Shown in pieces: positions 1 to 64,000 of a DNA stretch of 64,000 nt. The notes beneath the pieces were generated by a model. It did not search any database. It was not told the origin of the DNA and worked only from the letters and a program-made list of their open reading frames with translations. The first letter of the stretch is position 1. The number at the start of each line of letters is the position of its first letter. Source of the stretch: Antedon bifida (taxonomy: Eukaryota; Echinodermata; Crinoidea; Comatulida; Antedonidae); contig OY727099.1 in NCBI GenBank assembly GCA_963402885.1, forward strand, positions 25,377,001-25,441,000, in the 5' to 3' direction. The translations under genes were made by a program, and so were the position numbers.

Positions 1-2055
1 AATATTTATGTTAAAATCTATAGATTCATCTATCTAGGAAATTCTACAGGAACTTTAGAAAAGGAAACTACAAAATACATGAAATATTTGGCAATCAGTA
101 TACTATATATTACCAAGGTGTTGATATATCTCGCTGTTACATTTTTATATTTGAAATTCTTATAAATTTTATTTAATGTGATAAAGAAAAGCTGAGAAAA
201 TCCAAGTAAAAAAGTAACCACAATCAAGATTCGAACTCGAAATCACCTGAATGATGCAAATGCACAACCATTGGACCACTGGGGTTTTCACAGTATGATT
301 GGATAGCTTAAGATTTTCCACATTTAACAATTATTTAATAAATGTTTTCATTAAATAAATTTTACTTAATTCCCTGCACCCTTCCAACATTAGAAAAACA
401 TTAAATATCGTAAATAAAAAATTATAAATTTCTGTTAATTATTTCATTCAAAAGTTAAAAATCATTAAAAGAAACATGCAAAACGTTGGAAGATATAACA
501 AGAAAACGAAAGTGATTTGATAATGTAAAACTTTGGCCATCGCTAACAATACAAATGAACATATAGTCAACTTACACCATTTATCACAAATGCACATAAA
601 TGTATATATACATTAACTTACAGAAAATGTACTGCAAAATTCAAGTGTTGGCTGTATACAAATGAACAGCCGTTGCAGGGAAGACCACACCAAATTTATT
701 CTCTGTTTAAAAAGAGAGTTGTGGTGAGCAAATTTATACATTATGGCACTTAGTATCGGACTTACTCTCTACTAGTAGAAATACCCATCTGAGGACAGTT
801 TTCAAATGTAGTTTAAAACCTTTCCACGACTAGTACAATAATTTTGATACTCTATGTCTATGGAGGAGCAAAATAGTAACAAACATACAACCGCTAGTAA
901 AAATTCCATTTTCAGGGTTCCCCAATCACACCACTTCCAAGCGCTCCTTGCCCTCACCTTTTTCTAAAAAGTAGTATACCCACCCACCCCCACTATTTAT
1001 TTATTAACCGCCTTCTCTCCAACTCATCTTCCATCTATACAAATGACTAGTTATTTTAAATAACTTTATTTACAATAGAAATATTAGACCCATTCTATTC
1101 TACAACAAAATATGGGTAACGTCAAACAGCTCAATATATGAAATTTAGGAATAAACGTATCTTTATAATTTATTACTGTGTTTCCTGTAATATTGATTCT
1201 GTCATTTCATACTTGGACACAGTATTCATTTTTTATCACATACTATTAAAGTAATTATAATCTATGTTATTGTTATACATAATATATCGACAGTCCAACG
1301 TCCGTTGAAAGATAAACAAAACAGACAATAAAGACAGACATCGTATCTAGGTCTTTTTCTACATACAACCACAACCAACTCAAATGTTAAACAATAAATT
1401 ATTAAGTCCATATAAACTTTAAGACAATGTAAGCATAGGCCCCTTTAAGTCTTAATACCTGGATGTCAAGCAACACCACATAGAAACTACAGTACATGAT
1501 TTAATTTCTAACCAAAATTCAGTCAACTCTCTCAATACCAAATAACTTGACCCAAAAATATTTTTAATAACAGGGGAGCATTTGGTAATTTTGGGACCCT
1601 TTTCTGGTATTGGGCAAGCTTCCAGGGAGGCCTATTTCGGGAGAGTTGCCTGTTATTCAGTGTAAGGCTAGTGATCTAGATTGTTGGTCCAATCATTGAG
1701 TAATAATCCATGGTCCAACACAGTACAACACTGTACAGTGTTTCATTATACAATGGATGGAGCTGCTAGAGCACCTTTAATTCAGGCAACTTCAACATCT
1801 ACAACAAATCAATTTTTAATACGCTCAATGGATTCTATATATTAAATGTCTCCCAGAGGTAAGATACAACCTATATTGCTTCAAATTCCCAGTTAGTATT
1901 GTAATTAATGTAACTAATACTTCCCTTTGAGTAAAGTATAACTTACACTAATAAAATCAATTGCTTAATACAAGTTTGATTTTCGATAATTTTATTTTTA
2001 GATAAATTTCTTGAAATGGAAATAAATGCTTTACATAATTTATAGGATATTGACC
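1..2055. other. Gene-free flank downstream of GOPC
   Basis: I see no supportable coding region. The stretch is AT-rich with a tRNA-like SINE fragment near its start. On the minus strand a possible polyadenylation signal AATAAA lies at 1996-1991, about 60 bases past the GOPC stop codon, so roughly the last 80 bases probably belong to the GOPC 3' UTR. Confidence 0.6.
213..290 (-). repeat. tRNA-derived SINE fragment
   Basis: Read on the minus strand, the segment shows an A-box-like run TGGTCCAATGGTTG, then about 25 bases later a B-box-like GAGTTCGAATCTT. These are the internal RNA polymerase III promoter boxes of a tRNA. Stem pairing is poor and there is no clear acceptor stem, so a SINE head or decayed tRNA is more likely than a functional tRNA gene. 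Confidence 0.45.
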
Positions 2056-5000
2056 TCAATGAGCTGTAAAGAGGGCGCCATCACCCGTTGCTCCTGGCGA
2101 TTTCTGTACTGCTTCCATTTCAACATGTCCTACCACTATCTGTCTAGAATCAGCATTACTATCAGTAGTTTGTGTATTCTTTGGCGAATCGGATGGACTG
2201 GGTTTGCTTTGCGGACTTCGTGCTTGTTCTGTGTTCATTGGTTGACAGTCGGTATCTTGGTTAATAACGGCCTTGTTCTCTAGGAGTGGTGGCGTCTGTG
2301 TGCCGTTCCCGTTGTACTGACAAGGCTCCACGTACTCGCTAGCGTTCTCATCAAATACATGAGATCTGAAATAAACAAGCCGGAGGTCAATTGGGGTCAA
2401 ACAAAATTGTAGCGAATACATTAAATGAATACATTAGACATAATGAATGTACATTTAATAAAGTACACTTAACAAATGATAGAGAACAATCGTGTTGGAA
2501 ATCACATGTGATAAGGTAGCTTAAACAGTAATTAACTTGAAAGCAACTGTGCTGAAACTTAAAACAAAATAATTATGCAATAAAAATTGATTGAAATGTA
2601 CCTGACCTCTCATGCTTAAATTACATCACAAACACATTATATCACATTAATTGTAATTAATTCAACATACAGCAAACATGCATACTGTACACATGCATCG
2701 TGCATCTGTGGCTTACAATGTAAGGTAACAAAACATTCCCCTAAAAATGTTTAACATTTTGTCAGGATTATTTGTAGATTATAATTTGAGTTTTAGGAGT
2801 TTCATTTCTTTAGTCTGCGTTCAACTCATATTGTGTATATTACTAAGGTGTTATCAAGAAAATGTTGTTGACCACATTGGTCAACCTGGTTTGGTATCCA
2901 GACCTCCCAACTCTCCCGATAATGGCCAAAGTCTCCAGATAGCTTGTATCATCTCCTGCTAATTATAAAAAACTTCCACCAGGTCCACAAAGCATTAATT
3001 TATTCTAACCATATCACTAATTAATTAGCTATCATTATAAATAATTAGTCACCTAGTGACATGGTAATAAAAATAAATGCTCAGAATCAGAACAAAAATA
3101 AACCATCATGCCAACGAAAGATATCAACATAAACCTGATTTGTGTGTTTGACAAATAATGAAAGTATCAAATAAAATAATATGCCTAAGCAAGTGATAGG
3201 TCTTTGCTGAAATGATAAGCAACATGGCAACTTGATGGTACTTAAAAATGAATGACAAAAACGATGAGAAAACTCAAATTGGGAAACTTAACAAATCCAA
3301 GTACGTAAGAGAAATGTAAACGGCGCAAAAAAATGCAAGAGAATTATAAATCAGCTAATTAACATAATACATAGGAAAATCTAAAAATGTGTCCACCTCA
3401 ATTTATTATGAATGTAAAAAGAGGTGAGGAATAAGTTGAGTTTTGTGAATTTAGAAGTGTTTTTCAACTCATCTCTATGTTGTTAGAGCTGTGTTCAGAT
3501 TGGGTGTTAATCACACAAGATATTTTACAGTATGGTGTAATACTGTAGTAGTAGTAGTAGTAGTAGTAGTAGACCATGGATATATAACAATTTTATACCT
3601 CCATGAGTAGACTAAATTATATGCATTGCCAGGTGCACAAGCTCAAGTTTCTGTGTGAAACAAAGCTAAAACAGAATTCTCTTGCGTTTGTTTGCTAAAT
3701 TGTCTCATGTGAACGAGGCTTTCAACAAAATATGCTGCGATGACATCACTCACCACTTAACTGATAATATCACACTTGAATAGGGATAAGAATTAGGGAA
3801 ACATCAAGTTAAATATGCAAATTTATTACATTTGTTTGACTGCATTTAGGTAAAATGTTTAAATAATTCTACTGACGTTACTGCAGATAATGTATTACAG
3901 TTAAAATATATTTTGTAGTACAGTTAGAACCAGTATTATTAGCAGAAGAATTTCCATAGTGTTAAAACACTCCTTAACTTTTTTATGGGAAAGAATAGAG
4001 ACGTCCTAAAGGATGGGTTCTAATGTGATTGTTTTATTAAAGCTTGGTTCTCACTAGTAACGCAACGTAACGCAATCTACACAACGTAAGAAAATGCCTT
4101 TCCACTCATTGTGTTTGCTCCCACCTGCGTGAAATCAAACCTACGATGTTTGCAGCACTATTGCGTCGTCTGTTTCTACTGTTGACTACGCAATAACACA
4201 CTTTGCGTCGATACGTCGCTGCATTGCGTTCTAGTGGGAACCACGCTTAAGGGTCTTTATTTGGAGTTGATTTTATACAGGAGTAATGCTAGTCATTTCT
4301 GCAGTAAAATAGTAAATGCTGCAGTAACTACAGTAGAATCATCACAGACAAAAGGTTGTTTAAGTGTTTTGCAACATCTAAAAAAAGACCAGCGAGGATT
4401 TGAACCCTAACCTTACGTTTAGATGGTCAAACTGCAACGGTTGAACCATATTCTCCTTAAAATTAATACTCAACTAGATTTGAAAAATCAAATAAAACAG
4501 TTCTTAGAAATGGATCACCAAGCAAACATTAATGCTAGGGAATAACTAAAACTTTCCCTGGCCCTGAAAATAAACCCTATTTTTAAAAAATGATCTCAAA
4601 TATGTCGTTAATAATTCATAAATCTGGAATAACTTCAATATATTTTCATCTACAAGATACTTATATTTCTTGGTTTACATTTACCCATTTTTTTTCTCTC
4701 TAAAAAACAAAACTCACGAACCAAAACAATAAATCAAAAGAACTGAACAGTCATAATTAGAATATTTCCAATGCCGTTAGAATTAATAATAATAATTATT
4801 ATATGTAGACAGAACACAGACTAACGATACAATATCAAAAGTTAATATTGTATTATGATGCAGGTTATGATACATGATGATATAAATATGTTTAAAAACA
4901 AGCATTGGCTACAATATTATATTACTAAAAAAAAAAATTAACATTATAATATATATGTTTAATTTACATAGTTGAACTCGTGCAAACTGCGAGTTTTGTA

Positions 5001-8000
5001 TGACGTAGGCACAAGTTTGCATAATAATTCTCAACACTTTAAATTTATCATGTGCCCACCAATGTGACAACCTTTTATGTTTTAAATTTTACAGTATAGA
5101 AGATTTTCAATACAATGAATAATAAATAAGAAATAATAAAATAAGAAAAATTATTTTGTTATCGTTCATCATAAAAATCTATGCTTTGAGATTTAAAAAT
5201 AATAATTCATTCATTCAATCTTTTATTTTGGAATCTCTGGTCCATAGAAAGTACAACTACATATAAATAAAAAAAAAAATTTATAATATTTTTCATTTAT
5301 AATTCTACCCAAGATTTACATCACTGTAAACAAATGTCGGTATTAAAGACACTTACAATCTTTATCATCAACTTACCAATCGATCAGACACAAGTTTCAT
5401 CCTAGACCAACGCAGCAATGAATAGGGATAAATCAATATTAACCTTTGAAATTGTTATACTGTATGCATGTTTATGTTTTGGAACTCATTGCTACATCCT
5501 AAATGTGACGCCCATATATGGACATGATATATATGATAGATGGTCAAATCACTACCATTATTTGGGCATATAACTACCATATTTGGGCACATCACGTTTT
5601 TTTGTCAAACTAGTTTGATAGTGTAGACAGAGCTTAAGAACCTCTATTTAAGGGGACATTAAAGTGTCTCCTTAAATAGGGTGTATAATAAATAGGAGTT
5701 TGCTGTAATGTTAAAGCCTTACCCTCTGTTTGCTACATGGGAAAGTGTCCCCAAAATAGGGGTTGACTGTAGTGTTAAAATCTATATTCGTTTCATTGGA
5801 AAATGTCCACCTAATAGGAATAGTTCAATTCAAAGTTAAATAATATAAGATTCTAAATATGTAACGTTTTATCGAACAAATTGCTACTAATTAAATGTCA
5901 TAGGTCAAATTTGCTATGAACTATAACTAAGACAGGAAGTATAAAATGCTGGAATTCTGTATTGATCCAACTGCAGTAGTATTTATGCGACTTATACTCT
6001 ATTTCAAATTAAGAGCAATTACTGATCCTTTTTGGCATATTAAGTTGCACAAAGGCAACAAAATGAAAAGTAATTTACTTCTAATTTACTAATTGTAAAT
6101 TGTACACTACAAAGTACTATTTTATCATAAGATTCATTAAGTAGTATTTATTCTTTAATTGTATAGCACGAAACTCATTTTATTCTTAATAATCCACAAA
6201 TTTCTAGTAATTTGTTTCCATAGATCGTTATTTACAACACAATGAGCATTCAATTGTAATGGATACGTGTACTTAACTTGCATTTTATTGCAGTAAATTG
6301 TACTATATTATTAGAAGTAGCCTGCAAGTATTCCTGATATGTTTTCAATTTATTTCTAATTCTAAATGTCGATCTACCTACAGGGCAACTAGCGTTACTG
6401 AATACGAAATACAAATAAAAAAAACAACATTTTATTTCTATCTCTTAAAAGTCTTATTACATAGACATAGATTCTTTTGTTTAGTTTAAATTTGCTCATA
6501 AAATTTGACATTTAATTTAAAATGGTGTATTTAATGGGGCTGGACAACACCAGTGCAAAACAATATTTAATGGGTCCTGCTGGACAACACCAGTGCAAAA
6601 GAGTATTAATGGGTCCTGCTGGACAACACCAATACAAAAGGGCAGTACTAGATTGGACAACATCAACATACAAGGAAATATTATTCATCTTCATAAAAAT
6701 ACAAAGATATTATGGATTTAGAAGAAGTAACATCAAATAATAATGATAAAAAGTGTAACATATTTATCACAAAAAAAGGCAAAATTTCAAATACATTTTC
6801 TAAAAAAAGAATGAGTAAAATCTTATAATTACGAAATGTAATTCTTGTGACCCCTGTGTTAAAGATGTGTATAGTAGAATTTGGCACAAACAACCACAGA
6901 ATGGTAACACCAATGAACAAAACATGTTTCAACCATTATTAGCTAAAAAATAAACTCTTTTAAAATATAACTATTAGCATCCCTGATACAACTTGTAGTA
7001 AATTAAGGTTCATTTTAAACATTTTATCTAACTATTTGATTAGGCAACATCACAAGATACCTATATATAGAAGTGCTTATTACAGCCTACGTCATTACAG
7101 TTCATTTCTAAGTTGTTTGTCAGTGTTCTCTTAAATGTTTCAAATGGTATAAATACCTAATCAATTTTCTGTACATTAAAAGGTTGTTTTTAACAAATTT
7201 GTATTACTCACCGCATATTATCCTCACACCCATTATCATCGTCGTCATCTGTGTCCGAGTCAGGCGCAACAAATTGCACTTCCATTCGAATTTCTCCTTG
7301 CTGAAAAATAAAATAAACAAAACTATTTAAAAAATATATTAATAAAAATGCCTATAATACATTAAACCTTTATTCTGTGTTAAATAGTATTATAATGTTG
7401 ATATGTATTAATGAATGTTTATTTAAAATGAGGAAGGGGAGGAGAGGGGTGTCAGATATGGGGGTGGTAGGCACAGGTGTATGCCCTGGACAGGCTCTAT
7501 AATCAAAACAGGCTAACAGCTATTTCTGAGCTATAATAGTGATATAGACATGCTTGTCAGAGAAATTACTCCAAAATAACATTTTATTCATAAACAATAA
7601 TTAAACAAAATGAAAATATGTATCTATTCACCACGCACCCACTCAAGAATGCTGTGAATAACATGTTAGCAACAATGTTGCCATCTTCCATCTATCAAGC
7701 TTTACACATCCATAATATATTCCACGGATTATGAATAAATTTGAAAACTAAAGATATCCTGGATTATTAAATGTATATTTTATACAGCAGGCACTTTGAT
7801 AACTTATTATTTATCTTTGACATGACAACCAATATCTTCATTATTTAGAGGAAGAAAATAACAGTAACAATAACAGTTTTTAGTAGATTTAATCAAATTA
7901 ATATATTGTTTATATTATTATAATAATCACATTATGAATAGTGAAAATGATTAATAAAACAAAAATAAATTAATATTAATCATATACCATTATAATAAAT

Positions 8001-11000
8001 TTCATATTCCAAATTAAATTAACTTACATGGTCGAGAGTATATTATGACATATTTAACTGTTGTGAGATTATATCATGATATATTTACCTGTTGTGAAAG
8101 TATATCAACAGCCTGCGCATGTTTCGATGTGCGGAGATCAAAACCATTGACTGATATTATTGCATCACCAACAAATAGTCCCCGACATCGCTCAGCCGGC
8201 ATTCCTTCGTGAATCTCTGAAATCAGTATTGGGACGCCATGTTCTCTACCACCCTGATAAATAACAGTTGACATCAATAAATGTTAATAGATTCAATAGA
8301 AATGGATGTTATGTGTTAAAATTACATACAGGTCATGTCATGTTCAATCAAGCATTACGAATGACCTTACATCATGCTTTTGTCAATTGTAATATCAGCC
8401 ACATTTTTATCATATTTCTCCTTATAATCACAGTACTCCTTAATGTACTGTTATTTGATTTTTAAATTATGTCCTCTTTCCTAATGGGGAAAGGCCAATC
8501 TTGGTTTATCCAGGTAAGCTAGGCAAATAATAGACAATTATATTATCATTATGTAATAATAATTATTGTATCAACTCACAGTAATTGACATTCCTAAACC
8601 TTCATTAGGTTCCTTAATTAGCAGAACTTTCCTAACGTCACCAACTCCACGACTTTGAACTGCATCTTCCTAAAAATAACAAAATAAAATGTAGATAGGT
8701 ACACAGGAGCAGAAACAAAATAACTCAAGTAATAATGGTTAGGACCAAATGTTTTAAATATTTGTATGTACAATAATATTTCCTATTGAGGATGAAATAA
8801 AGTGATTTGATTTTGCTCATCTTCAGAATGAGACACAGAATGAATGTACAGTATGAGACTATTATCCCATAAGACCAAGCTAAACGGCATACAACCATCA
8901 TGGCCTTATTGATATCTCTCTACTTTAAATACTTACATGTCCAACTGGTTGAGGTAGTTTTTTCTTGATTCCTCCTCTCCCTCTACACGCTCTGATGACC
9001 GTTTTATGACGATGAAGATGTATCTCAGCCTCTAATTGGTTCCACAATTTATCGTGTTCTGGACCACGCAAGTCTCGGCCTAACAGTTGAATCTGTTGGA
9101 TTCTATAGATAAACGACAAACATGTCCAATTTTAGAATTAACGCTTACTGTATTTTTATTAATCCAGTATCTTTTGGAAAATTATGCGATACAGTGTTGA
9201 AGTTCTTCCCATGTTACACACACTCAACTGTATCATAAGAATTATTTTATGAAAATTGTCACATGTGACAATGTATTTAGGAATTTGTCTGACCAAACTT
9301 GTCATTTAGCTATGTAGATACTGTAATGCTTTGTCCACACTATCAAACTAGTTTGACCAAAAAAGTGTGCCCAAATATGGTAGTAATATGATGTCATCGT
9401 GTCCATATGGGCACATCATTTTTTTGTCACATAAAGTTTGTAGACAGGGAAGAATCGACAGGATGTTTGTTTACAATCGTCACCTGTCTCTTTATTAAGG
9501 GGAGGGGAACAAAAAGGTAAAATGAGACACAGTATGAAGGAAATTAAACTAAATGTCAATTGCCTAGATACACATACAGAAACACATGCAATACTCTTCT
9601 TTGTTATTAGATAAGGGACTCACATGTGACACTGTATCTAGGAATTTGTGTGACAACTCACCTGCCAGCTAATTCTTTATCTAGATACTTTGCAGCAAGT
9701 CTAGATCCATACACTTCACCTTGTAATGCCAGAACATGATGCTTTAACCTTTCGTTTTCTTTAATAAACTCATTTACCTCTGCTTCTAAACGAGCTTCTT
9801 TAATTGAGTCCGCCATGTGATTATCCATTTCTTTTTCCTACAAATTAAAACGAAACAAAAGGCGATTCAATTTAATGTTTCAATTATTCAGTTTCAGGCT
9901 GCTAGCTGTTATTACCTTAAACCAATCTATTGTGCACTCTAAATGGTTCTTATTACTTTGACTTTGTCCATTAAAGGTATGTAATTGAATTCCATACGAC
10001 TGAAAAGGGAATACTGTACATTGACAATTTCAGAATCACATGTTCAAGAGATTTGTATAATGCTAGACCAATGTCCATTTGTTTGTATCAGACACACAGT
10101 ATAAATGAATCACTGGCTTGACCCACATAGAAAAACTAGGACATTTCCTGAAATATGTAAATTAAATCGGTTATTGCATTGCTAAATATATTTCTGATTT
10201 TGTTAATTAGAGATCATTTAGTTTATTATAGAACATTCCTATTTAAGTTCAATATTAAGTAAGTTAGATAATAAGTTTTAAGATAAGTTTTTGTTTATTT
10301 AACAATTTTCTATACATTGCATGTTCAATTTAGTGTGTTTTTCCAAACCTTTTCAATACTGATTTTTTTATATGAAGCTTGAAAATGGAAAACATAAATC
10401 ATGTACAAATGAGTGTGTACTTACTAATTTAGCCTTAATAGCATCTGAGTCAACGTTCTGTCCGGTGCTGACGTGCAGTTGTAACTGCACAGCATGCAGT
10501 TGTAGAAGTTGATTGTGTAGCTCTTTCTCTAGCACTGCCTTGGTAGCTTGCACCTCACATAGATCTGCTCTTAGATTCATAATTTGGGCCTAAAAACACA
10601 AAAATAAATGGATCTTCATTTGTTATTACACATTGTGACCCAGTTACTGGGTAGAGGTCTCAACTGGTCGATGAAATGAACCTCTTCTAGAATCAAGAAT
10701 GTTATAGAATGTAGTCATATCTAATATTTAAAATATTGTTTCATGTGTTTCATTTATGATTTTCTTTTTTGTGTTTTTAATTTGGTTGGAATTTGGAATT
10801 TAGATCAAAGTGTATTCATTATTTAAATATTGTACTACTATCTGTCATATCAATTATTTGAATGTGAAGTAAGCAAGCTTTTGTGCGGTATATTCAATAT
10901 TCAACTGTGTAATTATTACATTTTTATTTGCATATTTAATAATTTAGCATTTTATTTAAACTCTGATTTAATATTATGCAAGTTACTGTCATTAAATCAG

Positions 11001-12078
11001 GAAAGAGTAAACCTGGGTGCAAAAAAAAAACTGCCAAGGACATTAGTAATAAAATATTTAAAGAGTATTTAAAATTAAAAGACTAAATTTAGTTTTAAAT
11101 TCTACTTTTACAGAAAGTTTATATAGGCCTATAGTGTGTTTCAATCAATGTCAGGTATTGTATAAGATATTGTAGTTGTTTAATTTATAATTAAATAGAA
11201 AAATTAGTCATCATTTAATTACAGTATGAGTAAATGGATAATGTAATATAATATTATAAATAATACAGGAGGATGGTATTTTCTAATTAAATGAGAGTAT
11301 CCATCGCTCTAAGCTCACCAATAACTAATTATGCACAGCTTGTGTAAATACATTATACAATAATCAGTCTATTTTAATTAATTATTTTTTCTCCATGTGG
11401 CAATAGGTAGGTATAATGAACCAGTGTAATTAATATATTGCCTGGCAGTGTTTCATGTTCACAGTGACAAACAAACTAAATAGTCATTAATATCAAATTC
11501 ACTCAATTTATTCTAATAAAGTATTAATTTACTATTATATAAAATTGTTGATATACGATGCCTAGCCTACTCGTCATAGGATTACTGTAGTAGGAGGGAT
11601 GGTGAAATTCTATGCCTACTGTATTGAATTGATTGATATGCAGTTTAATAATTTTTAATTAATATAAGGGAATAAATATAAATATGTTTATCAAAAAATA
11701 GGCCTACAGACTACACTACAGACAGTATTTATTTTTATATTTTTACCAATTTTGTTAACTACTAGGCTACCAAGGCTTCAATATCAGACCGGTTTGTAAC
11801 CGAGACACTTCCTCCTGATCTGCGATCAGGCCGAGCCCGAGTCTCCTATCTGCTGTACAACAAGTGCTGCCTACCTCATATTTTGCATTATTCTGAAAAA
11901 TCGTCTGTGATTTATGGCAAAGTTGAGCAAATGCTGCACTCAATGCTGTCATTTTTTGTCTGCCATCGTACGTTATATCACATTGATCAGGATCTATTTC
12001 TCCAAGAAGTATATCTAAATCTACAAATGCTTTATCAAACTCTTTTTCCAAAAGTTCCAGCCAGTGCAAAGCTGCCAT
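2056..12078 (-). CDS. GOPC: GOPC, Golgi-associated PDZ and coiled-coil protein
   Basis: Scaffold of the trans-Golgi that binds C-terminal tails of membrane cargo through its PDZ domain and Golgi partners through its coiled coil. Eight coding exons, each with GT/AG borders: 11875-12078, 10425-10589, 9662-9837, 8937-9102, 8580-8669, 8089-8253, 7212-7300, 2056-2365. They sum to 1365 nt, 454 aa plus stop, close to the vertebrate length. Exon 1 carries the conserved [20 protein letters not shown] and GRQKMTAL. Exons 2-4 encode the coiled coil, with IQLLGRD and [20 protein letters not shown]. Exons 5-6 form the PDZ domain (about residues 250-325), with [11 protein letters not shown] and GDAIISVNG. 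Exon 7 adds an acidic DTDDDDDNG stretch; exon 8, after a 4.8-kb intron, is a low-complexity Ser/Pro/Gln tail. The N terminus lacks the Gly/Ala-rich extension of mammals. The start is the first ATG before the conserved block. Single-copy ortholog by appearance. Confidence 0.93.
3545..3572. repeat. (GTA)n microsatellite
   Basis: About nine uninterrupted copies of the trinucleotide GTA/TAG lie in GOPC intron 7. Simple sequence, no function proposed. Confidence 0.9.
4037..4250. mobile_element. MITE with TTAA target-site duplication
   Basis: A 206-bp element is bounded by TTAA at 4037-4040 and 4247-4250. Its ends are near-perfect inverted repeats: GCTTGGTTCTCACTAG on the left and, on the opposite strand, GCGTGGTTCCCACTAG on the right, both continuing into ACGCAA. 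No coding capacity. TTAA duplication suggests mobilisation by a piggyBac-type transposase. It lies in GOPC intron 7. Confidence 0.8.
4385..4452 (-). repeat. tRNA-like SINE fragment
   Basis: On the minus strand a tRNA-like order of boxes is seen: ATGGTTCAACCGTTG (A-box-like) and GGTTAGGGTTCAAATCC (T arm and B box). The acceptor stem does not pair well, so this is called a SINE or decayed tRNA rather than a functional gene. Confidence 0.45.
5515..5637. mobile_element. Truncated MITE, CTCTGTCTACACTATCAAAC family
   Basis: The right end carries GTTTGATAGTGTAGACAGAG followed by CTTAA, the same terminus seen at 14.2-14.3k. The inner part shares the ACTACCATATTTGGGCACATCA motif region with other copies. 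The left terminal repeat is missing or unrecognisable. Confidence 0.65.
6531..6652. repeat. Short minisatellite, about 2.5 copies of 38-43 bp
   Basis: The unit contains GGTCCTGCTGGACAACACCA and is repeated in tandem with small differences: complete at about 6570 and 6609, partial at 6537 and 6650. Both strands stay open across it, which is a by-product of the repeat and not evidence of a gene. Confidence 0.8.
9328..9450. mobile_element. MITE, CTCTGTCTACACTATCAAAC family, decayed
   Basis: The left end reads GCTTTGTCCACACTATCAAAC and the interior has CCCAAATATGGTAGT and a TTTTTTGTCACATAAAGTTTG end, matching the copy at 29.1k. It lies in GOPC intron 3. Confidence 0.65.
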
Positions 12079-12704
12079 GTTGTCAATTTCAACAATCTAT
12101 ATTTTTTTGCTCGGCTGCACACACACAGCCTCGTTTTGGGATTTTAAAGTACGTTTTTCTCTCGTTCACAATGCGTTCCTCTCCCGTTTGCGCTTCGTGT
12201 GACAATTTGACTCTTTTTAAAATCCAATTTTTGGTCAAAATGAGTAACTATTATGTGAAACTAAAATGGCATATTATTCAACAAAAAAATGTAAAAAACT
12301 ATTTTTCGTGTGACAATATATCATAAGCGGTAGTATGTTGTCATTTTCTTGGAAATTTTATTATATTTTATTAAATTTATTTGTCGATAAAACGGAATTT
12401 TGGCTGTTTCATATTTTAAAAACCGTTCTGAAAGTTTGCGTTACACATTACAAAGGCGTTACAACGAGATGGTGAAACGCTATGGTTCACATAGCGCAGA
12501 GAAACGCGGTTGTTTTGATTTGCCCACATTGTACACATTTCGTATCTCTCGACGGGCCTAGAAAAGTCGAGATAATTTCTATTATTGTGCATATACCACT
12601 GTAGTATTATTGTTTAGCAGTATATAACTACACGAATAGTATAATTATAAATGCTATGTTCCCTTTTATCTAGCTGTTTATGAAAGCATTCTCGTTTCCA
12701 AAGC
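12079..12704. promoter_or_regulatory. Shared GOPC/CDK5RAP1 promoter region
   Basis: The start codons of GOPC (minus) and CDK5RAP1 (plus) face away from each other 626 bp apart, so both core promoters and 5' UTRs must lie here unless an upstream noncoding exon exists. No TATA box is convincing. About 12195-12325 looks like a fragment of the GTATTGTCCCCC MITE family (it shares CCAATTTTTGGTCAAAATGA and TGGCATATTATTCAACAAAA), so a transposon has inserted into the promoter interval. Confidence 0.6.
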
Positions 12705-15700
12705 ATGTTTTCTATCGTCAGCTCAAGCAGCAGGGCAACGTGTCGAGCAGTAGGCCAAAGTCGTATTTTATTCGCCGGTGAATTGAGGCATAGAGGGCTC
12801 CAAACTAACATCAGCGGCCTAGCCCACAGAAATAGGTCAAGTAACAATGACACAGCCCATGTTAACAATTTACAGGAAGGCCCTTCTTTAAAAGACTTTA
12901 TAAAGCAAGAAGCATTACAGTATGATACTTTAAATCAACTTGAGAATGATGATGATGATGATACAATACCATATTTATCTACATCTACATTTTCTGGTCA
13001 AAATAGAAAAGGTTTGTAAAAATAAATGGTATGAATTTGTTATATGTATATAATGACTGTAGTTGTAGGTCTAGGCTAGTATTGTTACCAAGAGTTGACT
13101 TCATTGTTAATGCCACGATTAAACTCCTCGCACGTTACTATGATCGCAATGTCATTGACGCGAATATTCTTAATTGGTAAACACATTTTATGCTTATTCC
13201 AAAAATGAATTGTCAAAATAATTCTTTTGAGTGTTTATTTATTAAATATTATGTGAATAAATGTGGTTTTAATATGGCATCATCTCTGTTGATGAACCTA
13301 ACAACAATTTGTGTTTATTTTCTGTTTAGTGTACTGTGAGACTTATGGTTGTCAGATGAATGTTAATGACATGGAGATTGTCTGGTCGATACTAAAAACC
13401 AACAGTTATAAAAAAGTTGATGATGTAAAAGAGGTATGATCTTTATAGGTTTCTATATTCACCCTGTAGTGTTACAACTAGAGGTTCTAGACAGAGTTTT
13501 GACTTAATATTAGTAAAATGTTTTTGCATATGTGGCGTTTCGTATTACTTGAGCTCTTCGGACTCGCTGGTGGACTAACACAAAAACTACAGCCTTTGGG
13601 CAAGTCTAAAGACTGTTTGCCTGTCGATGTATTTTTACGGCGAATTGCGTTGAATTGACACAATTTAACGATTTTACAGGAAAGGGGTAAAAATCAATGT
13701 TAAAAATCGTTGAAATCTGTAATTGAACCGAGTTCAACTTCAACGTTACTTCAACACTATAACGTTACGTCGGCAAGAAAACAAGCTTAACCCCCTCACG
13801 TCCCTTCTTAATAAATCAAACATGTTTTGTTTTTTTCTAGGATATTTAAAACATTGTTTTTCTCTTTGTAGGCAGATGTAATTTTATTAATGACCTGTGC
13901 AATAAGAGAGAATGCAGAAACCAGAATCTGGAATCGATTACAACACTTTCATTCTCTTAAGGAATCAAGGAGAGGAAAACAAGTACCACTAAAGATTGGT
14001 TTACTCGGTGAGAGTAGATACGATGATGTACAGAATATTCCAGAACTAATAAATGTCAAAATTCTTTAAAAATATGGAAATCACTTTTTGTTTAAAACTT
14101 TATTGCACCATCAATGTAGCCCAAATTGTGAGTTGACATGGTTATGTTAAATTAAAATTTGTTACAATATCTGGTTTGTGTTTTGGTCCTTATGTGTTAA
14201 GCTCTGTCTACACTATCAAACAAAAAAATGTGATGTACCCATCTATGGACATGATGATGTCATACCACTACCATTGGTCATACCACTAACATATTTGGGC
14301 AGTTTGATAGTGTAGACAGAGCTTTATGAACATTCTCCAGGTTGTTCAACTTGATTTACTTATATTCTTACAGGATGTATGGCAGAGAGGCTGAAGAAGA
14401 AGATTCTTGATAAAAGTAAAATAATTGATGTGATTGCCGGTCCTGACGCATATAGAGATCTACCTCGGTTACTGGATGTTTCAGAATCTCGTCAAGCTGC
14501 CATTAACACTATGTTATCTATTGATGAGACGTATGCAGACGTGATGCCTGTACGCCTCAACCAAAACTCACCATCTGCATTTGTGTATGTAAACTCAGTC
14601 TTGCGATTTAGAAAACAATGAGAAAAGAAGGAATACATAGCGCAAAAATACATAATTTGGCTTTTATTTTATACTCCTAAACAAACAATTTTGATTTGTT
14701 TAAACTCTAGGTTTAGCAACCACGGAAAGGATGCATATGATAACAATTAAAACATATATTATTGGATTTCTCTTTTTATTCTTCATTAAGCTTACGCTTA
14801 ATGAGGGGTGTTGGAGAGACCATAATAACGAGATAGTTGGTCAAGTTCCATCTGAATACAAATTTTATCTCTTAATGATATAGTTTCCCCTTAAAAAATT
14901 TTAATTTTTGCAAATGTTTTTTTTAATATGCCATTTTAATGTCACATAATAGTTATTAACTTTTAATACCAAAAATTGGATGGAAACAAATTATATACCT
15001 GAAAAACTTTTAAAGATGTAAAACATGAAAAATAAAGATTAATTAAATCAGACTTATTTTTTAGTTTTAATAAAGTTATTCACGTTCGTAGAAAAAAAGC
15101 CGAAAAAATAATGTTTTCACTTACAAAAAGACAAAAACCCAGTGGTTGGCAGCCAATTTGACTATTTTTTGCATTACAGTTTTTTTAGCTAAATCAATTT
15201 TTTTTTCAATCCAATTTTTGGTCAAAGTGGATAACTATTCTATTATGGAACATTCAACAAAAAATGTTTAAGAATTATTTTTTCAGGGTGACAATACATC
15301 TTTACAAAAAGCAAAAAAAAAAGACTTAAAGCCAAAAATTGGAAGTCAATAGGCTTTCAGTTGAATTTAACTGTTTTTTTTGTCTTTTTATATTAGTGAA
15401 AACATTTTTTTCTACGGAAGTGATTAACTTTGTTAAAAATGCTATTCAAGGTCTTTTTTTATTATTAATCTTCAATGTTCATGTTTTTGGGGGACAGTAC
15501 ACCTTCAACCAATGATGTACATTTTACTTGCAGAGTTGAGCAAAACATCTTCCTACTTAAGACTTACTTTACTACTGGTGATAACAATTATCATTTATCT
15601 ATTTATATATATAAACACAATAGGCATAGAACTATTTATATATAAGTATATTGTTTTTATTATCCTTAATTGTAGTTCTATAATGAGAGGTTGTGATAAC

Positions 15701-18700
15701 ATGTGCAGCTACTGTATTGTGCCTTTCACAAGAGGAAGGGAAAGAAGTCGACCTATGACCTCGATTTTAGAAGAGATCAGAGTACTTTCTGAACAGGTGA
15801 AACATTATTACGTGTTGTACATTTCTCAAATATGTCTGTCTATGTTTCTAATAATTATACTGATTTATTGCAGCAACTTTTTGTGAAAAGTTAACATTTT
15901 TTTGTACATTATATTGACGTGATAAAATGATGTTATCATCTTTATCAAATATTACTGAACATGGGGTTTTCAGCTTTCCAACTTCAACATTATCAGACAC
16001 TTCATCAAGAACTTTTATTCATTTTGAACATTCTGTAAACTTTGTACTTTATAGTAGTTTAATTTTACCAATATATACTTCTAATAAATTATACTTGTAC
16101 TAACATATTTGATTTGTCCAATCTGAAATCAACAAGCAATCATCTTCATCTACATTTTGGCCACCATAGTTCAGCTTGATAGAATTGATTAATTCTTTTT
16201 GTACTGTGATTGTCATTGGTGAATTTATGATGTGTTTGCCATCAACTGTCACATCTAATCTACAATCTCCCGGGCTTGTACATTTTCTTGTCAATACATA
16301 TTCTCCGTTTTGTTCTTGAAACTTAGTTTGCTGTGACCATGTTGCATTCAGTTGAGTTGTATCTACTTCACATTCTTTTAGTTTTATTACTTTTATTACA
16401 ATGGTTTCATTTTCTATCACAGATTCCTTTCCTTGTAAAGTTAAATGGTCAGCTGTTGTCACTTTTATTACATTTTCAGGATTGAACTTTTGTAGTTGAA
16501 CAAATTGCTGTTTGATTTGATAAAAGTCAGTTTGTCCGTCATCGATTTGCTGTGTTTTTGGTAAATCATTCATTCTGTCTGTCAGTGCTCTAACTATCAT
16601 TTTACCCGATGCAATTGCTGATACTTCATTGCCTTTTAATATTTGATGAAGTAAATTCAGTTTTGTTTTCATATCAGATATTGTTTTTTTAAATTCATTT
16701 ATTTGTTCACCAATCTCTGTCTTTTTCTCTTCATAAATTGTTTTCACTTGGTTCTTCAGTGCCTCTCCTTTCTTTCTGATTGCCGTAATGGTTTCTTCTA
16801 CACAATCTTCAATATCTTGCAAACAATTTTTCTTATTTTTGTACAGTCCTATGTCAATCTCGTAAACCTCTATTAAGCTCTTTTCTAATTCTGTTGTATA
16901 AGTATTTGCATCCTTTTCTAACTTTGTTGTAGTTTCCTTAAATGTTTTAAATGCTTCTATAATTGCTATTGGCTTTTGTCTCCCTTCACAATCTCTGTGG
17001 CCCAAGATTGTACAATTTACACAGATTGGGTTTTCACAATCCTTGCAGTAAAATTCCAAAGGTTTTTCATGAACCTCGCACTGTGGGGGATGCAATGATG
17101 CAATCTGTATTGAGCTCATTTCTTTCATCTCATTCATTGAGTATAGCTTGTGACTTCTCAAAGCTGGAATTCCTTTATGACTGGCACAACATATGGAACA
17201 TATGTACTCCTTACAATCCTGACAGTAACTTTCCACTTTTTCACCCTTTTCACAAACACATTTCTTTTCAATTTTTTCCAAAAAGTGTTCAACAGTTTCA
17301 AGTATGTTTTTTAGAAATGTGTTTGTGGAAAGCTTTGTAATCCCGCCCTCAGGAATTGGGTAAGTTTTTGAGCATGTTGAACAAGTGAGTGTCCCTTTAG
17401 TTGTCACACATTTTTCTAGACATGTCAAACAGAAGGTGTGTAGACAGTTCAAAGTTTTTGGATCGTTAAGTCGATTTTTGCATATTCCACACTCAAGATG
17501 ATCGTTGATGTCTTCTATAAATGTATTCACCTTACTAACAGCCATCTTGAAATAACCTGTTCACAATCAAATGGCACTTTAGGCAGCAAATCTTGTCAAT
17601 CTCTGGATCGTTGAAGACTTTTATTAGACATGTGACTTAAACCGTCATGCTTCAACCATCTCAAGAATTCTATAATTAGTTATATTATGCATACATATAT
17701 TTGTCATTAAAAAAAAGCTTACCTTCACAACAAAGTCTAGATTGATTAAGTTGTAATTTACACCAATAGTCGCGTTTAATCTAAAAACTTTTGAACATTG
17801 TTAACACACATTTGTTGCTGTATATTCGATGTTGCAATATAATATATTTATATATATACATATAAACAATCCTTGTTTTTCCTTGTTTATATCCTGTTTC
17901 AAACAATGGTTTGACCTTAAAACACAAGTTCCTGTATTGGATAATGCTTATGCTATTTAGTAACATAAACTAAATATATTTTGCCATGTGACTATTAACA
18001 GACTGGACTGTTATTGACCTTAACCTTGTGTCCTAATAAGTCTACATTGAAAGAAGGGTGATGATTATCATCAAACATTATTTTATTGACTTACATACCT
18101 TTAAGGTTATTTAAAATAAGTAGACTACCTTAATACAGAACTTTTATGCAAATTAGCTAACATGATCCAGGTTAATTAATGCACCTTAATTTCTTTACCA
18201 AAGATTATAAATTGGTAGCAACTTACATCATAGTTTTTTATTTTACAGGGCATAAAAGAGGTAACTCTGGTGTAGTTTGCTGATAGATTAATCAAATAGT
18301 TTTAGTAATTCAGTATTTGTAATGCTTTGGTGGTAGACAGATTTATTTCAGCAATTGTTGGCTGATGTGAAATGATGCATAATCCTTTTGCCCATATTTC
18401 TCTAATATAGTACCTGTAGCTGTAAGGATTTTATAGAGGGTGCTCGAAACCATTTTGAAAAGTGTTATTGTTATAGAGTGATTGATTTTCATGGTTCATA
18501 GATTATTGCAGTTTTAGTAATTGAATAACTTCATTGTTTTATCATGATAATCTATTACAGACATTTTTCATGGCTAATGTGAAATGTTACCTTTTGCCCA
18601 TTTTGTTTCACCAATCACTTTTATGAATTTACCATCTTTATGATTTAAGAGTTGTACATTGTATCGACATGATACAATAATGTATCATATTTATCAACTA

Positions 18701-21180
18701 CTACTACTGCTTGTGGGTATTTCAGCTTTCCAACTTCATCGAAAACTTTAATATAGTTTTTCATCATTATCGGTGAGTTTTAATCCGTGATATGATGTTA
18801 ACATGAGGATATGTCCTTGGTTTGTAAAAGCTCTGTCAATAGGTCAGTTGTTTCAAGGTTAGATTATAACATATAATTATCTTACATTTTTTTCAAAAAC
18901 CAAAAAAAAAACAAGTTTTTTAATAAAAATTTGGTCAATATGTTGATTAATGTCACACACTTTAACACATTTTTCTAACAGGGAGTATAAATTATCCATA
19001 ATTTCTATTACAGGGCGTGAAAGAGGTGACATTACTTGGACAGAATGTTAACAGCTATCGTGATGTATCTGAAGATGTATATTATTCCAAAGAAAATGCA
19101 GTTGATACAATTGCGAAAGGTTTCAGTACGATATATAAGCCTAAAGTTGGTGGTTTACGCTTTGCAGATCTTCTTGATAAAGTCTCACTTGTTGACCCAG
19201 AAATGAGGATAAGATTTACTTCTCCGCATCCTAAAGATTTCCCAGATGAGGTAAACAGATCTTATTCAAGACAAATTTCAGATTAACATTTGTATCAATT
19301 AAAAACTGCTCTTACTCTTTTATTACATCCTTTAAAAATGGAATTGATAGATGAATTGTCAAAAGAAATTGAATATATCTCGAGTTAAAATAAAAGTGAC
19401 CATAATGGTTGTCACTCCTGACCAAGTAGTTTAGGAGATCTATTTCCAAATAAAGGAATTCTATTTCCAAATAAAGAAATTATTTTTTTTCCAAATAAAG
19501 AAGTTCTATTTCCAAATAAAAAAATTCTAGTTTTCATTTCCATACTTAACAAGTAAAGGTAAAATTACCAAGATAAATAGAGATTTATTTATTCCAATAG
19601 AATTAATGTTCAGAAATATTTGTAATAAATATTTGTCCTCTTGTCAGGTACTTGATGTAATAAAGGATCGTCCCAATATTTGTAATCACCTACATCTACC
19701 AGCTCAGAGCGGTAACTCAGATGTACTTCATAGAATGAGAAGAGGGTAAATAATCATCTTTGTTTGCAATATTTAAATAGCCACAGTAGCCACGAGTACG
19801 GTTGGTAAGGTTTCAACCTGACCACTTTTTGACAGACATCTTTGCCAACACTGTAACTTCCACAGGAGATTCTTCCCTTTTTTTGCGACCACCACCGCAC
19901 CACTTTCATTCTTGGGTTATAGCATGAATAGAATCCGTCCTTAAACTCAACAACCACCTAAAAGTTTAAATATTTTGCTGTTAATTTCAGGTATACTCGT
20001 GAAGCCTATCTTGATCTTGTAGAACATGTGAGGGAGGTGTTGCCTAATGTTTCGTTGACAAGTGACTTTATCACAGGATTTTGTGGTGAAACAGAAGAGG
20101 AACATCAGGACACGTTGTCACTGCTTCAACAAGTCAACTACAACTATGCATTTCTCTTTGCTTATAGTATGCGACAGGTAATACACTCTTTATCGAAAAA
20201 ATTACCACCTTTACGTAATCTACTCAATCACTGAACCTCACTGTAATTATACAAAATTATACAACTTCATGTTTAAATTACTTGTTAGAAAACACATGCC
20301 TACCATCGAATGAAGGACGACGTCCCGGAGGAGATTAAAAAAATAAGATTAAATGAAATAATAAAAGTGACAAGAGAATCAATGAAGAAAGTAAATGAAG
20401 AATTTGTAGGAAGACAGGAATTGGTGCTAATTGAAGGGGTAAAGTTTTATCATGTTAAATTATTCGATCAAAATCAAGTTGGTACAGAGAATGTGCTTTA
20501 CTAATTTCTAAACTTTTTTTAATTGAAATAATTTTTAATAATTTTTATTATTATTTCTTATTAACAGAAAAGTAAGAGATCAGAAGATGATTTTGCAGGA
20601 CGTATTGACGCAAACACAAAAGTTATCATATCGGATAAAATTATTCCAGAAAGCGAAACGTCTGCTCATGCGCAACAAATAAGTGTTGGTGACTTCATTG
20701 CTGTTCAAGTAATTTTTTATTTTATTTCATAGTTAAATGTCATAGGTGCATGTCAAAGGTGCATGTCAAAGGTCAATGTCAAGAATGTTCTTCACTCCTA
20801 GTTACTGTGTTGTAAGACATTTATTTCATTTCATTCATTTATTCTTTATTTTGTAATCAGTAACATATAAAAAAGTATAACATATAATAAAAAGCTCTTT
20901 ATATACAGTACAATACAAAAATACAATATAATCAAAAATAACGTGTTGAATGTTAAGGTAGCAATTTAAAAAAAAGAAAATTAATTTATTCTTAATTTTT
21001 ACAGTTAGTGCTTTCAATACAAGTACTCCGTACAAAACTTAAAACCATTGATTTTCTATTATTTTCCAGATCACAGATTCCAATTCACAGGTTTTAAAAG
21101 GAAAAGCACTTTACCACAGTAGCTGCTCAACTTTTGCAACAACAGAAAAAGAAAGGAAATTTGCACATGGACAATTATAG
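12705..21180 (+). CDS. CDK5RAP1: CDK5RAP1, mitochondrial tRNA methylthiotransferase
   Basis: Radical-SAM enzyme of the MiaB family that adds a 2-methylthio group to isopentenyladenosine at position 37 of mitochondrial tRNAs. Eleven exons with GT/AG borders: 12705-13011, 13330-13433, 13872-14007, 14374-14584, 15676-15796, 19014-19250, 19648-19745, 19991-20177, 20289-20438, 20568-20708, 21070-21180; total 1803 nt, 600 aa plus stop, the usual length. The N terminus is Arg/Ser-rich without acids, fitting a mitochondrial presequence. The MTTase domain (about 103-245) keeps its three iron-sulfur cysteines: [19 protein letters not shown] and LGCMAERL, the last across an exon junction. Exon 5 carries the radical-SAM motif [20 protein letters not shown]. 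Exons 6-8 hold [18 protein letters not shown] and [15 protein letters not shown]. Exons 9-11 form the C-terminal TRAM-like region. A possible AATAAA signal is at 21484. Intron 5 houses an antisense TRIM gene. Confidence 0.95.
14197..14326. mobile_element. MITE, CTCTGTCTACACTATCAAAC family, complete
   Basis: A short element of about 122 bp inside CDK5RAP1 intron 3 has both terminal inverted repeats: GCTCTGTCTACACTATCAAA on the left and its reverse complement on the right. TTAA precedes it and TTTA follows, a near-match to a TTAA target duplication. No coding capacity. Confidence 0.85.
15040..15510. mobile_element. Two abutting MITE halves, GTATTGTCCCCC family
   Basis: The plus-oriented part ends with GTGACAATACATC near 15300. 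The following part is in reverse orientation and ends with TTTTTGGGGGACAGTACACC near 15508, the complement of the family's left end. Internal blocks (TAGTTTTAATAAAGTTATTC and CCAATTTTTGGTCAAAGTGG) match the complete copy at 33.0-33.3k. It lies in CDK5RAP1 intron 4, just before exon 5. Confidence 0.7.
15885..16099 (-). pseudogene. Decayed NHL tail of TRIM-A
   Basis: Minus-strand remnants of NHL coding sequence follow the TRIM-A stop. Blocks matching intact TRIM genes include GTTATCATCTTTATCAA, TCATCAAGAACTTTTATT and TCATTTTGAACATTCTGTAA (plus-strand reading). The middle of the propeller is missing and no frame runs through. The original TRIM-A therefore had a full NHL tail that has since been lost. 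Confidence 0.75.
16100..17545 (-). CDS. TRIM-A: RING/B-box/coiled-coil/filamin protein, NHL tail lost
   Basis: TRIM-type E3 ubiquitin ligase candidate of 481 aa, lying entirely within CDK5RAP1 intron 5 on the opposite strand. Order: RING (about 18-63; [31 protein letters not shown]), B-box 1 (about 95-135), B-box 2 (about 152-195; [15 protein letters not shown]), coiled coil (about 200-330), filamin-like repeat (about 365-455; [16 protein letters not shown]), then only the first residues of an NHL region before the stop. Family members here run to 673-704 aa, so about 200 residues are missing. An acceptor AG at 17557-17558 lies 11 nt before the ATG, implying an upstream noncoding exon; a candidate donor (GAAG/GTAAGC) ends at 17723. 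A RING-filamin protein without its propeller could be expressed, or this is an early pseudogene. Confidence 0.75.
   Translation of the reverse strand: MAVSKVNTFIEDINDHLECGICKNRLNDPKTLNCLHTFCLTCLEKCVTTKGTLTCSTCSKTYPIPEGGITKLSTNTFLKNILETVEHFLEKIEKKCVCEKGEKVESYCQDCKEYICSICCASHKGIPALRSHKLYSMNEMKEMSSIQIASLHPPQCEVHEKPLEFYCKDCENPICVNCTILGHRDCEGRQKPIAIIEAFKTFKETTTKLEKDANTYTTELEKSLIEVYEIDIGLYKNKKNCLQDIEDCVEETITAIRKKGEALKNQVKTIYEEKKTEIGEQINEFKKTISDMKTKLNLLHQILKGNEVSAIASGKMIVRALTDRMNDLPKTQQIDDGQTDFYQIKQQFVQLQKFNPENVIKVTTADHLTLQGKESVIENETIVIKVIKLKECEVDTTQLNATWSQQTKFQEQNGEYVLTRKCTSPGDCRLDVTVDGKHIINSPMTITVQKELINSIKLNYGGQNVDEDDCLLISDWTNQIC
18243..18845. pseudogene. TRIM NHL relics plus a CDK5RAP1 exon-6 fragment
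   Basis: Three fossils lie in CDK5RAP1 intron 5. At 18243-18270 the plus strand reads as an acceptor and the first 22 bases of exon 6 (compare 19008-19035: ACAGGGCGTGAAAGAGGT). At about 18300-18395 and 18430-18840 the minus strand holds two copies of the TRIM C-terminal region, with plus-strand blocks such as TTTCACCAATCACTTTTATG, TTTATCAACTACTACTACTG and CCTTGGTTTGTAAAAG. No reading frame survives. They show a local tandem duplication that included both the TRIM tail and the start of exon 6. Confidence 0.7.
19438..19530. repeat. Minisatellite, about 21-bp unit
   Basis: Four imperfect copies of a unit containing CTATTTCCAAATAAAGAAAT lie in CDK5RAP1 intron 6. No function proposed. Confidence 0.8.
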
Positions 21181-21726
21181 TAGGTTTTATTTTATTACAA
21201 ATGTAATTTAATTCAACAGTTAACCCTACATATTTTTTAAATGTCTTTCTTTCATGCAATTAAACCTATCCATTCATGATTTTCTATTTAAATTGTTGTT
21301 TTTTCAGATATCTTATACATTTGTTACTTCAATTTAATCTTAAAAGTTGACCAGAACTGGTACCTTTTAACAGCCTACTTGGTGTATTCAGAAGCTAGGT
21401 TCAGATTGCTTTGTTTGCTTCATACGTGATATGAAGGATCATTACTTTCTATAAATGACGTTGAACCTCTATATGTTCTTGACAATAAATGAAAGATAAA
21501 CTTCCACTAATGATTTGTTTTCTTGTATGAATTATACTGTTTTATTCAAGTTTAGTATGATTTTTTTCTGTGTCTGGTTTTGGGATGGAGATAAAATAAT
21601 CTGAGCTTCTTTGAGTTTAAAAATCAAAATAAACACACAAACAATAGTTTGTAATAAGAAAGTATAATCATTTTTGGAAATGCATTTTTTTAAGTGACAT
21701 TTTCAGATATTATTATTATTCATGAA

Positions 21727-22080
21727 GGTGTATTGTCCCCCAAAAATATGAAAAATGAAGGTTAATAAAAAAAAGACTTTGAATAGGCCATTTTGTAGTT
21801 TTAATCAAGTTAATCATTTCCATAGGAAAAAAAACATTATGAAAGACAAATCCAATTTTTCGGCAAAGTGAATAACTATTTTGGGGCATTAAAATGGCAT
21901 ATTCAACAAACAATATATCTTTAATTGTAAGAATAAACTTAAACTGTTTCACATAGCAAAGAATTATTAAGAATTTGTATTCTTTCAAAATCACATTCCT
22001 AGTTAAACACTGAATTGTTGAAAAAATTAATGAAATATTGAAATACAAAAAAAAAATTGTTTTAAAATACCATCGTAATG
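21727..22080. mobile_element. MITE copy, GTATTGTCCCCC family
   Basis: The left end reads GGTGTATTGTCCCCCAAAAA followed by ATGAAAAATGAAGGTTAAT, as in the complete copy at 33.0k. Internal blocks match (CATTTTGTAGTTTTAATCAA, GTGAATAACTATT), but the right terminal repeat is not clear. The rest of 21181-22551 is the CDK5RAP1 3' UTR followed by AT-rich sequence with no gene seen. Confidence 0.65.
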
Positions 22081-22551
22081 TAGAGCAGTATTGTTTGTAT
22101 GCCCCACAAGACTATTAGAATCAAAATAAGGTAATACATTGAAGTATAAAATATGTAAACAGTTTATTAAATTTCAAATATCCACTCAATGTACTATACA
22201 TAATCTTTAAACACGAATCTCTAAACCCATGGTGTGCCCTACACCTCCCGTCAATACAAGTATTTGAAAAAAGGTATACACATTCCTGTGATAACCGTTA
22301 CAATTGCAAAAACACATATTATTTTTATCAACTACAGTATTACCACTTAATTATCGATATTGCCATTCATTATAATAGAAAATATGAATGAATGAAATAC
22401 ATTATAATAAACACAAGTAATACAGTACAGAAAAAATATAGTAGTCTACCTGGCAGCTGAAATGAATTTTAGAGAGTGTGCTCTGTACCATTGGAAACTA
22501 AAGTGTTATTTTCAACTGTTCATTATTGCAAAGTTTTAGTATTTCAATATA

Positions 22552-24573
22552 TTAGTAATTCAATATCTTCAATTTTTTGTAACTTATTGCAGCAATTTTC
22601 CGTGGCTGATGGGAAATGATACATATTGCTAAGGAACATTTTGCTTCATCAATTTCTTTAATGAAATGACCATCTTTATTGCAGAGTTGTACATTGTAAT
22701 CACTTGATATAATGATGTTATTATCTTTATCAACTACTACTGCAGTCTGTTTTGTATCAAAACCACAAATTGGTACATCAAGATGTTTGATTAAAACTCC
22801 ATTATTATCGGTCAGTTGTAATCCATGTTGTGACGTTAATATGAGAATCTGTCTTTGGTTTGTAGAAGTGACATCTATGATACTTGTATCAGGTTGTGAC
22901 CATCTATTGATAACCTGACCATTACCAATGTTAAATACCACTGTACCATTGTCACCATCAGCTACATAGACAACATTTGATTCCTCATCTACATGGATAC
23001 CTCTTGGATTTTTTAATTCTTCTTGACCAAATGTTTTAACCACCTCACCATGCATATTGCATATGGTAATGCACTCCTTACCACTGCACTCCTTACCACT
23101 GAATGTTATGTCACCATTTTTCATTTTGAACATTCTGTTAACTATTGTACCTTTTGGTAGTTTAATTTTACCAATGCGTTCTCCTGATGTGTTATACTTA
23201 AGTATTTTATTTGTCAAACATGAAACCAGCAAGCAATCATCTTCATACTTAAGTACATCTTGACCAAGAAGGTCTAGTTTGATAGATTTTAACAATTCTT
23301 TTTCTACTGTTATTGTCTTCGGTGAATTTATAATGTCTTTGCCATCAACTGTCACATCTAATCTACAAACTCCTGGGCTTGTAACATATTTTTCCAATAT
23401 ATATTTTCCTTTTTTTTCTTTAAACTTAACTTTTTCCTGCTCATGCTGTGTAGACCATGTTGCATTCAGTTGAGTTGCATCTACTTTACATTTATGTAGT
23501 TTTCTTACATTTACTACAATGGTTTCATTTTCTATCACAGATGCATTTCCTTGTAATGTTAGATAGTCAGCAGTTGTCACATTTTTCGCATTTTCTGTGG
23601 CGATCTGTTGTAGTTCAACTAATTGCTGTTTGATTTGGCAAAAGTGAATTTGTCCATCGTCAATTGGCTGTTTTTTTGGTAAATCATTCATTTTACTTGA
23701 TTTCCTTGATGATGCTTCATTGCCTTTCAATAATTGATGAAGATAATCAAGTTTTGTGTTCACATCAGCAACTGTTTTATTTAATTCTTTTGTTTGTTCA
23801 TCGATCTCTGTCTTTTTTATTTTATAAATTGTTTTCACTTGCTTCTCCATTGCCTCTCCATTCCTTTTGATTGTCTTGATGGTTTCTTGTACATACTCTT
23901 CAATATCTTGCAGACAATTTGATTCATTTTTATCCAGTTCTGTATCAATCTCATGAATTTCTTTTAAGCTGTTTTCTAATTTTTTAGAAGTATTCATAAA
24001 TATTTGAAATGCTTCTGAAATTGCTATTGGCTTTGCTGTAGCTTTACAACCTCTGTGACCCGAAGTTGTACAACTCTCACAGATCGGGTGATCACAATCT
24101 TTGCAGTAAAATTTAAAATGTTCACTGTGGGCCTCACACTGTGGGGGATATAATGATGCAATCTGCATTGAGCTCATTTCTTTCATGGAATGCAACTTGT
24201 GATTTCTCAAATTTGGAATTCCTTTGTGACTAGCACAACAAATGAAACATATGTACTCTTTACAATCCTGACAGTAACTTTCTACTTTTTCACCCATCCC
24301 ACAAACACAATTCTGTGCATCTTTCTCCAAAAGTTCAGTTTCTAAAATGGTGTTTAGAAACGTGTTCGGTGCAAGCTTGTGAAGACCGCCCTCTGGAATT
24401 GGATATGTTTCGCAGCATGTTGGACAAGTGAGTGTCCCTTTTTTTTTCACCCATTTTTCTAGACATGTCATACAGAAGGTGTGGAGACAAGTTAAAGTTC
24501 TTGGATCATTAAGTTGATCAGTGCATATGCTACACTGAGTGAGATCATTGATGTCCGGCTTACTGGCAGCCAT
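22552..24573 (-). CDS. TRIM-B: RING/B-box/coiled-coil/filamin/NHL protein
   Basis: Intact 673-aa TRIM of the TRIM2/3/71-like layout, expected to be a RING E3 ubiquitin ligase with a target-binding beta-propeller. RING about 14-60 (CSICTDQLNDPRTL, CLHTFCMTCLEKWV, CPTCCETYPIP), B-box 1 about 90-130, B-box 2 about 145-185 (CEAHSEHFKFYCKDC), coiled coil to about 290, filamin-like repeat about 325-415, NHL repeats about 420-673 (GIHVDEESNVVYVADG, AVVVDKDNNIIISS). The coding sequence is one exon. The first ATG is at 24573; a good acceptor (TTTACAG) at 24585-24590 puts the exon start 11 nt upstream, in frame and in phase 1. It could therefore serve as the last exon of a longer transcript starting in the death-fold gene 1.2 kb upstream on the same strand. 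Confidence 0.88.
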   Translation of the reverse strand: MAASKPDINDLTQCSICTDQLNDPRTLTCLHTFCMTCLEKWVKKKGTLTCPTCCETYPIPEGGLHKLAPNTFLNTILETELLEKDAQNCVCGMGEKVESYCQDCKEYICFICCASHKGIPNLRNHKLHSMKEMSSMQIASLYPPQCEAHSEHFKFYCKDCDHPICESCTTSGHRGCKATAKPIAISEAFQIFMNTSKKLENSLKEIHEIDTELDKNESNCLQDIEEYVQETIKTIKRNGEAMEKQVKTIYKIKKTEIDEQTKELNKTVADVNTKLDYLHQLLKGNEASSRKSSKMNDLPKKQPIDDGQIHFCQIKQQLVELQQIATENAKNVTTADYLTLQGNASVIENETIVVNVRKLHKCKVDATQLNATWSTQHEQEKVKFKEKKGKYILEKYVTSPGVCRLDVTVDGKDIINSPKTITVEKELLKSIKLDLLGQDVLKYEDDCLLVSCLTNKILKYNTSGERIGKIKLPKGTIVNRMFKMKNGDITFSGKECSGKECITICNMHGEVVKTFGQEELKNPRGIHVDEESNVVYVADGDNGTVVFNIGNGQVINRWSQPDTSIIDVTSTNQRQILILTSQHGLQLTDNNGVLIKHLDVPICGFDTKQTAVVVDKDNNIIISSDYNVQLCNKDGHFIKEIDEAKCSLAICIISHQPRKIAAISYKKLKILNY

Positions 24574-25461
24574 GTTGGAATTACCTGTAAACAATTATAC
24601 TTTATAAACATTATTTGGAATTTGCTTTATTTGATATAATTTGAATAGAATATTCTAAGATTATTGACTCTACTTACTCTATTTACACAGAAAAAATTTT
24701 TTTTTTGCTTCTTTTGTACAATTTTACTAAAGATTTGTAATTGTAGAAAAAACATTAAAAAGAAGAAGTTTTTTCATGAATATTTAAACTGAGCAAAAAA
24801 ACAGGAATAAACCAGTAGCAACAATTAATTTTCTGTGATTGTCTAACCTTACCATTGGCTTTATATAAACAAAATAATTGAATTGAACAACGATAATTGC
24901 TTCTGATAATAAAAGAATATAAATGGAAAGATTATCCTTTTGTTTCACAATTGAATTTATAATTAACTGTTAGATTTTCTTAAATGTATTAACTAAATGT
25001 ATTAACTATTTAATAAAAATAAAAACGCCAAATTAGGAAGGTGACTACTCTGGTGATTGATAAAAAATACTATTTAAATCAATAAAATGTTCTTATAAAA
25101 CATATTAGTGGCAAAATTTATCTTATAGGATAACAAATTTCCTGTATTAGAATGATGTGGATAATTAGCAAAAATGCTTTAATGCAGCAACTCAAATCTC
25201 ATCTCATACTATTAGGAATTTGCATTGCAGACAGTAAAGTTTATTGAAAATTGTTTTTTTCATTCATATTTCAGGTTCAGGATTGCACAGGTTTAAAATC
25301 TAGGCCACAGTGATTTCAATAGATGTTTGTTATATCAACAAATGTTTGTTAACCATTGTCAATGAGATCCTAATATTAGGTTAAAAATTAAATAACCTAT
25401 GGATGGAAAACAAAATGTAAACTTATAAATGACTAAACATAAATGCTTAGTGATCTCTCAC

Positions 25462-25527
25462 CTGTTTTTGAATCAACATCATCATCATCATCTGAAACTT
25501 CTTTAGACGATAATTCCACAGATTTTT
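25462..25527 (-). CDS. Candidate 66-nt acidic linker exon
   Basis: Between the stop of the death-fold gene and TRIM-B the minus strand has an AG acceptor at 25528-25529, 66 open nucleotides and a strong donor (ACAG/GTGAGA). Phase is 1 at both ends. It would encode an acidic linker reading KSVELSSKEVSDDDDDVDSK. Both neighbouring exon borders are also phase 1, so splicing death-fold exon 2 to this exon and then to the TRIM-B acceptor keeps frame throughout. No equivalent exon was seen in the other copies. It rests on splice logic alone; RNA data would decide. Confidence 0.45.
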
Positions 25528-25735
25528 CTATTTCATAAGATATTTTTAAAAGGTTACAAAATATTATATTCAGTGATATTATCTACCTGCACTATATGAA
25601 GTCTTAATGCCTCCTTAAATTGTTATATTTTGTTGAAAATGTGTGCAAGTAAATCACTCTAAAAAGTGCACATCCCATCTTTATATCCATAATGTATGAA
25701 AAGCAAGAATCTGCGGCCCATCAGTCTGTAACATA

Positions 25736-27887
25736 TCAGTTTTTTTTAGATTGGGTTATTGGTTTAAAAATTCCTTCTTCTTCGAGCATATAGAGTGCTT
25801 CTTGATATTTTTCTTTGTCAATGTATGTTGTCCATTCCATTTGAAATTTCTGCTGCTGCTTCTTTGCCAATAATATTTCTGATAATTTTACAAGAAGCTT
25901 TCCGCTTTGAAACATTTCCCAAAGGTTCACCAGAGCAGCAGGATCCAGCACAGATAAGTTGAATATTATAGAACCATGTTCTGCATTGGTTAATTTTAAC
26001 CCATTTTCTTGACAGAAATGAATAAATCGCTGTATTGCTGAAAATAGAATTTTCTCATCATCTTTATTCATTGTGTTTTCATATTTGTAAAGTTCAACTA
26101 TGAAATCACAAATGCTTGGTATTGACAGATATCTTCGATTTTCTTTAAGAAAATTGGTTAAAAATTGCAGTTTGTTATCAATACTTCTTAATTCAGATGG
26201 CCTAACATCAGTGAGAGTAATCTGTGATGATTGCAGAGTTTGATTAATTGTTCTTTGTATTAATTGCAGTTTTTCATCAATGGTGTTTAGTACAGATGGC
26301 ATATGAGTTGATAAAGATTGTAGATTTTCATCAACAGCTCTTAGTAATGATGGCCAAACTTTATAGACTTTTGGTAAAGATTGCAGTATTTCATCAATAG
26401 TTCTTTGTAGTGACTGCAGTTTTTCATCAAGATTTCTTGATGGGCTATCTTCAGTGGAAGTCCTTTGTGACAGAGATTCATCGCAGATCTTTTTTTGAGG
26501 TTGTTGCTTCTCAAAGTCAGTCTTCCGTTTCAGAGTGACTGATATTTGAATATCTGTAATAAATAAAAAAATACATTTAATATTTTATTATTAATTAAAC
26601 TACTTACCTTACCTTTGTAGAAATACATAGTGTATTGCAAATCCTACTTTACTTGTGTCTGCCATGTTAGCATTTGATTAATGTATAACAAAAATAAGTT
26701 TGTTTACTGTGTGCACCAATAATGCATGTAGTTTAAGAATACAATTTAAGACAGTTTATAAATATCAGTTTCATTGTTAACAGCAAAATGTTTGTTTCAA
26801 ATTATATGGAGAAAATTTAATATTGGAGTACTATGGACATTTATTTATGAGTAAGTAAGTAACTTTTTAAAACTAAACTAAATTAAAAATTATTTTTTAT
26901 AATGTTAAAATGTTCCATGACTTACCTTTAGTAAGAGTTTTTACAGCCCTATGTAGTCCAAGACCCTTTAATATCTCAATAAATTCATCAATTTTGTTAT
27001 CTTCTTCACAAATTACATTAGTGTGATGTAAATCCATGAGAAGACTCCATCCATCGTGATAGTTCTTTGGAGGATGATTGTACACATTATCAATTTTGTT
27101 CACATCCTCCTGTATCAGTACATTGCCTAAATTCAGAATCTTTTGTTGATGATGACTGAATTTTGTAATAATGATTTTTCTAACATCAGGAAAAGATGGA
27201 AAGTGAATTTTAAGTTTGTCTACAAGAGCAAACTGTTTAGTGGCCTTTATGGTATCATGAAGTAGAGTAAGATCATTTGAACTCAGATCTCCAGAATCAC
27301 GTAACTTATTCAGCAAGTCCATCGTTGTAGAGGCTTTATCTAAGGCAGCTTCTGAAATGTAACCTTGAAACAAAACTTTCAGTTGCTTAAGAAGTGACCG
27401 TTCATCATACCAAGTTGAAAAACTTACTAAAGCCTGATTAAATTTGTTAAAGGTTTCTGGAATGAAAGAGAAGAAAATAAATTAATATAATTTACAGGAC
27501 TATTTACGTTAAGTTAATGTTAAACATCCCTTGAATAACATATTCTTGTTTTACAGTTAATACTTTTGTTTATTCCTTCTTATTTAGTAATATAAAACTT
27601 GGCACAACTTAATTAAACTTCCATTTAAAGAATAAAATTTGAAAAATTCATGTTACATCACTAAATAAGCAATTATACATAGAATCCAAAATATGACCAA
27701 CTAGAGATACCAAATACCAAATTATACTACTTAAAATATTTAAAGGACAAAATAACACTTTTTTTTCTTAATTGTCATCTATAACAATGTGCATAATTAT
27801 TTAAATCCAGAATTTGTAAAATTGAACCTACCTGGTTTAGCCATTTTGTCAAATAACAGTGCTTGTTTTCTATCTATTGATGTATTT
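25736..27887 (-). CDS. Death-fold adaptor, FADD-like plus TRADD-N-like (copy 1)
   Basis: Three coding exons: 27832-27844 (MAKP; exon begins at an acceptor near 27887, so a 5' UTR intron exists), 26926-27456 and 25736-26553; total 1362 nt, 453 aa. Exon 2 holds a death-effector-like domain (about 15-80; LLKQLKVLFQG, LRDSGDLSS) and then a death-domain-like helical region (about 95-175; FSHHQQKILNLG, YHDGWSLLMDL). Exon 3 starts with repeats of the type LQSLQRTIDE and ends with a region resembling the TRADD N-terminal domain (AEHGSIIFNLSVLDPAALVN). FADD has the DED-DD order; linking it to a TRADD-like region is unusual. Unlike its sisters, exon 3 runs past the normal donor (GA in place of GT) to a stop, so no TRIM tail is attached by that route. 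Role inferred: homotypic death-fold signalling in the cytosol. Domain calls come from pattern comparison only. Confidence 0.72.
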
Positions 27888-28369
27888 CTGAAAAATGGAG
27901 AAAAAAATCTGTATGGCCAGGCATGTTCAAGTGCTGTTTTTTATTCAGTATAATTATATTTGTGAATATGCTATAGCATAACTATTATCAAGTTTAAACA
28001 AACTGGTCAATTGGTCAGATGTTTGTACTACTCTGACGTACTTGTATTTGTGACTCACAACCTCCAGATTACTAGCCTGGGGTTCATACCTCCGAATTTG
28101 CACTGATAACTCTAGTTAGATTCAAACATGCAACATTAGGTTTAAATGGAAACGTTAACAATTTGTGACAATATGCTTTTGGAGAAAAAAATAAAATATA
28201 TGGGAAAGTTAGCTTCCAAATATACAGTTGGTAGGAAAGGCTGTGACCCCACCCTTATCCACCAGATACAACAATCCAATGTGTATTTAATATTAAAATG
28301 AGTACAAAATGTGTGTAAAAAGTAATGAAAAATACCTTAATTCCAAATTTTAAATACAATTCTTAAATG

Positions 28370-29045
28370 ATATAGGTGTAAGCTTCCAACTCCAACAGTC
28401 AACAGAATCAATTTCCTCATAAATTGAGTCTACAACCAGCCTTTCTGCAAACATACTTTTATTATGTGAAATAGACTTAGTATTGATGTGTTGTAGGTGT
28501 TCAGTCATCTGAATAGTTGAACCACTGATACTGTGTTCATTCGACCTATAAACCTTTTTACTATTATTATATTATTAGTGTATTATATATTCAGTGACTT
28601 AAATCATAAAGACTTTGATAATAATATGTTTGTGCACACAAACTAAACTTTTCTATAGCATTTATCAGCCTATTCAATAGAGAGGGAAATGGCAACCAAC
28701 ATGGCTAACTAAAATGTTGTATAATAGATTGTATAACAGCAGACCTTTTGCTATGGTTCTGTATGCTGTACTGTAGGGCTGTAAAAGAAAGCTTAGAAAA
28801 GACACAAACAGCTAATATGAATATTGAAATTCCTTTTATAATGCTTATTTTATTTCAATTTTCACTCTTTCTGAATTACAACACAGTTTATGTACATATT
28901 AAACCAAAATAACAAATACTCTATCTTTACACGCACTGTAGTGCTAAGAGGTTTACAATACAGATACATAAATGAATTCTCTCTACATAAGCCACATTGG
29001 TAAATATTTAAATTATCAGAATCACTGTTGGATTTGATATTGACT
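28370..29045. repeat. Duplicated upstream block of the death-fold genes
   Basis: This noncoding block upstream of the copy 1 first exon recurs upstream of copy 2 (split: about 41690-41885 and 44420-44890) and copy 3 (about 50790-51520). Shared stretches include TTTGCTATGGTTCTGTATGC and AGAGAGGGAAATGGCAACCA. Its consistent place 5' of each gene suggests that it carries the promoter, but I see no TATA box. Confidence 0.65.
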
Positions 29046-29072
29046 TAAACTAATAGAATAAAAGCTGAATTA

Positions 29073-29225
29073 CTAAAGCTCTGTTTACACTATCAAACTA
29101 GTTTGACAACAAAGTGTGATGTGCCCAAATATGGTAGTGATATGGCCAAATATGGTAGTGGTATGACATCATCATGTCCATATATGGCCACATCACATTT
29201 TTTTGTCACATAAAATTTAATAGAT
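29073..29225. mobile_element. MITE, CTCTGTCTACACTATCAAAC family
   Basis: The left end reads AAGCTCTGTTTACACTATCA and leads into AACTAGTTTGAC; the interior repeats CCAAATATGGTAGTG twice; the right end fades into TTTTTTGTCACATAAAATTT. The right part also occurs alone at 51540-51610 as part of a duplicated block. Confidence 0.65.
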
Positions 29226-29696
29226 AAACTTTCACTATAATAACTTTGTTTCTTGAAGTACAAATGTTATTGTTTTATTCAGTTGTTGTATGAATTCTGG
29301 TTTTGAGACAAAGGCGGATCTGACCTAGGTTAAAAATGTCAATAATTGTTTAACTGTTTCTGATATTTAAACCATGTCATATTAGTAGTAAAAAACAAAT
29401 CAAAATATATACTGTAACCAAATATAGTGTGCAATACTAATTAGAATAATAATTTTTGGAAATCCTTTTTGTGGAATGATATTGGATATGAATTTATAAA
29501 AATACAGTATAATACAATATTGTAAACACAGGTAATATACTAAGCCTAATACAGTACAGAAATATAATATACAGTACAGAAATATAATATACTGTAAGGA
29601 TTTTAGAGAGGGTGGTCCATACTGTTAGAACAATTTTGAAAAGTGTTATTGTTACAGAGTGATTGATTTCCACGGTTCATAGATTATTGCACAGAT

Positions 29697-31811
29697 TTAG
29701 TAATTGAATATCTTCAATGCTTTGTTATACTGATCTATTACAGCAATTGTTCGTGGCTGATGCATGCATGAAATGATGCATAATCCTAATGCCCACTTTG
29801 TTTCACCAATCACTTTTATGAATTTACCATCTTTGTCAAAGAGCTGTACATTGTGGTAACATGATACAATGATGTTATCATCTTTATCAACTACTACTGC
29901 ACGTGGGTTTGTCAACTTTCCCACATCATTATCTGATGCTTCAACAAGAACTTTGATTGGTCTTCCATCATTATCAGTCAGTTGTAGTCCATGATGCGAG
30001 GTTAATATGAGAATCTGTCTTTGGTTTGTAAATGTAACATCCATGACACATATATCAGGTTGTGACCATTTATGGATGACCTGACCACTAGATATGTTAT
30101 AGGCCACTGTACCGTTGTAACCATTAGCTACATAGACAACATTTGATTCCTCATCTACATGGATACCTTCTGGAGATGACAATCCTCTTCTTTTACTGAA
30201 TGTTCTAATCACCTTACCATTCATATTGCATATTGTAATGCACCTTTTACCTCTATCACTGAATATTATCTCACCATTCTTCATTTTGAACATTCTGTTG
30301 ACTCTTGTGCATTGTGGTAGTGTAATTTCACCAATGTGTTCTCCGGATGTTTTATACTTAAGTATTTCTTTTGTCTGACATGAAACCAGCAAGCAATCAT
30401 TGTCACACTTAAGTACATCTTGACCACCATAGTCTAATTTGATAGAATTGATTAATTCTTTTAATACTGTGATTGTCATTGGTGAATTTATGATGTGTTT
30501 GCCATCAACTGTCACATCTAATCTACAATTTCCTGGGCTTGTACATTTTCTTGTCAATACATATTCTCCATTTTCTTCTTCAAACTTTACTTCTTCCAGT
30601 CCTTCTTGTGTAGACCATGTTGCATTCAGTTGAGTTGCATCTACTTCACATTCCTTTTGTTTTCTTACTTTTACTTCCATGGTTTCACCTTCAATCACAG
30701 GTGCATTTGCTTGTAATGTTAGATAGTCAGCTGTTTTTTCAGTGTCCATAAGTTTTAGTTGAATAAATTGCTCTTTGATTTGACAAAAGTAAATTTGTCC
30801 GTCGTCAATTGGATGTGTTGTTGGTGCATTTTTAATTCTGTCTGTCAGTGCTTTGACTATCATTTTACCAGATTCAATTGCTGATACTTCATTGCCTTTT
30901 AATAATTTATGAAGTAAATTCAGTTTTGTGTTCACATCAGATATTGTTTTTTTTAATTCACTTATTTGTTCATCAATCTCTTTCTTTTTTTTTTCATAAA
31001 TCGTTTTTACTTGCTTCTCCATTGTCTCTCCATTCTTTTTGATTGTCTTAGTAGTTTCTTGTACATAATCTTCAATATCTTGCAAAGATTTTGATTTATT
31101 TTTTTCCAGACCTGTATTGATCTCTAGAATTTCTTTTAAGCTGTTTTCTAATTCTGTTGTAAAAGTATTTGCATCCTTTTCCAATTCTGTCAAAGTTTCC
31201 GTAAATGCTTTAAATAACTCTGAAGTTCCTATTGGCTTTTGTCTCCCTTCACAATCTCTGTGACCCAAGATTGTACAATTCACACAGATTAGGTGTTCAC
31301 AATCTTTGCAGTAAAATTCTAAAGGTTTACTGTGAGCCTCACACTGTGAAGGATGCAATGATGCAATCGGTATTGAGCTCATTTCTTTCATCTCATTCAT
31401 TGAATATAGCTTGTGACTTCTCAAAGCTGGAATTCCTTTATGACTGGTGCAACAAGTTGAACATATGTACTCCTTACAATCCTGACAGTAACTTTCCACT
31501 TCTCCACCCATCCCACAAACACAATTTTTGTTATTCTTTTCTGAAAAATGTTGAACAGTTTCTAAAATGTTGTTTAGAAATGTATTCGGTGCAAGGCTTT
31601 TAAGCCTGCCCTCTGGAATGTTGTAGGTTTTGCAGCATGTAGGACAAGTGAGTGTCCCTTTTTTCGTCATCCATTTTTCTAGGCATATCAAGCAGAAGGT
31701 GTGTAGACATCTTAAAGTTCTTGGATCCTTTAGTTGATCAGTGCAGATGCTACACTCGAGATGCTCATTGATGTCTTCTAAAAACTTATTTGTATTACCA
31801 GCTGCAGCCAT
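29697..31811 (-). CDS. TRIM-C: RING/B-box/coiled-coil/filamin/NHL protein
   Basis: Intact single-exon coding region of 704 aa. RING about 18-62 (CSICTDQLKDPRTL, CLHTFCLICLEKWM, CPTCCKTYNIPEG), B-box 1 about 95-135 ([16 protein letters not shown]), B-box 2 about 150-192, long charged coiled coil about 195-330, filamin-like repeat about 365-455 ([14 protein letters not shown]), NHL propeller about 460-704 (MFKMKNGEIIFSD, GIHVDEESNVVYVANG, AVVVDKDDNIIVS). It would act as a RING ubiquitin ligase, with the propeller choosing the target or RNA. A possible 5' noncoding exon is at about 32660-32800. Its last 280 codons encode exactly the same protein as pseudogene TRIM-D, pointing to recent duplication or conversion. 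An acceptor (CACAAG) lies 10 nt before the ATG. Confidence 0.9.
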   Translation of the reverse strand: MAAAGNTNKFLEDINEHLECSICTDQLKDPRTLRCLHTFCLICLEKWMTKKGTLTCPTCCKTYNIPEGRLKSLAPNTFLNNILETVQHFSEKNNKNCVCGMGGEVESYCQDCKEYICSTCCTSHKGIPALRSHKLYSMNEMKEMSSIPIASLHPSQCEAHSKPLEFYCKDCEHLICVNCTILGHRDCEGRQKPIGTSELFKAFTETLTELEKDANTFTTELENSLKEILEINTGLEKNKSKSLQDIEDYVQETTKTIKKNGETMEKQVKTIYEKKKKEIDEQISELKKTISDVNTKLNLLHKLLKGNEVSAIESGKMIVKALTDRIKNAPTTHPIDDGQIYFCQIKEQFIQLKLMDTEKTADYLTLQANAPVIEGETMEVKVRKQKECEVDATQLNATWSTQEGLEEVKFEEENGEYVLTRKCTSPGNCRLDVTVDGKHIINSPMTITVLKELINSIKLDYGGQDVLKCDNDCLLVSCQTKEILKYKTSGEHIGEITLPQCTRVNRMFKMKNGEIIFSDRGKRCITICNMNGKVIRTFSKRRGLSSPEGIHVDEESNVVYVANGYNGTVAYNISSGQVIHKWSQPDICVMDVTFTNQRQILILTSHHGLQLTDNDGRPIKVLVEASDNDVGKLTNPRAVVVDKDDNIIVSCYHNVQLFDKDGKFIKVIGETKWALGLCIISCMHQPRTIAVIDQYNKALKIFNY

Positions 31812-32659
31812 CTTGAAATACCTTGTGAAAAATCAATAATATTGTATCAAGCATTTATGAAATTTAATCCAATATGGTTGTTATTAATAATTTGACTGAT
31901 TTGATAACTTACAATGTAATGTTGTGTTTGTCTGGCTTACTGTAATGTAATCATGAGATAGTTTTCCTTGCAATTCTGTGGGCATAAATTATATTACAAT
32001 GTCACAGGTTAAAATATGTATTGTCCTCCAATACAGTAAAACTGTAAGTAGGTCATTTTGCAGTTTTAATAAAGTTATTATTAACTTTTGTTTAAAAAAA
32101 AAAAAAAATAATGATTTCACTTTCATTTGACTACTTCATTTTTTTGGATACAAATTCAACACTTTTTAGTTTTTATTTAATTTACAGTTTATCATGTGAA
32201 TCATTTTTTTTATCCTTTATGGTAAAAGTGAATAACTAATGTGAGGTTAAAACAGTCACAGTTAACGGAAATTAGTTTTCCTTTAAGTGTGTAATGTATT
32301 ATTCAAACATATACATATACGTATACATATACTGTAGACAATATATTTCTTATGTATATTTCTTTTAATCGTTCATTCTACAGTAAACGAGGCAGATGGG
32401 GCACTTGTGTTAAGAGTGTTCAATCATAGTTTTTTTTAAATAGATGTGTGGGTTAGACGTCAAACAAACCCACCGTTTTAGAGTCAGATATAGCAATAAT
32501 AATGTAGGCTTTTTGTGCGCAAGTGTCCATCAGAAAAAAATGCTCATGGCACTATTTTACAATAAATAATAAAAAAGCTTTACAAACTACATATGGCATT
32601 ATAACACATTTCACAATAAAAAGAGAAAAGTCAAAAGAATAGTCTGTATTTCTTCTTAC

Positions 32660-32800
32660 CTTGATTCTCTTTATAGTAGCTAACTTCACGGTAGCCAGTT
32701 TACTATAGACCATCACCAAGGCTGTGCCAGACATATATTGCACTTGTCTAAAGTATTGAATGTCATATATTTTCATCTATTATTGTATTTTCGTTTTATT
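32660..32800 (-). other. Candidate 5' exon of TRIM-C
   Basis: The minus strand ends in a consensus donor (ATCAAG/GTAAGA) at 32660 and would splice to the acceptor 10 nt before the TRIM-C start. It contains an open frame starting MKIYDIQYFRQVQY that would be out of frame with TRIM-C, so it would be an upstream ORF in the leader. The same segment lies at 59779-59915 upstream of TRIM-D. The exon's 5' edge is unknown. Confidence 0.4.
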
Positions 32801-33010
32801 TCCAACAACATCTGTTGGAAATTTTAGCAATGGTTCATTTCATAGACAGTCGATAGCGCTCAATTTACCTGATTTGTTTTATTCAAACTCAATTAATTAA
32901 AAGGACATAACAACTTTCATATAAATATCCCTACAAAATATTGTAATTTAGGTGATCATTACATGCTGGACCAATATTGAACATGACCTAATTTGCCGAA
33001 ATTCCTCCTC

Positions 33011-33339
33011 GATGTATTGTCCCCCAAAAACATGAAAAATGAAGATTAATTAAATCAGACTTTGAATAGGTTATTTTGTAGTTTTAATAAAGTTAATCAC
33101 TTCCATAGAAAAAAACCATTAAAAAATAATGTTTTTAAATGACAAAATAAATGGTTACATTCAACCAAAAATCCACAGCCAATATGACTATTTTTTGCTT
33201 TAAATTACAGTTTTTTTAGGTAAAAAGTTTTTTCTATCCAATTTTTGGTCAAAGTGGATAACTATTATATGACATCAAAATGGCATATTATTAGAAAAAA
33301 AAAAATTTTAAGACATTTTTTCCAGAGGGACAATACATC
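33011..33339. mobile_element. MITE, GTATTGTCCCCC family, complete
   Basis: A 329-bp noncoding element with terminal inverted repeats GATGTATTGTCCCCC and, at the right, GGGACAATACATC. It is the best copy of a family also found at about 15.0-15.5k, 21.7k and 60.1k, with a fragment in the GOPC/CDK5RAP1 promoter interval. The copy at 60.1k lies at the matching place of a duplicated block, so those two arose by duplication and not by separate insertion. Confidence 0.8.
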
Positions 33340-33675
33340 TTTAGGTCTGCAAATATGTTTGAAATCTAAGGGTCTGTTTCTGCTGCATAGCACCGAATAA
33401 ACTGTTTATAATAAACTATAAAGTTTATATAGACTGCATTTTTCTAATAAATTTGTGTCCAACCATTGAAATCAATGGGTGGTTGTCGACAAAAAACATT
33501 AAAAATACCCAAAATGCAATGCGGTGAGGTGGGTAAACGTTAAGATACAACATTATTTAAATTCAACGGTGGTCAATCAAATTTACGTTTTAATCACGTC
33601 CTAAAATCTGCTTGGGTGGTTTCAAGCTGCCGGTTATTGAAAAGTTTCCGTTGCTGTTATTATGTAGGTCTATAT

Positions 33676-33744
33676 GAAGAGCTTGTGATAACATGGGAAG
33701 CTGAAGAACAAAGTTAAAAGAGATTAAAACACTTTTCTGAACAG
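33676..33744 (+). pseudogene. CDK5RAP1 exon 5-like fragment, decayed
   Basis: Plus-strand sequence keeps GCTTGTGATAACATG near its start and TTTCTGAACAG/GTAAAC at its end, matching the two ends of CDK5RAP1 exon 5 and its donor, but the radical-SAM middle is gone. A sister fragment is at 60627-60702. Confidence 0.6.
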
Positions 33745-33864
33745 GTAAACAAAACTTAACTTTTAATATATTTTTATTGTGAACACAGAACACTACATTG
33801 TATACATTACGCTACATTACACTAGTGATATATGTGCCAATAGAATAAAAATTACAACATACAA

Positions 33865-35860
33865 CTAGAATTTAATTCGTCACTTTGACGAATTATAGGT
33901 GATCATTTTTATCATTTTACTGTAATTAATTTTTTTTAAACATGCACGTACGTTAACATACGATCAGAAAAGGTTGATGTATACCATCCTATTATATGCT
34001 TAATAGTGCTGAGTTGTGCCTATTATATGCCATATACAATATGTACAGTATATACTGTATATCTATATACAGTGTAGCATAGGTGAAATCACGAGACACA
34101 TATCATGTTCTAATTTTTTGGCATGATGGAATTATCAAAATAAATTCGAAGATGGCAATTTCGAAAGATTATGAATTGAGCAAATAAATATAAGAATTGG
34201 AAGAGAATCTGGCACGTAGAAGCGCTGTGCGCGCTCTTTGAAATTTGTATAACTTTGACGAAAAAGATGAAAAAACTACTTTTTAACTTCATCTGGCCAT
34301 ATGTTAACGTCACAACATCCGATAGGCTTGATTTTTATATGAATTCATATGTAAATTTCATCAGCTTTCATAATAAATTATAATAATCAAGGTAACCTTC
34401 AATTCTAAAGAGCAGTAAGATATTTAAATTCACGGCAAAGTTGAAATTACATGACCTACGTTATTCGAGGTTTTACGCGTGATGACGTCATCAAAATGAA
34501 AATAGTGTCAACTCATGATAAAGATAATTAATTAAGCAAGCACATACTAAAATTTGAGCGAAAATCAGGCACAAAATAACAGAGATACGTTCTATTGAAT
34601 GTGATAATTATATGACGAAAGAGAAAAAACCTTAATTTTAAATTCAAGTGGCCATTTGATGACGTCACAACATTTTGTACGTCAAATGTGTACATGAATT
34701 CATATCTACAACTTAATGGCTTCCCGAATAAGTTAAAAAAATTGGGGGTCATCTTCCATTCTGAAGAGTTATTTTCATTCTGAAGAGCTGTAAGATACTT
34801 AAATTCACGGCAAAGTTGAAATTACACGACCTATGTTATTCGAGGTTTTACGCGTGATGACGTCATCAAAATGAAAATAGTGTCAACTCATGATAAAGAT
34901 AATTAATTAAGCAAGCACATACTAAAATTTGAGCGAAAATCAGGCACAAAATAACAGAGATGCGTTCTATTGAATGTGATAATTATATGACGAAAGAGAA
35001 AAAACCTTAATTTTAAATTCAAGTGGCCATTTGATGACGTCACAACATTTTGTACGTCAAATGTGTACATGAATTCATATCTACAACTCAATGGCTTCCC
35101 GAATAAGTTAAAAAATTGGGGGTCATCTTCCTTTCTGAAGAGTTATTTTCATTTTAAAAAAGACCTATATTTTTCACCATTTTCAGAACTTTTGTGAAAT
35201 TAATGTGCGCATTTTGTCATTTTTAACGTGCTCGTATAGCGTTATTTTAAGTCGGAATGGACTCAAAATCGGTGAATGTACTAAGAATTGTGAATGGAAT
35301 GTGATATATACATCAAATTTTATTTTTTACGCTTTTTAAGAATCGCGTGCGCAAAAACGTGTTTTTGCGCAGTAATTTCTTGAAACACGCAAATGGCCTA
35401 ACTCATGCTCTAAATTGATAAAAACTTAATTTTGAGCTTTTTAAATTTTTAACGTGCGATTTCACGCGCATGACCCTACGTGCACGTGCGTTTTTATTTG
35501 CTAATATTTTTACCCTTGACCTGAAGTTTACGTGTACTGAATTTCATTATTTTGTGATATATAATTATGGAGATATGATTGATAGTGTGATTTCACAAAA
35601 TCGCGTATTATTGATGTCACGGTTGAGTGATCACACTGAAAAGCTTATTATGGTTAAGTTAAAGTATTTGAAAGACATTGTAAAATTGTTGTGATCATTG
35701 CTATTCAACTTTTTGAGATAATTGTTACACAAAAAGTGTACAGAAAGAAAAATAATAACAATAACAAAAACAACAATAAAGATTTTGTACAATAACAATA
35801 GATGATCATTTTATTCTAAATGATCACCTAATTATGTTTTTTATAATTGCGCAATTATAA
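33865..35860 (-). mobile_element. Helitron-like non-autonomous element, minus orientation
   Basis: Read on the minus strand the element ends at 33865 with CTAG followed by T. Just before it is a hairpin (33874-33894: AATTCGTCA, loop AAG, TGACGAATT) and a 9-nt spacer. That is the layout of a Helitron 3' end. The interior holds a tandem duplication of about 350 bp (34440-34785 and 34790-35140). The same family lies in plus orientation at 41.9-44.4k. A piece in the opposite orientation follows at about 35880-36330. No Rep/helicase coding is seen. The 5' limit is uncertain. Confidence 0.6.
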
Positions 35861-35867
35861 AAAACAT
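35834..35867. repeat. Perfect 34-bp palindrome
   Basis: The two 17-base arms centre on TTGCGCAA and are perfectly self-complementary. A second hairpin follows at once (35870-35892: GTTATCCGC, 5-nt loop, GCGGATAAC). They lie at the junction between the minus-oriented Helitron-like element and an oppositely oriented fragment. Confidence 0.9.
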
Positions 35868-36486
35868 GGGTTATCCGCACTTGGCGGATAACACCTTGTT
35901 ATTGTCACAATCTTTTTTTTTTGTTAAAAATTTAAAATGCGAAAAATCAGTTTCTAATCAACTTTCTACGCGTTTCATGTAATTTTAAGCATGTAAACAT
36001 TTCCTGGCACATTTTCTGTTGAATTTTAGATACGAATTAATGTACAAATTGTGCGCATCGGATGTTGTGACGTCATCATATGGCCAGTTGAATTATAAAA
36101 GTCGTATTCATATTTTGCATCATAATTCATGACATTTAAAAGAGCACATATCCTATGTTTCCAAATTTCTTCAACACGTTAATATGTTGCTCAGATAATT
36201 CCCTTTCAAAATTGCTATCTAGATGTTTCAGTTTGATGATGTCATCATGTTAAAAATTGGAATAAAAGGCGGGTCCCGTTATTTTCACCTATTCTGCACT
36301 GTATGCAGTATGTATATAGTGTATAGTGTATATATACTTAGACACAAAATAGAGAGGGCACGACACTAACATTTTATTTTCTTACGGTCACAATGGCATA
36401 ATTGTTTATCTGTGAGCAATATTCTAACGTATGACGTGCACGTGGCGTTTGCGAGTTCAAATCTAGTTTATGGTTTATTATTGTTC

Positions 36487-36589
36487 AGAGGTGATAAACA
36501 TGTATTGTATTGTGCCTTTCAGAAGAGAAAGGAAATGAAGTCGACCTATGACCTCTATTTTGGAAGAGATTCAAGTACTTCCTCAACAG
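36487..36589 (+). pseudogene. CDK5RAP1 exon 5 duplicate
   Basis: Strong match to exon 5 at 15676-15796: TATTGTGCCTTTCA, GAAGTCGACCTATGACCTC, then a final CAACAG followed by a donor-like GTAAAA. The radical-SAM cysteine segment is partly deleted and no frame remains. It lies 270 bp beyond the 3' end of fusion copy 2, as real exon 5 lies 304 bp beyond TRIM-A. Confidence 0.85.
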
Positions 36590-36858
36590 GTAAAAAAATT
36601 TGTTTTTTTTGTAAATTAAACAATTTTTCTGAAATACATAGATAGATTTAGAATAAAAAATTAAGTTCCAATTTACTCAACATTTACAGATTGAAATGGT
36701 CATTCATAAGTTCATAAATTCTTTAAAAACAGAATGACCCATAAGTTCTGGGTTTAAATCCTGTGTAATTTTCATTCTGTATTGGTATCTTATCATCTGG
36801 ATTTTATTTATTGTAATCATTATTCAGAACATACAGTAAATCAATGTAATATATAGCA

Positions 36859-39800
36859 TTAATAATTAAATATTTTTAATGTTCTGTCAACCTTATTTAT
36901 TACAGCAATTGTCCGTGGCTGATGTGAAATGATGCATAATCCAAGTGCATAGTTTGTTTCACCAATCACTTTTATGAATTTACCATCTTTATTAAAGAGC
37001 TGTACATTGTGGTAACTTGATACAATGATGTTATCAACTACTACTGCTCGTGGGTTTGTCACTTCAACAAGAACTTTTATAAGTCTTCCATCATTATCAG
37101 TGAGTTGTAGTCCATGTGATGTTAATATGAGAATCTGTCTTTGTTTGGTAAAATTGACATCAATGATACATTCATTTGGTTGTGACCATCTATGGATGAC
37201 CTCTTCACTACCAATGTCATATACCACTGTACCATTATAACCATCAGCTATATAGAAGACATTTGATTCCTCATCTACATGGATACCTTTTGGACTTTTC
37301 AATACTCCTCCACCAAATGTTTTAACCACGTCACCATCCATATTGCATATTGTAATACACTTCTTACCAATATCACTGATATTTTGAACATTCTGTTAAC
37401 TTTTGTACCATATGGTAGGCTAATTTTACCAATATATTCTCCTGACGTCTTATACTTATCTATTTCATTTATCCAGCCTGAAACCAGCAAGTAATCATCT
37501 GTATACTTAAGTACATCTTGATCAATTATGTTCAGTTTGATAGAATTTATTAATTCTTGTTTTACTGTGATTTTCATTGGTGAATTTTTGATGTGTTTAC
37601 CATCAACTTTCACATCTAATCTACAATCTCCTATGCTTGTACATCTTTTTTTCCAGACATATTCTCCATTTTCTTCTTCAAACTTTACTTCTTCCAGTCC
37701 TTCTTGTGTAGACCATGTTGCATTCAGTTGAGTTGCATCTATTTCACAGTTATGTAGTTTTCTTACTTTTACTTCCATGATTTCATTTTCTATCACCGAT
37801 TTATTTGCTTGTAATATTAGATAGTCAGCTGTTGTAAAGGTTTTTGCTGTTTCAGTCTCTATCACTTGTAGTTGAACAACTTTCTGTTTGATCTGATGAA
37901 AGTGAATTTGCCCGTCATCAATTGGCTTTATTTTTGGTACATCATTAATTATGTCTCTAATTGCTTTAACTAGCATTTTTCCTGATTCAATAATTGCTGA
38001 TACTTCATTGCCTTTCAATACTTTGTGAAGTAAATTCAGTTTTGTGTTCACATCAGATAATGTTTGTCTTAATTCACTTGTTTTTTCATGAATCTCTGTC
38101 TTTTTCTTTTCATAAATTGTTTTCACTTGCTTCTCCATTTCCTCTCCTTTCTTCATGATTTTCTTGATGTTTTCTTGAACATAATCTTTAATATTTTGCA
38201 GACAATTTGATTTATTTTTTTCCAGTTCTGTATCAATCTCATGAACCTCTTTTAAGCTCATTTCTAATTCTGTTGTATAAGTATTTGCATCCTTTTCTAT
38301 TTCTGCTGAATTTTCCTTAAATGTCTTGAATTCTTCTGAAATTGCTATTGGCGTTTCACTAGATTCACAGCCTCTGTGACCCAAGATTGTACAACTTTCA
38401 CAGATTGTGTTTTCACAATTCTTGCAGTAATAATCCAAAGGTTTCCTGTGAATCTTGCACTGTGGAGGATGCAATGATGCAATCTGTATTGAGCTCATTT
38501 CCATCATATCATCTATAGTAGCTGGAATTCAAGAAATGATAAATAATTATATATTCATATTTCTTCCTATCTTTTACAAAAAAATTAATATCCAATAATA
38601 GTAACATTTTAAGTTAATAAAATGTTCATATAAAATCAAATTTTTCAATATATTCTCTGAGGACTTTGTTTTATATTCTAATTTCCTGTAAAATTACATC
38701 TCACTTTCCGCAAAAAGAGATTGATTATAAAGACTTTAATGTAACCACTCACAACATTTCAGATTTTGTGCGATATGCAGCTAGCCATACTGTCTAATCG
38801 TATGTACTACACTGTACTGTATATTGACAGTACAGTCAATTTTACTTAAAGATGTATTCGTATTTCTTCTACATTGTAAGTTTAGGACTGCACAGCCAGC
38901 ATAGCATTGAAATGGAGATTTATAAGTAACTCTGATAGCTGTCGAAAACAATTTTTAAGTACCACGATATTCTCTGGGCACAATTTGTTTCTACATTATT
39001 TTTTCACCTTTTAAAGAGGCACCAAACGACCGCCTTTTCTGTTATTTTTTTGTTTTTGCTCATACTTTGGAGGATGACTGCAGGACGGTCAGGTAAAGAT
39101 TAAATGAGATTTCTGAATGGAGAACAAATGTGTAGATACTTAAAATGACCTGAATGCTTAGAATGGTGTTTTGAACATAAATTTATTCAAACAAGACATC
39201 ACAAAATAATTGAACATGGAAACTACTTTAAGTGTTACTGCAAATTCTATTGAGCATGAAAGCTTTGGGTTTTTAAATACACCTGGCTGTAAACAACAGG
39301 AAAAGTGCCACATTTTTTATTAGATTGAAGCATTGCAAAATGTATGGCTCACCTTCTCCTTCAAGTATTTGAAGTGCTTCTTGGTATTTGTCTTTGTCAA
39401 TGTGTGTTGTCCATTCCATTTGAAATATGTGCTTATGTTCCTCTGCCACTAATATTTCTGATAGCTTTATAAGAAGTTCTCCACTTTGATACATTTCTCT
39501 TAATTTTATCAGAGCAATGGGATCCAGCACAGACAGATTAAATATTATAGAACCATGTTCTGCTTTGGTTAATTTTGACCCACGTTGTTTGAAAAAATCA
39601 ATTAAGTTTTCCAGTATCAAAATCATCCTTTCCCCCTCATCTAATGGTACAGCATCTTTATGTTTGTCAAATTGATGCATAAATTCTAACACGTTTGGTG
39701 TAATAATTGACAAAGTTTGTTGTTTTTCTTCAAGAAAATGTCGTAAAGATTTCAGTTTGTTATCAATGCTTCTTAGTTCAGATGACCTACCATCAGTGGG

Positions 39801-41235
39801 AGTACTCTGTGATGATTGCAGAGTTTGATTAATTGTTCTTTGCATTGATTGCAGGTTATCATCAATAATTGCTAGTACAGGTGACCTATTGTCTCTACTA
39901 AGTGGTAAAGATTGAAGATTTCCATCAATAGTGCTTAGTAACGATAAATTAAATGCAGGGACAGTTTGCAAAGTTTGCTGAATGTCATCAACAGTTCTTT
40001 GTAATGATTGGAGTTTATCATCTAGGTGTTTTTGTATAGATAGGCTTTCTTCAGTGGAAGTACTTTGCGATGGCATTTCATCACGATTATATTTTTTAGG
40101 TGGTTGATCTCCAGAGTCAGACTTGCGTTTCAGAGTGACCTGTATCGTAACTTCTGTAATAAATGTAAAATAACATTTCTGATTTTTTTTATTCTGTGAT
40201 TTCAATTTACCTTATTAGAAATTACATGATGAACTGACTTTACTAGCCATTCTAACATTTAATAATATTTTTTTAAATAAATGGATACTGTGTGCACCTC
40301 TAATCAAGAGTAATTTAAGAATACTATTTATGCCATATAATAATCTATAATTTTCTGGTTTATTGTTAAGGAGAAGGAGAAAGTTTGAAATTTGAGTAAG
40401 TTTGTAACTTTTTAAAACTAAACTAAATTAAAAATTATTTTTGAAAATGTGAAAGGGTTCCATGACTTACCTTTAGTGAGAATTTCTGTAGCTCTTTGTA
40501 ATTTAAACCCCTTTAAGGTCTTAATAAATTCATCCATTTTTTCTTCACAAATGATTTTTTGGTGTTGTAAATCCATGAGAAGACTCCATCCATCTTGATA
40601 ATTCTTTGGAGGATCATTATACACACCATCCATTTTGATCACATCCTCCGGTATCAGTTCATTTCCTAACATCAGAATCTTTTGTTGATGATGGCTGAAT
40701 TTTGTAATAATGATGGGTTTAACATCCACAATACCAAACTGTTTGGTGGCCTTTATTGTATCATACAAAATAGTGAGATCTGTTGAACTGAGATCTCCAG
40801 AATCACGTAACTTATTCAGCAAGTCCATCATTGTCGTAGAGTCATTATATAAGTCAGCTTGTGCAATGTAACCTTGAAACAAGACTTTCAGTTTCCTGAT
40901 AAGGTTTCGTTTATCGTACCAAGTTGAAAAAGCGACTAGAGCCTTTTTAAAAGGTATTTCAATGGTTTCTAGGAAAAAGATAAGGTAAAATATATGTAAT
41001 ATTCCTCCCACTCTCTTGGCAGTTTTAACAGAATTTTACAACTACTGCAGAGTAAGTGAACAGTTAGCGTTAAAATATACCTCAAATAATAATTCTATTG
41101 CCTACAGTAAATTGGTTTAAACAATTATTTCTTATAATTTAGTACAGTAATCTAAAAATAAATAACACAAATAATTGTGAATTGCAGGGAAAGTTGTCTT
41201 TAAAATGAAAGACCTACTGTACCTGACGTAGCCAT
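36859..41235 (-). CDS. DED-DD-TRADD-N-like/B-box/filamin/NHL fusion, copy 2, propeller damaged
   Basis: Exons 41223-41235 (MATS), 40471-40968, 39353-40153 and the last exon from 38521. All junctions are phase 1 with GT/AG borders. Exon 2 has the DED-like part (LIRKLKVLFQGYIAQADL) and the death-domain-like part (FSHHQQKILMLG); it lacks 11 codons relative to copies 1 and 3, just after the DED-like part. Exon 3 has LQSLQRT-type repeats and the TRADD-N-like region (AEHGSIIFNLSVLDPIALIK). The last exon has one B-box (CKIHRKPLDYYCKNC), coiled coil and filamin repeat but no RING. A loss of about 19-20 nt near 37376-37381 shifts the frame early in the NHL region: translation ends at 37299 after 844 aa, while the rest of the propeller stays open in another frame down to 36859. 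It may make a propeller-less protein or be a young pseudogene. Confidence 0.75.
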
Positions 41236-41892
41236 GTTGTCAAATAACAGTACTTATTTTCTATCGGTGTATTTCTAAAAAATAAGAACAACATTTTCTA
41301 TAGAAAGTAATTACCGGCAGCTGGGCTTAACACTATAGCTATTTGTGGATATGCTCTAGTTGAAACTAATTGGTCAGATGTAATTTTGTAGGCCTACTTG
41401 TTACAGATTACTAGCCTGGTTCATAGACCACCAAGCTTGTGTGATGACCAGATTCAAATATGCAATATTCGTAGGTTTAAATGGAATTAAAATCTTGAGA
41501 AAATACGCTTTTATTGTGGATGTGTGAACAAATTAAAACTAGGGGAAAATTAGCTTCCAAATGTACAGTTGGTAGAAAAGAGTGTAACCTGCCCTTTAAG
41601 AGCATTTATTATAAATACAAAATGTGTACATAAATGTATTTATTAATTAAAAGTAATATCTTTATTCAGAATTTTAAATAAATTCTTAAATTATAGGCCT
41701 AAGCTTTCAACTCCAACAGTCAACGGAATCAATTTGTTTCAATTTTGTCTCTCTACAACCAGCCTTTCTGCAAACATACTTTTGTAATGAAGAAATAGAC
41801 TTAAAGTATAGGGGTGTTGTAGGTGTTCAGTCATCTGAATCATGGAGCCTCTGATATTGTGTTCATTAGACCTATAACCTTAGTATTATTAT

Positions 41893-44415
41893 TCAAAATG
41901 CGCACAATAATTTCACAAAAGTTCTGAAAATGGTGAAAAATAGGTCTTCTTTAAAATGAAAATAACTCTTCAGAATGCAAGATGACCCCCAATTTTTTTA
42001 ACTTATTCGGGAAGCCATTGAGTTGTAGATATGAATTCATGTACACATTTGACGTACAAAATGTTGTGATGTCATCAAATGGCCACTTGAATTTAAAATT
42101 AAGTTTTTTTTTCTCTTTCGTCATATTTTATCACATTCAATAGAACGCATCTCCGTTATTTTGGGCACGATTTTTGCTCAAATTTTAGTATGTGATTACT
42201 CAATTAATTGACTTTCTCATGAATTGCCACTATTTAGGTGATCATTTAGAATAAAATGATCACCTATTGTTATTGTATGAAATCTTTATTCTTCTTTCTG
42301 TACACTATTTTGTGTAACAAATATCTCAAAAAGTTAAATGTCAATGATCACAAAAATTTCACAATATCTTTCAAATACTGTAACTTAATCCTAATAAGCT
42401 TTTCAGCGTGATCACTCAACCGTGACGTCATTTATACGCCATTTTGTGAAATCACATTATCAATTATATCTCCATAATTAATCATCACATAATAATGAAA
42501 TTCACTACACGTAAACTTCGGGTCAAGGGTAAAAATATTAGACAATAAAAACTTGCGCGTTTCAAGGTCATGCGCGTGAAATCACGCGTTAAAAATTTAA
42601 AAAGCTTGAAATTAAGTTTTGATTAATTTAGAGCATGAATTAGGCCATTTGCACGTTTTAAAAAATTACTGCGCAAAAACACGTTTTTGCGCGCGCTGTA
42701 CTTAAAAAGCGTAAAAAATACGAATTTTTTGTACAAATCGCATTCTACTCACCATCCTTAGTACATTTACTAAATTTGAGTCCGTTCCGACTTAAAATAA
42801 CGCTATACGAGGAGGTTAAAAATGACAAAATGCGCACATTAATTGCATAAAAGTGCTGAAAATGGTGAAAAATAAGGCATTTTTAAAATGAAAATAATTC
42901 TTCAGAATGCACGATGACCCCCAATTTTTTTAACTTATTCTGGAAGCCATTGAGTTGTAGATATGAATTCATGTACACATTTTCCGTACAAAATGTTGTG
43001 ACGTCATCAAATGGCCACTTGAATTTAAAATTAAGTTTTTTTTCTCTTTCGTCATATTTTATCACATTCAATAGAACGCATCTCTGTTATTTTGTGCCCG
43101 ATTTTCGCTCAAATTTTAGTATGTGATTGCACAATTAATTGACTTTCTCATGACTTCCCACTATTTTTATTTTTATGACGTCATCACGCGTAAAAACTTG
43201 AATAACGTAGGTCGTGTAATTTCACCTTCGCCGTAAATTTGAATATCTTACAGCTCTTCATAATTGAAGGTTACCTTGATGATTATAATTTATTATGGAA
43301 GCTGATGAAATGTAGATATGAATTCATATAAAAATCAAGCCTATCGGATGTTGTGACGTTAACATATGGCCAGTTGAAGTTTAAAAGTAGTTTTTTCATC
43401 TTTTTCGTCAAAGTTATACAAATTTCAAAGAGCGCGCACAGCGCTTCTACGTGCCAAATTCTCTTCCAATTCTTATATTTATTTGCTCAATTCATTATCT
43501 TTCGAAATTGTCATCTTCAAGTTTATTTTGATAATTCCATCATACCAAAAAATTAGAACATGATGTGTGTCCCCTAATTTCACCTATGCTACACTGTATA
43601 TAGATATACATTATATACTGTACATATTGTATATGGCATATAATAGGCTCAACTCAACGCTATAAGCGTATAATAGGATGGCATACATCAACATTTTCTG
43701 ATCATATGTTAACGTACGTGCATGTAAAAAAAAAATTAATTTCATTAAAATGATAAAAATGATCACCTATAATTCGTCAAAGTGACGAATTAAATTCTAG
43801 TTTTATTTTGATGATGTCATCACGCTTAAAAACTTGAATAACGTAGGTCGTGTAATTTCACCTTCGCCGTAAATTTGAATATCTTACAGCTCTTCAGAAT
43901 TGAAGGTTACCTTGATGATTATAATTTATTATGAAAGCTGATGAAATGTAGATATGAATTCATATAAAAATCAAGCCTATCGGATGTTGTGATGTTAACA
44001 TATGGCCAGTTGAAGTTAAAAAGTAGTTTTTTCATCTTTTTCAAAAAGTTATACAAATTTCGAAGAGCGCTCACAGCGCTTCTACGTGCCAAATTCTCTT
44101 CCAGTTCTTATATTTATTTGCTAAATTCATTATCTTTAGAAATTGTCATCTTTGAGTTTATTTTGATAATTCCATCATACCAAAAAATTTGAACATGATG
44201 TGTGTCCCGTAATTTCACCTATACTACACTGTATATAGATATACAGTATGTACTGTACATATTGTATATGGCATATATTAGGCACAACTCAGCACTATAA
44301 GCGTATAATAGGATGGCATACATCAATATTTTCCGATCGTATGTTAACGTACGTGCATGTTTTAAAAAAAATTAATTTCAGTAAAATGATAAAAATGATC
44401 ACCAATAAATTCTAG
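41893..44415 (+). mobile_element. Helitron-like non-autonomous element, plus orientation, composite
   Basis: It begins with TCAAAATGCGCAC and ends with TTCTAG followed by T at 44415. An inner copy of the same 3' end, with the complete hairpin (43771-43791) and CTAG, is at 43797-43800. Two tandem duplications are visible: about 41893-42225 resembles 42835-43160, and 43163-43800 resembles 43801-44415. It splits the upstream block of copy 2, which is continuous at 28.4-29.0k, so the empty site is known. No transposase is encoded; short open frames inside are repeated noise. Confidence 0.65.
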
Positions 44416-45385
44416 TTATTATAGTATTGATGTACAGTATATATATTCAGTGACTTGAATCATAAAGACTTTGATAAGTGTTCATGCACACATACTAGAC
44501 TTTTCTATAGCATTTTTCAACCTATTCAATAGAGAGGGAAATGGCAACCAACATGGCGTAACTAAAATGTTGTTTAATATATTGTATAACAGCGAATCTT
44601 TTGCTATGGTTCTGTATGCTGTAGGGTTGTAAGAGAAAGTTTAGAAAAGACACAGCTAATATGGATATTGCAATTCCCTTTATAATGCTTATTTTATTTC
44701 AATTTTCACTCTTTCTGAATTACAACACAGTTTATGTACATATTAAACCAAAATACCAAATACTCTATCTTTACACACGCTGTAGTGCTAAGAGGTTTAC
44801 AATACAGATATATGAATTCTCTCTACATAAGCCAAATTGGTAAATATTTAAATTATCAGAATCACTTTTGGATTTGATATTGACTTAAACTATTATAGAA
44901 TAAAAATAAGTTAAATATTTATTTATGTATGTATTTTAATCATTATTTATAATTTACAAATATAAAGCAACATAAAGCATGTCAGCCAACATTTTCAGGT
45001 GTTGTTTGAATTCTGGTTTTAGGACAGATGCGGATCTGACCTTGGTTAAAAAATGTTAATAATTGTTATACTGTTGCTGATATTTAAACCAGCTCATATT
45101 AGTAGTAACAAACAAATCAAAATATATACCGTAACCAATAGTGTGCAAATGTAAAGTTAATTAGAATAATCATTTTTGGAAATCCTATTTGTTAAATTAG
45201 ATTTGAATTTATACAAATAAGTATAATACAATGTAAACACAGGTAATACTAAGCCTAATACAGTAAAGAAATATAATATAAAGTAGTACCTGACAGCTGT
45301 AAGGATTGTAGAGAGGGCGCTCTATACTTTTAAAAAGTGTTATTACAGAGTGATTGACTTTCACAGTTCATAGATTATTGCAGTT

Positions 45386-48300
45386 TTAGTAATTGAATAT
45401 CTTCAATGTTGGGTCAGGATTCCCATGCTGATTCATTACAGCAATTGTCCGTGGCTGATGTGAAATGATGCTTAATCCTAATGCCAATTTTGTTTCACCA
45501 ATCACTTTTATGAATTTACCATCTTTATCAAAGAGTTGTACATTGTAATCAGTTGATATAATGATGTTGTCATCTTTATCAACTACTACTGCACGTGATC
45601 TTTTCAACTTTCCCACAACATCATTATATGATGCTTCAACAAGAACTTTGATTAGTTTTCCATCATTATCAGTGAGTAGTAATCCATTAATACTGTCTAA
45701 TATGAGCACCTGTCTTTGGTTTGTAAAGGTAACATCAATTAAAAATGCATTATTGTGTTGTGGCCATCTATGGATGACCTGACCACTATCAATGTTAAAT
45801 ATGTATGTATGATTAATACCAGCTACATAGACAACATTTGATTCCTCATCTACATGGATACCATATGGATGTGACAATACTTCTTTACCAAATGTTTTAA
45901 CCACCTCACCATCCATTGTGCATATTGTAATGCACTTCTTACCAACATCACTGAACGCTATGTCACCATTCTTCATTTTGAACATTCTATTAACTATTGT
46001 ATCTCCTCCTGGTAATGTAATTTTACCAATGTGTTCTCCTGATGGCTTATACTTAAGTATTTCATTTGTCCAACGTGAAACCAGCAAGCAATCATCTTTA
46101 TACTTAAGTACATCTTCACCAACAAAGTCTAGTTTGATAGAATTGATTAGTTCTTTTTGTACTGTGATTTTCATTGGTGAGTTTATGATGTGTTTGCCAT
46201 CAACTGTCACATCTAATCTACAAACTCCTGGGATTTCACATTTTCCTGTAAATAAATATTCTCCATTTTCTTCTTGAAACTTTATTTGTTCCTCAACTTC
46301 CTGTGCCGTCCATGTTGCATTCAGTTGAGTGGCATCTACTTTACATTTATGTAGTTTTCTTACTTTTACTACAATGGTTTCATTTTCTATCACAGATTTC
46401 TTTGCTTGTAATGTTAGATAGTCAGCAGTTGTCACTTTAATTTCCTTTTCAATGTTTTTCACATTTTCTGTGGCAATCTTTTGTAATTCAACAAATTTCT
46501 GTTTGATTTGATGAAAGTGAATTTGTCCGTCATCAATTGGTTTTATTTTTGGTACCTCATTAATTCTGTCTCTCAGTTCTTTAACCACCATTTTACTTAA
46601 TTCCATTGCTGATACTTCATTGTCTTTCAATACTTCTTTAAGTAAACAAAGTTTTGTGTTCACATCAGATATTGGCTTTCTTAATTCTTTTGTTTGTTCA
46701 TCAATCTCTTTCTTTTTCTTTTCAAAAATTGTTTTTGCTTGCTTCTTCATTATCTCTCCATTCATTTTGATTGTCTTGATGGTTTCTTGTACATTGTCTT
46801 CAATATCTTTTAAAGAATTTGATTTATTTTTTTCCAGTTCTGTATCAATCTCTTGAACTCCTTTTAAGATGTTTTTTATTTCTCTTGTATAGGTATCGGC
46901 ATCCTTTTCTAATTCTGCTAAAAGTTTCTGAAATGATTTAAATGCCTCTGAAATTGTTATTGGCTTTTGTTTGCCTGCACAATTTCTGTGACCCAAGATT
47001 GAAGGCCTACAACTTGAACAGATTGTGTGTTCACAATCCTTGCAGTAATATTCCAAGGGTTCACTGTGAATCTTGCACTGTGGGGGTTGTAATGATGCAA
47101 TCTCATCTGAGCTCATTTCCATCATATCATCTATAGTAGCTGGAATTCAAGAAATGATAAATAATTATATATTCATTATTTCTTCCTATCTTTTACAAAT
47201 AAAATTAATATTCATTAATAGTAACAGTTTAAGTTAATAAAATGTTCATATAAAAAAAACTTTTTCAATATATTCTCTGAGGACATTGTTTTATTTTCTA
47301 ATTTCCTGTAAAATTACATCTCACTTTCCGCAAAAAGAGATTGATTATAAAGACTTTAATGTGACCGCTCACAACATATCAGATTTTGTGCGATATGCAG
47401 CTAGCCATACTGTCTAATCATATGTACTACACTGTACTGTATATTTTCAGCTAACAGTACAGTCAATTTTCCTTGAAGATGTATTTGTATTTCTTCTACA
47501 TTGTCAGTTTTTAAAGTTTAGGACGGCACAGTCAGAATAGCATTGAAATGGAGATTTATAACCAACAAGTAACTCTGATAGCTGGTGAAAAAAACAATTT
47601 TTACCATGATATTCTCTGGGCACAATTTGTTTCTACATTATTTTTTTCAATTTTTAAAAAGGCACCGAACGACCCGCCTTTTCTGTTTTTTATTTTTGCT
47701 CATACTTTGGAGGATGACTGCAGGACGGTCAGGGAAAGATTAAATGAGATTTCTGAATGGATAACAAATGTGTAGATACTTAAAATGACCTGAATGTTTT
47801 GAACATAAATATGGAACACCTTTTTTTTAAATCAAAACAAGACATCACAAAATAATAGAACATGGAAACTACTTTAAGTATTACTGCAAATTCTATTGAG
47901 CATGAAAGTTTATGCTTTGTGTTTTTAAATACATCTGGCTGTAAACAACAGGAAAAGTGCCACATTTGTTTTATTAGATTGAAGCATTGCAATATGTATG
48001 ACTCACCTCCTTCAAGCATTTGAAGTGCTTCTTGGTATTTGTCTTTGTCAATGTGTGTTGTCCATTGCATTTGAAATGTCTGCTGATGTTCCTCTGCCAC
48101 TAATATTTCTGATAGCTTTATAAGAAGCTCTCCGCTTTCATACATTTCTCTTAGATTTATCAGAGCAATGGGATCCAGCACAGACAGATTAAATATTATA
48201 GAACTGTGTTCTGTTTTGGTTAATCTTAACCCATGTTCTTGGCAGAAATGAATAAGTCGCTGTATTGCTGAAAATAATATCGACTCATCATTTGTCGTGA

Positions 48301-50313
48301 TTGTGTTTTCACATTTGTAAAGTTGAACAATGAAATCACACGCACTTGGTGTAAAAATTGACAAGTATTGTTGATTTTCTTTAAGAAACTTTTTTAGTAA
48401 TTGCAGGTTATCAATACTTCTTAGTTGAGATGGCATATCATCAGTGGGAGTACTCTGTACTGATTTACTTTTTGTTTGTAATAGTTGTAGCGGTTTTTCA
48501 ATAGTTAGTAGAGGTATATAGTCAGTGCTACGTAATGAATGCAGAATTCCATCAATTGTATCTCTTAGTGAAGATGGCCAAACTCTATAGACATTTGGTA
48601 AAGATTGCAGAATTTCATCAATAGTTCCTTGTAATGACTGCAGTTTTTCAGTAAGATTACTTTGAATAGACGGGCTATCTTCAGTGGAAATAGTTTTTGA
48701 TGAAATACCAACATAGGATTTTTTATGAGGTAGTTCTTCAGAGTCAGATTTCCGTTTCAGAGTGACTGGTATCTCAACACCTTTAATAATGTAAAAACAA
48801 AATTACAATGATTAGTGAGAACTTTTGACATCTATAATTAATGAAACACTTTTTTCAGAATACATTATATAACAATTAATGCTAATAACAGATTTAATTT
48901 AATAAGTTTTCTGTTTTCTATTTTTTATTTTGTTGCTTTAAGTACTTCTCCAATATTTATTTTTTAGTAGGGATAAATCAAAGGCTAGATTTCATGTCAA
49001 TTAAGTTGAAAATGTACCTCTTTATGTAACTAAGTGTTTTTGTTTGCCATGCCTTTAATAGATATTTGTTAAAAGAAGTAAACATTTTATTCGGTATAAG
49101 AATATCATTTTAGCAGTTACATCATTTACATAATTTACAACAAAACATTTTCATTTTGTGGAGAAAATTTCAAATTACTTAGTAATATTTTAAAATTGTT
49201 TAGCAAGGATTTTTTTTCCAATAACTTACTATAAATAATTAAAACTCCATCACATTTAACATACCTTTAGTAAGGGCTGCTACAGCTCGTGGTAGTTCAA
49301 GACCCTGTAAGATCTCAATAAATTCATCTATTTTGTTATCTTCTTCACAAATGATTAGTTTGTGTTGTAAATCCAGAAGAAGACTCCACCCATCTTGATA
49401 GTTCTTTGGTGGATCATTGTACACTTTATCAATTTTGTCCACATCCTCCTGTCTCAGTACATTACCTAAATTTAGAATCTTTTGTTGATGATGGCTGAAT
49501 CTAGTAATAATGGTTTTTCTAACATCAGGGAAAGATGGAATGTGAATTCTAAGTTTGTCTACAATACCAAACTGTTTTGTGGCCTTTATGGTATCATAAA
49601 AAATGGTGAGATCCTTTAAACTCAGATACCCAGAATCCTTTAATTGATTCAGCAAGTCCATTGTTGTAGAGGCTTTATGTAAGTCAGCCTCTGCAATGTA
49701 ACCATGATACAAAACTTTCAGTTTCCTGATGAGTGATCGGTCATCATACCAAGTTGAAAAACATACTAAAGCCAGTTGAAAAGATTTGTCATATGTTTCT
49801 AGAATGAAATAGAAGAAGATAAGATAAAATATACTTAAATTCATCACACTTGGGCAAATATGAGGCAGTTATTAAAACAGAACGTTCATTTTTATGGACA
49901 CTTCACGTTAAACATCTATTTATTATACCTTATTTCCGTAATCTATAACTATATAATAATAAATTTAAAGTTTTAAGATTTACATTTTTTTTAAACCAGA
50001 TTATTTCACTATAAAACAGTTCTACATTGAATACTAAATGTGAGCAACTAGATACCAAATACTGAATATTAAAATGCTTTATTTATCCATTATCATAATA
50101 AAATAACAATAGAAATTCTTCTTAAAGATTGGCAAATATTAGTATGATACAGATAAATATAGAATATATAAAATAAAATTAAAATATAGAATACACACAC
50201 ATTATTGCACAAAACTTGTGAAATATAAGTTATACTATAAATACTGTAAAAGAAAAAAGAAAATAAATAATTAAAATAATATTTAAAATGAAATTCCTAC
50301 CTGACGTAGCCAT
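45386..50313 (-). CDS. DED-DD-TRADD-N-like/B-box/coiled-coil/filamin/NHL fusion, copy 3, intact
   Basis: Exons 50301-50313, 49265-49798, 48007-48780 and 45386-47139 total 3075 nt, 1024 aa plus stop. All junctions are phase 1 with GT/AG borders. Residues 1-4 MATS; DED-like about 15-85 (LIRKLKVLYHGYIAEADL); death-domain-like about 95-178 (FSHHQQKILNLGNVLRQED, WSLLLDLQHK); Leu/Gln-rich repeats about 195-320; TRADD-N-like about 355-435 (SIIFNLSVLDPIALINLRE, SGELLIKLSEIL); one B-box about 460-502 (CKIHSEPLEYYCKDC, CSSC, GHRNC); coiled coil about 500-645; filamin-like repeat about 674-766; NHL repeats about 770-1024. There is no RING, so any ligase activity would need a partner. By analogy with FADD and TRADD it should assemble death-fold complexes, with the TRIM part giving oligomerisation and target recognition. 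An acceptor upstream of the ATG implies a noncoding first exon. This is the best representative of the family. Confidence 0.82.
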
Positions 50314-50789
50314 GTTGTCAAATAACTGCTTATTTTCTATCTTTCGATGTATTTCTAAAAATTAGAAATAAATCGTATAGAAAGCAGCGGATAAGAAAAT
50401 TCTTAAATCTCATAAGATAATTACAGCCAAGTAAAGTTTTCAAATTGCTCAATAATGTTGGGTACGTGTAACAACATTTCAATAAAATCAGATTGGTGAA
50501 ATTGTCAAATATGCAATATTCATAGGTTTAAATGGAAATGTTAAAATCTTGTGGAAAGAGGCTAAATGAGGATGTGTGGCAAATCAAAAATAAATTAAAA
50601 TCCACCAAACTGAGTAGATAAGACTGTAACCCCTCCCTTATCCACTAAGTACAACAATGTCTATGCATTAGACCAACTTACAGGTAATACAAAAATGAGG
50701 TAGTACAAAATGTGCACATAAATGTATTTATTAAAAAGTAATGAAAAATACCTTAATTCTTGAATTTAAAATAAAATTCTTAATGATAA

Positions 50790-51520
50790 GCTTCCAACAA
50801 TGTTCGTTTTTTCAGTCAGTGAAATAAAGCGAGACTGATGACTTCTTTATAGATTCTGTCTACAAGCCTTTCTGTGTACTGTACAATTATACTAGCCTAT
50901 TGTTATGTAAAAACAAAAATCATTTGAGTCTCAGACAATAAGTTCATTCAATCTACAACATTAGTATTATCCTATTCAAAATCGATTGATATATAATTTA
51001 TAGGTATATGTTATTATTATGTAAAATAGACTTAGTATTGATGTGTAGGTGTTTATTCAACTGAATCATTTGAGCATCTGATATTGTGTTCACGATCTAT
51101 TAAAACTAGATTTCTATAGCATTTTACAGCCCATTCACTAGAGAGGGAAATGGCAACCAACATGGCGTAACTAAAATGTTGTATAATAGATTGTATAACA
51201 GCACACCTTTTGCTATGGTTCTGTATGCTGTAGGGTTGTAAAAGAAAGTTTAGAAAAGACACAAACAGCTAATATGAATATTGCAATTCCCTATATAATG
51301 CTTATTTTATTTCAATTTTCACTCTTTCTGAACAATACAGTTTATGTATATATTAAACCAAAATAACAAATACTCTATCTTTACACACGCTGTAGTGCTA
51401 AGAGGTTTACAATACAGATACATAAATTAATTCTCTGTACATGACAGCCAAATTGGTAAATATTTAAAATATCAAAATCACTGTTGGATTTGATATTGAC
51501 TTAAACTAATAGAATAAAAA
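50790..51520. repeat. Duplicated upstream block of copy 3
   Basis: Third copy of the noncoding block found at 28.4-29.0k, with shared stretches such as GCAACCAACATGGCGTAACT and TTTGCTATGGTTCTGTATGC. It lies 5' of the first coding exon of copy 3 and is a candidate promoter-bearing unit. Confidence 0.6.
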
Positions 51521-51539
51521 TAAGTGAAATATGTATTAT

Positions 51540-51990
51540 ATTTTTTGTCACATAAAATTTAATAGATAAACTTTCACTATAATAACTTTGTTTCTTGAAG
51601 TACAAATGTTGTTTTTTTTTCCAGATGTTGTATGAATTCTTATTACTTATTTTCTATCTATTGGTGTATTTCTGAAAATTGGAGAAAAAAATCTGTATGG
51701 CTAGGCATGTTCAAGTGCTGTATTCTATTTAGTATAATTATATTTGTGAATATGCTATAGTATAACTATTGTCAAGTTGAAACCAATTGCACGTCAGATG
51801 TATGTTTGTACTACCTGTACCACCTACTTGTGACTGACAACCTCCAGATTACTAGCCTGGGTTTCATACCACCGAGCCTGTGCTGATGACTATAGATTCA
51901 AACATGCAATATTAGATTTAAATGGAAACATTAAAATCTTGTGACAATAAGCTTATGGAAAACAAAAATATAGGGAAATTCTGGTTTTGA
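51540..51990. pseudogene. Orphan first-exon and promoter relic of a death-fold gene
   Basis: About 51645-51990 matches 27860-28200, the region around the first exon of copy 1, including the TTTCTATCTATTGGTGTATT leader and GTATGGCTAGGCATGTTCAA. The coding start and everything downstream are absent: the sequence runs at 51540-51640 into a block otherwise found at 29.2k. A death-fold gene once stood or was cut here. Confidence 0.55.
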
Positions 51991-53780
51991 GAGGCGGATT
52001 TGACCTAGGTTAAAAAATGTCAATCATTTTTATACTGTTGCTGATATTTAAACCAGCTAGTAGTAACAAACAAATCAAAATATACCGTAACCAATAGTGT
52101 GCAAATGTAAAGTTAATTAGAATAATCATTTTTTGAAATCCTTTTTGTGAAATGATATTGGATATGAATTTAGACAAATACAGTATAAATACAGGTAATA
52201 CTAAGCCTAATACAGTACAGAAATATAATATACAGTAGTACCTGACAGCTGTAAGAATTTTAGAGCTCTAGTGTTATTGTTACAGAGAGATTGATTTCCA
52301 CGGTTCATAGATTATTATACAGCTTCAGTAATTGAATATCTTCAATGCTTTGTTATACTGATCTATTACAGCAATTGTTCGTGGCTGATGCATGCATGAA
52401 ATGATGCATAATCCTAATGCCCACTTTGTTTCACCAATCACTTTTATGAATTTACCATCTTTGTCAAAGAGCTGTACATTGTGGTAACATGATACAATGA
52501 TGTTATCATCTTTATCAACTACTACTGCACGTGGGTTTGTCAACTTTCCCACATCATTATCTGATGCTTCAACAAGAACTTTGATTGGTCTTCCATCATT
52601 ATCAGTCAGTTGAAGCCCATGATGCGAGGTTAATATGAGAATCTGTCTTTGGTTTGTAAATGTAACATCCATGACACATATATCAGGTTGTGACCATTTA
52701 TGGATGACCTGACCACTAGATATGTTATAGGCCACTGTACCGTTGTAACCATTAGCTACATAGACAACATTTGATTCCTCATCTACATGGATACCTTCTG
52801 GAGATGACAATCCTCTTCTTTTACTGAATGTTCTAATCACCTTACCATTCATATTGCATATTGTAATGCACCTTTTACCTCTATCACTGAATATTATCTC
52901 GCCATTCTTCATTTTGAACATTCTGTTGACTCTTGTGCATTGTGGTAGTGTAATTTCACCAATGTGTTCTCCAGATGTTTTATACTTAAGTATTTCTTTT
53001 GTCTGACATGAAACCAGCAAGCAATCATTGTCACACTTAAGTACATCTTGACCACCATAGTCTAATTTGATAGAATTGATTAATTCTTTTAATACTGTGA
53101 TTGTCATTGGTGAATTTATGATGTGTTTGCCATCAACTGTCACATCTAATCTACAATTTCCTGGGCTTGTGTACATTTTCTTGTCAATACATATTCTCCA
53201 TTTTCTTCTTTACTTCTTCCAGTCCTTCTTGTGTAGACCATGTTGCATTCAGTTGAGTTGCATCTACTTCACATTCCTTTTGTTTTCTTACTTTTACTTC
53301 CATGGTTTCACCTTCAATCACAGGTGCATTTGCTTGTAATGTTAGATAGTCAGTTGTTTTTTTAGTGTCCATAAGTTTTAGTTCAATAAATTGCTCTTTG
53401 ATTTGACAAAAGTAAATTTGTCCGTCGTCAATTGGATGTGTTGTTGGTGCATTTTTAATTCTGTCTGTCAGTGCTTTGACTATCATTTTACCAGATTCAA
53501 TTGCTGATACTTCATTGCCTTTTAATAATTTATGAAGTAAATTCAGTTTTGTGTTCACATCAGATATTGTTTTTTTTTAATTCACTTATTTGTTCATCAA
53601 TCTCTGTCTTTTTTTTTCATAAATCGTTTTTACTTGCTTCTCCATTGTCTCTCCATTCTTTTCGATTGTCCTCGTAGTTTCTTGTATATAATCTTCAATA
53701 TCTTGCAAAGATTTTGATTAATTTTATCTAGAATTTCTTTTAAGCTGTTTTCTAATTCTGTTGTAAAAGTATTCGCATCC

Positions 53781-56700
53781 CATGACGAAAACATCTCTTC
53801 TAAACCAAACCCGAGTTTAGGCCTGAAACTCGGGTTTGCTTTCACCCTTTTCACTGTTTACATAAGATAAGAAACGACCTTGGTGAAAATGATTTATGAT
53901 CCTCTCAATGAAAAGTAGCTCTGGCTTACAAGAGAAATAAAATTATTATTACCGCTGATTTACTAGTTGGCTATGTATTAGTAAATACAAATACAGTATA
54001 ACTATTTTAGAGTTCAAATCAAGAAAAACGGACAAGTAAAAGTAAAGATATTTAATTTTTAATGTTAGAAAGCTTTTGACTAGTATAACAAAAATGTCCA
54101 TATTCAACAGTTAGTGAATGTGGGATGCATGCATCACTGACTTTTATTTACACATTCCTAAGCTAATCTGTAATTGATGACACCCTGCTGTTTATGTTCA
54201 GGTGAGTATATTGATGGCACCCTGCTGTTTAATGTGTAATCTTACACTGACAGGAGATTCAAATTCAAAGTAACATTTATTTTCTTCAAATAAAACAGTA
54301 TACAAAATGGAGTAAAGAAAGGTAAAATAATTGAAGAAGGCATGTTCAAAAAAGCAAAAAGCTTGTGGCAGACATGCCCAAACAAAGACAAGATTTAAAC
54401 AACACGGAAAAAAAAAAAAAATTACATTACATGGGTTAAACTAAATAAGAAAAATAACTAAAAAAAATAATTTAGGTATAAATTAAGAATTGATTCGTCT
54501 TCTTGTTAATCATCATAATAATTATTATCATAAAATGTAATATAATAAAAATTAATACTTGGATGTGAAATATCTTTTAAGTTTAAATGAAAAGCATTAC
54601 TTAGATACAGCATCTTTAATATTTGAAGGTAGTTTGTTCCATAGTTTAGGTCCACTAAAACTTATGTTATATTGAAATGATGTTTTTTTATGAAGAGGGA
54701 TATGCATATCCTGTACAGTTCGAGTTCTATAACTGTGAAAAGATGCGTTTGGTTGGAATAAATTTGTAAATTGAGGTGGGTTTAAGGAGTTAATCGATGA
54801 GTAGAGAAAAGTACACTGTTGATGATAGTTAAGGTCTTTCAACTTTAAAAGGTTTAGGGAGGAAAATAAGGGATCTGAGTGAGCTAGTGGTGGTGCACCT
54901 GATATTATTCGAACTACTTTCTTCTGTTTGATAAATAATCTGCTAGTGTTGGACTCATACGTGTTGCACCAAACCACATTGCAATAGTTTAAATATGGTA
55001 AAATAAGAGTACAATACAAGGTATGAAGAATGTTTTTGGGAAGAAAAGAAGACAATACCAATATTTTTGGATATTTTATTTTCAATTTCTTTAATATGTT
55101 GCTTCCAAGTGAGACCTGAATCAATGGTAACACCAAGAAATTTCGTATTTTCAACAAGTGGAACAATATGTTCATTAATTTTAACATGTCTATCATCAAG
55201 ATTTACAGGTTTGCGAGTGTTTCGAAACAAAATAGAACAGCATTTCTTAACGTTAACGGAAAGTTTGTTTGCACGGAAATATTCACACACTTTAGTCAGT
55301 TCCTGGTTGACAACCGCAAAAAGTGACTGAATATTTGGATTGGTATAAAGGAGGGTAGTATCGTCAGCATAGAGGCAGAAAGAAAATAATTTGGAGGATG
55401 AACAAATGTCATTTATATATAAAGAAAATAAAAGTGGGCCAAGCAGTGAACCTTGGGGGACTCCACATGATATTGGTGTAAAATGAGAGGTAACATTGCT
55501 ATATTTAGTACACTTAAATCTATTTGACAGATAACTTTTAAATAGATCATGTGCAGGTCCACGAATTCCATAAATGAATAGTTTAGATAAAAGAATGTTA
55601 TGATTGATAGTATCAAAAGCTTTTGATAAATCAATGAATGTTCCAATAGCAAAATGGTTTTTTTCAAATGCATCCACAATACTATTAGTAAGTTGTAAAA
55701 GAGCCATTGAAGTATCATATCCTTTTCGAAAGCCATATTGATGGTCAGAAAGAATATTGTGTTTTAAAATAAATTTGTATGTCCGATCATAAATGATGCG
55801 TTCAAACATTTTGGAGAAAATTGACAGAATGGAGATAGGACGATAATTGCTAATATTAGACTTGACTCCAGATTTATAGATGGGGGTTACTTTTGCAAGT
55901 TTTAATTTGTTTGGAAACACTCCTTTAGACATAGACAGGTTAAAAATATAGCAAAGTGGGTGAGAGATAAGGCTACATGTTTGCTTAACTATATTAGTAC
56001 TAATATCGTCAAAACCTGGGGCCTTATTATTCTTGAAATATTTGACTATGTTGAGTATTTCATTTTCGTCAACAGGGATAAGAAATAGGGAATTGAGAGT
56101 AGGGTTCGTTAAGTAGTCTTTATAATTTGTTGCATGTGATGGTATTTGACTTGCAAGGGTAGGTCCAATCTGTCCAAAAAACTGATTGAAAGAATTTGTA
56201 ATTTTAATTGGATCATTTGATAATTCGCCATCACATTCAATCTGTAAGTCGGGCTGATTATTCTTAGGTTTATTCAATAAAGAATTGATAATTTTCCAAG
56301 TTCCTTTGATATCATTTTTATGCTGTGAGAAGGTGTTGTTAAAGTGATCAATTTTAACTTGTCTAATCAATGTGTTAAGTTTGTTACGGAAACGTTTATA
56401 TTCATTTTTGTTTTTTTCAGATGGGTATGCATATAATTTGTGTTTATGTTTTGTGGATTTTAATAAGCCATCAGTCATCCAAGTCTTAAGTTTACGTTTC
56501 TTATTTGTTCTTTGTTCAAGAGGGAAGTTTTTATCGTACATATGTTTACATGTGGTGTCAAATAAATTATATGCCTCATTAGAATCTTGTGAATTAAAAA
56601 CATGGTCCCACGAGGTTGCTTGCAAATCTAACTTAAAACTTTCAATATTGCACTCGTTAATTTTCCTAGTATGCAACATTGAATGTTCAGATCTCGAATT

Positions 56701-58291
56701 ATGGACAATGTTAGTTAAGGAAGAAATGTTAAAAATAGGTAAATGGTCAGTGGCATCACTATAAATTATTCCATTGTGGTTGGGAAATTCCGTTTGGTTG
56801 GTAATTATTGTCCAACAATGAGGCAGTAGTAGCAGTAATTCTAGTGGGGCGGTGAATAAGAGGAAGATAAAAGTTGCTAAACATGGTATTTATAAAATTG
56901 AAAGAATGATTACTTGATTCGTATTTTAAAATATCAATGTTAAAATCACCTAGTAAGAAAACAGTCTTGTTCTCATTGGAAAGGTTGCTAAGTAATAGCT
57001 CTATTTTATCTAGGAATGCATTCGTATCCAGTGAAGGGGCCCTATATATAGTGCCAACAATAATGTTTTTGGCTGATTTTTGTTCAATTTCAATAAATAG
57101 GGAATCACAAATAGATTGGTCAATTGACAGATCTTCTCTTTCTCTAAATGAAAGTTCATTTCGAACAAACATTGCTACACCACCGCCAACTTTCAGATGT
57201 CTGTGTTTAGAAATAAAAGAGTAGTTTGGAATATGCATTAAAGGGCTGTCATGCTTCAACCAACTTTCCGTAATAGAAATTATATCAAAGTTGAAATTTA
57301 AGGAATTTAAAAGAATATTAATCGAATCAAAATTACGACTAAGGCTTCTGGAATTAAAGTGTATGGTGGAAAAGCTTTTCTTATTATCAATTTCGTTAGT
57401 ATATTTAGAAAAATCACATGGATGAAAATAATTAGATATACTCATAGAATCAGTAAAAAATTGAAGATCTGGGTCAATATTAGCATTATGATTGTCATTA
57501 AATGAGAATGGATTAAAAACTAAATTAGAAAGACGATCAGTTTCATTATTGTCAGAATTAACATAGGACATAAAAAAGAACAATAACAATAAATACAAGT
57601 GACGGTATAAGTTAGTATACAAGTTCAAAAACAGTCTCAGAGTTTAAGTAAGTTACAAAGGAAAGAAACAAGCAACTGTTCATGGAAAAATAAAGAACAG
57701 GAGTCAAATAACAAGATTGGAAAACATACAACGCAATTCTAATGAACCGACAACATGTTCAAAAAACAATACGGACCGACCGACAAAGTCAGGTCATCAT
57801 AGAAATGCGGAGTAAAAACAATATTAATAAAAGTAATAACGCAAGCATGAGGTGACGCAAAACAGGAAAAAGTGTCCACAGTGTCATTTGAATGTCAATA
57901 AATTAGCATGCAGTTATTATTCATAATGATAAAAGAAAGGCATGCATGCAATTTATGTAAGTGGTAATGTATAGTTAAAATGATTTGATAAGAAAAAGAA
58001 ACAGTTAGTTGATTACTTCCCTTCGTTTGCTGATCTTCTTTATGAGATGTTATCCAGGTCCAGAAAAGTACGAATATGGTGTCTAATTTCCTTTCCGTTA
58101 AAAACAGAGCTAGCATAGATTCGTCCGTCAATAGACCATGCACTCTTCACCTTCTCGTGTTTACTTGCTCTGTATAACAGCTCCCTTCTACGACTGGTGA
58201 GGTCTTCCTGTATAGAAATGCCAGAACCCTTTAATTTTCTTCTCTGTACAATCACTTTCTTTCGGTGTTGATATGAAGTAAATTTAACAAT
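53781..58291 (-). mobile_element. CR1/jockey-group LINE inserted in TRIM-D
   Basis: Minus-strand non-LTR retrotransposon, truncated in ORF1. At the 5' end is the tail of ORF1 (about 58037-58285; GSGISIQEDLTSRRRELLYR). ORF2 follows: an endonuclease (56759-57628; SITESWL, GGGVAMFVR, LLGDFNID) and reverse transcriptase (54955-56679; GFRKGYDTSMALLQL, SCGVPQGSLLGPLLFSLYIND, YADDTTLL), ending at 54597 with the family-typical GPKLWNKLPSNIKDA. Two frameshifts interrupt ORF2, one near 56795 between endonuclease and RT and one near 55030 in the thumb/C-terminal part. The 3' UTR probably ends near 54255; the remaining 470 bases to 53781 may be a second insertion or transduced sequence. No target-site duplication is seen; 27 nt of target are missing. 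Confidence 0.88.
53807..53837. repeat. Perfect 12-bp inverted repeat near the LINE insertion edge
   Basis: Arms AAACCCGAGTTT and AAACTCGGGTTT with a 7-nt loop lie 26 bases inside the inserted DNA. It is GC-rich compared with its surroundings and absent from TRIM-C, so it came with the insertion. Confidence 0.85.
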
Positions 58292-59778
58292 AATGCTTTA
58301 AATAACTCTGAAGTTCCTATTGGCTTTTGTGACCGAAGATTGTACAATTCACACAGATTAGGTGTTCACAATCTTTGCAGTAAAATTCTATAGGTTTACT
58401 GTGAGCCTCACACTGTGAAGGATGCAATCAGCATTGAGCTCATTTCTTTCATCTCATTCATGGAATATAGCTTGTGACTTTTCAAGGCTGGAATTCCTTT
58501 ATGACTGGCGCAACAAATGGAACATATGTACTCCTTACAATCCTGACAGTAACTTTCCACTTCTCCACCCATCCCATAAACACAATTTTTCTTTTCTGAA
58601 AAATGTTGAACAGTTTCTAAAATGTTGTTTAAAAATGTATTCGGTGCATGGCTTTGAAGCCTGCCCTCTGGAATTGGATATGTTTTGGAGCATGTAGGAC
58701 AAGTTAGTGTCCCTTTAGTTGTCACCCATTTTTCTAGACAAACAGAAGGTGTGTAGACAGCTTAAAGTTCTTGGATCCTTTAGTTGATCAGTGCAGATGC
58801 TACACTCTAGATGCTCATTGATGTCTTCTAAAAACTTATTTGTATTACCAGCAGCAGCCATCTTTGAAATACCCTGTGAAAAATCAATAATATTGTATCA
58901 AGCATTTATGAAATTTATTTAAGTAGAATCCAATATGGATTTTATTAATAATTTGACTGATTTGATAACTTACAATGTAATGTTGTTTTTTTCTGGCTTA
59001 CAATGTAATCATGGGATAGTTTTCCTTGCAATTCTGTGGGAATAAATTATATTACAATGTCACAGGTTAAAATATGTATTGTCCTCCAATACAGGAAAAC
59101 TGTAAGTAGGTCATTTTGCAGTTTTAATAAAGCTATTATTCACTTTTGTTAAAAAAAAAAATAAACAAAAGTAATGATTTCGCTTCCATTTGACTACTTT
59201 ATTATTATTTTTTTAAATACAAATTCAACACTTTTTAGTTTTTATTTAATTTACAGTTTATCATGTGAATCATTTTTTTTATCCTTTATGGTAAAAGTGA
59301 ATAACTAATGTGAGGTTAAAACAGTCACAGGTAAAGGAAATTAGTTTTCCTTTAAGTGTGTAATGTATTATTCAAACATGTATACATATACTGTAGACAA
59401 TATATTTCTTATTTATATTTCTTTTAATCGATCATTCTTTTGTTTGTTGTGAATGGAAATAAAGAAAGAAACAAACAAATTCTACAGTAAATGAGGCAGA
59501 TGAGGCACTTGTGGTAACATTACCATAAGAGTTTTTAATCATAGTTTTTTTCAAATAGATGTGTGGGTTAGATGTCGAACAAACCCACCGTTTTAGAGTC
59601 AGATATAGCAATAATAATAATGTAGGCTTTTTGTGAGCAAGTGTCTATCAGAAAAAAATGCTCATGGCACTGTTTTACAATAAATAATAAAAAAAACTTT
59701 ACAAACTACATATGGCATTATAACACATTTCACAATAAGAAGAGAAAAGTCAAAAGAATATTCTGTATTTCTTCTTAC

Positions 59779-59915
59779 CTTGATTGTCTTTATAGTAGCT
59801 AACTTCACTGTAGCCAGTTTACTATAGACCATCACCAAGACTGTGCCAGATATATATTGCACTTGTCTAAAGTATTGAATGTCATACATTTTCATCTATT
59901 ATTGTAATTTAGTTT
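59779..59915 (-). other. Candidate 5' exon of TRIM-D
   Basis: Copy of the 32660-32800 segment, ending in a donor (CAAG/GTAAGA) at 59779, with the upstream frame MKMYDIQYFRQVQY. It differs from its sister by several substitutions that change amino acids, so there is no sign that the short frame is under protein selection. Confidence 0.35.
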
Positions 59916-60129
59916 TATTTCCAACAACATCTGTTGGAAATTTTAGCAATGGTTCATTTCATAGACAGTCGATAACGCTCAATTTACCTGATTTGTTTTA
60001 TTCAAATTCAATTAATTAAAAGGACATAACAACTTTCATATAAATATCCCTAAAAAATATTGTAATTTAGGTGATCATTACATGCTGGACCAATATTGAA
60101 CATGACCTAATTTGCCGAAATTCCTCCTC

Positions 60130-60445
60130 GATGTATTGTCCCCCAAAAACATGAAAAATGAAGATTAATTAAATCAGAATATAGGTTATTTTGTAGTTTT
60201 ATTAAAATTAATCACTTCCATAGAAAAAAAAACAAACAATAAAAAATAATGTTTTCATTTATAAAATGACAAAATAAAAGGTTAAATTCAACCATAAATC
60301 CACAATAGCCAATTTGACTATTTTTTGCTTTAAATTACAGTTTCTTCAGGTAAATAATTTTTTTTCTATCCAATTTTTGGTCAAAGTGGATAACTATTAT
60401 ATGACATCAAAATGGCATATTAAACAAAAATTTTAAGAATTATTA
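60130..60445. mobile_element. MITE copy, GTATTGTCCCCC family, right end lost
   Basis: It begins GATGTATTGTCCCCCAAAAA and follows the 33.0k copy through TTTTTGGTCAAAGTGGATAA, then diverges before the right terminal repeat. It was duplicated along with the block upstream of TRIM-D. Confidence 0.7.
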
Positions 60446-60626
60446 AAATTATTATAAAAATACCCTAAATGCAATGGGGTCAGGCAACTAAACGATAGAT
60501 GCAACAGTATTTAAGTTCGGTGGTCAATGAAACTGCTTGGGTGTTTTTAACCGTTATTTTCAGGCTGCCAGTTATTGAAAATTTGTCCTGTTTCTGTTGC
60601 TGTTATTTTAACTGTAGATATATATG

Positions 60627-60702
60627 AAGAGCTTGTGATAACATGGGAAGCTACAAACTGAAGATCAAAGTTGTAGAAGAGATTAAACCACTTTCTGAAC
60701 AG
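60627..60702 (+). pseudogene. CDK5RAP1 exon 5-like fragment, decayed
   Basis: Sister of the fragment at 33676-33744: GAGCTTGTGATAACATG near the start and GAAGAGATTAAACCACTTTC near the end, followed by TGAACAG/GTAAAT. It sits in the duplicated block upstream of TRIM-D. Confidence 0.6.
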
Positions 60703-60863
60703 GTAAATAAATCTTTAAAAAAATTAACTTTTAATACATTTTTATTGGGAACATAGAACAATGTATACATACGCTTACATTACACTAGTATACTTAAAGA
60801 TGAGCCAATTGAATAAAAAGTACAACAATCATGTTTTTTATAATTTATGGTTTGTTATTGTTC

Positions 60864-60963
60864 AGAGGTGATAAACATGTGCAGCTACTGTACTGTACCT
60901 TTCACAAGAGGAAGGGAAATAAGTTGACCTATGACCTCTATTTTAGAAGAGATTAAAATACAG
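60864..60963 (+). pseudogene. CDK5RAP1 exon 5 duplicate
   Basis: Close match to exon 5: ACATGTGCAGCTACTGTACT, CCTTTCACAAGAGGAAGGGA and GACCTATGACCTC, ending ATACAG/GTAAAA. The radical-SAM codons are still recognisable but an internal stop (ATAAGTTGA) breaks the frame and the exon's last bases are lost. It lies 427 bp beyond the 3' end of fusion copy 4. Confidence 0.88.
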
Positions 60964-61095
60964 GTAAAACAAAACAGATTTTGTTTTTTGTAAATTAAAC
61001 AATTTTTCTGAAATACATAGATAGGTTTAAAATAAAAAATTAAGCTTAAATTTATTCAACATTATTATAATTAAAATTATCAAAATTTGCAGTTC

Positions 61096-61210
61096 ATAAA
61101 TTCTTTAAAAACAGAATGACCTATAAGAGGTGCTTGCCTACGGATGCATTGGTTCTGGGTTCAAACCCTGTCTGGTGCTACTAAGATTCTCTAGTTGTTT
61201 TAGATTTTGT
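61096..61210 (+). repeat. tRNA-derived SINE fragment
   Basis: The plus strand has CTATAAGAGGTGCTTGCCTA and then GGTTCTGGGTTCAAACCCTG, a tRNA-like T arm and B box. A shortened relative lies at about 36731-36790 (TTCTGGGTTTAAATCCTG), at the matching place downstream of fusion copy 2, so both come from the same duplicated unit. Confidence 0.5.
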
Positions 61211-61390
61211 TATCTTGTGTGTAGGTTTGTCCTTCTGGTTTACAAAAATTAAAGTCTAAAATATGTGACTGTTAATAATTGTTAATTTTCATTCTGTATT
61301 GGAATCTCATCATCTGGATTTTATGTATTATAATCATTATTCAGAACATACAATAAATATATATAATTAAATATAATATAATATATAGTA

Positions 61391-63144
61391 TTAATAATTA
61401 AATATTTTTAATGTTCTGTCATACTGATTTATTACAGCAATTTTCCGTGGCTGATGTGAAATGATGCATATTCCCTTTACCCATCTTGTTTCACCAATCA
61501 CTTTTATGAATTTACCATCTTTGTCAAAGAGCTGTATATTGTAATCACTTGATACAATGATGTTGTCATGCTTATCAACTACTACTGCACGTGGGTTTGT
61601 CAACTTTCCAACTGTATACCTTGTTTCAACAAGATCTTTGATTGTTTTTCCGTCATCAGTCAGTTGTAGTCCATTATTACGGTCTAATATGAGCAGCTGT
61701 TTTTGGTTTGTAAAGGTAACATCAATTATATTTTCATTATTGTGTTGTCGCCATCTATGGATGACCTGTCCACTATCAATGTTAAATGCGTATGTATGAT
61801 TAATATCAGCTACATAGACAACATTTGACTCCTCATCTACATGGATACCTTCTGGATATGACAATACTCCTTGACCAAATGTTCTAACCACTTTACCATC
61901 CATTGTGCATATTGTAATACACTTCTTACCAACATCACTGAATGCTATGTCACCATTCTTCATTTTGAACATTCTGTTGACTCTTGTATCTTTTGGTAAT
62001 CTAATTTCACCAATGTGTTCTCCTGATGGCTTATACTTAAGTATTTTATTTGTAAAACGTGAAACCAGCAAGCAATCATCTTTATACATAAGTACATCTT
62101 GACCAACAAAGTCTAGTTTGGTAGAATTTATTAGTTCTTTTTCTACTATGATTGTCATTGGTGAATTTATGATGTGTTTGCCATCAACTGTCACATCTAA
62201 TCTACAAACTCCTGGGCTTGTACATTTTCTTGTCAAGACATATTCTCCATTTTTTTCTTTAAACTTAACTTTTTCCTGCTCATGCTGTGTAGACCATGTT
62301 GCATTCAGTTGAGTTGCATCTACTTTACAGTTATGTAGTTTTCTTACTTTTACTACGATGGTTTCATTTTCTATCACCGATTCATTTGATTGTAATGTTA
62401 GATAGTCAGCCGTTGTCACTTTAATTTCCTTTTCAATGATTTTTTCATTTTCTGTGGCAATCTTTTGTAATTCAACCGATTTCTCTTTGATTTTCTGAAA
62501 GTGAATTTGTCCATCATCAATTGGCTTTATTTTTGGTAAGTCATTAATTCTGTCTCTCATTTCTTTAACAACCATTTTACTTGATTCCATTGCTGATACA
62601 TCATTGCCTTTCGATATTTCTTTAAGTGAACAAAGTGTTGTGTCCAGATCAGATATTGGCTTACTTAATTCTTTTTTTTGTTCATCAATCTCTGTCTTTT
62701 TCATTTCATAAATTGTTTTCACTTCCTTCTCCATTGCCTCTCCACTCTTTTTGATTGTCTTGATGGTTTCTTGTACATTGTCTTTAATATCTTTTAAAGA
62801 ATTTGATTTATTTTTTTCCAGTTCTGTGTCAATCTCTTGAACTCTTTTTAAGCTGTTCTTCTTTTCTCTTTTATAGGTATCAACATCCTTTTCTAATCCT
62901 GCTACAATTTTCTGAAATGTTTTATATGCCTCTGAAATTGTTATTGGCTTTTGTTTGCCTGCACAATTTTTGTGACCCAAGATTGAAGGCCTACAACTTG
63001 AACAGATTGTGTTTTTACAATCATTGCAATAGTATTCCAAAGGTTCACTGTGAACCTTGCACTGTAGGAGATGCAATGATGCAATCTCATCTGAGCTCAT
63101 TTCCATCCTCTCTTCTATGGAATATAACTTGTGACCACTAAAAG
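61391..63144 (-). CDS. Fusion copy 4, last exon: B-box/coiled-coil/filamin/NHL
   Basis: The open 1754-nt terminal exon has exactly the length and phase-1 acceptor of the copy 3 last exon. It encodes 584 residues: a remnant of the B-box 1 border (GHKLYSIEERMEMSS, which the other fusion copies have lost), one B-box (CKVHSEPLEYYCNDC, CSSC), coiled coil, filamin-like repeat ([16 protein letters not shown]) and NHL repeats (GIHVDEESNVVYVAD, AVVVDKHDNIIVSS). No RING. The intron upstream (63145-64000) matches copy 2 intron 3 up to a few bases before the expected TRADD-N exon, so the death-fold exons should lie just beyond the window edge. Partial gene. Confidence 0.82.
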
Positions 63145-64000
63145 CTGGAATTCAAGAAATGATAAATATAAGGATGACATATTCATAATTTCTTCCTATC
63201 TTTTGCAAATAAAATTAATATCCAGTAATAGTAGCAGTTTTTAAAAGTTAAGTTAATAAAATGTTGATATAAAAACTTATTTTGTTTTTCAATATATTCT
63301 CTAAGGACTTTCTTTTATTTTATAATTTCCTGTAAAATTACATCTCACTTTCCGCAAAAAGAGATTATTATGACCAGTTTTGTGTGATATGCAGCTAGCC
63401 ATACTGTCTAATCATATGTACTAAACTGTACTGTATATTTTCAGCTAACAGTACAGTCAATTTTCCTTGAAGATATATTCGTATTTCTTCTACATTGTCA
63501 GTTTTTAAAGTTTAGGACTGCACAGCCAGCATAGCATTGAAATGGAGATTTATAAGTTCCTCTGATAGCTGGTGAAAACAATTTTTCAGTACCATAATAT
63601 TCCTTGGGCACAATTTGTGTCTACATTATTATTTTTTCACCTTTTAAAGAGGCACCAAATGACAGCCTTTTCTGTTATTTGTTTGTGTTTAATATATTGA
63701 TGATAAATGCTCATACTTTGGAGGATGACTACAGGAAGGTCAGGTAAAGATTAAATAAGATTTCTGAATGAAGAACAAATGTGTAGAAACTTAAAATGAC
63801 CTGAATGCTTGGAATATATATGGAACACCTGTTTTTTATTAAAACAAGACATCACAAAATAATAGAACATGAAAACTAGTTTAATGCAAATTTAATTCTA
63901 TTGAGCATGAAAGTTTAGGCTTTGGGTTTTTAAATATACCTGACTGTAAACAACAGGAAAAATGCCACATTTTTATTAGATTGAAGCATTGCAAAATGTA
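63145..64000 (-). other. Intron of fusion copy 4
   Basis: It aligns block by block with the introns at 38522-39352 and 47140-48006: CATCTCACTTTCCGCAAAAA, GGAGGATGACTACAGGAAGG, and at the very end TTAGATTGAAGCATTGCAAA, which in copy 2 is followed about 10 bases later by the donor of the TRADD-N-like exon. No independent gene is seen. Confidence 0.7.

Follow-up and report, generated by a model that had tools for sequence, protein, structure and literature searches.

A predicted crinoid gene family with a probable DED-pair/TRADD-N front spliced to a RING-less TRIM-NHL body in Antedon bifida

Four predicted exons in a 64-kb stretch of Antedon bifida DNA (the window) join into one long reading frame, copy A, whose TRIM exon has lost its RING at the splice acceptor. 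At a probability of about one-half, we read copy A as belonging to a crinoid family whose members have a DED-pair/TRADD-N front spliced onto a RING-less TRIM-NHL body, with a pyrin/TRIM20-like action and signalling through DED filaments. Death-fold/TRIM fusions are already on record; the form without a RING seems to be a new variation on them.

Gene anatomy and clustered copies

Copy A (minus strand, checked at the sequence level) encodes 1024 codons plus a stop across four exons, with GT-AG boundaries in all three introns and splice junctions that were found again in copies B and C of the window (Table 1). This agrees with the preliminary description, in which four consecutive exons closed in one 1024-aa frame. 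In copy B, exons 2, 3, and 4 keep the phases of copy A, and a scan of 2.5 kb upstream found no match to exon 1. Copy C lacks the exon 3 donor and carries its own stop, and is therefore a free-standing front half. Fragments also lie at 52.3 to 53.7 and 58.3 to 58.9 kb of the window.

Table 1. Coordinates (window positions) of copy A, its parts, and neighbouring copies
Feature	Position	Strand	Remarks
Exon 1, copy A	50301..50313	-	Start codon, MATS; MAKP counterpart upstream of copy C at 27844
Exon 2, copy A	49265..49798	-	Two death-fold bundles, tandem-DED-like
First bundle, DED (PF01335)	49554..49730	-	Below Pfam cut-off in copy A
Second bundle, six helices	49272..49529	-	Closest solved fold, PEA-15 DED
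Exon 3, copy A	48007..48780	-	Coil-like repeats in a linker; probable TRADD-N follows
Probable TRADD-N region	48008..48352	-	Motif, and PF20694 in relatives
Ser-Ser where TRADD-N uS motif falls	48200..48205	-	Alignment
Exon 4, copy A	45386..47139	-	B-box 2, coiled coil, filamin-like, NHL; without RING
GAATTCCAG splice acceptor	47140..47148	-	T1 and T3 (RING sisters) have the identical letters as B-box 1 coding sequence
B-box zinc finger (PF00643)	46985..47086	-	Above cut-off
Copy B	36859..40968	-	Exons 40968-40471, 40153-39353, 38521-36859; NHL part frameshifted near 37377
Copy C	25736..27844	-	Candidate exon 1 27844-27832; exons 27456-26926, 26553-25736
Copy D	61391..63144	-	Exon 4 of the fused type; DNA upstream of it, as far as the window edge, matches intron 3 of A and B
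RING sister T3	29697..31832	-	Single exon; RING, B-boxes, coiled coil, filamin-like, NHL
RING sister T2	22552..24594	-	ORF and profile scan
RING sister T1	16100..17560	-	Reading frame broken in NHL part

Fused and RING copies have their downstream DNA in common, which led us to reject a retrocopy origin of the RING-less exon; plain DNA duplication explains the cluster, and a 5'-truncated insertion at the first event is possible. A tree of seven B-box/coiled-coil rows was poorly resolved (the fused label takes two changes, and one change in 31% of bootstraps) and gives no support for a single origin of the fusion. Intron 3 is 90 to 93% identical among copies A, B, and D, whereas A and B share 74% identity in exon 3; that the intron is more alike than the exon suggests gene conversion or recombination, a signal that weakens any tree of the copies. 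DNA identity among copies A, B, and C is 74 to 85% in exons 2 and 3; in introns 1 and 2, it is 51 to 61% for A against B or C, with intron 2 of B and C at 74%.

Exon 2 is the more constrained part of the gene relative to the TRIM part. Its dN/dS was 0.41 to 0.48, each of the three bootstrap intervals lying under 1; the values for exon 3 were 0.44 to 0.81 (one of three intervals extending above 1), and filamin plus NHL pairs gave 0.65 to 1.17, the TRIM-part intervals mostly spanning 1.

Domains of the predicted product

The DED profile PF01335 matched all nine first-bundle family members scanned (best E value, 1.7e-8), every scanned copy falling below the cut-off of 35.9 bits; P0008 (34.7 bits) and copy C (33.2 bits) came nearest, and copy A reached 14.9 bits (E value, 0.033). 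We count the first bundle as DED-like, under this curated cut-off. Neither Pfam Death nor DED matched the second bundle in any of 11 relatives; AlphaFold2 predicted a confident six-helix fold for it and a poor model for the first bundle (residues 1 to 20 and 71 to 98 scoring under 50). Foldseek with the exon 2 model placed tandem-DED or vFLIP chains at ranks 1 to 20 (best E value, 0.072), no match reaching 0.001. In PDB searches, the first-bundle profile retrieved c-FLIP as its top match (E value, 0.031), the sequence of exons 1 and 2 a single unrelated match (E value, 1.1), and the second-bundle profile and the P0008 sequence unrelated matches only. An hhalign comparison of the two bundles, with thin profiles, found no internal homology, a result unfavourable to a simple duplication of a DED. 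FADD was absent from the structure match lists for exon 2, an absence that carries no weight. With moderate confidence, exon 2 appears nearer to the tandem DED of caspase-8 and c-FLIP than to the DED-DD of FADD. The FADD-like reading first given to this exon, a DED-like followed by a death-domain-like pattern, is not supported: its first element stays below cut-off, and its second is a six-helix death-fold bundle whose predicted fold is nearer to DEDs, so that a DED-DD order is the less likely of the two.

The end of exon 3 is probably a TRADD-N region. PF20694 (TRADD-N) matched three of seven relatives, all below its cut-off of 23.7 bits (copy C, 18.1 bits; P0003, 15.6 bits; best E value, 5.9e-4), and had no match in copy A's own scan. 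The superfamily motif, which the text of PMC8195603 defines as a tiny residue together with Ser or Cys at the turn joining strands 2 and 3, was found in six of seven TRADD-N rows (five tiny-Ser and one tiny-Cys, at a turn placed by alignment), with Lys-Cys at that place in the seventh, P0002. AlphaFold2 on seven sequences of the region returned an unusable all-helix model (pLDDT, 48.5), and the region's profile against the PDB gave no TRADD and two unrelated Cas1 matches. The TRADD-N-like call made earlier is thus probable, on motif and relatives, with its profile matches sub-cut-off and lying outside copy A.

The B-box of exon 4 scored 28.1 bits with PF00643 (cut-off, 24.1). No RING was found in the profile scan of copy A, nor, inside the window, did tblastn match one upstream of exon 4 in any of copies A, B, and D. 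The TRIM exon begins at GAATTCCAG, which is B-box 1 coding sequence in the RING neighbours; hence, the RING and most of B-box 1 have been lost. Homology of copy D to the RING sisters starts at the same GAATTCCAG against all four RING copies compared. The NHL profile was unlisted in copy A's own scan and exceeded its 20-bit cut-off in copy D (23.3) and T3 (25.1); the NHL part of copy A aligned over its full length with both (78 and 71% identity, respectively), a homology by which copy A would carry the NHL propeller. The filamin profile stayed under cut-off wherever listed (best, 23.2 against 26.9 bits). From the originally proposed order of B-box, coiled coil, filamin, and NHL, the B-box is confirmed above cut-off and the NHL by homology, with filamin left sub-cut-off.

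Relatives and known systems

All front-half relatives retrieved from databases belong to two feather stars, Antedon mediterranea and Anneissia japonica, in searches limited to proteins that share exact 5-residue words. Within that scope the front module is crinoid-only, and the proposal that a lineage-specific family links death-fold adaptors with a TRIM platform stands. P0001, an independent A. mediterranea gene model, has the front half, B-box, and coiled coil in copy A's order; P0003 joins the front half to ZU5, P0004 joins its exon 2 part to a Roc protein, and P0005 has the front half alone, as in copy C. The front half is also seen on proteins with a weak LRR match. Occurring alone or on ZU5, Roc, or weak LRR proteins, it is a shuffled module. 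A viral origin was discarded, as 62 pattern matches in viral contigs included no relative.

Kaur, Iyer, Burroughs and Aravind (2021; PMC8195603) describe, in the text drawn on here, constant regions of DED plus TRADD-N that have expanded in marine invertebrates, echinoderms among them, and whose fusion partners include TRIM E3 parts and B-boxes. Those families resemble copy A in a constant DED followed by TRADD-N, lineage-specific expansion, and a variable effector behind, and resemble the crinoid genes in TRIM/B-box fusions and nearby retrotransposons; unlike them, as far as that text goes, copy A has a second DED-like bundle in exon 2 and a RING-less TRIM-NHL body. The same text (supplementary TRADD-N protein list excluded) mentions no crinoid case and no tandem DED. 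With these fusions, pyrin, and Brat as precedents in the sources consulted, the earlier statement that no described protein has all these parts was too strong. Literature searches, covering mostly papers outside subscription, returned no crinoid TRADD, no combination of death effector domain, NHL repeat, and B-box, and no crinoid death domain with TRIM in an echinoderm context.

Pyrin (TRIM20, MEFV) is described in PMC4455283, in the part used here, as having a death fold where the RING would be and, like copy A, a long linker, B-box 2, a coiled coil, and a C-terminal recognition domain. It differs in having a PYD rather than a DED pair, no TRADD-N, and B30.2 rather than filamin-NHL. The two lay-outs are likely convergent, and by analogy pyrin/TRIM20 is the closest functional analogue of the predicted copy A product. 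TRIM-NHL proteins (Mei-P26, Lin41, and Brat, the last itself without RING) share the B-box, coiled coil, filamin-like, NHL order; unlike copy A, no death-fold or TRADD-N front half is described for them in the passages of PMC9070667 drawn on here. In its probable tandem DED-like pair, exon 2 resembles the caspase-8, c-FLIP, and viral FLIP prodomains, from which copy A differs in lacking a protease-type domain and in carrying TRADD-N and TRIM behind the pair. FADD (DED) and TRADD (TRADD-N) are death-fold adaptors, as the copy A product is predicted to be; in contrast to them, the Death profile matched none of 11 relatives, and TRADD was not retrieved by the PDB profile search.

Proposed action, rival readings, and meaning

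In the favoured reading, a front module that stays constant (a pair resembling a tandem DED, a coil-like linker, and probable TRADD-N) would be spliced to a TRIM-NHL body stripped of its RING and of most of B-box 1. The protein would be kept as an antiparallel dimer or higher oligomer by B-box 2 and the coiled coil, acting in the manner of pyrin/TRIM20, and the filamin/NHL part would bind a target, perhaps a foreign or altered-self protein or RNA. Once clustered by the target, the DED pair may seed a DED filament, to which a DED caspase or an adaptor of the FADD type would be drawn, and the TRADD-N tiny-Ser turn may recruit a TRAF. The RING-less protein would signal rather than ubiquitinate, in what we infer to be an immune role.

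An unlikely alternative is that the caspase-less tandem DED acts as a c-FLIP-like decoy that caps or blocks DED filaments, the TRIM-NHL part only aiming or oligomerising the inhibitor. The top structural matches of exon 2 (tandem DEDs of c-FLIP, caspase-8, and viral FLIP), the c-FLIP match of the first-bundle profile, and the lack of a caspase domain in any relative scanned would fit; however, within the error of the aligner exon 2 is as much like caspase-8 as like c-FLIP, pyrin has this lay-out and acts as an activator, and nucleator and decoy are inseparable from sequence. We give still less weight to two separate products, with exons 1 to 3 making a free DED/TRADD-N adaptor through read-through into intron 3, into which copy A's exon 3 frame continues open (ORF 48802-47780), and the RING-less TRIM exon being separate or silent. 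Copy C and P0005 are such free-standing front halves, but copies A and B preserve the exon 3 donor and exon 4 acceptor, P0001 models the fusion in a related species, and exon 4 lacks its own in-frame start ahead of a B-box preceded by RING. Least probable is a decaying cluster of recently duplicated TRIM and adaptor pieces with copy A translated little or never: although copy B is frameshifted, T1 is interrupted, fragments lie nearby, and TRIM-part dN/dS is near 1 in several pairs, copy A is open across 1024 codons, exon 2 is under constraint, and the divergence of A and D in exon 4 (about 181 differences x 0.055) would predict about 10 stops without constraint, where 0 were seen.

A bolder version of the favoured reading, which we hold as doubtful, is that echinoderms independently built a pyrin-type sensor, losing the RING via a B-box 1 acceptor, gaining tandem DED and TRADD-N, and joining NHL recognition to DED-caspase and TRAF signalling. 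If true, it would be a second, separately evolved pyrin lay-out, a death fold replacing the TRIM RING, and would mark this wiring as a favoured solution. The B-box 1 coding sequence already holds an acceptor-like CAG, a possible base-level route to fusion, so that an upstream signalling exon could capture a TRIM gene and the ligase be lost in one step. With RING-bearing, RING-less fused, and free-standing versions together, the 64-kb cluster offers a natural series for probing what the RING adds to invertebrate TRIM immunity.

Gene model and setting of copy A

The window (G+C content, 31%) holds a tandem cluster of two gene types, with all members on the minus strand. Type-one genes, the RING sisters, are single exons encoding RING, B-box, coiled coil, filamin-like, and NHL parts; in type two, a front half (exons 1 to 3) precedes the TRIM exon (exon 4). 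The four-exon frame proposed for copy A, the gene under study, was confirmed as 1024 codons plus stop, with every intron GT-AG.

Features of the cluster and its surroundings (window coordinates)
Feature	Position	Strand	Remarks
Copy A	50313-50301, 49798-49265, 48780-48007, 47139-45386	minus	type two; four exons
Copy B	40968-36859	minus	type two; frameshift in NHL part near 37377
Copy C	27844-25736	minus	type two; front half alone
Copy D	63144-61391	minus	type two; TRIM exon, remainder past window edge
T3	31832-29697	minus	type one; open frame
T2	24594-22552	minus	type one; open frame
T1	17560-16100	minus	type one; frame interrupted
Type-one fragments	53.7-52.3 kb; 58.9-58.3 kb	minus	
Intron 3 of A, B, D	47140-48006; 38522-39352; 63145-64000	minus	90-93% identical
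Non-LTR retrotransposon remains	57643-54597	minus	between A and D; frames matching PF03372 (endonuclease) and PF00078 (reverse transcriptase)
Tandem repeat	34402-35158		375-base unit present twice (97% match); immediately downstream of copy B
Radical SAM exon	15440-15886	plus	adjoins TRIM cluster; 29.8 vs cut-off 29.5 bits

The filamin-NHL part of the TRIM fragment at 52325-53209 reads almost as that of T3 (29697), and by its sequence the fragment is a recent duplicate of, or was converted with, that part of T3. The Radical SAM exon presumably belongs to a MiaB/CDK5RAP1-type gene, from its CxxxCxxC-like stretch.

DNA comparison of copies A, B, and C gave 74 to 85% identity for exons 2 and 3, and intron phases were concordant in the copies compared; intron 1 identity was 61% (A versus C), and that of intron 2 was 51 to 56% for A against B or C and 74% for B against C. 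Exon 3 was 74% identical between A and B, and its contrast with intron 3 likely reflects gene conversion or recombination. Values of dN/dS were 0.41 to 0.48 for exon 2 (bootstrap intervals, 0.24 to 0.85) and 0.44, 0.67, and 0.81 for exon 3 (interval of the last, 0.56 to 1.2). Exon 4 pairs were looser over the entire exon (0.67 to 0.93, NG86), and 1 fell inside many intervals when the exon was split by domain. Copies A and D differ at ~10.5% of exon 4 sites with no stop codon; since 5.5% of random changes there create a stop, by our own arithmetic ~10 would be expected without constraint.

Exon 3 and the loss of the RING

Exon 3 comprises a linker with many LQSLQRT-like repeats, followed by a conserved block. 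The preliminary description had called this exon TRADD-N-like, which probably holds. PF20694 (TRADD-like_N) matched three of seven members (best, 5.9e-4; scores below cut-off wherever given) and had no match in copy A in the profile scan; TRADD was absent from a PDB profile search with the block, and fold prediction gave an unusable model. The TRADD-N motif of Kaur et al. (PMC8195603, available part), a tiny residue plus Ser (sometimes Cys) at the strand 2-3 turn, occurs in 6/7 rows at the expected place, between the helix and the IIFNLSV stretch. The block is thus probably TRADD-N.

As the preliminary description pointed out, a TRIM-NHL protein ordinarily begins with a RING. The predicted copy A product has no RING and lacks most of B-box 1, and the place of loss is visible at the exon 4 acceptor; its B-box 2 scored above cut-off. 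In T1 and T3, GGAATTCCAGCT encodes Gly-Ile-Pro-Ala close to the B-box 1 end, and the matching GAATTCCAG in A, B, and D closes intron 3, exon 4 opening with CT. Copy D resembles all four RING copies from the G of GAATTCCAG onward; upstream of it, the likeness of copy D is to intron 3 of A and B, not to the RING copies. Likeness to the RING copies picks up at the tenth base of exon 4 in A and B. B-box 1 coding sequence therefore appears to have been turned into a splice acceptor, which would remove the RING and most of B-box 1 from the product.

Front-half relatives

Protein searches, in part of which scoring was limited to candidates sharing most words, found at least eight distinct front-half relatives (five from Antedon mediterranea, three short ones from Anneissia japonica), and none of the eight listed was near-identical to the window. 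These relatives point to a crinoid near Antedon as the source of the window. In P0001, a 687-aa predicted gene model from A. mediterranea, B-box and coiled coil come after a copy A-like front half; as such it would lend independent support, from a related species, to the gene model of copy A. The front half precedes a region of weak LRR matches (all under cut-off) in P0002 and a ZU5 domain (above cut-off) in P0003; P0004 has the exon 2 part alone, then a Roc GTPase (above cut-off), and the Anneissia proteins (184-228 aa) consist of the exon 2 part only. In P0005 the front half is free-standing, as it also is in copy C, which has its own stop codon; exon 3 of copy C lacks a donor, GAAGAAG leading into GAATTT at the site that is GT in A and B. 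Judged by these arrangements, the front half is a module.

Precedent and proposed function

In pyrin (TRIM20), a PYD of the death-fold superfamily stands where the RING would, and a linker of 60 or 280 residues lies between it and the B-box, which is followed by coiled coil and B30.2 (PMC4455283, available part). The parts of copy A are arranged likewise (a DED-like pair, then linker, probable TRADD-N, B-box 2, coiled coil, and filamin-NHL), and pyrin is the precedent for its most likely mode of action. The NHL end would bind a target, B-box and coiled coil would oligomerise the protein, the DED-like pair would nucleate a DED filament, and the probable TRADD-N may recruit a TRAF. Exon 2 is under tighter constraint than the TRIM part, which agrees with a protein whose signalling end stays constant and whose sensing end changes fast; relaxed constraint on the TRIM part would look alike.

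The available part of Kaur et al. 2021 (PMC8195603) describes DED and TRADD-N constant regions with lineage-specific expansions in marine invertebrates (18 to 23 DEDD2-clade copies in echinoderms), TRIM E3 domains among their fusions, and nearby retrotransposons as a proposed fusion source. Because such fusions are described there, the DED/TRADD-N-TRIM fusion is of a kind already known; what the window adds is a TRIM-NHL version that lacks the RING and bears a DED-like pair, together with a view of RING loss at base level.
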